Shown here: piece by piece, positions 1-64,000 of the stretch | How positions within the stretch are numbered: position 1 is the first letter of the stretch | Layout: each line of letters opens with the position of its first letter | DNA from: Symbiodinium sp. CCMP2592 | Taxonomy: Eukaryota; Sar; Dinophyceae; Suessiales; Symbiodiniaceae | Direction: 5' to 3' | Length of the DNA: 64,000 bases | Assembly (NCBI GenBank): GCA_905221615.1 | Contig: CAJNDT010002791.1 | Span: 248,001 to 312,000 of the forward strand | Notes under the pieces: generated by a model | What the model was told of the DNA's origin: nothing | What the model saw: only the letters and a program-made list of their open reading frames with translations | The model's database searches: none | Translations under genes and position numbers: made by a program

Positions 1-736
1 AAACATGCGGGGAAAAAGGAACGCATGAGTTCTCTATGTATATTTCACGTAAGCGCACGAGAAAGAGAGAGAGAAGGCACACTCACTCTTTTTTCGGCAG
101 AGGTTGCATTGTCCATGCGAAGCGTGGGGAGCTTTAGGTCTGTGCTGTGCGAGGCACGATGCGTAGCCCCCAACGGGTGTGGAGGGTGGGTGAAAATTTT
201 CCTGTGTTGCGGGGCCGCGGCCCGTCTTGCAGTGTGTTCTATGTTTGAGCATTCGAAGCGGCGCGGAGCTTATCATGACAAAACACATAGAAAACACTGC
301 TGACTAAACAAACAAACGCACAGCGAGCGCGGCACCATGAGCATCCGGCACCTGATTCCTACTACTACTACTATTTTTCAATTGAACGCTGTGCGAGCGT
401 GCTCTGCGCTTTGCGGGCACCTTTGGTCTCGTGCACTCGTGAAACTGCTGCTAGCAATCATCGCTCAGACCTCTCTATCTGCTCAGTCTACTCAGTTACT
501 AAGTTACAACTATGGCTTCCTCCTCCGACACCTTGTTGTGAACAGACGCGTCCATCTGTGCACCTGTCCCAGCAAGTAGGCCGCACCTCAGATGAAGCCG
601 ACACCTGGAGTATCCGTCTCGTGGCGTCCCACACGGATTACTCATGCTGTTGACAGAAGGCCGTAAAGATCACATGTGCGTACCTGCAGTACCTGCAGAG
701 CTGGTTGAGTCAGACAGTGAGAGCTGACTGATCGGA
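1..736. other. no recognisable gene
   Basis: Short ORFs occur on both strands but none has a recognisable domain or composition. A GA-rich stretch lies at about 60-75 and an ACT repeat at 361-372. I see nothing further here. Confidence 0.5.
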
Positions 737-842
737 TCAGCTCAGACGTAGTGCAGAGTCCTGCATTTTGCTTTTGTTGATCACTCTGCACTGCAGCTTC
801 CGAAGAGATGTGCAGAGACGCCGGAAGAGCATCGAATTCCCA

Positions 843-878
843 GAGGCTGTGCCATACGGGATTAGGGTAGTCTGTGAC
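843..878. repeat. paired TGT-loop palindromes (locus 1)
   Basis: GAGGCTGTGCCAT (843-855; arms GGC/GCC around TGT) is followed by GTCTGTGAC (870-878; arms GTC/GAC around TGT). The loops are about 25 nt apart. The pair lies just past the 3' end of the minus-strand zinc-finger-like gene. The same pair type recurs at nine or more sites in this window. Confidence 0.75.
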
Positions 879-890
879 ATTGCTCTAGGT

Positions 891-2397
891 TCACTGGTTG
901 TGACCATGCGGCCACTGCGATGAAGAGTGATAGTAGCCATGCCAGGACCACTGTTGCCACCAGTCCCAGTCTTCTTCCTGAGTGGAGCTTGCCGGCCTGG
1001 CCCACTGACTGGAGGACGAGGAGGAGGGGGCATCGCGTTGGCGTTTGCCCTCTGTATCTGCCTCATGCACCTGCGGGCGCTTGTTGGCCGCTGCCAATTT
1101 GGCCATACGCCTATCTTCCTCAATCCCCTTGTCATGCTGAATCCTCATCTTCATGACGGAGTAGGCATCTTTGTTGGGCTTGACCCTGAACATCCTAGCT
1201 GGGAGGCCTGCGGATTTTGCAGTTTCGTTGTAGACCGTCATCATGGTAGTAGCGATCATGTTGAAGTCGATTCGCGTTGGGAAGTGTCGCTGGAACTCTT
1301 TCTCTTCCCACAACCTGTTGGAAGCAGGCATGGATCAGGCCATGCACCTTTGTGGGAGCATCCAGCTCCTGATAGGCTTCTCCAGAGCCTGTGGCTATGG
1401 TGACTCGGCCGTCACTAGTTAGGACTCGCCGCACAGACATGGCGGTGTCCCATGTGAGGCCAGATTGAGTCTTGACAGACTTGATGGCCGAGAAGAGCGG
1501 AGGCACCTGGCTGAGAGCCTCCACTCGTGTGGACCAAAGGTTCTGCTGCTCTTGGTTGGTGAGACCTCCCAGAATAACCGGAGCCACCAGAATGTTGATG
1601 GAAGCCAGTGCTCGGATCCAGTCCTGGTGGGACTGAGAGCTCAACAGTTGAGCAAGCTCCAGCCTCGTGTAGTTGACCTCCGTCTGGGGGGCCGGTTGTG
1701 GGACATAGCCAACTGGTTCAGCATTCTTCTCTGGGGGGCTCGTAGGCTGACGGGGGACGGGATGAGGGAGGGGGAGGCGTGAGAGAACGCTGGGAAGCCT
1801 GGGCTGCTTGTTCTGCTTGTGCCTGTGGGGGGGAGGCAGCCTTGGGGGGGTGAGGGGGAGCCGGGGAAGCAGGGATAGCTGGAGGGCGAGCCAGCGCCAC
1901 AGGCGAAGAGGAGCCTGCTGGAGGCTGGGGGTTCGAGATGGCCACCTGGGGCGGTGGAGCTTTGACCGGAAGTGTAATGGGCATGGAGGGGAGGCCGGAG
2001 GCGCAAAGCCAGCGGCTTTGTCGGACCCTTTGGTGCGGGTGCGACTGGGAGGGAGAGGGATCTCCTGCGTTATTGTTGGCTTGGGGGGAGGAGGAGGATT
2101 AGGCACTGGGGCAGTGGCGGTCCAGGCTCCTTGTGCTGCAGGTTGTGACACAGAGTCATGCTTCTGCGTGACAAAGTGGTTCTTGATGCCATAGCCTGTG
2201 CTGAACTGGACACGGCGGTTATGCTTCCGACAGTGGAGGCAACATAACCACATGGATCCTGAGACTTCCATTTGTCCTAGTCCGCGAGGAATAAGTTCCA
2301 GCACATCCTGCTCCGTGAGGTCTTGATTGTAGTGGTGGGTGTCGCGGACAGTGGCCATAATCTCCGCAAAGGAGTTGTTCTGGATGCTGTCGGCCAC
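891..2397 (-). pseudogene. C2H2-like zinc-finger protein, one frameshift
   Basis: The first 360 or so codons read from 2397. Residues 52-80 contain a finger-like C-x2-C...H-x3-H array (CLHCRKHN through FVTQKH), followed by a long Pro-rich linker and a mostly helical region. At about 1310 the frame changes: the upstream frame ends in HACFQQV, and the next frame continues with WEEKEFQRHF and runs to 891, ending in a Ser run and a Trp/Gln/His-rich tail. Dropping one G in the GTTGTGGG stretch would join the two, so this is one gene of about 500 residues with a 1-nt indel (decay or assembly error). I do not recognise the family. A nucleic-acid-binding or gag-like role is only suggested by the finger and the basic tail. 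It is last in a minus-strand ORF series spaced by paired palindromes. Confidence 0.55.
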
Positions 2398-2454
2398 GTA
2401 TGTTTCGATCTCCTCCTGTGTGGGAGGGGGAGGAGCCGCAGTGGCCGCAGCCGT

Positions 2455-2490
2455 GGTCTGTGACCTAGGCGGCTGAGTTGAGCTGTGCTC
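2455..2490. repeat. paired TGT-loop palindromes (locus 2)
   Basis: GGTCTGTGACC (2455-2465, 4-bp arms) and GAGCTGTGCTC (2480-2490, 4-bp arms), both with TGT loops 25 nt apart. The pair fills the gap between the glycosyltransferase stop (2509) and the start of the next ORF (2397). Confidence 0.8.
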
Positions 2491-2508
2491 TATGGGCCTA
2501 TTATCAAC

Positions 2509-3327
2509 CTAGATTTCCAGAGAAATGTCTCGAACCTGGCTCTGCAGCATGCGGTTCGTACGCTCTTTTGCGGTAGGATCTCCTTGAAATCCCTTGGACC
2601 ACTTCCAGCATCTGGTGTAGGCGACCGTGGTGTTGTTGGCTGAGACGAAAAAATGGCCGTCGTTGTCGTGAGTTTTGTTCTTCACGCGTCTATCCCATCG
2701 CTCCTGGAACAAGTAGACCGGACCAAATTTGGCTGAGACGTTCCAGCCAGGCTGGGGGGAATGGCCAAGATCCCGGCCCAAGGTCTGCCATAGAAATTTG
2801 CAGAAGGTCATATAGTCCAGATTGGCCTTGGCCGTCAGAACTTGACGGCTAAAAGCGTGTTGTATGGCCTCCCTCATCAGAGGGTGTCGGGGCTTGCCGT
2901 AGATGATGCCCTGAAAGATATGGTCTGCTTTGACTCCTATGGCCATGACCATGAACTCCTGTGGGAGTTGGCCAGGTGGGGAGGGTCTGTGACCCACTTC
3001 ACCTGCCTTGTTTGAGTGAGCTGTGCTCCAATCTGCTGCCATGAGTTGTAGCACCTGTTCCCAGGGTACCACAAAGCCACATCTAATATCTACGTAGAGG
3101 CCGCCGTGTTGGTAGTGGTAAACGTAGCGGAAGACATCAGCCCGGTGAGCCGGCTGATTGAGGCGGTCCAGCAGATTGGAGCCATATTTCCCCGCAAGTT
3201 GCACCAGGGTGGCCCGGAGAATTCCGTCATCACAAAATTGGCGGGTGAAGCCCCCGAACATCTTGGCCGCAACTTGTGCAGGCTCCCGCTTTTCATCGTG
3301 AACGGCGGGACAGGAGCGGCCTCCCAC
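2509..3327 (-). CDS. GT32/OCH1-like glycosyltransferase domain
   Basis: The predicted protein has the hallmark of DXD-type sugar transferases (Gly_transf_sug, GT32): R-A-D-V-x-R-Y-x-x-x-Y-x-x-G-G-L-Y-V-D-I-R at about residues 62-83. The final Asp of the usual D-x-D is Arg here (DIR), so the metal-binding motif is altered. The C-terminal half (IFQGIIYGKPRHPLM) matches the usual conserved second block. A paired palindrome (2983-3028) lies inside the gene in frame and encodes an extra loop between the two blocks. The open frame begins at a GTG inside the end of the preceding SGNH-like ORF. The two are probably one frameshifted reading frame, or two overlapping modules. Enzymes of this family transfer sugars in the Golgi, but with the altered motif activity is doubtful. 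Confidence 0.6.
   Translation of the reverse strand: MGGRSCPAVHDEKREPAQVAAKMFGGFTRQFCDDGILRATLVQLAGKYGSNLLDRLNQPAHRADVFRYVYHYQHGGLYVDIRCGFVVPWEQVLQLMAADWSTAHSNKAGEVGHRPSPPGQLPQEFMVMAIGVKADHIFQGIIYGKPRHPLMREAIQHAFSRQVLTAKANLDYMTFCKFLWQTLGRDLGHSPQPGWNVSAKFGPVYLFQERWDRRVKNKTHDNDGHFFVSANNTTVAYTRCWKWSKGFQGDPTAKERTNRMLQSQVRDISLEI
2983..3028. repeat. paired TGT-loop palindromes inside a gene (locus 3)
   Basis: GGGTCTGTGACCC (2983-2995, 5-bp arms) and GAGCTGTGCTC (3018-3028). This pair sits in the coding sequence of the glycosyltransferase and is read through in frame as a Ser/Lys/Pro-rich loop, as expected of an inserted element rather than a gene spacer. Confidence 0.8.
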
Positions 3328-4083
3328 TCCGGGAGATACTGAAAACGCATGCCCCAGGGCCCATGTCCGTACTGCACGGCTACTTCAGAGAGGTCGCGCA
3401 CGGTGCGGCACTGGGACAGTGCCTGGGCTGCCAGCATTTCGACATGCATGTCTTGCTGGCGAGCATTCCATCCTGCAATCACCAGAATAGGTAAACCCGG
3501 TCTGGTGCGCATTTCCTCGATGGCTCTGGTGACGAGCGCCGGGATGACGATATCTGCAACCTCCGGTCGAAAGTGGAGGTTTTTGGTGTTGTAGAGTTGC
3601 GCCGCGCCTCCTACTCCAGGCAGGAGTGCCAGGTCCATGATTTCCTGATTGTGCAGGTTTTTGTCCGCGAAGCCATATTGGACCCTGCCATCTATCAGGT
3701 AGTCGTAATTGACTTGCTTCTCCGGGCGCAAGCTTCGAGACAATGGAATGAAGCGGACGTTGACTTGCCCGTTGAGGTGATGCTCCAAAATGGAGGCCAC
3801 CTCCTGACTTTGGACTGCTGCTTTGAAGCGGATCGGCCCAAGAAGCCCAAATTGCCAGTGAAGTAGTTCCATGATGGAGGGGACGCTGCTTGCCGAGATG
3901 TTGAGGGCGGCACCTGGGCAACTTAGGACGTCCCGTCAGCAGGGGGAACACTCCATAAGTGTGTCCCCGTAGCATATGCTGCAAGGTGCTGTCGCTAAGC
4001 ACCAGAAACGGCCCCAGACTGGGAGGGGCGTCCATGGTTGCAGCTTGAGAGCTGCTGGGCCAGAGTCTGTGACACGCGGCCAA
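3300..4083 (-). pseudogene. SGNH/GDSL-hydrolase-like protein, frameshifted
   Basis: The N-terminal part (start ATG about 4035) reads MDAPPSLGPFLVLSDSTLQHM. LSDSTL resembles the GDSL nucleophile block. The frame changes near 3925 (after LLTGR) into DVLSCPGAALNISASS, then runs through the 260-codon frame to about 3300, where ILVIAGWNARQ could be the block III G-x-N. A terminal D-x-x-H block is not evident. SGNH esterase domains are known in some LINE ORF1 proteins (CR1-type), which may explain its presence next to a retroelement. The assignment rests on two short motifs, so it is tentative. The 3' end runs out of frame into the glycosyltransferase ORF. Confidence 0.4.
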
Positions 4084-4098
4084 GGGTGAGCTGTGCTC
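4065..4098. repeat. paired TGT-loop palindromes (locus 4)
   Basis: GTCTGTGAC (4065-4073) and GAGCTGTGCTC (4088-4098), about 25 nt apart, immediately upstream (minus sense) of the SGNH-like ORF start. Confidence 0.75.
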
Positions 4099-4595
4099 TC
4101 TGCTGAAGTTGTTCTGTTCAGAAGCTCGTCTTGCTCCTACTGCTAGCTGTCATGGCTAAAGTAGAATCCTATTGAGGAAAATTCCAGTTCTTTCCAGCGG
4201 GTGCTAGCAGTTTCCTCTGACAGCTGCGGTGTGCAGAAACAGCATTGCTTATGAAGCATGACATGCTGGCAAAACAGGGAGCTTCACTGCCTGACTACCA
4301 GACTAGCAACAACCAGCAGAGGGCACTCGAGCAAGCGATAGAAGTGGCGTAACGTGTCGCCGGGACCTCAGGATGCGAAGGGAGATTACTTTGGAGCAGC
4401 TAGGGCAGTTGTGGTGCCATTAGGCTTGCAGACAGGTGCTGCAAATTTTCTCCTGGCAGGCAGGTAGCCTTACTCGGTTGGCGCTAAAGCGAGAAAGAGT
4501 GGCTGTGCCACACCTGGTGAGAGGCTGTGCCATATTCCTAACATGAGATACATGACTGTAGTAGAAGGACTCAAGCAATCTCAGGGGAGATAGCC
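4099..4595. other. intergenic spacer
   Basis: About 500 nt without a supported gene between the SGNH-like ORF and the third F-box-like ORF. It contains the palindrome pair at 4499-4533. A short minus-strand ORF starting at ATGGCACAGCC (about 4533) reads about 38 codons with no recognisable domain. Confidence 0.5.
4499..4533. repeat. paired TGT-loop palindromes (locus 5)
   Basis: GTGGCTGTGCCAC (4499-4511, perfect 5-bp arms) and GAGGCTGTGCCAT (4521-4533), both with TGT loops, 22 nt apart. The second is one of six identical 13-mers in the nest. Confidence 0.8.
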
Positions 4596-5216
4596 TTAGT
4601 TGTGGTCAGAATGAGCCCAGTGAACCTCGTCATCCCTGCTTGCTGCATCAGCATACCCTAAGCTGCTGAGGGGATTGAGAATCCTCTGTACCGCGACGTG
4701 GTGGCGATGCTGGATATGGATGAGGATCTCCTCAGTTGCGAGGTACCGTTGGGGTGTGGCAAAGGACTGTACCATGGCTTGAATTTCAAGAGCCATTGCT
4801 GCCCTTGCCGTGCGCCAACTGTTGACGAAGGGTTTGTACTGGACCAAGGGGAGTACGGCACGATACCAGGTTCTGCTGACGGTCGCCATGGACATGGCCG
4901 TCAGTAAGTCTGGATGCAATATCGCGAGCCTGACATGAGCTCCTTGCCGGTCGTGGTCAACGTCTATGTATCTTTGTTCGAAGATTGCAACGCCGTCGTA
5001 GGAGCGGCTGAAGGCCCAGAGGCGAGCTTGCGCCTGGATCTCGTCCCTGAGCTGCAGGATGGGGAGTAGAGTGCTAGGCGGCACGTCATTGGCAGGGTCG
5101 ATCTCCAGCGTCTCTCTGTCCAGTCCAGCTGCTGAGTAGAAGTCCACTATGACAGCGCCAGGAAGGATAAAGGAGAGGGCGCGGCGACATGATTCGTTGC
5201 AAAGTTCTGCAGTCAT
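4596..5216 (-). CDS. F-box-like paralogue 3
   Basis: A 206-codon ORF starting with MTAELCNESCRRALSFILPG. It shares with the two ORFs upstream (5442-6035 and 6085-6720) an N-terminal block of the form LPG-x-(V/L)-x-DFY, a middle amphipathic helix rich in Arg/Leu, and a block P-x-L-L-x-A-x-x-(L/M)-A-(T/V)-V-x-R-x-W-(Y/H) (here HPDLLTAMSMATVSRTWY). The last block resembles the second half of an F-box (V-C-R-x-W), but the first half is not clear. It could be a substrate-adaptor fold or an unrelated helical repeat. The frame is open throughout. Function unknown. Confidence 0.5.
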   Translation of the reverse strand: MTAELCNESCRRALSFILPGAVIVDFYSAAGLDRETLEIDPANDVPPSTLLPILQLRDEIQAQARLWAFSRSYDGVAIFEQRYIDVDHDRQGAHVRLAILHPDLLTAMSMATVSRTWYRAVLPLVQYKPFVNSWRTARAAMALEIQAMVQSFATPQRYLATEEILIHIQHRHHVAVQRILNPLSSLGYADAASRDDEVHWAHSDHN

Positions 5217-5333
5217 GTGGATAGACTCTAGCTGGGCTGCTAATCCGAAGAGACTGCAAGAGAGTTCGCATTTGTAAGCCGACTCATTCAGACCTTTGCA
5301 CTTTTTTGGATACGACGCAAGTACTTCAGTTCA

Positions 5334-5369
5334 CATGGTCTGTGACCATGGGGAGAGAGGCTGTGCCAT
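5334..5369. repeat. paired TGT-loop palindromes (locus 6)
   Basis: CATGGTCTGTGACCATG (5334-5350, perfect 7-bp arms, the longest of the set) and GAGGCTGTGCCAT (5357-5369). The pair lies between F-box-like paralogues 2 and 3. Confidence 0.85.
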
Positions 5370-5441
5370 CTGAACTAAAGTGGTCTCCGCAGAACAAAGG
5401 TCGGAATAGAGTCAGCCTGACCATAGGGAATGCTCAGGGCT

Positions 5442-6035
5442 TCACGCGAAAGGATACCGGATACCGATTTGGTCAGGTCGAACTTCTATGAAGACCCCTG
5501 CGCCTTTCTTGCGAAGGTGGACATATGCTCGCCACACCCCAATCCAGGGCTTGCCTTCTACTCGACGAGCAATTTCGGTATACCACGCCCTGCAGACCGC
5601 CGCAAGCCGAATGGCCAGCAGAAGATTCGGATTTACAATTCCGAGCTGAGCGTGTACTCCATGGTGATCAAGCTTGATTGTGTTGCCGATGACGGAGTAC
5701 TGCGAGAATAGGCTTGATCTTGCCCATCGGAGAAGGAGCTCTTGTAGCCGGGATCGAGCCTCCCGAGCCTCGTCATACAGCAAGTCGAGATCATTCCAGT
5801 AGAGGTTGGAGTTGGCGGAATCGTCGTAGAAGTCAAGGATGAGCACCCCAGGTAGAAGTTGAATAAGAGCATGGCGCAGGGAGAAACCATCTAGGAAGGT
5901 AAGCATCATACTGAGAGCCAGCTGACATGAGAGCAGATGTAGATAGGGAGACTTTCCGCTGGCATATGCTTTTTCCACAGTCTCACAATCCGGTGTCCTG
6001 CTACACGGCCGTGGGCTGTGCCCTAGTGCCAGCAT
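5442..6035 (-). CDS. F-box-like paralogue 2
   Basis: A 197-codon ORF. Its conserved blocks are LLPGVLILDFYDD (about residues 60-72) and NPNLLLAIRLAAVCRAWY (about 133-150), followed by KPWIGVWRAYVHLRKKG. These match the same positions in the neighbouring ORFs, so the three arose by tandem duplication and have diverged strongly. The first codons overlap the palindrome pair at 6013-6050, so translation could start further in. No catalytic motif is seen. Confidence 0.5.
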   Translation of the reverse strand: MLALGHSPRPCSRTPDCETVEKAYASGKSPYLHLLSCQLALSMMLTFLDGFSLRHALIQLLPGVLILDFYDDSANSNLYWNDLDLLYDEAREARSRLQELLLRWARSSLFSQYSVIGNTIKLDHHGVHAQLGIVNPNLLLAIRLAAVCRAWYTEIARRVEGKPWIGVWRAYVHLRKKGAGVFIEVRPDQIGIRYPFA

Positions 6036-6050
6036 TTGGGCGCTGTGCGC
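6013..6050. repeat. paired TGT-loop palindromes (locus 7)
   Basis: GGGCTGTGCCC (6013-6023) and GCGCTGTGCGC (6040-6050), each with perfect 4-bp arms around TGT, 27 nt apart. The arms differ in sequence from the other loci but keep pairing (covariation). The pair spans the boundary between paralogues 1 and 2. Confidence 0.8.
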
Positions 6051-6084
6051 TTCTGAGAGCTACACTTTAGTCCGCAACTGCTGA

Positions 6085-6720
6085 TCAGTCCTGGGGCGCG
6101 TTCTCAGACTGCAGGGCATCGTAGATGTCGAAGAGGTGCGCATGCCAGGCGTTGAAGTCCGATGGGCGATAGGCGGCCGCAGGAGTGGTGCGAGCCAGGG
6201 GAGAGGAAAGAATCTCCACCGGCAAGCGGAAGGCCATGGAGAGAAGGAGAGTGAAGGTGTCCTTTCCCTCGCGAACAGACACTGAGCCAGACTTTCGCAG
6301 GCGTGACATGGCCACCAGAAGTTCAACCGTATTGATACGAGCTTGTCCAGATATGATGCTAGTCATTTGGCCATGCCAGGTGCGGTTGACAGTGGCGAGT
6401 CGACGAACCTGGAGGAGGCGCGGCTGCAGCACTTCGTAGACAAAGTGCATTTCCTGCATGTCGGGATCTGACGAGGGAGGAAGAGTAGTAATAGTCAGGG
6501 TTGGCCAGTGCCCGAAGCACTCCTGGAGCATTTTCTGTAGCTCTGCATGAGCCGCTGCCATACCGTCCCTGGCAGTAATGCCTTGTGTCAGGGATCTTGA
6601 TTGGGCGTTCGGTTCCGCTAGGGCCACCCTGTCCAGGTCTGTCATTGGCAGGTAGAAGTCGAGGCCAAGAAGCATTGGCGTCAGGTAGTGAAAGATCCGT
6701 TGAACGATTTCATCCTCCAT
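6085..6720 (-). CDS. F-box-like paralogue 1
   Basis: A 211-codon ORF starting MEDEIVQRIFHYLTPMLLGLDFYLP. The start has the best F-box resemblance of the three (E-I-V-x-R-I-F-x-Y-L). QPRLLQVRRLATVNRTWH at about residues 102-119 matches the V-x-R-x-W block. An in-frame stop lies 21 nt upstream of the ATG, which fixes the start region. It is the first gene after the YR-1 insertion and the LINE stop codon, so it may belong to the outer element or to an older host cluster. Confidence 0.5.
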   Translation of the reverse strand: MEDEIVQRIFHYLTPMLLGLDFYLPMTDLDRVALAEPNAQSRSLTQGITARDGMAAAHAELQKMLQECFGHWPTLTITTLPPSSDPDMQEMHFVYEVLQPRLLQVRRLATVNRTWHGQMTSIISGQARINTVELLVAMSRLRKSGSVSVREGKDTFTLLLSMAFRLPVEILSSPLARTTPAAAYRPSDFNAWHAHLFDIYDALQSENAPQD

Positions 6721-6873
6721 GAGTCCAGCGGAGTGTTCTGGTCAAAGGCTTGCTATGGTTAGAGCCAAGAAGACCTGAAGAAATACAGTATGCACGCATC
6801 CACGGCTGTGCAGGCGCACGCTGCGCTTCCTGAATTTTGTATTGTGACGCCAAGATGCAAGCGGAAGCTATCA

Positions 6874-6906
6874 GAGACTGTGTCTCAGCGCAGGAGGCTG
6901 TGCCAT
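6874..6906. repeat. paired TGT-loop palindromes (locus 8)
   Basis: GAGACTGTGTCTC (6874-6886, perfect 5-bp arms) and GAGGCTGTGCCAT (6894-6906), 20 nt before the YR-1 boundary. In minus sense this is just past the LINE stop codon and before F-box-like paralogue 1. Confidence 0.8.
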
Positions 6907-6925
6907 TCTTACGGGCTAGTCTTCC

Positions 6926-7103
6926 TTATTCTCTGTTGCGAAACACATCATGTGCAATTATTATAATTGCGAATACTTCCACAAAGATCATCTCAAATAT
7001 AATCGAGATATCTTTCTTCAAAGAAATATAATATATAAAAATCTCGCACAGGCAGGCCTTCATTTTTCTTCCAAAGGGGAATGCCACGATACCCTGAGCT
7101 CAC
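6926..7103 (-). repeat. YR-1 terminal repeat Y2
   Basis: 178 bp, nearly identical to 7373-7550 (an early C/T difference is visible). It forms the outer 3' end of YR-1 in minus sense. Confidence 0.93.
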
Positions 7104-7148
7104 AACGGCTCAGGGGTAGGCTCAAGAATAATTCGTAGAAAAACCTCA

Positions 7149-7165
7149 GGGCGGGCTTGGGCGGG
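7149..7165 (+). promoter_or_regulatory. G-quadruplex-type motif at YR-1 repeat junction
   Basis: GGGCGGGCTTGGGCGGG: four G3 runs with loops of 1, 3 and 1, in the 62-bp spacer between X2 and Y2. An equivalent motif sits at the corresponding repeat junction of YR-2. On the sense (minus) strand it is C-rich. Confidence 0.7.
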
Positions 7166-7372
7166 AACAAAAACTACAGCAAACTTATGTTGCTGTCCCA
7201 CCCTCCCACCACTTGAGGCGAGCGAGGGACATAGATTCATCACATGTTCAACAGCCAACCGTTGCAACAGTGAAATTGAAAGTCTTGTGGAAAAAAACAT
7301 GATGTTAATTTTTCAAACATGAAAAATTTTCGCAAAGTAGAATAAAGCGATCATCCCTCCGGGAGGATGTAC
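7166..7372 (-). repeat. YR-1 repeat X2
   Basis: 207 bp matching 21632-21838 along its whole length. Its minus strand also holds a G-rich tract (complement of 7196-7210). It abuts Y1 directly. Confidence 0.93.
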
Positions 7373-7550
7373 TTATTCTCTGTTGCGAAACACATCATGT
7401 GCAATTATTATAATTGCGAATATTTCCACAAAGATCATCTCAAATATAATCGAGATATCTTTCTTCAAAGAAATATAATATATAAAAATCTCGCACAGGC
7501 AGGCCTTCATTTTTCTTCCAAAGGGGAATGCCACGATACCCTGAGCTCAC
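7373..7550 (-). repeat. YR-1 repeat Y1
   Basis: 178 bp matching 6926-7103. It overlaps the last codon and stop of the RT-RNase H ORF (7547). Confidence 0.93.
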
Positions 7551-9901
7551 CCCCTTCTTGAAAGGAGAGTGGCCAACGAAGGACGTGACCTGTACCTGCA
7601 CATGTGCTCGACTGCACCAAAGGTCAGCCGCGAAGGACCATCGGCAATGTTCGAGGAAGTGGGTACGCGGCCGTACCACACATGCACTCGAGACTGCATC
7701 TCGAGCTCAAGAATCTTCTGCACCCACAAATCCGATGACTCAGATGAGTCAGCAAAGCAACGGATGCAAGAGTGCCGCGCGCCCTCGTTATCAAGATAAC
7801 ACACCAGCTGTGATCCCTCAAACAAGTTACCCCAGAGCTCATACGCGATGAGCAAAGGAGCAAGCTCGAGCTCAAAGATCGGATTCTTCGAAGCAGCGAG
7901 AAGATCATGCATAAGGGATGACGGCACTTCCTCTCCAAAGTATCCTGCACAATATCCGTTCGGGGAGATAAGAACCCCCCCTATACCTCCCCACTGTCGC
8001 TCTGGCTCACAAGCTCCGTCAGTGAAAAGGATCCAAGTGGACCTGATGCGCGGCTGAACAATCAAAGGAGCTGACGAAGATACACGGTCAAGAAGAACCT
8101 GAAGCGCAGCTTTATGCCTCAGGCCCAACTCGAAAGTGACACTGGATTTGCTTGCACGCGCCAAAGTGCGCATAGCCTGATTGCTGACACGGCCGAAGCT
8201 GTAACCTTCAAAGAAGACCATGCGCCCACGCAGGCGTTCGAAAGATCTAGGCTCAATGCTCCCGGCATCCATTACGCCATTCAAGGATTCCACAAGTTCA
8301 TCTTTCCGCTTTTCTGTGTGACCAATGAGCACCCGGCGCTCTGCTGAGTGGGACAAATCTACTTGCAGACCAAGCGTACCGAAAACTGCAGCATGCTCCA
8401 CAGCCTTGCGACCTGACCTGTCAAAAGAGATGCCCAAAAGGTCAAACAAGCTTTCGATGGCCCAAGCAGTGTTATCCTTCAGGAGAGACCTACAAACATT
8501 CGTGAAGTCATCAAAATATGCAGTCCACAGCACTCGGGCCAGGACAATACCGATTTTCCAAACGGCATACGAAACCCTGAGGAAAGCACTAACGGAAGCA
8601 ACAGAGCCGAAGGGGAGGGCGTTCAAGCCCAGAATCTCCGGCGAATCTTGCCCAGGCCGATTGACGGCAATGCGAACCAGATCACGGTCATCTGGATGAA
8701 TGCCATACTGTTTGTAGGCCGACTTGAGATCATAATTTCTTCCAACCCAGTGATTCAGATGGCCGGCAGGGGCCCATTCTAAAGCACAGGAAAGAACTGC
8801 GGCAAGCTTGCCTATCGTGTGCAATTCGAACCTCTCCCTCAAGCCCACGGTAAGATTCAAGCAAGAGATGGTGCAGTCGTCTATCAACCTTACTTTGCCT
8901 CCCTGGCGAATGCCAAAGCGCATGGTGATGCTACGGCCTGAGAATTCTGTGGCGACCCAAACCCAACAGGCGTCAATCTCCTTTTGAGTTTCGGTCCAAA
9001 CTGTCTGCTCAAGCTCCTCGTCCTGTCGTCTAGCAAGCTTGGAAAAGACAGTTTTATTTAAACCCGGGGCCAACAACCTAAGAGAGGTGGAAGACATCTT
9101 TGGAGCCCGGACCTTGGGAGCCGTATTACCTGTCACAGGCATCCACCCTGAAATCCGAAAACCCGAAGCAATGTCCCGGAACAAGTGTTCATCACTGCAG
9201 CCCGCGGCTGTCATCATCTCTTTAAATAACAAGAGCCGCTTGCCACGTAGCACCTCGGACAAGTAATCGGGCATGTCGGAATGAAGTTTATCCTCAGCTG
9301 GTTGAAGCTCCTGGGCACGTGCACTCCACTTCTTGACAAAGGAAATCCTAAAGCGAGCCAGCTCCGATGCATCGTCCACAAAGTTGGATCGTACGGCCTT
9401 ACTGACTTCCTCCTCCAGGTGAAAATCAAGACTGCGAGGGTGACCCACTTCTACGGCCCTTCTTATGAATTCATCCGGCTCGCAAGGGATGCCTATGCTG
9501 CAAAGCTCAACTGATGGCAACACACCGCTGTGCGATCTCGGATCATTCACTTCAAGAAAGATGCAATGCTCGCAATGTTCGACGGCCTGAGAAAATTCCC
9601 CCGACCTCAAAACCTGCCTACGGACCATGCGAGAACCTTTAGGCAGCTGTGCCAAATAGGCATCGGCAAGGTGAGGCTTCGACGAAGGGCAAAAGCATGA
9701 AAGAAAATGCGAAAACTCAGCCACGAGGGGACCGAACGCGTTGCCACGTGGCTGAATGCCTAATGCAATCCTGGTAGCTTTGTGACTGAGTGGGATTCCA
9801 GAAGCCGACTCTGGCAGGTGAAGCGGCAAACCACAATGCACCGCCACCAGAGACAGCAACCGATGGCACAGGGCGGTCGGCGGTCGGATGAGTGGACTCA
9901 T
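7547..9901 (-). CDS. YR-1 reverse transcriptase-RNase H
   Basis: A 784-codon open frame. After an N-terminal linker (about residues 1-250, homologous to the C-terminal 150 residues of the YR-2 2OG-MTase ORF), RT motifs follow in order: KVRLIDD (336-342), [10 protein letters not shown] (389-398), [12 protein letters not shown] (429-440) and the catalytic box YFDD (462-465). RNase H follows with its acidic residues D628 (LFTDGACE), E677/E679 (FELELAP) and D704 (YLDNEGA), then [17 protein letters not shown]. This RT-RNase H type, ending in ADGPSR, is characteristic of DIRS-order elements. All catalytic residues are present, so the enzyme looks potentially active. The first codons overlap the end of the upstream ORF (to 9717) in another frame, so expression needs a frameshift or one ORF is damaged. 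Confidence 0.9.
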
Positions 9902-11726
9902 CAGCCGTAGTAAAGCGCAGTTGGCGTCCCACTAGACGGGGTTTCCAAGGAAGGTGCTGATGCGAGCCATCGCACCTAGCCTCCAAGGGGGCGAACACAT
10001 CCTGAGAAGCCCATAATCGCAAGAGACGTGGCCGCTCACCACCATGACAGCACAAATGGAAACGTGTCAAAAAGCCCTTGGCAACTTGTTCAATACTACG
10101 AAAGAAAGAAGTTTGCCAAAAGAGCGAGCTGTCAGGGTTCTCAAGAGCCACAAGGAGTCCTAAGGAACAAGCAAATTGAACCAGGCGCCCGACTTCAAAG
10201 TACAGTTGGTTAGCCTCTTCCACTCGGCGGCGGTCAGACCCAGAGAGCCCGGGCAACATATCGGGGTAGTCTGAACTCCGAAGAGCAGAAGGCAACTGGA
10301 AACCTTGGCGAACCCACTTTTCAATGTGCTTGCCCCGATGAACACTTGCAGTTCCTGAAGGAAGCGAAATGAAAATCAAAGCAATCCGACTCCGTTCGGA
10401 CTCAACTAGCTCACAGAGGTAATCGATATTATCAGCGTCAGCGAGATCAAGGCGCATGATCTGTTTTCCAGGAGCCCTGGAAGAATTGTTATCAATCGAC
10501 AAGGCCTGAAAACCCAAATTCTCAGCAACCCGAGACAACACTGCGTGCCCAGAGCACAGTTCAAGAACAAGCGGTACCTCGGCCGTCAGGGGCCGCGTAG
10601 ATCCTGGAGCAGGAGGGCCCTGAGTGACCGTGCGAATGTCACGGAGCTTGACAGTGGCACCTGAATTGAGATTGCGGAAAACAAATCCCAGCTCAGACAG
10701 GAGAGATCGACTCTCGGTGGGAAGTCGCTCCGAGAACGACGGCATGTATGCGATAAGGACTATCCTATTTCCTTGCCAAGGCATGACTGCATGGTGCACC
10801 GACGGATCAAGCTTGACTGGGCCTGATGCAACATCCATCAAGCGACCCCTGAGACTAACCCCATTATGGTCGTAAGTGGCATCTCCAGATTCATCGCGAG
10901 TCCATACCTGGCCGCCAACGAAATCGGTCAACGGAATGATCAAGTTGCGCGAACCCTTTTCATTGGACTTGTCAAGATGAAAACCCGACTGGACATTAAA
11001 AAGAAGCTGCAAGGCTCCAAACTCGAGCGTCGGATCAACTGCACGAACAAGAGATGTCAAGTAGCGGCAGACCATCGGCATGCTGGAACAGCTGTTGAAC
11101 ACACAGGCCTCCCCTGCGCGAACATAAAAGCCGAAACCAAGCTTTCCACCCTCTGAGGTCTGAGCTTGAGAAGTCCTCAAAGACTTATCCTTAGGTACCA
11201 AGTCCAACAAGCGAAGACAGCTGTCAGCATCGAAGCGGGTTATGCGTAGGAGCTCTCGAGCCAGAGCCTCGGATGAGGCAGGTCGGTTAGGTGTCTCCTC
11301 CGCCTTGGTCGACGAAGCAACTGTCTTCGTAGTCACAGCTCCTGAAGGATCTAAACCCAAAGGGGTCTCGGGGCCCTCCGAATCGGCATTCGCGAGGGGG
11401 TGCCTAGGAGAAAACCCTAAACCCGATGTTGCAGGCACTGCCATCTCAATGGCACGGCTTGCCTCAGCACTAACCCCAGATGTGCCAGTGCACACGGGAT
11501 TCCCATGACATATTGAATCGGATCGTCGTTTAAGTTGCAATCTAGCCCGAAGGAATTCGGCATCGGCACAGCTGCCGACTGCATTCACATGCACGCTCAA
11601 GGGAACACCACTCAAGCTCGAAGTCCGCTTAACGGACTCTCGACAGTGCGGAGCATCGCACACTTCCCCGGCAGCTGTTCTGTCAGCAGAAGACGCGACT
11701 GGCTTGGAGTGACACTCAGCCTGCAA
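9717..11726 (-). CDS. YR-1 2OG-Fe(II) oxygenase fused to C5-methyltransferase-like domain
   Basis: 669 codons from a non-ATG first codon, because the frame is continuous with gag apart from one UGA (11736-11738). Residues about 215-330 carry a 2OG oxygenase pattern: H250-x-D252 (GFHLDKSN), [15 protein letters not shown], the distal H311/H312, and R321 ten residues on (GNRIVLIAY). Residues about 385-600 resemble a C5-cytosine methyltransferase: motif [12 protein letters not shown], then IDNN, a motif IV-like ISLPSGTAS (451-461) and a motif VI-like [11 protein letters not shown] (527-537). Position 457, where the catalytic Cys of P-C would lie, is Ser (TCA). Such a fusion would combine a base methylator and an oxidative enzyme, but the methyltransferase part may be inactive. 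Functions are inferred from motifs only. DIRS elements often carry a DAM-type methylase; this is a different kind. Confidence 0.7.
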
Positions 11727-11729
11727 AGG

Positions 11730-11741
11730 AGCTAGTCACTC
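11730..11741 (-). promoter_or_regulatory. probable gag stop-codon readthrough site, UGA-CUA-G
   Basis: The gag frame ends GAG-TGA-CTA-GCT (stop at 11736-11738), and the same frame then stays open for 665 or more codons as the 2OG-methyltransferase ORF with no ATG nearby. UGA followed by CUAG is a well-known leaky-stop context. YR-2 has the same arrangement with UGA-CGG, the other member of that context class. Confidence 0.7.
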
Positions 11742-12290
11742 CTTCTTTGCTGACTTGCACGTAAGGACGGAATGCCCCGGCTTGTGACACGCCGCGCAAA
11801 CATGCAGCCCTTTCTCACACTTCATCCAACCTGACTTCGGACCCTTCTCAGTCTTATTGCTGCAACCATCCTCCAGATTAAAACCCCAGCATGCATTACC
11901 AAACTTGGTCCGGGTCTCGTACTGCGCAAGACTCGCCGGCTTGTTCTTTGGACCACCACGAGCCTTCGCCTTAGCCTTCGCCTTCTCAGTGGCAACTCTC
12001 GGGACCTTGGGTGGAGGACCATCCGGATGTCCCGGCTTCTCAGAATCCTTAGACGGCACGCCCGGGACCCTCTGCACCTGAGTTTTCTGCATAGGGAGCA
12101 AAAACTGACCGATGCGCTGATCATACATCAAACGGCTCCTGACTGCATCCAAGGGAAGTTTCCCCGAAGCGTCTTGTTTGAAAGATGCAAGGCCCTCCTG
12201 CGACATCAAAAGAAACATCTCCTTGTCTGCCCGCACACATTGCGAGAGAGTCACTGCTGCAAAGTTCGGTGGCGGAACTATCGAAAGACA
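11736..12290 (-). CDS. YR-1 gag, C-terminal part
   Basis: Continues the gag gene that starts at 19578 and is interrupted by YR-2. Crossing the insertion (18873 to 12290) the frame is intact: KWVQKLLD joins [10 protein letters not shown] and aligns without gaps to the YR-2 gag (QQWSDRLLR...DDPPPQY). The C-terminus has a Lys/Ala/Pro-rich basic stretch and a Cys/His array C-W-G-F-N-L...C...C-x3-GLH-x-C-x2-C-x4-H-x5-C shared with the YR-2 gag, probably a nucleic-acid-binding zinc knuckle. It packages element RNA by analogy with gag proteins. Confidence 0.8.
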
Positions 12291-12537
12291 TTATAGCTAA
12301 AGCTACTTTTCGCAGGAATATAATATTGAAAAGAGTCATTCTCAAATCAATCAATCAAACATATATTGCACGAGAATATAAATGTGCAGACAAATGCAGC
12401 ATTGTAGAACGCACATGCAATCGGACTCACTCTTTTTTCTTGAAAGGCGGCACAGCCGATTCGGGAAAGATCCGACACTCGAGAGACAGCCGATCGAGCA
12501 TCATTCACGAGGATTGAGCTCGTTCAACAAACTCCCG
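12291..12537 (-). repeat. YR-2 terminal repeat A2
   Basis: 247 bp, apparently identical to 12803-13049. It forms the outer 3' end of YR-2 in minus sense. Confidence 0.95.
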
Positions 12538-12552
12538 GGTGGGTTGGGTGGG
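12537..12552 (+). promoter_or_regulatory. G-quadruplex-type motif at YR-2 repeat junction
   Basis: GGGTGGGTTGGGTGGG: four G3 runs with loops of 1, 2 and 1, in the short spacer between A2 and B2. It matches in position and form the motif at 7149-7165 in YR-1. Confidence 0.75.
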
Positions 12553-12556
12553 ACAA

Positions 12557-12802
12557 AAATTTCGAATCTCGCCCGATGGCGAACTCGATCCACAAATGAC
12601 TGCCGGACGTGAGGTCATCAACAGGATCAACATCAAGGTTCGCATCAGGACGAGAGTTCGCGGCAAAACAAAAGGTTAAAAGTCAGTTGTTTGCCCCCCC
12701 AGGTTCAAAGAAGGTTGTGCGAAAAGCGAGTTTCAAAAGCAACGTCGCATTTGAAACATAGCTTGAGCTATAAAGCCGAATGAAACAAGTTTCAAAATAG
12801 GC
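12557..12802 (-). repeat. YR-2 repeat B2
   Basis: 246 bp matching 18627-18872 with one visible difference (GTGCG here, GCGCG in B1, near 12718/18788). Confidence 0.95.
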
Positions 12803-13049
12803 TTATAGCTAAAGCTACTTTTCGCAGGAATATAATATTGAAAAGAGTCATTCTCAAATCAATCAATCAAACATATATTGCACGAGAATATAAATGTGCA
12901 GACAAATGCAGCATTGTAGAACGCACATGCAATCGGACTCACTCTTTTTTCTTGAAAGGCGGCACAGCCGATTCGGGAAAGATCCGACACTCGAGAGACA
13001 GCCGATCGAGCATCATTCACGAGGATTGAGCTCGTTCAACAAACTCCCG
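12803..13049 (-). repeat. YR-2 repeat A1
   Basis: 247 bp, apparently identical to 12291-12537. It overlaps the last codons of the RT-RNase H ORF. Confidence 0.95.
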
Positions 13050-14792
13050 TCTCACCAAACGAACTCAAGAGCTCGCCGGATATGCAGCACTTCGGATGAT
13101 CCCTCGAGCATGTGCCCCAAACTGGGAAAAGGTCGGACCCCCTAGACGGAGGGTCTGCAGGATTGCTTTGGCTGGGAACGCGGGCATACCAGGCGATCAT
13201 AGGTTTGGCATCCGCTTCCTCAAGCTTCAAAAGGATGAGCCGCCAGAGGCGATCGTGGGACGATCCATTGACGCACGCGGCGTGCACACCGGCGTGGTCG
13301 ATGAAGAAAATGCCTTTGGCGAAATCAAGATACTCTCGCCACAACAGTCTTGCCGTGGTCACTGCGTACAATTCAACAGGCCCTATCAAGTGTTTCTTCC
13401 CAGAAGCACTCCAAGCCTTAACGAGCGAATCGGGCAGTCGGCAGCCAAAGTATCGAGTGGCCCACTTGCCGGAGCTCTCAACATACAGCACCCCACCGAT
13501 GGAGCACAGCATGCTATCACCCTCCGGTTCGCAAGCTCCGTCTGTAAACACAATAACATTCGCCCCAGGTGGGCGAGCGGAGATCGCCCGGGGCGGCCCA
13601 TGAAGCAACCGCTCACGAAGATTCTGGAAGGCATGCCGTTCCGAGTCCCCGAGCTTGAGGATTCCCCCGGAAGTCCCGAGGGAGCGAAGCTCAGACAAAG
13701 CCAGTCGCCCCATGCGTCCCATGAGTTGCCCTTCAAGAAACTGAATCCTCCCAAAGAGAGAAGCGATTTCCGCGGACCGGATGGCGCCCCTATCAAGAAC
13801 CTCATCGACAGAGGCCGCCACCTCGCAGCACTTTACCTCCCGGTTGCGCACACGCACCTCGGACAGGTCTTCACAAGAGAGGTCTACCGTGACTCCCAAG
13901 ACGTCGGCACTGCTCTTGAACGGCTCTTCCTTATCGGTAGAGCACTCGAAACCGAGTAGGTCAAGTATGCAATGAGCAGTGGAGTCGGCGCTCCCCGACA
14001 GGGCGGATAACTCCAACACCGGAAAATCATCAAAATAGTTACAGTTCAAGATCCAGGCTTCCTGAAGAATCCGTTGGATCAGGCGTGCAACCCTGTTAAA
14101 GCAAGTCACGCTCCCCGAGGCCCCGAAGGGCAGGACTCTTGATGCGTAGCCCCGCACTTGGCCGCTGTCCGGATGTTTCAGTGCGACCACACAAAACCTG
14201 CGATGCTCTGGGTGGAGCGGTAGCTGTTTATACGCCGCCTTCAAGTCGATAGTTTTCAACAAGGGGCGGGCACGGTCGGTCTTGATCCTCCAGAAGTCGT
14301 GAAGGGGTCCCGAGATCACCCGACCCGACCACAGGAGAGGACAAGGTGGACGGTTCCTTTTTGCACAAGTACCCGCATGATGTAAGTGGCACACCAAACA
14401 AGCTCGTCGAAGGCACGCAAGGTGAGCTTGTCACAAGCGGCAAATGCGCTGTTTGCACCGTTGGCAGCTAAGTCGTCGATGGGGCGCAACTTGTCGCGTT
14501 GGCGTACACCAAACCTTTTGGCCGGGAGCCAATCCCCGAACAAGAGCTCAAGTTCCTCCCAAGAGCGAGGTTGCTCGAGCCATCCCTTCTCGCGGTATTC
14601 AGCCTCAGTGATTTCAAAAAGCTCGCGAGAGTTTGCATCCAGCGGAGCATCGTTGACCTGTTCCCAGATCAGGGGCTTGGTTGACCGAGACTGAGCCAGT
14701 AACTCCTCAGGCGTGAGGGTCGCTGGTCGAGGCTCAAGGGGGAAAATTCCGCTCGGGAACTCCTCGCCCACGATCTTAAAGCCACTGGTCAT
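13036..14792 (-). pseudogene. YR-2 reverse transcriptase-RNase H, frameshifted
   Basis: The N-terminal part reads from 14792 (MTSGFKIVG) through KLRPIDDLAANGANSAF. Around 14330-14380 the frame changes to the 453-codon frame that carries IDLKAAYKQLPLHPE, VLPFGASGSVTCF and NYFDDFPVL (catalytic YFDD intact). RNase H follows with [10 protein letters not shown] and PVELYAV, but the third acidic site reads FIDHAGVHAA where YR-1 has LDNEGARH. The tail WYARVPSQSNPADPPSR matches YR-1. The start overlaps the preceding stop as ATGA. In YR-1 the equivalent stretch ([11 protein letters not shown]) is continuous, so a 1-nt loss is likely. As it stands at least two frame changes prevent a full-length product. 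Confidence 0.8.
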
Positions 14793-16858
14793 ATCCTGTG
14801 CAAGCGGGTGTCAGGCCATTGCAGGGATTTGGCAATGCGATCAAGGAGGAGCAGGCGCTTTCCCTTGACCACTTCGGCCACAGAAGGGGGCAAGGATTTG
14901 TGCAGTTCAGCCTCGGCCGGTTCCAGTTCGGCGGCCCAAGCTTTCCACTGGGTTATCGTATCCAATCTCCGTCTGAGGACCTTAACAGGACCCTCGATGA
15001 GCAGATGGCCCAGGACGACCATAGCTTGATCGGGCAGTGCTCTGCACATGTCACAAGGATGGCCAACATTCAAAGCTCGTTCCGCAAACTGAAGAGGGCT
15101 TCGGTAGACTCCACACGTGATGGAAACCAATTTTCCGATTCCCAAGTCAGACAGCTGAGAGGAAACCTTCCGGTCGGGTCTAGGGCGCTTAGGGAAAACT
15201 ACACCCGCCTCAAAATTAACCCTAAGAACCCGAGAGCCGGCAGGCACGGGGCCTAATGCCTCCACGAGGCAATTTTTAGGGTCAAGAGAGGGCAGGGCGC
15301 CCGAAGGCGCGGGCACGGTAACTTGATAATGGTATTCCTCGACCAGCACGACGGCCCTTGAAACACGCGGCTGGAGCTGATTGGCGGCACGGGCTGAAGC
15401 ATTGGTAACAAGGGCTGGTGTCGGTACAGTGTCAAGTTGACCGGCGGCCAGGGCGAGGGCAGATGCAAATTTAGTACAAAAGTGGTTCGTATGCACGAAC
15501 GAGGGCGCAGCGACAGGAGCCGCGCGAACCGGGCCCCCGGAGGGGATCTTTGAGGCATCGGCCGGAGTTTCAAAAACCCGAAGCTCGGGAAGTGAAGACA
15601 TCAAGAGAAAGTTCTCATGTGGCCCGGGACCGCAGTCGGCGGCAGTAAAGGAGACCTGAATGCAAGACCGCTGAAGATCCAGCAAGCCAGACTGTTTCCA
15701 AAGCGCCGAGGAGGCGGGACACACAACTGAGAAGTGCACAGAAGGAAATTCGGAGCGGAGCCAACAGCAGAAGTCAGCGACGAGTGGTGCCACTGCATCG
15801 GCAAACGGGCCGCGAGCAGGTGGGGAAAGATGCACCACAAACACATCCCCGGCTTGTACAAGCCTCTTCACGTACTGCCACGACAGGGCGCGAGAGAGGT
15901 CCAGCGGGGTCACGTGTATAGGCCCCTTTGCACGGCGCCCCAAGGGAAGGGCTTGGAACCCGAAGCTCCGCAAAGCAGAAGTCATATTGCCAGTTTCGGC
16001 AAACAGCTCTAGGCACAACCAAGGGCAAGCTTTAATCGAAGACAAACCCCTAGACTGTGCACTAGGGCCGGGGGGACTAAACCCTAGAGCGGGCCTAAAA
16101 TCAGGAAAACCAACTGTGAAAGCGGGGAGAGGAACCTCGGCGGGCTCATGCTCCGGCAGTGCGAACCCCAGACTGCGTAGCAACTGGGAATCTTTTGCTG
16201 CAAGGCGGTCCGAGCCTTTCAAGCAGTACGCGATCAGGACAACGCGCCGACCGCGAGAAGGGTTTACGGAATGCCTAACAGAGCGGGCATCGAATGCAAT
16301 GGGTCCCTGATCCAAGGACACGGCGCGAGCCCTAAAAGAAATTTCACCCCTCTGAACCAAGGAACCCTTGGGATCCTCTAGAAGCAGTTCGCCTCCCCCA
16401 AAACGAGTCATCGGGATGACCAAGTTCTGGATGCAGACGTTCTGAGCATCTTTGTGGACACCAACCTGAGAATCCTCGGTGACGACCAAACTGGAGAAAA
16501 GCATCGTTGGCTCGACGGCACGAATCAACGAAGTCAGAACTTTCACCTCCTCGGGGTGCCGGTGGACCGAAGTCCGCAGCCCTACGACACCCTTAGAATA
16601 CATCCCGCTGTAAAAAGCCTTCCCAACCTGGTCACGATGAGATTCGGTCTTGGTCCCAACTGACTCGTGCGGGAGGCTGTCGAAAAAGCTCAGGCACTGT
16701 TGAAGAATTGTGGAAAATTTATCGTGCTGAGGAGAACTTGAAGCTGGTTGCCCGCATGCATCCGCCTCGAAAGATGATCCGCCGAGGAAGTGTTCCGGTC
16801 CCAAGCTCTGACTGGCTTGGGCATCCGAATCATTTCCTGACTGGCCAACACCGGCCAC
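14789..16858 (-). CDS. YR-2 2OG-Fe(II) oxygenase fused to degenerate methyltransferase-like domain
   Basis: 689 codons in frame with gag, separated from it by TGA-CGG. Residues about 105-212 form the 2OG-like domain: H135-x-D137 (GVHKDAQN), NLVIPMTRFGGGELLLED, distal H196, then GRRVVLIAY with R204/R205. Residues about 278-420 match the YR-1 methyltransferase layout: CLELFAETGNMTSALRSFGFQAL, then VVHLSPPARGPF (Ala348 where a P-P-C catalytic Cys would be) and CPASSALW in place of ENP-x-S-x-L-W. About residues 500-689 are the linker that YR-1 has at the start of its RT ORF (A-x-E-L-x-P-A-E-x-x-L-H, GKRLLL). The 2OG half keeps its metal ligands; the methyltransferase half has lost its key residues. 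Confidence 0.7.
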   Translation of the reverse strand: MAGVGQSGNDSDAQASQSLGPEHFLGGSSFEADACGQPASSSPQHDKFSTILQQCLSFFDSLPHESVGTKTESHRDQVGKAFYSGMYSKGVVGLRTSVHRHPEEVKVLTSLIRAVEPTMLFSSLVVTEDSQVGVHKDAQNVCIQNLVIPMTRFGGGELLLEDPKGSLVQRGEISFRARAVSLDQGPIAFDARSVRHSVNPSRGRRVVLIAYCLKGSDRLAAKDSQLLRSLGFALPEHEPAEVPLPAFTVGFPDFRPALGFSPPGPSAQSRGLSSIKACPWLCLELFAETGNMTSALRSFGFQALPLGRRAKGPIHVTPLDLSRALSWQYVKRLVQAGDVFVVHLSPPARGPFADAVAPLVADFCCWLRSEFPSVHFSVVCPASSALWKQSGLLDLQRSCIQVSFTAADCGPGPHENFLLMSSLPELRVFETPADASKIPSGGPVRAAPVAAPSFVHTNHFCTKFASALALAAGQLDTVPTPALVTNASARAANQLQPRVSRAVVLVEEYHYQVTVPAPSGALPSLDPKNCLVEALGPVPAGSRVLRVNFEAGVVFPKRPRPDRKVSSQLSDLGIGKLVSITCGVYRSPLQFAERALNVGHPCDMCRALPDQAMVVLGHLLIEGPVKVLRRRLDTITQWKAWAAELEPAEAELHKSLPPSVAEVVKGKRLLLLDRIAKSLQWPDTRLHRI

Positions 16859-16903
16859 ACGACCGATTGACTCTGACGAATCATTCGTCGTTGTGCTCGT
16901 CTG

Positions 16904-16915
16904 GCACCGTCACTC
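16904..16915 (-). promoter_or_regulatory. probable gag stop-codon readthrough site, UGA-CGG
   Basis: The YR-2 gag frame ends CAA-GAG-TGA-CGG-TGC (stop at 16910-16912) and the same frame continues open into the 2OG-methyltransferase ORF, again after a Glu codon GAG as in YR-1. UGA-CGG is an established readthrough context. Confidence 0.7.
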
Positions 16916-18184
16916 TTGCTTCCTCTTCGGGCACGCGGAGGCCCCGTGCCCGTGCTGCCCGCACTTCGGGATGGCACAAGCATGCAAGCCTCTCACACAG
17001 GCATTGTTGGTCACAGCATTGGTGCAGTTGCCAAGCTGAAACCCATAACAGTAAGGATTTCCTTTCTTGGTACTCGACGTGCAGCCCCAAGCGATAAGCT
17101 GTGCAGGCATGCGCCCCTTTCCCTTGCCCTCTTTGCCTTTCCCAGCGCCCTTTCTAGGACCCTTGGGAGTGTAGGGAGCGGGGCGCTCCTTGCCGGAATC
17201 ATCGGAACTCCGCCCGCTGACCGACTGAGGCATGGGCTTTAGCAAGCAGACCACATCATACGACATCATCACAGCAGGGAGGTGCTTGTCAAGCGGGCGC
17301 GCCCCACCACATGCTGACTGAACGCCGTCTCGCGTCAGATCCCTCAGCTCACTGAAGAGCTTCTTGTCTGCAGCCACAAGCTGGCTCCAAGACGGACGGC
17401 TGTACTGGGGCGGTGGATCGTCCATCCTGGCTCGCAACAGGCGGTCCGACCACTGTTGCATCAGGGTGTACTCTACAAGATTTGCCTGATCCAGGGCAAG
17501 TGATCGCCTCTGCAAAGCCTGAAGCACATGGACCTCCGAAGCAGTGGAGGCCTTGTCCTCAGCATCTTTATTCTCAACTTTAAGCTTCCCGGAATGCTCA
17601 TCGATCGTAAAGCGAGTATCCTTCTTGCGTTCCGAAGCAACTTCTTGCTCCCGGGAGGTGCAAGACTCCCAAGAGATGTACCTCAGCTCATTTTGCTCAT
17701 AAGCTGAAACGGCCTTGTCGACGAGTGCTTCGCTGGGCTCCGAAGGGCCCTTGATAAGTACACCCACGAGCTTCGCGACTTGCTTCTCATGCCTCTCGGC
17801 ACGCTCGGGCTGGGTGAGCCTCCTCGCCGTGGGCTCTTCACTCTTCTCGATCTTTTGGCGCATCTCTGAAGTAACGATAGCATAAGCCTCGTGGTACAAT
17901 GCCCTGAAGCTAGCTTGGACAGCCAATTCAGCATCACGGCCCAACATCGACTTCAGAGCAGCCATAAGTGGGGCCTCATCCGCTTGACCCGGAGTAAAGC
18001 TGGATATGAAGGCAAGTTGCCGAAGTGAACCCACCGCCGCTTTGACCTTCGCAGCATCTTCCTTCGGCAGTCCACATGCGTCTACCCTGGCATCGAAAAC
18101 ACTACGGCTATCTGAGTAAGAAGCGGCCATGTTGCTGCCTCCGCCAGTTGGCGCCTTGAGACACATTTCCGAAGGAGCATTCAC
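16910..18184 (-). CDS. YR-2 gag
   Basis: 424 codons. The N-terminal two thirds is helical and charged. PPPQYSRPSWSQLVAADKKLF aligns to the YR-1 gag around its interruption point. A Pro/Gly/Lys-rich segment follows (KGPRKGAGKGKEGKGKG), then the Cys/His array CYGFQLGNC...C-x3-GLHACAIPKCGQHGHGASAC near residues 375-418, the same spacing pattern as the YR-1 gag. It is the nucleocapsid-type structural protein. The first in-frame ATG used by the open frame is at 18184; a second ATG at about residue 19 is also possible. Confidence 0.8.
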   Translation of the reverse strand: MNAPSEMCLKAPTGGGSNMAASYSDSRSVFDARVDACGLPKEDAAKVKAAVGSLRQLAFISSFTPGQADEAPLMAALKSMLGRDAELAVQASFRALYHEAYAIVTSEMRQKIEKSEEPTARRLTQPERAERHEKQVAKLVGVLIKGPSEPSEALVDKAVSAYEQNELRYISWESCTSREQEVASERKKDTRFTIDEHSGKLKVENKDAEDKASTASEVHVLQALQRRSLALDQANLVEYTLMQQWSDRLLRARMDDPPPQYSRPSWSQLVAADKKLFSELRDLTRDGVQSACGGARPLDKHLPAVMMSYDVVCLLKPMPQSVSGRSSDDSGKERPAPYTPKGPRKGAGKGKEGKGKGRMPAQLIAWGCTSSTKKGNPYCYGFQLGNCTNAVTNNACVRGLHACAIPKCGQHGHGASACPKRKQE

Positions 18185-18562
18185 AAGAGCACTTGCCCCC
18201 GCATCTGATCCCTCAAAGCACTCTACCGAGTCTCCAAAGGAGGCAGAAGCCCAGGCCTAAGCATGTGCAATGACCTCAGCATGGACTGTTCAACTTGAAT
18301 CACTCGCCCCTCCTGTAAAGAGACTGGAACCGTCATGAAAGCGAGCAACCAACTCTTTAAGCACACAAAATCGCCCCTCGTTGTGTCGCCCTTGCGACAG
18401 CAAAAGACTATCCCGCATCAGTGCCCGCCTCGACCGATTTCACGTCGGGACAGCACTGCTTGCATACTGGAAACAAAACTTTCGGCAAGTTCTCACAGCG
18501 AACATAAGAGGCTGAGATCTTTCTCCCGCACTTGAAATGAGACCCTTCCGAGGGCCTCACAA

Positions 18563-18605
18563 AAATTTCGAATCTCGCCCGATGGCGAACTCGATCCACA
18601 AATGA
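18563..18605 (-). repeat. partial third copy of B (post-acceptor leader)
   Basis: A 43-bp copy of the part of B that lies 3' of the trans-splice acceptor. It directly follows the DinoSL in minus sense and shows where the processed transcript begins. Confidence 0.9.
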
Positions 18606-18627
18606 CTTGAGCCAAAATGGCTACGGA
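18606..18627 (-). other. captured dinoflagellate spliced leader (DinoSL)
   Basis: The minus strand reads T + CCGTAGCCATTTTGGCTCAA + G, an exact match to the 22-nt DinoSL consensus (first base D = T). It is followed not by an intron donor but by TCATTTGTGG. Those bases follow an AG (18670-18671) in the intact B1 repeat, so the junction is that of a trans-spliced mRNA copied back into DNA. Confidence 0.95.
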
Positions 18628-18872
18628 AATTTCGAATCTCGCCCGATGGCGAACTCGATCCACAAATGACTGCCGGACGTGAGGTCATCAACAGGATCAA
18701 CATCAAGGTTCGCATCAGGACGAGAGTTCGCGGCAAAACAAAAGGTTAAAAGTCAGTTGTTTGCCCCCCCAGGTTCAAAGAAGGTTGCGCGAAAAGCGAG
18801 TTTCAAAAGCAACGTCGCATTTGAAACATAGCTTGAGCTATAAAGCCGAATGAAACAAGTTTCAAAATAGGC
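18627..18872 (-). repeat. YR-2 terminal repeat B1
   Basis: 246 bp matching 12557-12802. It is the outer 5' end of YR-2 in minus sense and includes the trans-splice acceptor. Confidence 0.95.
18670..18671 (-). promoter_or_regulatory. trans-splice acceptor AG of YR-2
   Basis: The minus strand reads CCGGCAG|TCATTTGTGG. The base after this AG (18669) is the one joined to DinoSL at 18605/18606, so this is the acceptor used. The same site exists in B2 (about 12600). Confidence 0.88.
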
Positions 18873-19578
18873 ATCAAGCAGCTTCTGCACCCACTTTTGA
18901 TGAACGTTGTACGAAATCATGCGACACTGATCGTACGCCAATCCTCTACGCTGCCAGGCCCACTGACACCTCAAAGCATCAGAAGCATCGCACTCGATCG
19001 TGGTGCTGGGTCCTCCGAGCTTCACCGTATTCTGTTCAACTTGCAGCACGCTAGGTTTCTCCTTGAACCCAGCAATGACTTCAAGCTCTCTCTTAGGACA
19101 CTTAGATGGAGCCAACCAATAAATGACAGAGTGCTCGAGCTGGTGGTTGCAAGCATCGACCAACTGATAAGCTGGATCCAGCTCTCCTTCCAACTCCAAA
19201 CCTGCCAGACGCGCCTGCTGAGACTCTTTACGGGCTCTCTTCTCAGGCAGCGGGAGCTTCCTCATCGGTGCTCCATCCGTTGACTCATGACTCACCATGT
19301 CCCTGTAAGCCTGAATGACAAGTGTGGATGCTTCGAAATGCAGCTGGCGAATGCATGAAAGCTCACCCACTGTAGGATCCCCGTCACCCGAAGACCTTCT
19401 TTGTCAAATCAGCAAAGGCGAGTTCCGTCGGCGGGGTCTGGGGCGTGCCCAGAGCAAAGGCCAAAGACCTGAACGTCTTCACTCCCTGCCCTGCCATCCC
19501 CGCCACTAGGGACCCATCCCCCCTGATCTCCAGACATCTCCGCTCGAAAGCGGCTTCACTCTCTATGATGGTTGACAT
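18873..19578 (-). CDS. YR-1 gag, N-terminal part (one frameshift)
   Basis: Starts at [15 protein letters not shown] (19578). The frame closes at KKVFG-stop near 19386, and a +1 frame continues [12 protein letters not shown] to the YR-2 insertion at 18872/18873. Removing one G from the GGG run rejoins the two. The segment matches the N-terminal helices of the YR-2 gag (SLAFALG / [17 protein letters not shown] / QRRSLALDQ). It continues at 12290 after YR-2. Confidence 0.75.
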
Positions 19579-19791
19579 GCCGATCTACCTCACTGAGGCT
19601 TCTTTCGAGCCCCTCGTCTCGCACACAACAGAACATGGCTACAAGCTTCAGCAAAAAGACATGTACATGACTGCCACATGAACGAACATGCGCACTCCGC
19701 AAAAGAACTTCTTCTGACCTATCATGCCTCCGCGATCTTTGCGCACATCCTGCATCGGGTGTACACCGGACCTGGACGATCAGTAAGCTTC

Positions 19792-21462
19792 CTATGCAGC
19801 GGCCCAACGGCCACATGCGAAGCTTCTCGTATGCCCGTTAAAGTCACCAGTATGATATCCCAGCAAAAGCAATTCCTCAGGGCTAGCCCCGAACTTCGTC
19901 GCAAAGCTGATGCACGTGCACTTGCAAGAATGACTCGAGACACGACGCTCCGGGCGAACCTCCTTGCTTCCAAACAAGAGCAGTCGGGCCCAGTCCCCAG
20001 CCTCATCCGAATCCAAGCTTCTAATCGTTGGCATCCCCTGTCGGTCGGGAGCCGGCATAACAGGGCTGCGGGGGGGTTCCTGCAAACCCAAGCGGCCGCG
20101 TACCTTGACGTACTGCTCGACCCAGTTGCCCTCTACCACCCCAACAGCCGGTGCAACCAGAGGCAAAAGTTGCCCTTTCATAATCTTTGCACCCATCGTC
20201 TTATGTACCCCGACCGATGCTTCGATGTACGCAGCCATGCCATCATCGGCCCTATCGATTATGAGGCGGTCAGCATGCTCCAAATCTTCCCACCGGGCGC
20301 GGGAGTACACACAAAATAACAGGGATCCAGCCATGAGTTGATTCCACGGCTCAGGGTCCTCAAACAATATTCGATGCAACTTGCTGAGCTCCTCCACGGT
20401 AAAAGGAGAAGCCTGCACTCGAGGCTTGAAGTCACGGGCCCTTGCAGAGCCGTGGCAGCGTTTGCTCTCCCCCAAGGAAGCCAGCTCGGGGATCCCCAAA
20501 ACAAATCGGCAAAAAGTAATAGCCTCAAGCAGCGACTTGCGAGTAGACGATGGCTTGCCCTCCTCTCGCAACATGCACATGTAAGCATAAAACAACTCCT
20601 CGCTGCCAGGAAAATCGACCCTCCGGTTGCGAAGGAATAAAGCATACCCCAAAACTGAGCGACACCTCTTCCTCTTCCTCAGAGTGGCCGGTGCCTTGCC
20701 TCCCAAGAGGTCTTCCACCATACCTCTGCGGACCTGTGGTTCGAGTACCAAAATCTGGCCGATCACAGTAATCCTTTCAGGCCAGGTAACTAGCAAAGAT
20801 TCCCAGAGAGAAAGAGCCTCATCCCTCTCCTTATCTCTTTTCTGCTTCCAGCTGAGAACTTCACGATCACGCACAGCATTCAAGAAGGAGGAGCCGCCCA
20901 CCGCTCCAACTGACGGCCCAGACTGTCTGGGCACTTTCCTGGGCTGAAGCTCGGCCTCACCAAGCACAGGTGCCTCGGGCCTCTTGAAGTCTGCCCCATA
21001 TAAGTTTGCAGCGTCGTCCCTGCCACCAAAAATCTGAGACCAAAAACCACTTTCCCAGAAAAATTTAATGCCAGGGGCCTGAAGGCTTTGGTGTGCCGCG
21101 GCAACGGCCGCTGACACATTGATGGATCCAGCCGATAATGCAGCTCCACTTACTGTAGCGAAAGAAGGTCCGCAAGAATGCGAAGGCCCCGAGCGGTCAG
21201 CAGCCGCAGCAGAAAAAGATCGAATGCTGCCTGCCCTCTCAGATACATTCGCATTCGAATACCATTGAGCCTCTTCCAGTTCACTAGGGTCAAAACTCGC
21301 ACTGCGAAAAGGAGACTGCTGTCGACCATCTTCCGAACCACGCAGAAAATCATGACTTGCTAAGCTGTCAAGGTGAGCCTCGAAAGGACTAAGCAGCTCC
21401 TCTTGCTCTCCACCAACTGGCCTGTCACTGCCCCCATCTCCCTCTGACAGTTGGTCACTCAT
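19792..21462 (-). CDS. YR-1 tyrosine recombinase, catalytic Tyr apparently Phe
   Basis: 556 codons. A Ser/Ala-rich N-terminus leads to a core-binding-like helical region (about 200-340) and a tyrosine-recombinase catalytic domain. Arg I is in SRARWEDL (R390), Lys in HKTMGAK-x-x-KG (421-430), box II is SSHSCKCT (H511-x-x-K514, Lys instead of the usual Arg), and the second His is in LLGYHT (H537). The expected nucleophile position, in the T/S-Y-x-R block about 11 residues on, reads RSFACGRW: Phe548 (TTC; Tyr would be TAC), and a TAG follows eight codons later. This suggests an inactivated enzyme. The gene is first in the element, before gag. If active it would recombine the circular cDNA into target sites. 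Confidence 0.78.
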   Translation of the reverse strand: MSDQLSEGDGGSDRPVGGEQEELLSPFEAHLDSLASHDFLRGSEDGRQQSPFRSASFDPSELEEAQWYSNANVSERAGSIRSFSAAAADRSGPSHSCGPSFATVSGAALSAGSINVSAAVAAAHQSLQAPGIKFFWESGFWSQIFGGRDDAANLYGADFKRPEAPVLGEAELQPRKVPRQSGPSVGAVGGSSFLNAVRDREVLSWKQKRDKERDEALSLWESLLVTWPERITVIGQILVLEPQVRRGMVEDLLGGKAPATLRKRKRCRSVLGYALFLRNRRVDFPGSEELFYAYMCMLREEGKPSSTRKSLLEAITFCRFVLGIPELASLGESKRCHGSARARDFKPRVQASPFTVEELSKLHRILFEDPEPWNQLMAGSLLFCVYSRARWEDLEHADRLIIDRADDGMAAYIEASVGVHKTMGAKIMKGQLLPLVAPAVGVVEGNWVEQYVKVRGRLGLQEPPRSPVMPAPDRQGMPTIRSLDSDEAGDWARLLLFGSKEVRPERRVSSHSCKCTCISFATKFGASPEELLLLGYHTGDFNGHTRSFACGRWAAA

Positions 21463-21631
21463 TTCAAGGCTGGGCGCAAAAGCAGCTGCAGCGAATGTAC
21501 CAACACGTACGAAGAAGTTGGAGGCGCTCGACAGACGAGAGGCAGTCCCAGATCAAGCGCGCAGCATCTCTATGCCCGACACTCTTAGCCAGAAGACTGA
21601 AGGCAGAACCTTCCATGGCGGGACCCGCCCC

Positions 21632-21838
21632 AACAAAAACTACAGCAAACTTATGTTGCTGTCCCACCCTCCCACCACTTGAGGCGAGCGAGGGACATAG
21701 ATTCATCACATGTTCAACAGCCAACCGTTGCAACAGTGAAATTGAAAGTCTTGTGGAAAAAAACATGATGTTAATTTTTCAAACATGAAAAATTTTCGCA
21801 AAGTAGAATAAAGCGATCATCCCTCCGGGAGGATGTAC
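21632..21838 (-). repeat. YR-1 terminal repeat X1
   Basis: 207 bp matching 7166-7372. It is the outer 5' end of YR-1 in minus sense. The LINE sequence resumes at 21839. Confidence 0.93.
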
Positions 21839-22330
21839 AAGTTCACTAAAGGAGGACGAAAACCTAGCTCGCGCAGGCGCTGTTGCAGCGTTGCGGAGAA
21901 GCGAGAAGTTCCTTTGACCGTGTAGGCCACCAGAACAACTCGGTTAAAGGTAGCCCACGGTAGAGTGGCGTGCCACAGTGCGTCCGCCCTGAAGGAGATG
22001 CTGAGGCCGCGGAGGTCAAAGCAGCTTCCCCGAGTCATCCCCTGCTGGTTCGGGATCTCCTGGTAGTCGCATCCGTCAGGATCTTCGATCCATATGCCTC
22101 CCTGATCGCATATAGAGATGGGGATGAGCAGTGAGCCGTAGGCAGCATTGCGAACATCCTTATGTGGAGGAGAGAGTACATCGACCAGGACTGCAAGCGA
22201 GGTCCAGTGGTGCTCTGGATGGCAGGAGTAAACGAAGGCATTGAGCAACTGAGTGACGTTGGGATGGGAGATGGTCTCCTTAAGCAAGCCTGGGAGAACA
22301 CGATTGTACGCTCCAACTCGAAAACGCTGA
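21839..22330 (-). CDS. 2OG-Fe(II) oxygenase-like C-terminal domain of the LINE
   Basis: The frame reads FRVGAYNRVLPGLLKETI and then the domain: SPPHKDVRN (H-x-D), GSLLIPISICDQGGIWIEDP, the distal His in LWHATLPW, and FNRVVLVAYTVKG with the conserved Arg, followed by LRELGFRPP. The pattern and spacing match the 2OG domains of YR-1 and YR-2 (H-x-D-x-x-N, IP, GG-x-x-W, H-x-x-x-P-W, R-V-V-L-x-A-Y). Upstream the frame breaks near 22335 from the 222-codon ORF. The natural stop is in host DNA on the other side of YR-1. The substrate is unknown. Confidence 0.68.
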
Positions 22331-22339
22331 CCGCTCCTT

Positions 22340-22948
22340 CGAGAGGTGGTGGTCCTGGGGCAGCTTGTACACCAAAGACAGCTGGTGTTGCAGAAGACTC
22401 ATCTGATCATCATGCACCAGGAATGCTTTTGTAAGCTCCTCAGGGCTGAGCACCTGGATGGCGCCCGTTTGGGCGCGGGCTTGGGAGCCTTGCCCGGGCA
22501 CCTGGCCGACCCCAGGTCCCTTCTGGCGGGGGATGGATTTTCGGCCAGATTGATCTCGTTGCCTCGGCATCGCAGCGGCCTTGGCTGCCGGCGAGAGAGA
22601 TTCTAGTGACGGTTCTTCAGAGATGTCCATCGCTGGGGCGTCCTCGAATTCGGGACCATTTCGGGAGCGCTTGTGCTCCGGACTTTTGGCAGCGGCAGGC
22701 GAGGCAGTCATGACACCATGGCACGACCAGTCCACGCGCACGGTTGGGTATTCTTGACCCCGTCCTGCCATCGACAGATCACAACCGCTAAAAGTTCTGG
22801 GGACCATACCAACGCGCGAGTAAAAGTTTGAGATTCCCAGAGTCTTAAGCAAGCTTGGAGAAAAAGAGTTCCCGTCGGAAGAGGGAGGAGAAGAGGGCTT
22901 ACGCCCGCGTCCGATTCTTCTACTATTCCCTCGGTGCGACCCTGCCAC
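22340..22948 (-). CDS. linker between USP-like and 2OG domains
   Basis: A low-complexity Ser/Ala/Pro/Lys-rich segment (for example AKSPEHKRSRNGPEFED), then a short helical block (ELTKAFLVHDDQMSLLQHQLSLVYKLP). It overlaps the end of the USP-like ORF in a different frame, so the switch between them (about 22700-22760) is another frame break. No domain is recognised. Confidence 0.45.
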
Positions 22949-23658
22949 TGAGTACGCTGAAGGGATCCCATGGGCTTGTTCTGCAGGTGGAGGAGAAATT
23001 CTGAAACATCGTGTTGTCTGCCATCCAGTCGCCAGCCAGAAATGGCATGGCGAAATTCAAACAATCCGAATAAGTTCAGAAGTCTGGGGGCCGTCTCGTC
23101 CCCAAGATGGATTAGGACTGGTTGGAAGGCGCCTAGATCGTACCCAAAGCTCGAGATCTGATGCAAGGCCTGGAAGAGAGCATCAGCGTACCAGGAGTTT
23201 GACGTGTTAGTCAAGGCCCGTTTGTGCGTGCCTGCGGACTGTGGCTCTGTGTTCATAGGAACCTGGTACTCCGGCTCTTGATTCGAGTCTGTGGTAGGAT
23301 GACGAGCTGCGCTCGACGAGTTTGAGGCTGTGCCATTCGCCCTAGGTCGAAAAAAGTGGGCCAGCGATTTTGTTTGAGGCCTGGGGGGCGGGACAACAGG
23401 ATCAACTTCTGTTTCAGGTTGTCCTCGCAGCCACTGCGTGCTGACCTGATAGAGCACCGGGCATTGCTCCGGGTGCAGTCTGCGGTAATAGACCTTGTAG
23501 CCGCAAAAGGAGCATGGGTGGCCTTTGGCTAGCTGAGGCGAGTAGCCCTGACAGATATTGACGGCTCGCCTGTGCAGGCGTGACCAGTCACCAGTCCTTC
23601 GGATGCGCCTGTCGAAAATGTGATTTGACTTTTGCGTGGTCAAAAGTCCAGAAATCAC
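22708..23658 (-). CDS. CCHC finger plus USP (C19)-like domain, catalytic Cys replaced by Trp
   Basis: Residues 44-66 carry C-x2-C-x12-H-x3-C (HPCSFCGYKVYYRRLHPEQC). Residues 151-165, NTSNSWYADALFQAL, line up with the Cys box of ubiquitin-specific proteases (N-x-G-N-S-C-Y-x-N-x-x-x-Q-A-L): the Cys is Trp156 (codon TGG at 23191-23193, one base from TGC/TGT). Residues 213-225, GRQHDVSEFLLHL, match the Q-x-D-x-x-E-F-L block, and SPELLAVVICRW resembles the P-x-x-L-x-x-x-x-x-R-W block. The His box is not evident before the frame breaks. USPs remove ubiquitin; this copy should be inactive as a protease but could still bind ubiquitin. The palindrome pair 23303-23336 encodes NGTAS between finger and domain. 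Confidence 0.6.
   Translation of the reverse strand: MISGLLTTQKSNHIFDRRIRRTGDWSRLHRRAVNICQGYSPQLAKGHPCSFCGYKVYYRRLHPEQCPVLYQVSTQWLRGQPETEVDPVVPPPRPQTKSLAHFFRPRANGTASNSSSAARHPTTDSNQEPEYQVPMNTEPQSAGTHKRALTNTSNSWYADALFQALHQISSFGYDLGAFQPVLIHLGDETAPRLLNLFGLFEFRHAISGWRLDGRQHDVSEFLLHLQNKPMGSLQRTQWQGRTEGIVEESDAGVSPLLLPLPTGTLFLQACLRLWESQTFTRALVWSPELLAVVICRWQDGVKNTQPCAWTGRAMVS
23303..23336. repeat. paired palindromes inside the LINE (locus 9)
   Basis: CGAGCTGCGCTCG (23303-23315, 5-bp arms, loop TGC instead of TGT) and GAGGCTGTGCCAT (23324-23336). They lie at the boundary between the CCHC finger and the USP-like domain. Confidence 0.72.
23577..23592. repeat. 7-bp tandem duplication causing a frameshift
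   Basis: The plus strand reads ACCAGTCACCAGTC, two copies of a 7-mer. In minus sense the RT frame ends HPKDW-stop at this point. With one copy only, HPKDW would run on into SRLHRRAVNICQGYS of the next ORF. Confidence 0.8.
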
Positions 23659-25582
23659 ACGTTAGGCATCGATGATTGAGAACCTTAGCGTCCACAGTCC
23701 TCGAGAGCTCCGCAATGCGGTGTTGTGGGAGCAGAGCTATGTCCTGTCGCAGCTGGGAGAGTGTCTTGATCTCAGGATGACTGGACTGTTTGTCAGTCTC
23801 GTATAATGAACGAAGCTTCTGAGGCTCCGGACATGCTCCCGACAACAAGTGGTCACGTAGGCCTTTCCATTGATGGAATTTGCGCTTACATGCCGCGCAT
23901 TGCGGCATCCCATCCACTGCGTGGAGTTTTCTATCGAAGCTTGAAGGCACAAAGCGATCGATACTGGCCGGATGAACCCTCGACTTATGCAAGTGTAATC
24001 CATTTGACGTCTCAAAGGAGGCATCGCAAAGCGTGCACTCGTACGAGGTGACCGGGTGATCCGCTGGTTCAGGAAGTTGTGACAGGAAGGACAGCTTGTC
24101 GCGAATGACCTGCAGAGCTGAGGGGTCTGTCGTGATGTCCGGGCTTCGCACTGATCGTCGCTCTAGTTTGCGAAGTCGTTTCTTTAGCTTAGACTGCAGT
24201 GCTTGGACAGGGTCCTGGATACTGTAGAGCTGGAAAAGATCCTTGGTGGTGATACGTGTAGTGTGAGCCGGTAAGTTAAGCACTGATCGTACCTTGTAGG
24301 CGTGCCAGCTGCGAAGCTGTTTGGCCGATTCTTCGCTTAGACCTACGTCTGATAAGCCAGTCGTCAAGGTGCTCAAGACGGTACTCTGCCACACCTTGAG
24401 GCGTGACATGGTGCTTGCATACCTGCGGTTGTAGACGAATTGGCGAACTTGATGCAGCTTTTGCTTTGCCTCCCCTATCCGAAAATGCAAAGTCTGCAGC
24501 TCGAAGTGGTTATAGGAGATCATAACGCCTAGGTACTTGCTGGAGGATACCCACTGGAAAGCAGGGAAGGACTTATTGGGCCCGATGCGCCATCCTCGGA
24601 CTTGCTCTCCCTTGGGGTTGGTAATCCAGCAGCTGTGTTTGTTGGTGACAGTTTGTGCTTCTCTGCCTGCCAGCTTTACCAATATTACACACTTGCCGGT
24701 GTTGACCCGGAGTCGATGTTTTCGGACCTCCTCTAGTAGTGCAGCTATAAGTGCGTGGATAGCTTTGAGATCTTTTTCGGAACGGATGGTCCTATGAAGC
24801 GTGAGGTCGTCAGCATAGCCCGTCAGGAACTTCAGAACCTGTTCGGCGCCGAATAAGTCGACCAGAGACCGGAAAAGGTCGCCTGTGAGGAACGAGAATA
24901 GCGTGGGAGCGAGCTTACAGCCTTGTTTTATGCCTGCTGTTGTTTCGACTGAGGTGGAGTCAGCCTGGGCGTGCAGGACATATTTGGATCCGTCGTGCAG
25001 AGCTTGAACGAGGTGGACTGTGTCCTGATCGGCTCCCTCACTCTGAAGGAGACCGATAATCTCTTGGCGAGAGACTGTGTCAAACGCCTGGCTTAGGTCT
25101 AGAGCAAAGGTCAAACCTCCTACTAGAGGAGGCACCTGTGTGCCTTGCTGAATAGCATGTCTCGTGGGGTGAGCCTGCTCTAAGCGCAGATGACACACGA
25201 CTCGTTCTAGCGCATCTGATAGCCCACGACCTGGGAGATAGGCAAACTGTGGCATGTGCTTTAGGAACGAGAGAGTCAGGGGTTGGAGCGCCTCTCTGGC
25301 CGCCCCAGCCAGTCCTTTAGCATCCGGTCTCAAGATACCTAGAGGTCTCAAGTTTGCTGGCTTGTCTGATGGTTTGCCCGGTTTGGGGATTAGACACAGA
25401 TCTGCGTCGATGAGATCTGATTCAAGACTGTCCTCTGCCTGTTTAGCCGCTACGTGTCGGGAAAGAACTGGTGCGACAACATCACTGCAAAGTCTCCATA
25501 CAGCCGCAGGTGCGGCGCCGTCTGGCACAGCTTTGTTGGGCTTGATTGAATGAATGTGAGCGGCTAATTTGGATGACTCCAA
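23588..25582 (-). CDS. LINE reverse transcriptase with C-terminal zinc fingers
   Basis: 664 codons. RT motifs in order are LIPKPGKP (about 64-71), LRPLGILRPDAKGL (78-91), LTFALDLSQAFDTVSR (157-172), AGIKQGCKLAPTLFSFL (216-232) and the catalytic GYADDLTL (255-262, YADD). A thumb and helical region follows (SSKYLGVMI, WQSTVLSTLTTGL), then three fingers: C-T-L-C...H-x3-H, C-A-A-C...H-x4-C and C-L-T-C...H-x3-H. This is the layout of APE-type LINE ORF2. The catalytic residues are intact. The start at MESSKLAAHI is only where the open frame begins; an upstream frame break (about 25590) separates it from the linker ORF. Confidence 0.92.
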   Translation of the reverse strand: MESSKLAAHIHSIKPNKAVPDGAAPAAVWRLCSDVVAPVLSRHVAAKQAEDSLESDLIDADLCLIPKPGKPSDKPANLRPLGILRPDAKGLAGAAREALQPLTLSFLKHMPQFAYLPGRGLSDALERVVCHLRLEQAHPTRHAIQQGTQVPPLVGGLTFALDLSQAFDTVSRQEIIGLLQSEGADQDTVHLVQALHDGSKYVLHAQADSTSVETTAGIKQGCKLAPTLFSFLTGDLFRSLVDLFGAEQVLKFLTGYADDLTLHRTIRSEKDLKAIHALIAALLEEVRKHRLRVNTGKCVILVKLAGREAQTVTNKHSCWITNPKGEQVRGWRIGPNKSFPAFQWVSSSKYLGVMISYNHFELQTLHFRIGEAKQKLHQVRQFVYNRRYASTMSRLKVWQSTVLSTLTTGLSDVGLSEESAKQLRSWHAYKVRSVLNLPAHTTRITTKDLFQLYSIQDPVQALQSKLKKRLRKLERRSVRSPDITTDPSALQVIRDKLSFLSQLPEPADHPVTSYECTLCDASFETSNGLHLHKSRVHPASIDRFVPSSFDRKLHAVDGMPQCAACKRKFHQWKGLRDHLLSGACPEPQKLRSLYETDKQSSHPEIKTLSQLRQDIALLPQHRIAELSRTVDAKVLNHRCLTCDFWTFDHAKVKSHFRQAHPKDW

Positions 25583-25841
25583 GACTGCAAAAAGCTCCTG
25601 TCATAGGCCTTAGTGGAGGGTGAGCCACAAATACCTGATTCGCGTATTCCCTGAGTGTAGCAAGCTCCTGCGCTGGGCCCAGGAGATGTCCTGCGGCGTC
25701 CTTGAGCTGAGCCCGACGCGCTGGCTGCCAAGGCTGCAGCTTTTTAAGGGTCTGAAACGAGATGTGTTGGTCACCTTCTGCTATGCTCGCGTCGACCTCC
25801 GCTATGAAGCTCGCTATTCTTTCTTTCTTGGCTTGCTTCAC
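25482..25841 (-). CDS. LINE linker between endonuclease and RT
   Basis: 119 codons. The useful part is about residues 1-80 (KLQPWQPARRAQLKDAAG, LGPAQELATLREYANQVF), which resembles the desert region that precedes RT in LINE polyproteins. Past about 25590 its frame only shadows the RT ORF, so a 1-nt break lies there. A second break separates it from the endonuclease. Confidence 0.6.
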   Translation of the reverse strand: MKQAKKERIASFIAEVDASIAEGDQHISFQTLKKLQPWQPARRAQLKDAAGHLLGPAQELATLREYANQVFVAHPPLRPMTGAFCSLGVIQISRSHSFNQAQQSCARRRRTCGCMETLQ

Positions 25842-25922
25842 AGCTTGTCTGTGCGCGACCTGCGCCAGCTCAGCCTCGGTTTCCGGCTGAGGTATCGTGT
25901 GCCGTTGCTTGGTTTGACTCGA

Positions 25923-25935
25923 TCAGCTGTGCTGA
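25923..25935. repeat. TGT-loop palindrome between endonuclease and linker (locus 10)
   Basis: TCAGCTGTGCTGA, perfect 5-bp arms around TGT. A possible degenerate partner GAGCTGTGTTG lies about 15 nt on. It sits between two LINE ORFs. Confidence 0.5.
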
Positions 25936-25997
25936 GGGAGCTGTGTTGTCAACCCTGTGGGAATTCCTGGCCCTCCACATACGACGAGTCTCTGACC

Positions 25998-27302
25998 CTA
26001 GCGGGATCTGTCGTGTTTTTGGGATTTTGGGGAAAAAACGTTCCGCGCCTTCAAGCAGCAGTGCATTCCAATCCGTGGGGTCTTGACAGGCTCTATTCTG
26101 GAGGCTATCCAACTATGCAGTGCCTTGGCTGTGTCATCGTCCTCTCTGACTGATGCCTGAAGAGCTAAGGAATCATAGCGACGCATGCTGCCCTTATGAG
26201 GTGGGAGCAACCAATGATGCTGGAGGGGGATGTCAGCTTTGATCGGGTAGTGTCCGCCTTTCTTCCAGCTTCCCAGCGGGCAGTCCGTCCAGGGAGCAGA
26301 TCGCTTGGCCTTGCCTCCTGCTGTAGATTCCTTAGTAAGGACAAAGTCGATTTGCGATTCCACGCCACCTTGAGCAAAGGTGGCAATGTGGTCGCAGTGC
26401 CAGGTGTTAAGGGCAACCAGGCGCAACCTTAGCAACAGATTAGACAGATGGGATTCGTCGGGGCGATCCTCCGTGGGTGGCTTCACATGCGTGCCCACCA
26501 AGGGAGGGCTCGGTCGCAGGGAAGTGTTAAAGTCTCCTGCCACGATAAGAGAGTCTCGCTTGGGCACCTGCTTGACAACCTTGGACATGACTGACAGGAC
26601 CTGAGCGCGGTCATCTTTGTTAGACTGTATGGACTTGGCCGAGGACCAAGCATGTTGATATACAGCAACAATGACAAGTCTGGTTCCTGCAATGTCCGCG
26701 CGAGCCTCAAGGACTCGGCCTGGGCTCCATTCCTTCCAGCGAAGGCTCTTAGCTGCGAATTTGGGCGAGAACAGAATCATAACTCCATCCGCTCGTGTCG
26801 TGGATGGTCCCTCTTTCGAGTCCTGTCTGGACTTCCGCTTGGCACCCTGCTTTTGCGGGGGACTTCGTTTGGCAGAAGCTGAGGCCGAAGAAATACAGTA
26901 CCAACCTGAAACACTGAATTCACTTGTCTCCGTCCAGTGTGTCTCCTGCAAGATGAGCACGTCACAGTGGTGAGATGCTTCAGCTGCTAGCCACGTTTTT
27001 AATTCTCCCCATTGCTGTTGACCTAGGTGTCCCGCGTTCCACGAGACTACCCTAATGGATCTTTCTAGTCGTCCTGCCCTGCGGGAGGCTGTGCCATTTG
27101 CAGGGGAGTCAGCAGTCTGTGACTGAAGCTCTCTTCGAGTTGGTGGGAGTCGGACCCCCAGACGGTCGACCAGGGTAGGTGTCAAGACCTGCCCTCGGTA
27201 TGGTACGGGCCCGTCACTGCGTATTGTCCGTCTACATGCTGTCTTGAACGAATTCTTGCGAAGAGATGCAAAGTTTTGTGAGTGCACTGGCAATTGCGCC
27301 AT
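25998..27302 (-). CDS. LINE APE-type endonuclease
   Basis: 434 codons. The endonuclease/exonuclease/phosphatase fold begins at about residue 83: SWNAGHLG (N89), LILQETHW (E120), VAVYQHAW, VAGDFNTSL (D257, N259), QIDFVLT (D319) and GGHYPIKADI (H351). All metal-binding and catalytic residues are present, so it could nick target DNA for target-primed reverse transcription. The first 70 residues are Arg-rich; the palindrome pair (27085-27125) lies between this tail and the domain and is read as NGTAS. After about residue 400 the frame is lost (another frame continues MDSLQNRACQDPTDW). Confidence 0.9.
   Translation of the reverse strand: MAQLPVHSQNFASLRKNSFKTACRRTIRSDGPVPYRGQVLTPTLVDRLGVRLPPTRRELQSQTADSPANGTASRRAGRLERSIRVVSWNAGHLGQQQWGELKTWLAAEASHHCDVLILQETHWTETSEFSVSGWYCISSASASAKRSPPQKQGAKRKSRQDSKEGPSTTRADGVMILFSPKFAAKSLRWKEWSPGRVLEARADIAGTRLVIVAVYQHAWSSAKSIQSNKDDRAQVLSVMSKVVKQVPKRDSLIVAGDFNTSLRPSPPLVGTHVKPPTEDRPDESHLSNLLLRLRLVALNTWHCDHIATFAQGGVESQIDFVLTKESTAGGKAKRSAPWTDCPLGSWKKGGHYPIKADIPLQHHWLLPPHKGSMRRYDSLALQASVREDDDTAKALHSWIASRIEPVKTPRIGMHCCLKARNVFSPKSQKHDRSR
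27085..27125. repeat. paired TGT-loop palindromes (locus 11)
   Basis: GAGGCTGTGCCAT (27085-27097) and CAGTCTGTGACTG (27113-27125, perfect 5-bp arms), loops about 28 nt apart, directly upstream of the endonuclease domain. Confidence 0.8.
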
Positions 27303-27592
27303 CCGCTACTTTCGTCAAGAGACAGAAGCCTAATGACTCCCTCCACTGCGCGGAAGTGGAAACCCTACCGCCTACCCAGCGATGCAATGTTTTAAACAGA
27401 GTCTGGGCCCAGGAATTGGGACCTGGCGGCTCAAAGCAGCTCCTGTGAGAATAAGGAGAGGACCATGGCGTAGAGGGAGGCACAAACCTTTACTGTTCAG
27501 AAAAGGAGCCCGGTAGGGACCTCTAGCACAGCAGTTGCGCCCCAAGCCTGTTCGAAACCTCTCATTCAGCGCGGCCGCTTGAGCACTTGTGG

Positions 27593-27595
27593 CGG

Positions 27596-27630
<35 letters not shown>

Positions 27631-28418
27631 GCTACTACTACTGCTGCTGCTACTACTACTATTACTAACACTGCAAATACTACTCATACTACTCATACTA
27701 CTCATACTACGTACACTGCTATACTACTCATCTACTCATAATACTACCAATACTACTAATACTAGAAATACTAGTAATATTACTAATACTCTAATACTAG
27801 TAATACTACTAATACCACTAATACTACTAATACTACTAATACTACTAATACTACTAATACTACTAATACTACTAATACTACTAATACTACTAATACTACT
27901 AACACTACAAATGCTAATGCTAACTATAACTAATACCAATCCCAATACGGATACTAATACTAATATTATCACGACTACAAACACAAACACTGATTCTAAT
28001 ATTAGTACTCATACTCATACGCATACTAAAGCTACTAATACTAGTAAAAGAACTAATACGAATACAATACGAATACACATACAGATATCGATACCAAATA
28101 CTTTGTACTACTAATACTACTCATACTACTAGTACTACTAATACTAGTAATACTAGTCATACTAGTAATACTAGTCTTACTACCAAGACTATTAATACTA
28201 CTACTGATACTACTAATACTACTAATGCTACTAATACTACTAATACTACTGACACTACTAATACTACTTTATTCTACTAACACACTTCTTATACTACTGA
28301 TTCTTCTGATACTGCTAATACAACTAATGCTACTAACACTACTAATACTACTAATACTACGAATACTACTAATACTACCAATACTACTAATACTACTAAT
28401 ACTACTAATAGCTATGCG
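27593..28418. repeat. ACT / AATACT simple-repeat array 1
   Basis: Begins as pure (CTA)n, then degenerates into (AATACT)n with local variants (TCATACTAC, AATACTAGT, AATACCAAT). About 370 bp are repeated almost exactly in array 2. The ORFs here (poly-Leu, poly-Thr/Asn) are translations of the repeat. Confidence 0.95.
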
Positions 28419-28590
28419 CGCCTCCAGGCGCCTGGTGTTAACCTCTGTTTTTTTCTGCGTTTTTGCGCCTTTTGCTAAGGTGCCGGGGGGGCTGGGGTGG
28501 GGGAGGGGGGGTGAATAACGACATGGTTGACCGCAAGCAGTAACGCAGTAGCGTCGGTAGCAGTAGCAGTAGCAGGATGCTTGTGACAAC
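28419..28590. other. spacer with no gene
   Basis: A GC-rich spacer with a GGGGGAGGGGGGG tract (about 28496-28512) and a short CAGTAG repeat. Confidence 0.6.
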
Positions 28591-28689
28591 GTGTCTTGCT
28601 CCACATCCTTGTGCAGCATGTGGTACAAAGAGCAAAAAATGCTGTAAATACCGGTGTTTTGGGCATGATCGCCAAAGGCTGTGACATGA

Positions 28690-28850
28690 ACATTAACCTG
28701 CCCATCTTCATCACCATCTTCATAGCCATCATTTTCGCCATCTTCAACATCATCGCTAACTTGATCATCTTCATCATCATCCTCATAATCATCATCCTTA
28801 TCATCATCCTCATAATTCTCAAAATCATCAAAATAAGCCCACGCAATTAG
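28690..28850. repeat. ATC-rich simple repeat
   Basis: A degenerate (ATC)n/(CATCAT)n tract, for example CATCATCATCCTCATAATCATC. It creates Ile- and Met-rich ORFs that are not genes. Confidence 0.85.
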
Positions 28851-28952
28851 TTGGATCGAAGTTGGCTTGACTACAATTTCTAAAAACTACTAAAAATCCT
28901 ACATTTTTTGACAATCGGACACAAAACTACCAGGGGCCAGGAGGCGCGGAAC

Positions 28953-29131
28953 CCTACTAATACTACTAATACTACAAATACTACTAATACTACTAATACT
29001 ACTAATACTACTGATACTACTAATACTACTAATACTACTAATACTACTAGTACTACTAATACTACGAAAACTACTACTGCCACAAGTACTACTAAATCTA
29101 TTGATAGCAAAAAGACTAAAAATGCTACAAA

Positions 29132-29181
<50 letters not shown>

Positions 29182-29184
29182 CTA

Positions 29185-29225
<41 letters not shown>

Positions 29226-29520
29226 ACAACGACTAACACTGCAAGTACCTCTCATACTACCCATACTACTCATACTACTCATACTACGTACACTGCTATA
29301 CTACTCATCTACTCATAATACTACTAATACTACTAATACTAGAAATACTAGTAATATTACTAATACTTTAATACTAGTAATACTACTAATACCACTAATA
29401 CTACTAATACTACTAATACTACTAATACTACTAATACTACTAATACTACTAACACTACAAATGCTAATGCTAACTATAACCAACACCAATACCAATACGG
29501 ATACTAATACTAATATTAAC
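28953..29520. repeat. ACT / AATACT array 2 with CTG tract
   Basis: Contains (AATACT)n, (ACT)n (29130-29180), (CTG)n (29186-29224), and then a copy of the array 1 core including the non-repetitive landmark ACTACGTACACTGCTATACTACTC. This is a segmental duplication, not independent slippage. Confidence 0.93.
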
Positions 29521-29527
29521 TTCTGTG

Positions 29528-30519
29528 TGGATGCTTGGGCGCTATCTGCTTCGCCATGGCCTCTCTGTCTTGCCCTTACAAGGCCGACCTGTTTCTGGAG
29601 GAGCTGGAGAAAAGTGGCATTGCCACCGCCGCCGCCAGTGGACTGCGATCACCGGACGAGCAGGACATCTGCGGCGGCCTCTGCAACGTTGACAGACTCA
29701 GAGTGACTTTTCTGCTGTCTCATCGATGACGAGGGCACAGCAGCGAACAAGCACCTGCACCCCGGATCGACTTCTGCCCTTGAAGAAAGAAACAATTTGG
29801 AACCCAAGGTTTCCAGTTGAAACCCAGGTTTCAAACCTGGGTTCCCTGGGTTGTTGTTGTTGTTCTTCCCCCCTTTCCGGGACAAGGGAACCCAGGTTCC
29901 AGGTTCAAACCCGGGGGGAGAAGGGGACCAGTTTTTTTTTTTTGGCTTATGCGGGCCTCGTCGACTACGGCTGTAGCACTCGGTCCCTACAAACGAACAA
30001 ACGCACAAAACAACAAAAACAGCGGTGAAACAAGATACTTAATTAGAGAGGGCGGAGCTAGCTGCGGTGCCCAGGCTTTGCCGGGGTTGGCCGTTCAGCA
30101 CCTGCTACGGGTCCTCAGCGATCGTTCCACGACAACAGAGGGCCGTCGCCCAAAGTTGCCCAAGACCGTCAGTGGAGCCCAAGTCAAGGCTCCGGCCGCC
30201 GTTCTAGTTCCGTCGAACAACGGTCGGCCCCGAGGTCCTGTTGTGTCCCGATCGTGCACGCCAAAAAGTCCACAAGTCCAAAGTCCATGGCCATCGGCAG
30301 TGGAGAGACCCGTCGACGTACGTCGAAAGGTTGGGCCTTGAGCATCCAATGAGTCCAGGGTCAAAGGGCCTCGCTCCTAGGCAGGAGGCCATTCATCAAG
30401 CTTGCGCTGCATGTCGTTGCCACTTCGTGGAAAGTGGGATTCTCGCAGAAGGTACAGCAATTGAAACTGACCCTCAGCATACAAGGCTTTGAGGCGGTGA
30501 AAGCCATACTGGAGGGTGT
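29528..30519. other. no supported gene
   Basis: A short plus-strand ORF (29535-29729, MGAICFAMASLSCPYKADLF...) looks protein-like, with Leu/Glu helices and Cys pairs, but it has no known domain. It may be an exon. A T-run lies at 29931-29941. The rest shows nothing I can name. Confidence 0.35.
29821..29899. repeat. nested palindromes
   Basis: AACCCAGGTTT-C-AAACCTGGGTT (29821-29843) is a perfect palindrome with 11-bp arms. Its right arm, extended as AACCTGGGTTCCC (29834-29846), also pairs with GGGAACCCAGGTT (29887-29899). Two alternative hairpins compete. Confidence 0.9.
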
Positions 30520-33015
30520 CTAGGTCTGGCTCATGAAGGTGCGGCATAAGCTCATTGGAAATGAAAGGGAGCTGGATGCCAGGGCCAAGTCCGCCCTGCT
30601 CGATGAAAGCATGGGCCGCTGCACGCCACTCGTCTTGTCCCCACGTATATGCCCGAGACGATACCGCGGTTGGTTACCGTCGGGCAGAACCCCCTGATTA
30701 GCTTCCTGTGCCACTAAGCCATGGATCAGAACTTGGGCCCGACAGTCCCGTGCATCGAAGTGGGCATAGCGCCACAGGCGTACAGGGAAGTAGAAGTCCA
30801 TTTTCCGAGGGCCGCGTAGCCAGAACACAACAACGGCACTGAGCTCCCAACCCCGGGTGGTGGCAGCCGTGCGGAGACGACACAATGCGGTAAAAGTCCA
30901 GCAGACTGGAGGGGAAGAGCGGGCTGCGCCCACAATCCCAGGGAAGCATCATCAAGAGGAAGCAGGAGGCGAAACGTGCCTTTACAGTGGCCGGGGTAGG
31001 AGAACATCTGTGGATCGAAATCGCCGCGCCGTGCAGGGAGAAGCCCACGATGAAAGCCTTCCATCATGCGGGCAGCAATCGCGATTTGGCGGGTTGGCCA
31101 ACCAGCGAGGTCGGGACCTCCGCCCTGACTCGGAGCTCAACAAACTGCAGGCCATTATGCTCGACTGGTGCAACACGTACAAGCTGCAAGAGGGGAGCCG
31201 CCTCAGGCTCGTCGGTCAGGGCCCTGGCAAGATAGAACACGAGCTGCACAGGGAGCAACACACCACGGTGGAGAAGTGGCGTGCCTTGCTGCGGATCTGT
31301 GTGCGGTCCGCCTGCCGCCGCGGGTCGCCGGGCGTTGGAGCCGGTGCCACGGTGGCGTTTGCCGGCCTCGGCGGGATCTCTCCGAGGTGCGAGAGACATT
31401 TGGATGAGGCTACCGTCGCGGACAGGTGACTTGATACCCGCTTTGGCATTGGGAAGCGAGAAACGGAGTTCATCCAGCTCGTCCAATAGCAACCAGCAAC
31501 CACCACCATATCTCCGGACGCGCCAACTCATACCACGAAAGATCAAAAACTCGACCTTCTGGCAGCAGTAGCACCGGGTCACAGAACTGAGCAAGGGCAA
31601 TGGATACTGCTAAAATGGGTGTGAGGCACACCCGAAAAGCCTCACTGGGCGTGCAGTGTCTCAGCATGAGTGCACGATCGGCAAAATCCACCACGCGCGC
31701 GCCGAAGTTCTGAGGGCTGATCTTCACTTCGCATGCCGGCAGCGAAAGGGGGAGCGGTAGGAGGGAAAGGCAATCTTCTCTGCAGGGGAGAAGTTCCCGT
31801 AGAGCCGTTGCGCTATCAGGGCCCTCGATGAGCCGCTGTCGTCTGCCCGTGGCCTGAAAGGTGCGCAGGATTGCATGTTGTTCGCCGAAGTCATCCTCCT
31901 CCTCAGGCGGAACACTCTTGCTGGGGATTGCATCGACCCCTGGCACCAGACGGTCAGGCGGGATGTCAACAGCATCCAGCAAGGTAGCGACACGCTGGCT
32001 CCATGCCGTGTCAGGGGTTTTGGGGACGGAAGCGGCGCAACTTTGGCTGCGGAGCTCGGCTGTCAGGCCAGGATCCTCGTGAGTACGCACGCCGTCCTCT
32101 GGATCGGGTGAGGCAGATCCATCGGTATTGTAGAGAGCACGGGGCAAACTGGTGGTGGCGGACGATGGGAGAAGAGCCGCTGGCAGGCCAAATTTGTGCA
32201 GTTGCGTTGACAGAAAGTGTTGGAGCTTCCCCAGCAACACCGTGTCAACTGTGTCAGAAGCAATGGCATAAAGGTAGAAGACACCAGGAACGGAGGCGAC
32301 CAGCACCTCGGCAGCCTCATTCCGGCCCCGACACACGGGGGTTTGCGTGTCAATCGCAATGTGTGCCCCGATTGACGACCGATGATTCATGCGTGGAACG
32401 GAAGGCAGCATAAGCGCGCTTGGGCGGCTTCGAGCCCAGCCCCTTGTGGGCACGAAGGCGGTGGAGGCTAAAGCGTGGCGGGTTCGTGAACTCCAGCAAT
32501 CCACAGATGGGGTTGTTGGTGTCGAGCACCGGGTAAAATGGGCGTACTCGAATGGGCTGACCAGCGGGGCCACTGTGCTCAAATTCAACGCCTCGCAGGA
32601 GCAACTGTGCAGGGTAGCCAGGCAAGCCACTGGCGGCAACCAGCGCGCAAGCATCACAGAGTGGCGGCACACGGTTGACAGACCAATGCTGGTAAAATTC
32701 AGAGGCCGTATCCTCGTCCTCTCGTGGAGGGTGTTGCGCCCCCAAACGTGCAAGACCGTAGGTCTGGTAGAGAGCCTCCCAACTGATGGAGGTCTGGTGG
32801 AGCGATGCATGGAGCTCCAAGGCCGCAACAATGCCCCACCAATGCCCAGACCCCCGGGCGGATCTACTTTCTAGATCCACCTTTGGTCGCGGATCCACTT
32901 TTGTACAGGGGGTTCCAGTTTTTGACATGTCGATGCAAAATGGAGTTCTCAAGAATTCTTTGACAAAAACAGCCACAATTGCGCCACGACGGCTCTGCTC
33001 GTGATAACTCGGCAT
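30520..33015 (-). pseudogene. decayed or intron-split gene of unknown function
   Basis: A protein-like reading runs on the minus strand in several frames. The first 210 residues lie in the ORF from 33015 (for example SHWWGIVAALELHASLHQ-like, YQTYGLARLGAQ, GLPGYPAQLLLRGVEFEH, IRVRPFYPVLDTNNPICGLLEF). After RSTHESS at about 32390 the frame changes to GAHIAIDTQTPVCRGR...SVPGVFYLYAIASDTVDTVLLGKLQ and an acidic SVPPEEEDDFGEQHAIL, ending in LARPEIWWWLLVAIG near 31500. Weaker pieces follow in other frames (PLLHRGVLLPVQLVFYLARAL; RGDFDPQMFSYPGHCKGTFRLL; DFYFPVRLWRYAHFDARD) to about 30520. I do not recognise the family. Breaks without clear splice sites favour a pseudogene. Confidence 0.45.
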
Positions 33016-33024
33016 TTTGGCTCA
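33012..33024 (+). other. partial DinoSL relic
   Basis: CATTTTGGCTCAA, the last 13 of 14 bases before the final G of DinoSL, followed by TGAG. Such 3'-terminal remnants mark retroposed trans-spliced mRNAs in dinoflagellates. No gene is recognised downstream. Confidence 0.5.
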
Positions 33025-33242
33025 ATGAGAGTGCGAAAAGCAGAAAAGCGACCCTAAAACCCTAAAGTCCTTAACTTCCTTAAACATCGAAACCCAAAGC
33101 CCCGAATATTCAAAGAGAGACTGCTTCCCGGAAGAAAACACCCATAGTCGGGGGCTGACGGCTGGCAATCTTTGTCTAGCTATTCTTTCAAACACTATAC
33201 AGCAAAATACCACATTACTGTGAAGTTAGTTTTACATACTTA

Positions 33243-33290
33243 TAGTTAGTTAGTTGGTTGGTTGGTTGGCTAGTTAGTTAGTTAGTTAGT
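33243..33290. repeat. TTAG/TTGG simple repeat
   Basis: (GTTA)n, (GTTG)n, then (TTAG)n tetranucleotide tract. Confidence 0.9.
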
Positions 33291-33549
33291 CTTTTGGATC
33301 CAGAGTTTGAACCCACCTCCGCGTTGTATTCTTGCATTCTACTAACTGGATCCATGTATTCGGGCCTTTACGATGTGCAAGCGCCTAAACCCGAAAACCA
33401 ACCTTATACTCTTTGATGAATCCTCCCGCCTGAAACGTGCGCCCAGCCTGCTAGGATCTAGAATCTCGTTGCAGTGCTACAATCTGCTACTTTTGGATCC
33501 ACAAGTAGATCCTCCTGCGCTGCATTCTTGCATTCTATTAACTGGATCC
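33291..33549. repeat. two copies of a 60-bp direct repeat
   Basis: 33291-33353 and 33490-33549 share CTTTTGGATCCA..., CTCC-GCG-TG-ATTCTTGCATTCTA and AACTGGATCC. The core GGATCYACTTT also recurs at 32865, 32890, 34980 and 35025, so this is a dispersed family. Confidence 0.75.
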
Positions 33550-33920
33550 TATATTTCACACTGTACATATACTGTGTTATATACGAATATATAGTACCTT
33601 CATTTATATAAAAAAATACAACAATATAATTCATATACTTTATAACCTGTATATAGATTGATATAAACAGATAGACATACAGGACATAGCTGGATCTAGA
33701 TTTACAAATTGGTGGCTCTACTTTGCAGGCCTGAGCAGCCCGCCAGGGGTTTTTAAAACGAGCAGCCGTCACTTTCGCAAAACCGCAAAAACCCTGATGC
33801 GGTGCTCTTCGAATAGCAAAAAGTACCAAAGTCCTCATCGTCGAGTCGCAACGTACCAAACCACCGATTTAGCGGTACATGTGCTGATCTACCAACCGGA
33901 GGCACTGCGAAGAGCAAAGC

Positions 33921-34061
33921 TAGACAATGAGGTGTCGAAGTAGATCCCCGATGAGCCCCCCGATGAGCCCCTTAGGATATGATAAGTGCTGTCTGCTCCT
34001 TTAAGTAAGCAACGCAGACAATGAGGTATCAAACTAGATCCCCGATGAGCCCCCCAATGAG
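33921..34061. repeat. tandem copies of a 48-bp repeat
   Basis: 33922-33970 and 34014-34061 share AGACAATGAGGT-TC-AA-TAGATCCCCGATGAGCCCCC. Confidence 0.75.
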
Positions 34062-34149
34062 GTGTGATGAGGTGTTAGGAGCGCAAAAGATACCCAAAGT
34101 CATGCTATTTAGACCACTTCTTGCTAGTGTTGCGATCACGCAGAGTCAA

Positions 34150-34300
34150 GGATAAGGTTTACGGGTTTTGGGGATATAGGGTAAGGGCTTAGTCGTTTGG
34201 GTGTAAGGGTTAGGGCTCAGGGATGTTTAGGGTGAATGGCTAAGGCTAGGGTTTGAGAAAGGTTTAGGGAGGGTTTAGGGGCGTTTAAAGTAGGTTGAAT
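34150..34300 (+). repeat. interstitial TTTAGGG-like repeat
   Basis: A degenerate run of GGGTTTAG/GGTTTAGGG variants (for example GTTTAGGGAGGGTTTAGGGGCG), like the longer satellite at 60.4 kb. TTTAGGG is the plant-type telomere repeat also reported in dinoflagellates. Confidence 0.7.
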
Positions 34301-34564
34301 GTTTCGGGTTTTCTGGCGATAGAAAATCCCAAAACTTACAGCGAATCCTCAAGACCGCAATTTCGGACACAATAGACCTGCAATTACATAAAAACTGACC
34401 TAATCTGTTGGCCCCAAAGACCCAAAGAAATATCAACATCTCGGAATCCGCTACTGTTGCACGAAGTGCTCTTTGAACCTTGGGGTCTGAGGCATTCAGC
34501 TCAAGTTATGTGTTCTGGTCGGGCATTTCCGTATGAAACAGGATTTGCCGGATTCCTAACCCCC

Positions 34565-34638
34565 GATCGATCGATCGATATATATATATATATATACATA
34601 CGTACATACATATACATATATATATATATATACATACA
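34565..34638. repeat. AT/ATAC simple repeat
   Basis: (GATC)n, (TA)n and (CATA)n tract. Confidence 0.92.
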
Positions 34639-34760
34639 CCTCAAACCCAACACACCCGAACCCCGACCCCCCGGAACGAACCACCCGCGCAAGATGCTAA
34701 GAGCGTGAGCGACGAGAGGAGAGTAAGGAGAGACTAAGTAGTTTGGCTTAACACCAAATT

Positions 34761-34772
34761 ATTTTGGCTCAA
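34761..34772 (+). other. second partial DinoSL relic
   Basis: ATTTTGGCTCAA (12 of the last 13 DinoSL bases), same strand as the relic at 33012. This could be chance, but two within 1.8 kb is unlikely. Confidence 0.35.
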
Positions 34773-35179
34773 ACACCACGAGCATCACACTTTCAGCGAT
34801 ATTCATTATCGCCGTGCCAAGGTCACCGAACTAGTTGAAAATAACGATACTGAAACGTGCAAGTCATACCAACTGCATGCCGCCGCCACCTTTTGGACTA
34901 CAAACCAGAAGGCTGTGCCGTGTAGTAAATTTCCTAGTTAAATTCTGGACGTCTGCTTGTCCGCACCAAAAAGCGATCGCGGATCCACATTTAGTGGAGT
35001 GGTTCTACTTCGGACACGCAAATGGCGGATCTACTTTTTGGATCCGGCCGGGAGTCTGGGTGGGAGAGAGCAATGATCAGATTCTCCTTCTTTATGGTGA
35101 ACCTGCTGGCTTTGGCAACCAGGCAGATATCCACGCCCCCGTAGTGCCGGCACACACTGTAGTGGTAAGAGGTCAATGA

Positions 35180-38100
35180 ACGCTAATTCATTTTTGTGAC
35201 CGTAGAAGAACTCAAACAGGGATTAGGCTTGTGCCTCAGCTGTCAACAATCCCGGAGAAGGGAGATCGAGCAACCGTTGCGAAATGAAATCCGAGAATGA
35301 CGTACCCTCATCAACCACCCGGTGACCCGGTGCGCGGTGCCGGTATCTGGATTGCTGAGTCCCAAACCAGCTTCAGGAGTTCAAAAACCCTGGTGGTTGG
35401 CGTCGGCGTGACAACGGTAATTTTCCGCCGGCCTGCACCGCAATGCGATGACCGCATACATTGTCGACCAGGACCAGGAGAACGCAAAACCATTCAACCA
35501 CTTGGCCTCTTTGAAAACATCGGATGCGTGCCGACAGGTGAGATTACCCGCCTGTGAGTTACCGTGGGTCACCGGTGCGGGTGACGAGCTGGCAGTCCGC
35601 ATTTGCGGCCGACGCTGGGAAGCGCTTATGCTGTCCAACACTCTGCTCTCATTGCGGTTGGATGCGCCTCGGTCCACTGCTCTGCTCGTGGTTCGACGTG
35701 TCTCCGGCCATGCTGAAATGATTGAGCCGGACTTGGGAGGGCGTCGAGGTCGCGGATAAAGAGCTGCCAGAACCCGTCCAACGGCAAGCCCACGGCTGCG
35801 GTAAAAGTCAAGAGATTGGAAGGCCTACGCGCTCGTCCTCCAAGCTGTGCAGAGGCAAGTAGGCACGCACGACAGTGACGTCCACATGCGGCGGGAACCT
35901 CCGTTCGTGGGAGCAGGTGTGAACAGTTGTGGCATTGGGAGCCGAATAGTCCATCAGAGGAGACGCTGGACCGCGTCACCCTGAAAAAGGGGTCTGGATC
36001 CCACAATTTCTGAAGAAGCAGTCCGGCAAGTGCCACTGTGTAGCTACCAAGACACGCCGGTGGAACACTCACCATTGCGCAATTGACTTTGCCTTCAAGA
36101 CACCGCATCTGACGCCTGGCATATTGTGAGTCGCAGAATCACTGGCAGCGGAGTTTGTCTCTTGGTGATTCGGTTTGGTGGTGTTTCCACTGTCATTCGC
36201 ACTGACTCCGCATTTTGAATGTCTGGGCGTATTCACTCCGTTCAAGAAAGGCCGCTTCATCTCTTCCAGTGTCCGAACTCGGGACGGCTTGGGACGAGCT
36301 ACACACTCGAAAGCGGTGCAGCAGCTGAGTATCCTTGGAAACGTGTTCCCGGAGGTACACCCTGCTTCTGCTGGAGTGGGAAAAAAACACAGGCGTGATG
36401 TTCACTGTGCCTGTCCACAGACAGCGGTTGGCAAATTGTGCGTAGGGAATGACGCGTGTGGTTGTGTTCCTCTGGCATTGGTGAACAACCACAGGCAGAA
36501 GCAGCGGCACATACTGCGCAAGCTTGCCCAAGTTGACTGACACCGTTGGAGTGTGGGTTCGAGCTCGCTTGGCTGCACAGCAGGTCAGCATTAAATCGGC
36601 AGAAAAAACCGCAGTCAATTGATAATCGGCTGCTGACACAGGTCGCAGAGCTTTCAAGAGGCTTCGAAGGGGGTGGAGCTTTAAAGAGGACTTTAAAGAC
36701 GCACCTTGATGTTGGCATTCAAAGCGCTTCCACAGTGGCAGCATGAAATTGGCCATCGCAAATATGGAGCGGATGTACGAACAACGTATGTTGCAAGCGG
36801 CTGGAGCTTGAGAAAAACCGGACTGCGGCAAAGTCTGTACTGTTTGGAAAAGATTCCGGAAGCAGTACAAAACAAGTGGAACTTCAGATAATTTCTACGA
36901 ATAAGTTGACGCTCAGACAGCGCCCTCTCAAATGAAGGCCGGAAGCTGTGCCACATTGCAGAACTCTGGCGCGTACGAGCTTTGGCCGTGTGAGTCCGAA
37001 CTGAACACAGCATACTGCAGTCTGCCAAGGAAAGATGGTGTCGGCCTGCTCTTCCTTGACCTTGGTTCCAGGATCGAAGCTTGGCCATACTTCCGGGGAC
37101 ATTGTGGTGCAGGTTGTCCGAGACTGGTTCCCTTCTCCCTCCGTTCCTTCCAGTGACTCACAGGGAAAGAACCGCCGACAGCTGGAGATCAGGTCTCGTG
37201 GTACACACAAATGCCCTGCTTCACGGCAGAGTGGATGTCAAAGCAAAGAAGGCAATTCTAATTGCGGGGAGGCTGCACTCCGCACAAAAGCGAAAAAAAA
37301 TACAAAAAAACATAGAAAAGCAAGCAAATAAAGGCCGAGAAATCATTGGCTCCACAAACCATGCTCTTCGCTGCAAAAAAAAAATGCAGAGCTCCGCTCT
37401 ACATATGGCTTTCAGGAGCTCCAATTTGCAGACTTGCATCTCTTTGCGCAAGACGGTGGTGGCAAGTGTAGAAGGCCAGAGCCATGTGGATAGACGCATC
37501 TGTGGAAGAAGCTTGGAAGATTAGAAGAATTTTTTGGTGTCATGTGTGCGTCTTTGTTGCTGCAAGCACCAAATCTACACGAACGTGTAAACAGCACATT
37601 TTTTTTCTCGCCAATCAGAAGAGCAGACTGTGCAAATTTTGTGGAAGAGACTTCAAGAAAATTTTAAAGAACTTGAAACATTTTGTGAAACAGTTGGACA
37701 GCGAAGACCAAGTTTTTTCACACAAATTTCCTGATGAAGGATCTTAATGCTTTGCATGGGATATGAGCTTCCTGGGATTGTCAATGTTCTTTCGCTTTGC
37801 AAAAGGTTCCGTGACTGGAGATAAGAAATGCACAAATTGGAGAAATGCAAGGTTTTGCACGCAACAGAGACTTTCTTTTCCTTAAAAAAGCAACATTTCC
37901 AACCTTTGAAGAAGAATAACCAGACTGTAAATCCGGAAACCATCGGGAACCAGACTGGAATCATTACCAGCAGTGAAGCAGCTGCTAACCGCCTACGTCA
38001 GTTCGTTTTTGGACTACAGACAAGTTCCAACCTGCCACGCCGCCTCGTTCCAGGCCACAGTTGGCAGAACGATACAGCACTCCCGAAGGCTCGTTTTTTC

Positions 38101-41100
38101 CATTATGCTGTGGCTGTTCCGCTATAATTCACGCTGAACGACTTTGCCAACTTTGTCTGTTCGTTGCAGCCACCTCATTTCTACTTTGTACAGGATTTTG
38201 TCATCTGTTTTGTTTCTTTCTGGAACTGCGCAGCAGCTGCTGGCTCGACGCGTCCGACCGGCAGAACAAGAACAAATACTGCTCTCATCGAGTGTGGAAA
38301 CTTGGAAGCACATTCTCCGAAACCAGATGCTTCTAAACACTGCGTCCACCCATCTTTACTCACCCGCACAGTCGAGCACAGCAATTTCAGCAAACAAGGC
38401 AGCAATTTTCAGAAAAACACGTGTTCTGTTATCAGCTATTCTGCGCAACCAATTTGTAGTGAAAAAAGTTGGTTTTGTAAGCTGAGAAGGAGTAAGTAGA
38501 ATGTTATGCCATCCATTGCATGCATAAGAAAAGATCTTCTATCCCACCAAGCGGATTCGTGTGGATTTCTGCTTGGAGAAGGCCTTGTTTGGAAGCTCGC
38601 TCTGTGCGTGTCATCTTGCGCAGGACCATGCCAATTTTCTGTATCTTCCTTTCTAAATTTTTTGGATGGTGAGATGGAAAAAAAGTGAAACGCGGTGTGA
38701 CTGCACTGTCATCCACGTCGATGTTGTATTTTAAGGTGTTCAATTGATGTTCTTCGACCGAAACATGCCATGGTTTTGGGATATCAGCGCTTTATCGCAC
38801 GGTAGGTACAAATCAGTAGTTCAGTAGCAGCAATGGCTATAGCAGAGTAGTCGTGCAGCAGTGACTGTAGTTGCAGTAAGTAGTAGAGTTAGTAGAGTAG
38901 AAGTAGGAAAGTATTGTGAAAAATGTATGGCTAACATACCAAATTGCGTGGGAGACAATATCTTCTTCTTGTAGTTTGGGTGATCGCTTGGTGCATATAG
39001 GAATATTGCATATTGTCTTTTGTGATACAACTTGTCATGTTCTATGAGTAAAGGCGGATTCCATCGTGCCTGCAGTTGCGGGCTGCTTGCAGTTGATTTC
39101 ATGTCATCGTTTGGAAGATTGCTTCTCATGTTTCATTCCTCATATTCATATTCAGGCTTGTGTGCTTGAATCGTGACTTTCCGCTTGCTCGCTGTCAATG
39201 GTAGACCGCTTGCTGTCACTTGCAATTGGCGATGGCAGTGCATGCTGCAGCTCTGGCCCCTCGATCGTCATTTGAGGTGCATGATCAGCAACATTCATGT
39301 CGTCCTTGTGAGCTCGTGAAAATATTCATTTGCAGTGCAGCAGGCTGCTTTCAGCCAATCATCTCAATGGAGCCAGATCACGCAGAAATCGATTTGTGAT
39401 GTAACAGAAGCCGACAATGGCCGACAGCAGTGATGAGGAAGATGGTTGGAATCAGTCCACCCAGATTGGATTGCAGGACAGCACTATGGCTTAATCTTTC
39501 ATTTACTGTTACTGCTGCAGCTTGTGCAGGACTTGCTGAATGGTTCCGCACGTGAGAAACCGCTCCTCATCAGTGGTGTTGATGGACTGGCTTTTGCTCC
39601 CGAGAAGGCCCTTTGGCTGCATGGCATTACATGATTCATCACTTCTGGCATGTGGCATATGAAATATCCATGACCTGACATGCAGCATGTTACTTGTATC
39701 TGGTTCATGCTGTGCGAGGACGTCCCTGCAAGGTCGTTGCCTCAGACGAACAAGACATGCGATGCGTTGCGCAGACTCACTGGCTACAGGTTGCCCACGC
39801 AGAACGCACGAAACTCAGCACTACCGGAATGATGCTCTCTTTATGTTGCAATTCACTGCGACATGGTGTTACTTCGTACTGGTATAAGGCCTTAGTGAGC
39901 TGTGAACTGATTCCGTGGATCTGCCAGCGGTATTTCCATGTGTTTGTTTGCAAGTGCATTCCTATAGTAGCCAGTTCACTCCGGTGATCTTGCTGGGACC
40001 ATGATTTCGTTGTTGGAGCTGTTGAGCATCGAAAGTTGGGGTGTTCCAGGGTGCAAATGCTGCGGGCTGGATGCTGACCGGGTTGCGACTTGCTTGCCAT
40101 GGTCGTGGCCGTTTCTGTCGCCAGCTCCGCAGGATTTCGCGTGTTTCGTTTATCGGATTGTCGGTGGCAGTGTAGCGGCCACAAATTTCGACGTGAATCT
40201 GCAGGAGTCAGTCCGGCAGATGATAGCGCGGACACGGAGCTCGAAACCCACATCGTGGATGCACCTCGAAACGCCGAGGCAATGAAGTACGGCAGTGACA
40301 TGTCGCACACAAGTGCCCCATGTATGTGGAATACTGTTTCGTTGCTTTCTTGCAAGGGGCGGGCAGCTCAAGAAGCGGAATGGGCTGGTGAGTACGATGG
40401 CCGACAACACTGGTCTCTCCGAGAAGCGTGCCCTTTGCACGCTGTAGTGGAACGAAGTGACGGTGATGTTAGCAGCTACAGTGCGGGAGCTTGTCGGGAG
40501 GAACGCCAACCTTGAGACTTTAGAGGACTTTGGCCCATGATTTGCACCGAGAGTTCACGGTGCAGTTCGCTGTGTTTCGTATTTTGCTGTCATGCCATCT
40601 GCTGGCTACGGTTGTCTCAGTTTTGGAGCACCAGAATTTTTTCGAAACGAGTCGACTCCCACAATATTGAGATGCTCGCTGTGACCGATTCTTGAGACTT
40701 TGATCTGTTTGCGCCTTTCCAAACACTTATCGAAAAGCAGGTTTGCCAGGCTTCCCGTCGTCTCTACTTGATGGTTTCTGGGGCGAGCCAAAGAGGTCAA
40801 GCTTCAACGTCTGGTGGCACCTATTTCGGATAGAACGGTTGCTCAATGCCGAGACGTCGCGTCGCACTCATTGGTGCAACCTCTTATCGCTGTTATTGGT
40901 GAGTCACAGTCCAGTGCCTGCCTTCGACGGTGCCGTGTGATGACGTGTGTTTTTGCGAGTTTGTGGGCTTGGACCTTGAGTTTTCCAGCTAACCACTTGT
41001 CGTCGCAAAACCCATGACTTCCTGACGGTATGCTTTGGATTTGGATGTAATGATTTTCTAAACGTTACGATTGAATGAGGTGTTGAGAAATCGGATGGCG

Positions 41101-41330
41101 TCGTGCGGGTGCGTGTACCATCCGATTCGTGTTTAAGCTGACTCGCGATGGGTTGATTGTCTGACGTTTCGGACGTTTCGGAGTAATGTGCCCTTGCATG
41201 TGAGCCCTCGCGATTTCCGGGTGAGCAGGCGTGCCTGACATGCCGCACTGATTTGCGATGCCCGGGATGACACTGCGCCCAGGGTTAAACGAGTTCCCAG
41301 AATGCGTGGAATCGGAAGTATTGCACGCGC
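35180..41330. other. no supported gene
   Basis: Unique-looking sequence with only short ORFs, none longer than 225 codons and none with a domain I recognise. A-rich tracts lie at 37290-37380. If genes exist they are split into short exons I cannot identify. Confidence 0.5.
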
Positions 41331-41375
41331 GCGGGTGTGTGTGTGTGTGTGTGTGGGTGTGTGTGACTGTCTGAC
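41331..41375. repeat. GT microsatellite
   Basis: (GT)n with GGGTG interruptions. Confidence 0.92.
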
Positions 41376-42253
41376 GTCACTTCGCGACAAAATACCATCA
41401 CGATAAGCAGTGAAGGTTGCCGTCTCCGTGTGTTTTGGTCACGTCCTGGTATCTGTGGTCGGCGGAATTCCTAGGAGACCACATGTTGGGTGCCCTTGAC
41501 TTGCTTTCATGTGCAACGTGCTTGCAACTTGCAACCATCTCGAATTTACAGTAATTTCACATAAACGAAAGTCGAACAGCTTGCGGTTTACGAAGTCGAA
41601 TCAGTACTAATGCCGTTCTATTTTGTCGCTTCCTTTCCCAGTTGCTTGTACATCGGATCTCCACGGTGGAGGCTGTTCGATTTCTCCAGTGGTTCTCCTC
41701 CTGTTGACATGGGTTTGGAGCGAGGCCCACCCATGGGGCATTTGGGCAGTATACCATGCCGTTACCATGCGTTTCCAAGAAGCCAAGGCACGATGTGCGG
41801 ACGACTTCATGTCCGCTTGCACACGGGCACAAGCCGCGGAAGGTCAACAAACAAGGCGAAAGCTTTTGCAACCGGAGGTGTGGCGAAACTTCCCCGACGT
41901 GGTGCGCACTGGTGCAAACAACGTTTCGATCCTCCATTATGCCAGCTCCCTCGAAATAACACATGCGCGATTGGACCCGCCATCATCACCGTGAGATACC
42001 CTGAGCAAGCCAAGCGCAGACCACAATGCTCTCCACCGCTGGTTCCGCATTCACATGCACTCAGACTCGTTTGTACGTGCCTCCCCCAACAATCTCTGCG
42101 ACATCACACTGACAGGGCGTGCCATCACATCAGGATTTTCAAAGTTCTTTCTGCGTGGTATGTTCCCATTGGAACATGATTTGCAGCAGACGCCGCAGAT
42201 TGTTTTCAAGCACTTTCTTCGCACTGCCCGCATCTTTACGGGGTTAGCTAGAC

Positions 42254-42571
42254 TCACCTTACACGTGACACGGCAAGGCCGGCTTCGTCGGCAAGCTTGA
42301 GCACATGCTCCAGATTTGGTGCTGCGGTCCCAACAGCAGCAGCCCAATGCAGTGGTGAAGCACGGCGACGGACAGCAGACTCTTCCATCGCCGAGCCCAG
42401 CCCACCGCAGCTGGCAGCGCACTCAGTCTTGTGCGACTTCACTATTATGTCCACCATTGTCCACCGACGCGGACGAGATTGCCTTCCACCAGCTGGCAAT
42501 TTCCGGCGCAAACTCCTTCCAAGATACGTGCCCTGTTTACGACCCTCGGTGGTGCGGAGAGCCACGCACAA
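42254..42571 (-). CDS. possible ankyrin-repeat exon
   Basis: The minus-strand frame includes RRRASPLHWAAAVGTAAPNLEHVLKLADEAG at about 42280-42375. The S-P-L-H-W-A-A-x-x-G core is the ankyrin-repeat signature (T-P-L-H-x-A-A-x-x-G), and the two following helices fit. A weaker candidate (HNAAIRDMQCRESVPPRLV) lies upstream in minus sense at about 42640-42700. Ankyrin arrays mediate protein binding. Splice boundaries are not resolved. Confidence 0.4.
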   Translation of the reverse strand: MCVALRTTEGRKQGTYLGRSLRRKLPAGGRQSRPRRWTMVDIIVKSHKTECAASCGGLGSAMEESAVRRRASPLHWAAAVGTAAPNLEHVLKLADEAGLAVSRVR

Positions 42572-43280
42572 AGCCGTGAAGGCCGGGCAGCGTCAGCCCA
42601 CGCTGCCCAGTATGCAGCAGGTGTTGCCAGCTGTGCTCTGCAAGCCCAAGATTGCTACCAAACGCGGCGGGACGCTTTCCCGACACTGCATGTCACGGAT
42701 GGCCGCATTGTGCGCTGCGCCATCCGGTGCGACGATGCTGGGTGGGACCGTGCGCGGGCCCGCACGCCGCAAACAGAACCAGCGGGAAGCAGGCAAGCAC
42801 GTTGTTGTCGGGTCAAGCTGTGCGACCGGGGGGATGTTTGAACCTACAACAGTCCGAGGCAAAATTTAATCCAAGGACGGTTGGATGTTGCAAGAAGAAT
42901 CGACAAAGTGCTGATGAGGACCAGTGAGATGCCCGCATCCAAGTGGCAACTCTGTTCATTCACACATTGGCCACCGGCAATTTGGAAGCTTCGTGACAGG
43001 ACTCCGTGTTCTAAGTGCTGCCGCATGTTGTCGCATTTTGAGATACTGACATCATGTTTATGATTACGGTTCACTTGTGATTGTGCTTCACCGTCGTTCA
43101 AGGACATCGTGTTGACATACTTAACGTGATGTGGAGTAATCGACGATGAGCTTTGTACGTGTTGCGTTCGTCGCACTACATGCAAGGTTGTGCAAACTTT
43201 CCAAACGTTAGCGTGCCGCTGGATACCGTTGGCCCCCTTAACTTCACGTAACTCGACTTGACTTCACCTGATCTAACTAT

Positions 43281-43316
43281 GATTGGGTTAGACTTGACTT
43301 GACTTGACTTGACTGG
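43281..43316. repeat. GACTT minisatellite
   Basis: GACTTGACTTGACTTGACTTGACTGG with degenerate flanks (from about 43245). Confidence 0.9.
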
Positions 43317-44384
43317 ATTTGATTTCCCTTGACTTGGTCGTGTCTTGCCAAGTATGAATAAGCGGAATGGCAGGCATGTTCCAATGATCCGGGGTTCGAG
43401 TGGCAGGCCCGGTTCTACACTGCAAAGGCAGGGAACGTGGTCGACGGCATTCGACGGCCTTGTTCAGAACTCTAAATGCGTGCCCCTGCGGTGAGCTTGC
43501 GTTGGTGGTGGAACTGTGCACGCGGTCTGCACCACCTGCGTCATCAGTGATCTGCACTTCATGTCGGTGGTGTCACGTTGTCGCAGCCAGCAGTCGTGTA
43601 CAGTGACCAATGAGCATGGGAGGAACGACGTGGACCGCGCCGCCCGCCGGACAGCAGAATAACGAAAACACACGACCTATCCGGCGGTTGGCGGACGCTT
43701 CACCGGCGTTGCGCGCGGCTTGCTCAGGGACCTCGTCCCTGTGCGGGCGTGCAGAGCACCACCGGCGCTTCGAGCTGCTGCGGCTTCATAGTGGACGCGA
43801 CGATGGTGGAGCATACAGTGAGCATACCATCCGTCGCCGTGCAACAGGCGGAGGGCAGACCATGGCCGCTGCCACCGCATTCAGCCCGCGCAACAGGCCT
43901 CCCCCTCGACCGCCGAGCGGCCGAGCGGCCGAGCCACGTGCTCATGCGGCCAGCGCCGTAACCATAGGTGTACGCGGGTAAGCTTATAGATCATCTTATA
44001 GACATCGGACTCACCGACGAGACACGAAGTGAGCTCGCTTGTCGTGAGTTTGTTGTTTTGGTCGACAGTGTTTTCGGTAAGTACTTGAGCTTGCATTGCT
44101 TCGCCCCGCGCCGCACTGCTAGCTCAAGCTGTCGACCCGGATCGCTTCCGTACTTAGCTTTTTTCACCCACCCACCCAACCCGGGGGAAAGGAGCTCGGC
44201 AACGCATTGCCCCGCTTCTCCTGACTCTGGGCATCGCATTGCCTCGCACCGACTTCAAGCATCCTTCGCGAGTAAAAAAGAGAGCGCTTCCTCGTTTTGT
44301 TACTGCATCGCTTTAGCAAACTCACAGTACTCTTACGGAGAACTCTTGCCACTTTCACAGCTAGCTGCTGCCCGCACCTGGGAG

Positions 44385-45000
44385 GTCCGCACGTGTTTGG
44401 GGAGCCTCTACATCTCGGCTTTGCGCTTGACCTTGGCGCCAACAAGGTGCAGCACGTACGTTTTTCAAAAACGCATGTTTGCATGACGTCCGGTGAAGCA
44501 AGCGCAATACTCTTGCCTGCGCACCAAGTTTTGGAATATGGTTTGGCCACTGCGGGCCGCAGCTTCGTTCAGAACCCCCACCGTGGAACAGCATGCCACG
44601 TGCAAGCCACATGCTGTTGGAGCCACCAGATCATTTTTTCACCGTTTCTCTTAAGGGTTCAGTGGTTTCCGTTGTACGGCTGCCATTCAGTCAGTCATTC
44701 AGTCAGAGAATGCTGTGCAGTGATACATGGGCTGGGAGGAACAATTAGTTCCCGAAGCAAAAACATTGGTACATGTTGTCGCCACACGCTCGGTGGAGCT
44801 GTACAGCTAAGTAATACACCTGGGTGGTTCACGCTTATATGGGGGGGCCTCGACATTTCGGTTTCGTATGACCTTGGAGCTGATGCGAACCCGCTTCAAG
44901 AACACGTATTCGCATGACATCCGAGGAAGCAAGCCCAGCAATCTTGCCAATGAGTGGCAGTTGTCAGTACATCGAAATTTTGGAATATGCTGTGGCCACA
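44385..45000. repeat. degenerate duplication, period about 440 bp
   Basis: 44396-44556 and 44838-45000 share, in order, CTTGAC/GACCTTGG-GC-GA, TTCAA-AACACGTATTCGCATGAC-TCCG-G-AAGCAAG, AAT-CTTGCC and TTTTGGAATATG-TGTGGCCAC. The two copies have diverged considerably. Confidence 0.65.
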
Positions 45001-46379
45001 AATTTCCACGTTGGACAAGCGGCTGAGAAAAAGAGATAAAAAGAGTGCGGGCTTCCAGGAATCTTGCGTAGACATCGAGCCTGAAAGCCATCAAGTTTTC
45101 GAAGGGATGCTGTGTTCAGCCAAGCTGTGTGCAAGCGGTACAGCAAGTGCGAGCCCATGCGCACATCGAAAATGTGGACTTTGCGACGCGGAGGAATGCT
45201 AGAATGTTTCCGAACTGGATTGAGAGCTTGACATTGGGCTTTGGCCGAACCAGGTCGACGATTGAGCTGTGGCCGAATGTCCCCAGATATGTCCACCAGA
45301 TCACCAGTGATTACCCAAGTAAACCAAGGACAGGCTTCAACACGTTGAAATCGCAGCGAATCGCGTGTTAACGCGGCACGCCAACCGCCATTATGCTTCT
45401 TTGCTTCAAGAATGCAGCTCCTTCCAGCGGCAACCCAGGCCCGCCTTGCACGTGTTGTCTACGGACCGCAGTTGCAACACATCGAGCGCGACATTCGGAG
45501 TTGGCACGTTGCGGGCATCACCCTGTTGCTGATGGCCGTGCAGCCAGACATCGGGCACTTAGTACTTCTTTAAGCAATTGCCCTTGCCGTTTCTGTGCCC
45601 GCAGCGTCGACTGTTTGGCGCATGCTTTGTTTTGACTGCCCTGCACACAATGTTTCGCGACAGAGGTGGGCCGACCGGTCTCGACATGCGTTATCCTTGC
45701 ATGTCTTGTTCTCCACAGATGGAGATGCAGGAACAACATTGACTTCGTGGTGGACGTGTGCATAGCCGCCGAAGCATGTGAGATGTGACAGCATATTTTT
45801 GAACGCGCATTCTTGAATCCGGTTTGTACATACCGGTTTGGTTGTTATGATGTGCAAGAAAACTTGCTTGATTCCGAAACTAAGTGTTTTGGTTTTGTTG
45901 TGTTGTGTGGCTTGGTTTCTTGCTTTGGTTACACTGAGCGAGATCCAATCATGGTTGCTGTAGCTTGCTTTCTGACCGTGACTCACGGTCGTTTCCGGAC
46001 ACGTCTCTGTACGCCAATTGAAATAGAACATAACACAATCCGTAAACCCCGCTAGAGCTAGCAATGCAGTCCATGTTGATCGCAGCCCGGGATGTTGAAA
46101 AAACTACCACCATGGTGTCGTGTGCATACGAAATCCCGTCGATCGGCAAGTTCGAATCCGAACGCAGCATGCGCAAACGCAAATCGGCGGAAGCATCGAA
46201 CAGCAGTTCGGTTATCATCATTGAAAACAGGAGCATCCTTGAAAAGTATTAAAATATTGCTTTCGCATTGAACAATCACGCCCGCAATCATGAACTCTGA
46301 ACTTTCTGTCGTTGTAAATCGCGCGTACCACATTTCGATTTTTTTCTTTTACGCCCGTGTTCCGGAAGTACGAAGCGTT

Positions 46380-47530
46380 CCCAGTGCAAGCGGCGAGCTA
46401 CGGAGAGGGCACGCTGCGGCTCGAGATTCGCGTGAGCCGCGCAGGAAGCCGGAGATGGCGCGCACTGCTTTGCAGAAGCAGCGAACGCACGCCGAACATT
46501 GCAGGACCAAAGATGGAGCGATCGCCCGACATGGCGCATGCTGCTCGAAGGAGCCCGTCCTGCCTCGCCAGCGGCCCCTGGTGCCGGGGACTGGTCGCAC
46601 GGCTGGCTGGCAGTACCACGCATCGCGGACCCTTACCGTACACTCTCGCGACTGCGTGCTTCTGCCTTCCTTGCCGCCCAGTTCGCGCGCACTGCTCCGC
46701 TCCCAGGCAGGGCCGCATGCCGGAGCGTGTCTCACCGCTGTGCCGTGCGACCAGGCCACCAGCATCTCGCCGCGAGCCATGCAAATTGCGTTGAGGCGAC
46801 GCCTTCGCCTGCCCTTGCCTGTTTGCCCCAGCCGCTACGGCCCCAGCCTTGGATGGGGTGGAGCCATGGACCCATTAGGCGACCATGCCCTAGCTTGCTC
46901 GCGGACGGGCTTGTTGGCCAGACGTGCGAAAGTGGTGGGGCGCGCCTGTGTCTGCGGGGCGCGCGAGGCCGTAGGACCCGAAGGCCAGGTCGTGCCACAG
47001 TGGCTCGCCCACACAACTGCCCCCGGCGTCCCAACCGAGAACCGTCGGCGCCTCGACCTTGTTGTCTACGGCGCCACAGCCAATGGCGGGGTGCTGTGCT
47101 GCGACGCAACACTGGTGTCCCCCTTCACGAGGACAGGGCACCCGCATCCATGCACAGTCGAAGTGGACGGAGCGGCACTGAAGGTCGCGGAGCGGCGCAA
47201 GCACAGCACGTATGCGGAGCTCGCGAGGGGCGGCCCGCAAAAGCTGCTACGCAACAGCATGCAACAGCGCAGCACTTTGTTCGCGACCTTGTCCGCCTCC
47301 GAGCTCTCCGCGCCCCGCCCGCAGTGCGTGGCGCCGCGTCCTCTGGGTGGGCGCGACGTTGGTGGGGAGCCTTGTCAGTCATGGTCCAGTTCGCCGTTGC
47401 ATGCACAGCATTGGGGCGCTCGTGGCCAGCCGTCCCAGCGCCGGGGCCGGGCGCCGGCCCAGGCCTGGACCGTGTGCTCGGCCTCGCCGCGGACGAGGCA
47501 CCCAGCCGCTTGCCCTTGCGGCCTTAAACC
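46380..47530 (+). pseudogene. 5'-truncated LINE, RT C-terminus and restriction-like endonuclease
   Basis: Pieces of one LINE C-terminus are spread over two frames. The frame from 46499 has GDWSHGWLAVPRIADPYRTL. The frame from 46290 has RSQAGPHAGACLTAVP, IALRRRLRLPLPVC, MDPLGDHALACSRTGLLARRA (part of the C-C-H-C knuckle, first Cys pair damaged) and ENRRRLDLVVYGATANGGVLCCDATLVSP, which fits the P/R-D...D-x-T of restriction-like endonucleases. Near 47240 the first frame resumes with HFVRDLVRLRALRAPP, GWARRWWGALSV, and a terminal SRLPLRP stop. At least two frame breaks and no RT core remain, so it is dead. It is an R2-like type, different from the APE-type LINE at 22-27 kb. Confidence 0.75.
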
Positions 47531-47739
47531 GGGACCGCACGTAGTAACGTGTTGCAGTAGGACTGTCGTAGCCACCGGATGTTCTCGCAGTCGGACAAGT
47601 CCGTGCGAAAACAAACGGTCTCTCCGTCTCGGAGTTGCGTCTGGACGTCGCGGAGGGCGGGCTGCCGGGCAAGGGAAGACAAAGCAGCACCCTAACCTCT
47701 TCGGACGACTTGCTATGATATGGTTTGCTAACCATTGAT

Positions 47740-49860
47740 ATTGGAGGAGCTAAGGAGCCCGGGATGGTGATAATCGCTTTTAAATAGGGCCATTGAATAG
47801 GGAGTTAAAGAGCCAAGGGAACCCCAAAACCACTGGTTAGTTTGCCAATGTTACGATGTGGCGAATAGCTTGCGACAGGTCATCGGTCACCGTCTATGAC
47901 ACGGACGTGGGTCGCACACGTGTGACGTAGCTTGCCGTGCATTGGGACTGCGGAAACAGGCACTCCTACCAGAGTTGCACGACGTCCTGGCAGAATTTTG
48001 GGCGACCAACAGTAGACCACCGGTGGCTTGAAGCAGACGGACTTGGGACTACGTTCGGAAAAAAAACTTAATCAGACAGGCGCTATACAGCCCAGTCAGT
48101 TGACGAACCGGTCCGGAACCGTGCTTCAAACTTGGACCGCTTCGGTAATCCGCCTGACACACATAGGTCTAGTGGGTTCTGCCAATCGATGCGCCAAGCG
48201 CTGTTTCCTTGTGTGCATGATTGTGCATATAGGCTTGAAGGACGTATTATGCGTTTGTGCCTTGCATCAGTGCGGCGTGGGGCAAATTCAATCAAATGAA
48301 ACATGCATTCGTGAACAAGCTTTTGTCAATCAAAGGAAAATTGAAGCTCTTCAATTCCGCGGTGACCTGCATCACTTTTCGGGATTTCACAGTGGCATCG
48401 ACAATCACGCCAAATTGAACAGCTGGATGTTTGTTTGCGGAAATCAGCGCCCATCATGCTTGTATGTGCCAGCCAACATGGGTTCGTGATGAACTTGACT
48501 GTGAAGAATGCCTGGCTATCACGTGCGTCAACCTGCAGCGCCCAGCGCAACTTCAACAGGGAGCCAAAAGACGGCCAGGACCCCCCCAAGCGATGGGATG
48601 ATAAATTGAACGTGACTCGAACGGGCAAATTGCAAATGCAAGTGCCTTGACTGAGGGTCTTACAACCGAAATTGTGCCTTGTTCTACGGTTCCTTAACCG
48701 TAGCCATACATCATTCTTTCCATCCCGGCGGGATGCATTTGGGTTTGCACAGGCGGCGTTTTTTTTTGGAATCGCTTGGACGGAACCCCGCCTGTTGCCA
48801 GCCGTCTAAGCCCCCCTCGCCCTTAAGCTGCAGCCTTGGACTCGGGTTTTGGAGGACATACAGTGCGTAGCTGCAGTGTTGCTGTCGTGCACAAGGACCA
48901 CAGAAAAATAACCGCAGAGAGGCCAACGAAGCTACAAACAGCGACCGCGTGATTCGGGCCCGCAACCCGTGTTCAGAATACAGAATTGTTTGAGACGGCT
49001 TTTCCCATTTCCTTTTGCATGTGCTCGTAGTGTTGACGTGTGGCATGTGCTTTTAGTTCTAGTTCTGACAGATGACAAAGGCAAGATGTGCAACAAAACG
49101 TGTGCAAACTTAGGCGCAGTTTGAACATGCAGTGGTGGTTCTTTGCGGCCACTGATTCCAGCCAACCTAACCATGTGTGGTGTCTCTGTATGCTTATCCA
49201 AAAAGTCGTTTGTTTTGCATTTTTGAACTCGCAGCCTGACCGGTGGCAATGCTTTGGTTGTAACAGGAAACAGGAAAGGCACTCGAAAGCAGGTAGCAAC
49301 TGCAACTGTCAAGTGCTGCTTACTTACAATTAACATGTATTTCCGCTCTGGCAATCCAGCAGTTTTGAATTGGATCGCATGGTGGAGGTATTTGATTCAC
49401 CGCAATCGTTTGCGAGTTGCACAAGCCGACTTGTTCCGCCACTTTGCTGTCTTGTGGCTAAGCATGAACCAACACCGCTGCGGTCTTCTACGTGGTCTTA
49501 TTGATATAGTGCATCTCCATGCATTGTGAACATTTCGTACGAGGATTAAAACTCTTGCTTGACGCGCACTTCTCCAGCCAGTCAACACCGCTGAGAGTTT
49601 CTGGCCTGCACGTCAGTGTTGATCAGGACATCTGTTGTGAGCAAGTGTGTTGGAATGTATGGGCATGCCCGCCTCCCTAGGATTTGGATCTTAGCATCTG
49701 GGAGCGCGTCGCCGATTTCTGCTTCGGGCAAGGCCAAGCGGTGGCCTTTCTGGCTGGTTGGCGAAAACCATTGCCAGACCCCAGCCCAACAATGGTGTGC
49801 CTTGCTTGTCGCAGCCGCCAGTTTCAACAACATGCCCGCATCCCGGAGTGCAGGAAACGT
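47740..49860. other. no supported gene
   Basis: A short AT-richer stretch with no domain-bearing ORF. Upstream exons of the kinesin gene may lie here. Confidence 0.4.
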
Positions 49861-49863
49861 TTG

Positions 49864-52115
49864 GTTCAGCTCAGGTGCATTGCTCGGAAGAGACCACTGT
49901 TGAAGTTTGAAGTTGCATCTGGTGAATGGGATTGCGTTTCGGTTTCCAGGTCCGAGTGCTGCCCGTAGTTGCACCGCAGATCCTTGATTGTCTCACTGAA
50001 AGAGATGTTCAGTCAAAGGGATGCTGCGGAGGCGAGATGCCCGGGTTGTTTGTCATGATGGGCGACTGCACAGAACTGGCCGGCGTTTGGAGATGACACA
50101 CAAAAAATTTACGTTGGTGCCATGTCTGGAAGTTTGCGCATGTTTGCGCACTGTTTGCTGTGGTCCTGATGGCCGCAGTGCAACTAAGGATTGCGTATAC
50201 GGGTCCGACATCTCGGATGCGGAATTCTACCACGATGCAGACGCTCAATTAAGCTGAACGACAAACTGGGGACAATCAGTGGGGTCGTTTGACCGGGTTG
50301 ATCAAGGGAGGTGATTTGTGCCGTTGTTTTGATCGGTGTTTTTCGGAAGCAGATGTACATTCGACAAAGCTTTGGATTTTTAACATTTGTCATGCCGCTA
50401 TTGCAACACGTAGTGTGCGTTGCCGCTCACTGGGTGTCGATATGCTGACAACTGCCTCGGTGGCCTGGGTCACTCATGTCGGAAAGGTACGGCCTTTGGT
50501 GACATCTCTGAATGGAAGCGAGGCTTGCATGTTCTGTGTGTCGGAGGATTTGAGGGTTTTGTTGCTGTGAGCCCGCTTCCAAGACAACACTGGCCTCACT
50601 GGCTGCGGGAGGCTACCGTGATTTTCTACGGTCAGACTGGGACCGGGAAGACCCACACATTCAATGCGTGCTGGCAGCGGATTGGATGCGATCTGGCCGG
50701 TCGCACGATTTCGGTGACGTTCTTCGAAATCCTTGGCAAGAAATGCGCCTTGTTACCATGTCGGTTCTTATAAAGTTAACGTTTGGCATCGCCGTGGCAG
50801 CTTGAGGCTTTGACTTGCTTCAGCAACGAAAAGAAGTTAATTTGCGATCGGACGGCGAAGAGCGGGTGCATGTCAGGACTTTCAGCGTGTGTCTTCTCGT
50901 CTTGGTTTGAAGCTTCCAAGAGCTGCCAGGGGTGCTGCGAAGCTCACCGCGATCTCTTCCGAGCTTCCTGAACTGTTAGAGGAAGCTCTGCAGCTTCGGC
51001 GATCGGAAGCAACAGAGAGAAATTCACTTTCTTCACGCAGCCACGCAACTTTCTTGCCCAGAAGCTTGTTTATGTGGTACTTTGTGTGGTCACATCCACA
51101 GTTTCGGCAGGTTGAGGTGCAGGCAGGAAGTCGTCGTGAGTCCGAGGCCATATGCGTCCTTGACATCGATGGTCTTGGAACAATCCGCTTCGTGGATTTA
51201 GCTGGCTCCGAGCGTAACTATGAAACCCGCTACATGACCGCGCAGCAGCACCGCGACTTCGCAGAAATCAACAAATCCTTGATGGCACTGAAGGCCTGGA
51301 TGACCAGCTTCACGACAGTTTCGTTGTCGAACGAAAAGTCGGCGCTTTAGAGCCTTCGCAGAACAGCCTATGCATGTTGCGTAGTTGGCTAGCTGCTCAA
51401 GCAGAACGTTAATACAAATTGTGTCGCATCCAACCTGCAAGTAACACCTGTGTTCAGGCAAGCGCAAGCCTGAGAAGGCTTTTGCAGAGCAGAGCAGAGC
51501 ATATGCAGCAGCATGGGGAAGCAGGTGCTAAAGGTGCAAGTTGACAGTTTACTCTCGCGAAGTTCCGGCGTGACAATGCCAGTCATGAACATGAATGAAC
51601 CGGCGGCAGTCACGCAAATTAGGCACACTTCCCAAATCGCCAGTTCACCTTGCTGTGGGTAATGCAAGGCATACCAGCATCCGAGATTAGCAGTGATCTC
51701 CTTGTGTTGTGACCGTGCGTCTTCATGCGTCTGTGCATGCCCCCTTCGCCGATCTTCGCAGGACTGCTTCCGGGCCCATGCCCGCATTGCACGCCAGCGC
51801 ACTGCTCGAGCGCCGTACCGAGCAAGCCGGCTCACGCAGGCCTAACCCAAGCACCTTGCCGCCTTTGCCTAGTTTTACGTTTCCTTTGCCACATGTCTCA
51901 TCTCGGAAGGTCTTGCGTTCGTGCTTCACAGATCCGGAGCACAGGACCTTTCACAGAACGTAAGCCTTGTGTCAGCCAATCCAAATTTTGGGTGTATCTT
52001 CACCATTGCAGGATCTAGCTTTCGGCGGTATCATGTGTTGCAGGACCCTCATTCTTTCAACGGTATCTCCTACTGCGACCGATCTGTTGCATTCTACAAA
52101 CTCTCTCCTGCAAGT
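49864..52115 (+). CDS. kinesin-13 motor domain, at least nine exons
   Basis: Successive kinesin motifs appear in order on the plus strand. E1 49864-49950: RCIARKRPLLKFE...WDCVSV (the RKRP start). E2 about 50035-50116: VVCHDGRLHRTGRRLEMTHKKFTL. E3 50189-50252: DCVYGSDISDAEFYHDADAQL. E4 about 50614-50755: ATVIFYGQTGTGKTHTF (P-loop) to ISVTFFEILGKK. E5 from 50824: QRKEVNLRSDGEERVHV. E6 about 50931-51057: ELLEEALQLRRSEATERN-x-LSSRSHA (switch I). E7 about 51120-51295: LGTIRFVDLAGSERNYET...EINKSLMALK (switch II). E8 about 51865-51944: PHVSSRKVLRSCFTDPEHR. E9 from 52044: TLILSTVSPTATDLLHSTNSLL. The sequence type (R-x-TGRR-L-x-MTHK, E-I-N-K-S-L-x-A-L-K) is kinesin-13, a microtubule-depolymerising family. 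E2 ends at a GT donor and E8 at a GA donor. The coding frame is consistent, so the gene may be live. Confidence 0.85.
51945..52043 (+). other. kinesin intron with GA donor
   Basis: The exon ends CACAG^GACC and resumes after TGCAG^GACC. The same AGGACC occurs at both ends, as in dinoflagellate introns with repeated boundaries and non-canonical donors. Removing it joins CFTDPEHR to TLILSTVSP. Confidence 0.75.
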
Positions 52116-52449
52116 GACGCAGATGCCCGGGACCCAGATGTACAGTTTATAAGGATAGAACGAGTATAGAACAGTTGTTGCCAAACTGTGCGATCAGCGT
52201 GTCGTGGTGATGTTGCTTGTGCGTGTTGACGGCCGTGGTCTGCTGATGCCAGTTGGTGTCGGTTGCTGTTCGTTATTTGGCAGTTGTTTGTGGGGGAATG
52301 ATGATGATACGTTGTTGCTGTGGCTCCCCAACAAAATGGCGGAACAACACGAACACTTGCTCATGCGCGGCCATGGGCCGCAGCTTTGAGGTCAACAGCA
52401 TTGTCGACTTTGCGTGCCGAATGCTCCGTTGACTTGCCCTTGGTCGATT

Positions 52450-52860
52450 TTGCAGCATCGATACCAATTTGGGAGTGGTCAGAGGAGGATGTTGACAGGT
52501 CTGGGACTCTGGATCAAGCACGGGTCGGTAAGGCTCTGTAGCAAAGTGACCCTGCTGAGGTGGATCAGGACCGTGGACAATGGCCGCTTCAAGTATCTGG
52601 TGCTGCCCCCGCAGATTACAGGGGCGGCACTCTTGAAGCTGTCGTCGAAGGGTCTTGCCGAGCTCTTTGAGATGAGCATGCGCCGAGCTAGGGGACGAGG
52701 TGAAGGGCAGGCCGGTTAAACAAAAGAGCTCGAAGGTATTTTGGGCTTCGGCTTTAGAGCTTCGACAGGCCTGGAACGAGACAGCCGCCAAGGAGGTAGG
52801 CTTCCGCATCGGCCGCATGGTTTTCGCTGCGGTGCGACGGGAGACCCTTCGCTGGCCAGA
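52450..52860 (+). CDS. SAM-domain exons, probably the kinesin C-terminal part
   Basis: Three plus-strand pieces fit a sterile alpha motif in order: IWEWSEEDVDR (about 52465-52500; W-x-x-E-D-V), GRFKYLVLPPQITGAALLKLSSKGLAELFE (about 52580-52675; F...I-x-G-x-x-L-L-x-L-x-x-x-x-L) and KEVGFRIGRMVFAAVRRE (about 52789-52850; helix 5). They are separated by short gaps with AG/GT-like edges. SAM domains are known in some kinesin-13 relatives (KIF24). Co-orientation and 350-bp spacing make one gene likely. Confidence 0.55.
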
Positions 52861-52869
52861 CGGGGCTGC

Positions 52870-54300
52870 GAGGCTCACAGAGGTGGGGCAAACTGTGGCG
52901 TTGCGGCACCATGACATCATGAGAGCATTTTTTGAGGCACAGCAAGACCTGGTAGAATACGATGTTCCAAGCAGGGTAGCTGGTTTCTGGGTTGTGCTGC
53001 CCTCGCTTGCGCCTGATCGCAGACAAACCCAACGAAGCAGATTTATTTCCTTCATCGGGAGACCTCCCGGAAGCCTAGCGGCCCAGCTTGCAACCGGTGC
53101 AGGCAGAGAGACTGGAGGCCACGGAACGTGGGCTCTTGGAAGAGGGCTTAAACTTGCCCCCAGAATCAGCCCCTGGGATGATCAAAGTGATGTGAGGTGG
53201 TGATCGTGTCCCTTTCCGGTGCCATTTTGTGCTTCTGAGCCGTGTCGGATAAGGAGCGGCATTGCGAGTTCTTCTTCTGGGGCGACACTTCCCTCGTTCC
53301 TGGCACTGTGTGAAGAATGCTGACATGAAGCCTGATGTACAGCTGTAGCCACAACAGTGGTTTCATGTTTCATGCAGCTTCAAAAGGGCAGTCCTGGCGT
53401 GAGCTCCGACCCGAACTGCCAGAATGTGCCTGCTTGAAAATGCCGTGCAGTCCCCGGACGACCACTGCATGTGCACGCATAAGACGTCACTAGACCTTGA
53501 GAGAGTTGACCCAGTTTAACGGTCTCAAGTTGTCGTGCCAGTTGCGGTGGATCATGCCAAAGCCGTAGCCCTCAGGCCCTAAAGCATCAGGATGCAGTCG
53601 TTTATGTCAGAAAGCATCTCCATGAATGTGGCTGTTCGGTGCAGCCTGCTTGCCTTCAGCTTTGCCTTTGCGCTAGATGCTCGGCTGCTTCTTCCTTTGT
53701 GTCCCAGTGGTGCAGACACACTTGTTGAAAGCTGCACACACATAGCGACAAAATCTTGCCTTTTCGGACTCATTCGTTGTTTTTTTCTCCAGATCATAGC
53801 TGTCCCCATGAGACCAGAGCGTGGCACAACGACAAGTATTTCGCGAGGCTGCAGCGGCGACGCCACTGCATGTGGGCACCCTCACATTGGTATTGTACGT
53901 GGCAGGCGGCTTGCCACCAGCTGTTTTCGAGGAAAAGGCTCCACAAACTCCCCGACAGCTTCAAACTAAGGCATATTGGCCTATGCAGGTGCGAGTTGCA
54001 CGTGTGCGAGCCGCAAAGCCAGCGCTTGGAGATCAGGTTGGGCTCGTTTGACCTGTCCAGTACGAGTCATGAACTTCCAGGATGCAGAGGGCGGATGTTT
54101 GAGAAAGGATACGTAAGTGGTGGCGCCGCAGGATGTTCAGATGCACACGCATGCAAATTCGGGTTCAAGCCTCATTCCGAACTGCCGCAGGTCTTGAGAC
54201 ATCTGATTCTGTGCCATGTCATCCTTTCAGCAGACTTGCATTGGTGGCGGGTGAAGCGCCGAAGAAGAGCTTCGAACACAATCTTATCTACATAGTAGAC
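52870..54300. other. no clear gene; possible exons
   Basis: A plus-strand frame continues to 53203 past the SAM helix without a known domain. Nothing identifiable lies between 53210 and 54300. Confidence 0.35.
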
Positions 54301-54319
54301 GGTGTTTGGGTTGAAAGCG

Positions 54320-54981
54320 TGCTGCGCCTGACCGCCCAGGTTGAGGTGGCAGAAGTTGCCATTGCAAGTGGCACGCAGTGGATACTGATTTGTGGCGGCG
54401 AAGCCTGTCGCGATTTTCTGGGCGCCCGGCTTGGTGCACGGTTGGAGCTCCAACCGAACGCGCTTGCCTTCTTTTCCAGTGGGCACTTCAAGCTCCAGTC
54501 CGACTTTAGACCAGAAGCTGCGGTCCATCAAAAGCCGATAGGTCACTTCCCGGGTGTTGACTTGCTGCAGCTGCAAAAGGTCATGCACTTGGACAGAGAC
54601 TTCGAATCTGCATGTTTGCTGACCTTTTTTGAGCTTTCCTAAGTATTTGGCAGGGTGCTTCTCTCGCCGGTTTCAGATGCTTAGGAAGCCATCGACACCT
54701 TGGCCAATTTCACCACGTTTCTCCGATGTGTCGACAAGAAACGTTTAGCTCGCAAAAGTTGGACTCTCAGCATTCCTCGACTGCACACAAACTGCGGCAA
54801 TGGTTGGAGTTGCAATGCAAGCTCTTGCTGCTCTCATCCAATTGGAATCCAAGGGGGCGCTCCAGTTGACGTGGTTGTTGTCACCTCCTCTTACCATGTC
54901 CCACGGGCCAAGACGATTGCCACATTGGTGCTGGGCTCCAGAGGGCTGTCATTCCATTTCGCGGAGGCGCACTTCGACTGA
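54320..54981 (+). CDS. probable DUF218/YdcF-like gene
   Basis: Plus-strand pieces fit the DUF218 order: EVAIASGTQWILICGGEA (about 54348-54401; the ILxSGG-type strand), LDSQHSSTAHKLRQWLEL (about 54760-54815, frame +2; the E/D-x-x-S-x-S-T-x-x-N block) and VDVVVVTSSYHVPRAKTIATLVLGSRG (about 54865-54945; the V-T-S-x-x-H-x-x-R-A block). The last is a strong match to the family. DUF218 proteins such as YdcF bind nucleotide-like ligands; their reaction is uncertain. Frame changes between pieces are taken as introns. Confidence 0.55.
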
Positions 54982-54989
54982 ACCAGAGC

Positions 54990-57900
54990 ACTGAGCCAAG
55001 CTGCTAAAGTTGAGGTTCAGTACATGCCTGTAGCAGCAGAAATTACCAGCCGACACCCCATCACAAGTGAAAGCTTTCGAACAGCGGACGGAAGGGGGTT
55101 CCGCAGACGAGGCCGGCCCAGGGTGTTGAAGAGAAGGAAGACATGGATCGGCGTAGCCTCCGAGAGGGCAGCTTTCGATGTGCCCGTGATGCACTCCGAG
55201 CTCTTGTCTGGCTCTTGTCGAGCTTTGAAGGAGCGCAGACGTCGTTGCAGTCCATGCATGAGCAAGTCTGCCTGTGCTAAATCTTTCCAGGTGCTCCACT
55301 TTGATGCAAGTGTTTGCAGGTGATTGCCTCGCTGGTCTTCTGCATCAGAATCGGCGGGCCTTCCGTTCATGGTACAGGGAGCAAGCAGAACCCTGCAGGA
55401 CATAGAGCTGTCTGGCGTGGAATGTGACCGGACTATCTCATGCTCTGGCTTCTGCCCCCCCACAGAGATCTCGGCCCAAAGGGAACGGTTGACAAGCGGA
55501 CCACAGCTTCGCCTGGTGCCCGTCGTACCAGTATTCCAGGCAGGCCACCAGGGCGTTGATGAGGAAGGACGTAAGGAAGTCGAGCTTGCCGCAGCTTCCC
55601 TGCTGGCCGAAGCCATTGCTTTCTGGTAGGCTTCAAACTTCGCAGCGAAACCAGTTCTTCAGGGAGCTACCTGGTTGCCGAGATGCAAAGCACATGCCTG
55701 TCTAGTCGCATGTTTCCAGTTTACTGCCAAGGCTCAAAAATCCGAAACATGTCGCGCAAAGTTCAGAGAAGCAAATCTCCCGTGTATGTGGGTTTCGAGA
55801 TAGCCTGGGCAGCTCAAGACACGCCAGAGGTCGCCATAAAAAAAAGCATCAACAAGCAATTTCTCATATCAGACAGCTCGTCTGGCTTTTCTGCGAAACT
55901 GAAAAGTGTACAGAGCAACAGACTTGTGAGGACAAGAAGCCAGCATGTCCTGGCCATGTGCTGCTGCATGGCCGCTGCTGCCTGCCCAGGAGCACATGGG
56001 GCCACGGCATCCCCGCAGCTAGCATGTCCTGGGTCGCTGCGAAAGGCGGATGGAGTTCTTCTGTGGACTCTTCGACGCTCTCCCTCACTTCGTGCAACCA
56101 AGTGAGGAACTGCTTGGTTATGCAGAGGCCTTGGAAGCCGTTCCGGTGGAGAATTCACACTCCAGGCCACTATCGCTGCTCACCATTGCAGGCTTCCACG
56201 GTCGTGGATGTGCTTGGCAACGACGTGGTCACTCGAGCGGCCTTGCATGCTCTGCTGGTGCGCAACCGACTCAGGCCGACTGAGGCTGCTGTCTTCATTC
56301 TTGGTCATGGTGACTGCTGTGGCACGAGGAGGCAGGACACGGCAGGACGCAAGCACTCTGCTTACCCCACTGTACCTTTGGAGACTTTCACTTGCATGCG
56401 CTCCAGGGAGCTCCTCCTCGCGGTCCCGTTATGCACAAACCTTGTTGTGGAACTCTGCCGAGTTCCACCGGCAACCCAGGCGCGGCCCGATGGTCAAGCT
56501 GCTGTGCTTGAAACATCAGCTGCAGGACAGGTTTGCTTTCGGAAGCCACCGCAACCTCTCGAAGTCATTACGCACAGCTTGACCTCTTTCACACATGGAA
56601 ATTCCTTGGCTCATCTGGGTCTGCTCTTTGAACCGCTGCCTGTCGGTCCTGAGGTTTTCTTGGTCTTGGATGGCTTGGTGGAGGGCCCTGGCAGCCAGAT
56701 GAAGAGGATCGAGAAAAGTGCGAGCGGTCATCGGCTGACTCCAGAGGCCTGTAACTGAGCCGGAATGAATGCGAGCTTCTCTCCACCACTATCATGCCGC
56801 GTACCGGTGCTGATTTTGCAAGGAATTTTCTGAGTGCTTGGCAGAATTGCACAGCACTGCCCATAGCCATCGGTACTTCTTCCCGTCCAAAGAGACGAAT
56901 CACGACTGGATCTACAGCAACTCGCCTGCACCCCTAAGGTGCTGAAGAAAGACTTGAACCTTCCGCAGACATGTGCCACAGCCAATGTGACTCTTTGTTC
57001 GATGTCACTCTTGTCAAACGTGGTCCTTTTGATGCTATCCATATGCAAAATGTCCTCCACATGCCTAGAGATTGCACCTTGGAATGAAAACTGGTCATGG
57101 GTCGCAACGGACTATTTCCACGCCTAGCTGCCAAGTCTCGACTCTCTTCTGCTCCGCGAGCTCTTTCTGGGTCCCAAAGTACTGTAATGCCTCGCAGTCA
57201 AGGGGCATCGTCAGCTGCAGCATTGCCGAAGCCTACTCAACTCTTCCGCAAGCTTCTGAAAACCCTGCAACACACGAGCCACGACAGGGCCGCTGTGTTA
57301 ACCTCTGCAGTCTTTGCCTTCGAAGCCTTCCGAACCCTTCAGTAAACCCTGAACCCAACCGAAATTCTCTGTGAACACCCGCCAGTCCTCGCAAAGGTGT
57401 GGGGGACCCCTTCGTTACAGTCTCTGGAACTATCTGGAAACCTTGCACCGGCAATAGCGAGCACCATTACAGGCAAGCTAAGGTTAACTGACAGACAACG
57501 TTTGGATCAGGCTCTGCAGGGGGATGGGACCTTCGTCTCTTCATGAAGCTGTCTCAGCCAAACTTACGATCATGCCACGCACCGCGCCTTCCACACAGCT
57601 TGGCGCGGTTCGATGATGTCGGAGCATTAGTGGAGTTCAAAGCGATGGATGGGCTCAGGCTACGGCGTCGATCGACTACCCATGGCCGTCCAGAAAGCGT
57701 CACAGCCCATGTGGCAGCGCAAGAAGCCTAAGAAGATGACATCGCTGATATTTCAAGACACGTTCCTCGTCGGAATGTCAATTAGTGTCCGAGTGGGTGT
57801 CGCTTCGAGAGGGGCCTGATATGCGATGTGCAGACCTATGGCTGCGCATGGCAAACCAAGGCACATTAGTATGCTTGTTGAGCCGCATGTATCATGGAAG

Positions 57901-60130
57901 ATGCTGGGCTGCAGGGCACGTCGCCACAAGAAAGGCTCATCAGGAGCTGCATTGAGCTTTGTTGCATGGCTTGTCACCGAGGAAGATCCTTCCATTTCTG
58001 AAGGAACGTCAGACAGAGTTTTCAGAAGAAGCGAGACGCAGTATAATGACAGTGACTGGGATTGCAACCAAAGTCATCGGTTGTCACGCAGGGAAATTTC
58101 TTAGCTTGCCAGGTCACATTCAATTGTGCTTCCCAGAAACCCATGGTGCACGACATCCAAAACTTCTTCGTGGAGAGCGAGCCATCGCCAGACACCTGCT
58201 GCAGCTTATGCCAGCTTCCAGTGCTATGTATCTGCTGTTTGTTCCAGATGCGGCAATTGTAAACACAACCAGTCGTGATTTCCTTCCCTGTGTGCTGGTC
58301 CCGGACGAAGCAGGACGTTACCCCCAATGGCGACCCCACTCGATGTTTGCGAACGTATCGCCCATGCTTTCGAAAGGTTCGCAGACACATTTGCACCGGT
58401 TCTGCTCACGATTCGGGAAAAACTTCCTTCCATGAACATGTCTGGCCGGCGGATTGTTACCAACATCTTGGCCTAACTGGAGATGTCCATACTCTGGAAT
58501 TAAACTGCACTTTAGTGTACTTTATCGGTGGTGTCATTACAGAGTGCAAGAGTGTTTTCCGAAAATGCGTCTACGTAGTCTGCCTCTTATTGTGTGAGTG
58601 GTCCGTGGTCTTTGCAGCTTCCGACTATTGACAGTCACAATCTGGAAGCGAGCGTGATGTATTGTAGCTCAGGTTGGAAGTGTTGCTTGCTATAACATCC
58701 TTTGGAGATTAGAGTCGATTAGAATGCGCACATTTGGGATGTATGGCAGCAGTATGGCCAAAAGCCAGTACGGACGTTCTGACGTCGAAGCGTCCCAATC
58801 TCCGTCAAAACATCGCGTCCTTCACACGCTAGTTTTCACAAACGTAGCATGACAAATTTGCGATAATGTCAATGTGCAAAACCCAAATAGCCTTTTAGCA
58901 TGGCCTGAATGTATTTGTTCAGGTTGGTGTGCATTGTCAGGAGATCGATATCACTAGTTCGAATTGATTGTGCGGAAGCAAGTCGAATCCAAATGCCCTG
59001 CTCCACACGGTCGAGTTTGCACTTCCCATGGCCAGCTCGGAAGTCCCAGGACATTGTTTTCGTGGCACTCCAGGAGACGTGCCCATTGGCGCTTGCAATC
59101 GACGTGACGGAGATCGCCAGTGCACAATATCACAAAGCCTGGAGCTCTTCAGTCACAGCAGCCGTGAAGCGTCGAGGCTGCTTGCCAGAGCTGGAAAAGG
59201 CAACGGCCCAGTGTACATTGCAAGCCTGCAGCTGAGGCGAGTACCGGCTTGTGGCCGACTATGCCATGGTTGGATTGCAGTTGCTGCTATACGTTCTTGA
59301 GGATTTGGCACCACAGGTGTCCCAGACTCTCGGCTTTCAACATCTACTTTCTGATCTTTAAGCCAGTCTCTGCACTGGTAGATACTGAGGACTTGCTGGG
59401 GATCCGCCCGCTGTGGGACACTGGGAGCTGGCAACAAGGGCGCAGTGGCTTTTGGACTTGCCGCTCACAGGGAATTCGTTGAGTTTTTTGAGATTCTGCC
59501 TGTGAGTGTGCACCGAGCAATGCCCGAAGTTTTATCGTCTGAGTTCCAGGCGGTATTGCTGCTCACAACCCAATCTGCAGTGTGTGACATGCTTGAATAG
59601 GCAGTGCACATGCTCCATGAACCTACATGATCTGCCACCTCGATGCGGTTGTGAGTGATGGCGGAAAGTGTCTGTCATTCTGACGGGAAACGCGTTTGTG
59701 TGGCTAGAGCGAGTCTTTACTCAGCATCTTGTGCATGCGCTTGTCTTCCAAGAGAGACTTTGCGGGTGCTCTAGTTGACCAGGTCATGGGATCCACGTCC
59801 TTCTGCTTCGTCAATGCGCACTTAGCAGCTGGCGAGAGCACCTCGAGCTCACAGGAGAGATCTCAGGACTTGGTTGCCATGACAAGATGAAAGACCCGAA
59901 TGTCCAATGGACCGACCAAGCTCTCCGTTCCCGTAGGACTTCGACTACATCATACAGACATTGCGCCTGACGGGCAGCTCCGCAGATTGCACGGTGGGCC
60001 CTGTGGATGTACGAGATGCTCGTATCTCGGATGGCAGAGCTGACGTGAATCCTCAAGCGCAGCGTAAAACATAGTCCAGCTGCCCAGCACCAGCAAAAGT
60101 CAGCAACCACGGCCCGTACATGCAGTCGCG
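54990..60130. other. exon-like stretches, unassigned
   Basis: Plus-strand segments with good protein composition but no known domain: 55470-55622 (LRLVPVVPVFQAGHQGVDEEGRKEVELAAASLLAEAIAFW), 56050-56180 (FFCGLFDALPHFVQPSEELLGYAEALEAVP), 56195-56300 (VVDVLGNDVVTRAALHALLVRNRLRPTEAAVFIL), 57225-57345 (QLFRKLLKTLQHTSHDRAAVLTSAVFAFEAFRTL), 59055-59230 (IVFVALQETCPLALAIDVTEIASAQYHKAWSS) and 59290-59350 (YVLEDLAPQVSQTLGFQHLL). They could belong to one or more intron-rich genes. Confidence 0.35.
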
Positions 60131-60429
60131 GTACACTGTGGCTCAGCCTCGAGTTTGATGGCATTTCTCGATCTCGAAAAACACGCCGTTCAGACGATGT
60201 ATGTCTTTGCGTCCATGCACGGCGGGAAGGAGCGACAGTGCATTCGTATTGTGATTTGTGTTGACACTTTTTGGTGGCGAGTGTCCACCTCCTGCAGGAT
60301 CAGGTTTGTGGAGAAATCCAAATCGAATCAACAAAAGCGAAGTTGGATCAAACAAGCTTTGGCGGCATGTAGGAAGGAATGGACAAAGGCGGACTTCTGT
60401 GGTAGTATGTTTGACTACTCGTCTCCTTG

Positions 60430-62760
60430 TAAGGTTCGGGTTTGCCTGCCATCGTCTCTTTCTAGGGTTCGGTTTGCCCCCCATCGCCCATTTCGGGTTT
60501 GGGTTGTCCCACCAACATTTTTCTAAGGTTGCTCGCATCGTTGGGTTTGTTTTTAGGCTTTGGGGTTTTCCAAAAACCATGTCCTTTCAAGGGTTGAAGT
60601 TTGCTCACCAACATCCTCTTTTGGCGTTGTTCTTTTTCTCGGTGGCAGTTCTTTTAGGGTTTAGGTTTCTCGCCAAGATCTCCTTGTTGGATTTGTTTAG
60701 GGTTTGGGGTTTTCCATCAACCATGTCCTTTCAAGTTTTGAAGTTTGCTCATCGCTTCGTTGGGTTCGTTACTCTCAAGGTTCACAGTTTGTTCACCAAC
60801 ATCCTCTTTTCGGGTTTAGTTTTTCCCACCAAGACTTCTTTCAGGGTTTAGGTTTCCTCGCCAGCATCTCATCGTTGGGTTTCTTTTAGGGTTCGGGGTT
60901 TCCAAAAACCATTTCGTTTCAAGGGTTGAAATTTGCTGACCAACATCCTCTTTTCGGGTTTGAGTTTTTCTGACCAACAGTTCCTCTTTCAGGGTTTAGG
61001 TTTGCTCGCCTGCATCTCATCGTGTTGGGTTTGTTTTAGGGTTTGGGGTTTTCCAACACCATTTGTTGAGGTTTGAAAGTTTGCTCACCAACATCCTCTT
61101 TTTAGGGTTGCGGTTTTTCTCACCGACAGCTCTTTTAGGCTTTAGGTTTTCTCGCTAACATGTCCTTGTTTGGTTTGTGTTGGAGTTTCGGGTTTTCCAA
61201 CAACCATTTGCTTTAAAGGGTTGCAGTTTGCTCACCAACATCTCCTTTTCGGGTTTAGTCGTTTCCCACCAAGACCTCTTTCAGGGTTTAGGTTTCCTCG
61301 CCAGCATCTTATCGTTGGGTTTATTTCAGGGTTCGGGGTTTCCAAAAACCATTTCGTTTCAAGGGTTGAAACTTGCTGACCAACATCCTCTTTTCGGGTT
61401 TGAGTTTTTCTGACCAACAGTTCCTCTTTCAGGGTTTAGGTTTGCTCGCCTGCATCTCATCGTGTTGGGTTTGTTTTAGGGTTTGGGGTTTTCCAACACC
61501 ATTTGTTGAGGTTTGAAAGTTTGCTCACCAACATCCTCTTTTCAGGGTTGCGGTTTTTCTCACCGACAGCTCTTTTAGGCTTTAGGTTTTCTCGCTAACA
61601 TGTCCTTGTTTGGTTTGTGTTGGAGTTTCGGGTTTTCCAACAACCATTTGCTTTAAAGGGTTGCAGTTTGCTCACCAACATCTCCTTTTCGGGTTTAGTT
61701 GTTTCCCACCAAGACCTCTTTCAGGGTTTAGGTTTCCTCGCCAGCATCTTATCGTTGGGTTTATTTCAGGGTTCGGGGTTTCCAAAAATCCATTTCGTTT
61801 CAAGGGTTGAAACTTGCTGACCAACATCCTCTTTTCGGGTTTGAGATTTTCTCACCGACAGCTCTTTTAGGCTTTAGGTTTTCTCACTAACATGTCCTTG
61901 GTTTGTGTTGGGGTTTCGGGTTTTCCAACAACCATTTCCTTTAAAGGGTTGCAGTTTTGCTCACCAACGTCTCCTTTTCGGGTTTAGTTTTTTCCCACCA
62001 GGACTTCTTTCAGGGTTTAGGTTTGGTCGCCAGCATCTCATCGTTGGGTTTGTTTTCGGGCTCGGGGTTTTCCAAAAACATTTCCTTACAAGGTTTGAAA
62101 CTTGCTGACCAACATCCTCTTTTCGGGTTTGAGTTTTTCTCACAAGCAGCTCTTCTTTAGGGTTTAGGTTAGCTTGCCAGCATCTCATCGTTGGGTTTGT
62201 TTCAGGGTTTGGGGTTTTCGGTTCAAGGTTCGAAATTTGCTTACGAACATCTCCTTTTCGAGTTGGGTTTTTATCCACCAGCATTTCTTGTTGGGTCTCG
62301 GTTTGCTCACCAGCACTTCCTCGTGGGGTTTGCTTGGCCGTTTGGGGTTTTCCAACAACCATTTCTTTCAAAGGTTGAAATTTACTCACCCTCATCTCCT
62401 TTTCGTGTTTTGGTATTTCTCACCAACCCGTTTTAGGTTTAGGTTCGCTCGCCAACATCTCCTCGTCGGGTTTGTTTTCGGTGTTTTCCAAAAACCGTTT
62501 CCTTTCAAAGCTTGAAGATTGCTCATTTTCGGGTTTGGGTTTCAGCAACAGGTTTGCTCGCCAACGTCTCCTCGTGGAGCTTTATTTTAGGGTCAGGGGC
62601 CTTTGGGGTTGGGTTTTCCAACAACCACTTCTTGTTGAAGTTTTCAGTTATGCTCACCTACATAATCTTTTCGGGTTTAGGTTTTTCGCGCCAACATTTC
62701 TTTTAGGGTTAAGGTTTGCTCGCCAAGATCTCCTCGTTGGGTTTAATTTTAACGCTACGC
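60430..62760 (+). repeat. TTTAGGG-like satellite with 440-bp higher-order unit
   Basis: Short units (about 60-70 bp) built on CAGGGTTTAGGTTT, GCTCGCCAGCATCTCATCGTTGGG, TTTGGGGTTTTCCAA and GTTTGCTCACCAACATC alternate throughout. A larger unit repeats at 60921, 61361 and 61802 (AAGGGTTGAAA landmark; periods 440 and 441 bp). Open frames here (FxGFSF, CSLLTNISFSG) are translations of the repeat. Confidence 0.93.
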
Positions 62761-62929
62761 CGCCCGCCTCGGCTCTGTAGTGGCAGGGCGAGGGTGCAGC
62801 GGATGATGCAGGCACATGGTAGGCGGTCCCCGCAAACCCAAGCCCGCAATGATGCCGCCCGGAACAAGAAAAGGCAAGACAGAAGGAGCCTGAAAAGAAA
62901 GAAAGGCAGTGGATTGACGCAAAAGCCAA

Positions 62930-63125
62930 AGGGGGGGCGAGGGAGGGGCGAAGGGGAGGGGGAGGAGAAGCGGGAGGGCGGGGGTGAGGAAGGGAGGCCA
63001 GGAGAGGGGGGGAGGGTGGGGGGGGGCAGGGGGAGGGGGGGGAGGGGGGGGGGGGGGGGGAGGGGCAGAGGGAGAGGGTGAAGGGGAGGGGGAGGGTGGG
63101 TGGAGGAGGGGGGGGGGGTGGAGGC
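62930..63125 (+). repeat. G-rich purine tract
   Basis: About 190 bp of almost pure G/A with several runs of more than six G (longest at about 63047-63060). Likely to form G-quadruplex or triplex DNA. Confidence 0.95.
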
Positions 63126-63274
63126 CTGGGAGGGCGGGGAAGCCGATTTGGCCGGGCAAGGGGGTGGCAAACGAACGCAAAAACAGGGTGTCACCAATGA
63201 TTTGGGCTGCAGGGAGGAGGATTAGGTGGAGGGTACCTGAGGTAACCACCAAAACGCCTGGGCCTCTGGCCTCG

Positions 63275-63530
63275 GCGGATTTAGGGTTTGGGTTTTCAAA
63301 CTTTAGGTCTTTATCACAAACATGTTTTTTTGCAGGGCCTAGGGTTTGGCCAACATCTTGTTCTTAGGGTTTGGCATGCCAGCCATCATCGTCTCGTTTT
63401 AGGGTTTGTGGTTTTCCAACCACCATCTTCCTCTAAGGTTTGGTTTTTTGTCAACAAGTCCTTTCAAGATTGAGGGTTTTCCAACCGCTTGCCAAGCGGC
63501 ATGGTGCCTGTGTTCTCGCTCGAGGGTTTG
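63275..63530 (+). repeat. TTTAGGG-like satellite, outlying copies
   Basis: TTTAGGGTTTGGGTTTTCAA and similar units resume after the purine tract. Confidence 0.8.
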
Positions 63531-63539
63531 TACGGCCGA

Positions 63540-64000
63540 CTCGTCGCATGCTGTGCATGTTGTAGACATATTGGATTGGCTTCTTAGCAGCTAGCAAACC
63601 TGTAGAAGTATGCTTGCAGCTTTTTCTCAGGAGTACAGTTATCTTTATTCCGGTTGCTACTGCACTGCCCATTGCAACGTAGCAGCGATCTTGCCAAGGT
63701 GGGCCTTCGCTGCGATTTTAGAGGTTTTTGCAATTTCGAACTCACTGCTGGAGCTCTCCTCCGTATCCGCCCGCCTGAGTCGTGCAACGCGCGTAGCTGG
63801 CGACACCACGCGTCCGTTTGAAACAGGGGTGGCGGCTTTCTGTTTCTTTCCGTTGCCGATGGTGCTCTTGTCGCTCTCTGGCGCGCACGCGGATCATTGC
63901 AATGACACTAGTAGATGAGATGAGTTCCGGAGGTTTCTGGTCTTTGCATATGGTCGGCTTTTGGCTTCTTGCCATGAGTTGTTTGCGCGTTGCCACAGCA
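63540..64000. other. no supported gene
   Basis: Short overlapping ORFs on both strands (for example 63610-63918 plus and 63742-63996 minus), none with a recognisable domain. Confidence 0.45.

Follow-up and report, generated by a model that had tools for sequence, protein, structure and literature searches.

Structure of YR-2 and of its host element YR-1

The window, which is the whole 64-kb stretch of DNA analysed here, contains on its minus strand a retroelement, YR-2, that has been inserted into an older split-direct-repeat element, YR-1 (Table 1). In the usual notation for such repeats, A1-body-B1-A2-B2, the left repeat is A1, and YR-2 has this order of direct repeats, as in DIRS-order (YR) split-direct-repeat retrotransposons. 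The aligned parts of A1 (18872-18627) and A2 (12802-12557) are identical at 245 of 246 nt, and B1 (13049-12803) and B2 (12537-12291) are the same across 247 nt, so the insertion of YR-2 looks recent.

Table 1. Features of YR-2 and YR-1, numbered in the window, and of the related element L027, numbered in its own stretch
Feature	Position	Strand	Remarks
YR-2 retroelement, whole	18872-12291	minus	6.58 kb; order A1-body-B1-A2-spacer-B2
A1, left terminal repeat	18627-18872	minus	X + AG (18872-18670), truncated R′ (18669-18627); 245/246 identical to A2
AG, trans-splice acceptor	18670-18671	minus	role as acceptor deduced from the SL join
Exact DinoSL	18606-18627	minus	21 nt = 18626-18606; T18627 possible degenerate first (22nd) base
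Second R copy	18559-18605	minus	47 nt, with TTTGT; joined to SL, continues into body
ORF1, gag-like	16910-18130	minus	zinc knuckle near C-terminus at E 1.6 only; start as in P0121
ORF2	14789-16909	minus	frame of ORF1 after one stop; N-terminal pol part at its end
Reverse transcriptase (RT) and RNase H-like part	13036-14810	minus	frames shifted relative to relatives
B1, internal repeat	12803-13049	minus	100% identity to B2
A2, internal repeat	12553-12802	minus	X-AG-R without SL
AG in A2	12601-12600	minus	counterpart of the A1 AG
C-rich spacer CCCACCCAACCCACC	12538-12552	minus	A2/B2 interval; similar spacers in other elements
B2, right terminal repeat	12291-12537	minus	exact right end from empty site
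YR-1, older split-direct-repeat element	6925-21838	minus	YR-2 inserted into it; repeats; gag frame open at the YR-2 site
YR-like ORF of YR-1	21552-19792	minus	homologues and weak Cre-like fold
L027 A1	1549-1741
L027 SL	1745
L027 B1	9844-10167
L027 A2	10167-10359
L027 B2	10389-10712

In A1, the AG at 18671-18670 is directly followed by the 43 nt of R′, which start with TCATTTGTGG and end with GAAATTT, then by an exact DinoSL spliced leader (SL), and then by the whole of R again, the junction reading SL-TCATTTGTGG. In A2, R (TCATTTGTGG...TTTTTGT) comes directly after the AG, with no SL between them; compared with A2, A1 has an extra SL and R inserted. As in a DinoSL relic, this SL is joined directly to transcript sequence that elsewhere follows an AG. 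It is not the 5′-most part of the insertion, however, as 201 nt of X, the AG and the 43 nt of R′ precede it there. The initial annotation had reported an exact DinoSL at 18606-18627 on the minus strand, and this is confirmed: it is the sole match at up to 3 mismatches within the 64 kb, and 0 of 100 shuffles contained one. The bases after the SL had also been said to recur after an AG in the left repeat. They do so at 18669-18627, but the repeat is A1 and not B1.

Three trivial origins were rejected. A chance match is contradicted by the shuffles and by an expectation of 0.0005 exact SLs in the whole genome. An SL RNA gene does not fit because the bases 3′ of the SL are TCATT and not GT; the contaminant contig L003, by comparison, has the SL followed by GTAC. 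A simple tandem duplication without RNA brings no exact SL.

The nearest homologues of the YR-2 proteins belong to Symbiodinium sp. CCMP2592 (82-97% identity across the aligned parts), and ORF1 is 96% identical to P0121 of this organism. The RT gave an RVT_1 match in Pfam (E 4e-6, 27 bits) under the cut-off of 29.6, while its homologue P0001, at 85% identity, carries PF00078; the RNase H was recognised by eye only. RT and RNase H are both parts of DIRS-order elements. The RT frame is broken, being split over shifted frames against its relatives, with one stop after ORF1. ORF2 displays 2-oxoglutarate oxygenase-like and DNA methyltransferase-like patterns, by eye only; it had no significant Pfam match, and a PDB sequence search with an ORF2 alignment gave no match. 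No tyrosine recombinase (YR) was found in YR-2, either by Pfam on its ORFs or by tblastn with P0123, P0124 and P0128. Thus, YR-2, which had been annotated as a split-direct-repeat YR element, qualifies by its repeats and RT, but it has no detectable YR gene and its RT frame is broken. It is a split-direct-repeat retroelement that would need a recombinase from another element.

YR-like homologues of the YR-1 ORF show the pattern HSCK...YHTG...TYGRD, although, as compared to the homologue P0123, the YR-1 ORF is missing the part that surrounds the catalytic tyrosine. Pfam gave no YR match for the YR-like proteins. A modelled homologue (a weak model, pLDDT 50) had Cre as its best fold match (E 1.2e-3, probability 0.99, TM <0.3). 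On the motif, the weak model and this best match, the YR-1-type genes are probably YRs, and we call them YR-like. At the empty site of YR-2, the joined flanks restore the YR-1 gag frame, which is open over 200 codons; with the frame open through the joined flanks, YR-2 has no target-site duplication, as is usual for DIRS-order elements. Just upstream of YR-1, at 22072-22332 (minus), there is a third stretch that matches the YR-2 polyprotein family, and two blocks of diverged tandem repeats occupy 60432-62748 and 27596-29518 of the window.

Leader-bearing elements elsewhere in the genome

A search of the 1.1-Gb (1.098-Gb) genome for the SL with at most one mismatch gave 318 forward and 318 reverse matches. 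The sample examined consists of the 100 listed SL places (99 stretches; L004-L033 and L041-L109), all selected by an exact SL, so that copies with a damaged or absent SL lie outside it. GT directly follows the SL at none of the 100 places. At five of them (L027, L028, L055, L063 and L105), the sequence after the SL is repeated upstream after an AG, over 16 to at least 60 nt. This upstream copy is preceded by GCAG in the window, L027, L028, L055 and L063 (5/5) and, in the sixth case, L105, by CAAG, which resembles the remnant of an older leader that has decayed. The recurrence behind GCAG, or CAAG, points to trans-splicing at that AG, as the initial annotation had proposed. YR-like frames were matched by tblastn in YR-1 and, downstream of the SL and together with gag-like frames, in these five loci and in L023 and L024; an RT-like frame was found in six of the seven loci, L063 being without one.

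The junctions differ among the elements. L027 is a complete second example, from a family other than that of YR-2; its A1 ends with 16 nt of R′ and GTT before the SL, and the junction reads SL-TTTTCCGGATC. The A1 of L063 ends with 17 nt of R and CT before the SL, and L105 retains about 85 nt of R before it; contig C708 ends short of the L105 A2. In L028, the 680 nt before the SL consist of A2, spacer and B2 plus 216 nt of right flank, and are identical to the right end of the same element. The flanks at the L028 empty site join into one open coding frame, and the copied right flank therefore belongs to the locus. Wherever an element was read completely, the spacer comes after A2; as the upstream repeat of L028 has the spacer, B2 and right flank following A2, it was copied from the 3′ copy. 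L055 reads X-AG-R-spacer-SL-R, with about 150 nt between the spacer and the SL. No A2 was found within 14 kb downstream in L055 or L063, and the B of L055 was likewise unconfirmed, which makes L055 the weaker case; possibly, an SL copy inserted into an older relative here, and no L028-like rebuild took place. L023, which belongs to the family of L027, has the SL at its very 5′ end with foreign sequence adjoining and no A1, and here the rebuild seems to have failed.

In 8/8 elements with A2 read (among them L027, L023, L028, L017, L109 and L098), A2 and B2 are separated by a C-rich motif made up of CCC blocks, and C-rich spacers lie at 12538-12552 and 7149-7165 of the window. The spacer is mostly preceded by the T-rich end of A. 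It is possibly a priming or processing site.

In a second group of elements, the leader lies inside the A repeat. L017, L090, L109 and L098 have about 180 nt of X in common, three with the same junction and one a relative, while their left flanks differ; the junction of L017 reads SL-TCCCCCATCAGG. A2 was sought for these four and for L025, L042 and L073. It was recovered for L017, L109 and L098, was not found within the fetched stretches of L090 and L025, and gave no match for L042 and L073. In all three pairs recovered, the SL is perfect in A1 and decayed at the same place in A2, where the segment reads CCGTGGCCATTCTGGATAAAG in L017 and L109 and CCGTTGCCATTCTGGATAAAG in L098. A1 and A2 differ at 4 sites in L017, all in the SL, at 5 in L109 (4 in the SL, 1 in X) and at 6 in L098 (4 in the SL, 2 in R). 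When pooled, 12 of the 15 differences fall in the SL segment, which covers 63 of 699 nt; the pooled binomial value of 1e-10 is too small, since L017 and L109 share their A2 form and the pairs are not fully independent, and the values per pair range from 7e-5 to 9e-4.

X thus has one differing site over the three pairs, as compared to four SL sites in each. An A1 copied wholly from A2 would match it in the SL as well, which argues that X came from A2 and the SL from another source. This source would most simply be a spliced mRNA. The AG within the leader (CCGTAG) is lost in both A2 forms, a loss that would confine splicing to the segment's end. By tblastn with the YR-1/YR-2-type proteins, the L017 and L025 stretches gave no match; the L017 RT was recognised by eye (YADD), with Pfam at E 0.03 only. 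What links this group to YR-2, and suggests kinship, is the A-B-A-B layout together with the spacer and the leader.

The core reading of the initial annotation, in which an SL-spliced mRNA is integrated and its upstream repeat rebuilt from the 3′ copy, is thus supported, at the level of sequence, beyond one copy. The rebuild is borne out by the spacer, B2 and flank of L028 and by X in the second group, but it was imprecise in YR-2, where R is duplicated. In the same way, the claim that the repeats restore the upstream side agrees with L028 and the second group, but does not always apply, as L023 has no A1.

Proposed replication through trans-spliced mRNA

Trans-splicing in the host puts foreign sequence at the 5′ end of an mRNA, and any mode of replication that depends on a match between the RNA ends should then break down; the SL-bearing copies reveal how an element copes with this. 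The best explanation, in which we place high confidence, is that DIRS-order elements of this dinoflagellate jump via SL-spliced mRNA and that the A2 part restores X. These split-direct-repeat elements would be transcribed from A1. The A repeat would be laid out like U3-R, with a splice acceptor setting the border of R, so that SL trans-splicing at the AG inside A would remove X and leave an mRNA of the order SL-R-body-B1-X-R-spacer-B2. Reverse transcription would run to the SL, and the cDNA end would then switch to, or join, the A2 part of the element RNA or cDNA, from which X would be copied back.

The outcome would depend on the partner. When A2 has no match to the SL, as in YR-2 and L027 and probably in L063 and L105, the transfer would be imprecise and yield X-R′-SL-R. 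When the partner is the RNA 3′ end, as in L028 and perhaps in L055, the spacer and the following sequence would be carried along. When A2 has an SL-like segment, as in L017, L109 and L098, the transfer would be seamless and bring a fresh SL into A1. Insertion leaves no target duplication, as would be expected if a YR acted on a putative circle with a B-A junction, and for YR-2 this YR would presumably be supplied in trans. For the second group, we lean only slightly towards the view that the elements took the host SL into their terminal repeat: the decayed A2 leader would be the landing site for a fresh reverse-transcribed leader, A1 would be rewritten in each cycle and the upstream side restored seamlessly, and YR-2 would represent the first, imprecise capture step.

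Some of the junctions would also arise without a template switch, if the cDNA of an SL-mRNA were closed end to end, from a variable 3′ end to the SL, and the circle then integrated or recombined at a resident B-A site or a remnant of one. The join in L028, which runs exactly from the flank copy to the SL with flank from the same locus, agrees with such closure, and the 2-3 extra bases at the join in L027 and L063 are like those of end joining. However, end joining does not predict the seamless second-group join, in register with the A2 segment in 3/3 cases, and closure requires a resident A2-B2 at every site; we regard it as a possible but not a probable route. L028 received its own right flank, meaning that cDNA returned to its own locus, and this gain would likewise be expected if an SL-tagged cDNA had recombined with a resident copy by gene conversion, the SL having been absent at the insertion of the element. 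Since the same arrangement occurs in three second-group elements at three sites, and no later event is needed to account for the window, gene conversion appears rather unlikely.

For the second group, the element itself might instead encode the leader and transcribe it from A1, with no trans-splicing involved, each A1 handing it on to the next A1. The SL is indeed exact in the A1 of L017, L090, L109 and L098, but this exactness proves little, given that the loci were selected by an exact SL. Moreover, the A2 of YR-2 and L027 lacks the SL, which these elements could gain only from spliced mRNA, and we therefore consider an encoded leader improbable. Finally, the sequence is known from the assembly alone, which would leave room for an artefact; given several families with different junctions, an AG every time and the low genome-wide expectation, an assembly artefact or chance match is hardly conceivable.

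Relation to known systems and further occurrences of the leader

In the U3-R arrangement of LTR retrotransposons, the RNA begins at R inside the left repeat, and the right copy restores the upstream part. The proposed replication through spliced mRNA resembles it, in that the RNA would begin at R within the left repeat and the right copy would supply the upstream part. It differs in that a splice acceptor would set R and a foreign leader precedes R, and in that the repeats are split into A and B and there is no target duplication.

Among retroelements of the same host genus, the SymbioDIRS elements, which are of DIRS type, are described in PMC5890265 as having A-coding-B-A-B repeats, an RT and a YR in a separate ORF, with members that carry a DNA methyltransferase in pol. 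They share the repeat layout and the RT with the elements reported here; however, here the SL is part of the element ends, and YR-2 is without a detectable YR. In the main text of PMC5890265, "spliced leader" occurs 0 times, and trans-splicing is mentioned on a single occasion, as a trait of the host. For DIRS1-like elements, the relevant portions of PMC3266345 describe internal repeats that match the ends and a model with a circular intermediate and no target duplication. The insertion of YR-2 without target duplication fits this circle model, whereas the DIRS1 ends are inverted with no leader described in those portions, and here direct repeats are combined with the SL.

DinoSL relics and mRNA recycling are well known: through reverse transcription, a spliced mRNA leaves its SL in the genomic DNA (work of Slamovits and Keeling 2008, cited in portions of PMC3229502, PMC6050394 and PMC7245778). 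The present elements likewise have the SL of a spliced mRNA returned to the genome by reverse transcription, but the relics, as described there, sit at the 5′ end of a retrogene, while here the element's own repeat precedes the SL. No paper on the SL in YR element ends was found in the open-licence literature searched, partly by title, and within that literature the combination of the SL with DIRS/YR element ends looks new. The SL junctions record, at the level of DNA, where the element RNA begins, and they allow the replication of YR retroelements, about which little is known, to be read. SL-primed Iso-Seq libraries have been described for two Symbiodinium species (PMC8045281). By comparing the A1 SL with the decayed A2 SL, the origin of each segment can be tested inside a single element.

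Other features accompany the listed SLs. Telomere-like CCCTAAA occurs within 60 bp upstream at 22 of the 100 places, downstream at 0/100 and at -480 to -420 at 3/100, and (AG)5 occurs upstream at 19/100, downstream at 2 and far upstream at 0. These counts suggest that retrocopies land at CCCTAAA or (AG)5 repeats, or that their 5′ ends get joined to such repeats.

A search of genome contigs matched two MAG contigs. In scans of viral contigs, the RT found no relative and R found nothing, and the SL found one virus-like contig, the AT-rich IMG/VR contig L001 (7157 bp, GC 0.22), which has two exact DinoSLs. The segments concerned lie on the minus strand at 2913-2746 and 2700-1936, and the second SL is followed by a 254-aa ORF that is visibly more GC-rich and whose Pfam matches all stay below threshold (the best being RcsC, E 0.001). 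The L001 segment looks like a spliced dinoflagellate mRNA that was copied into a viral genome.
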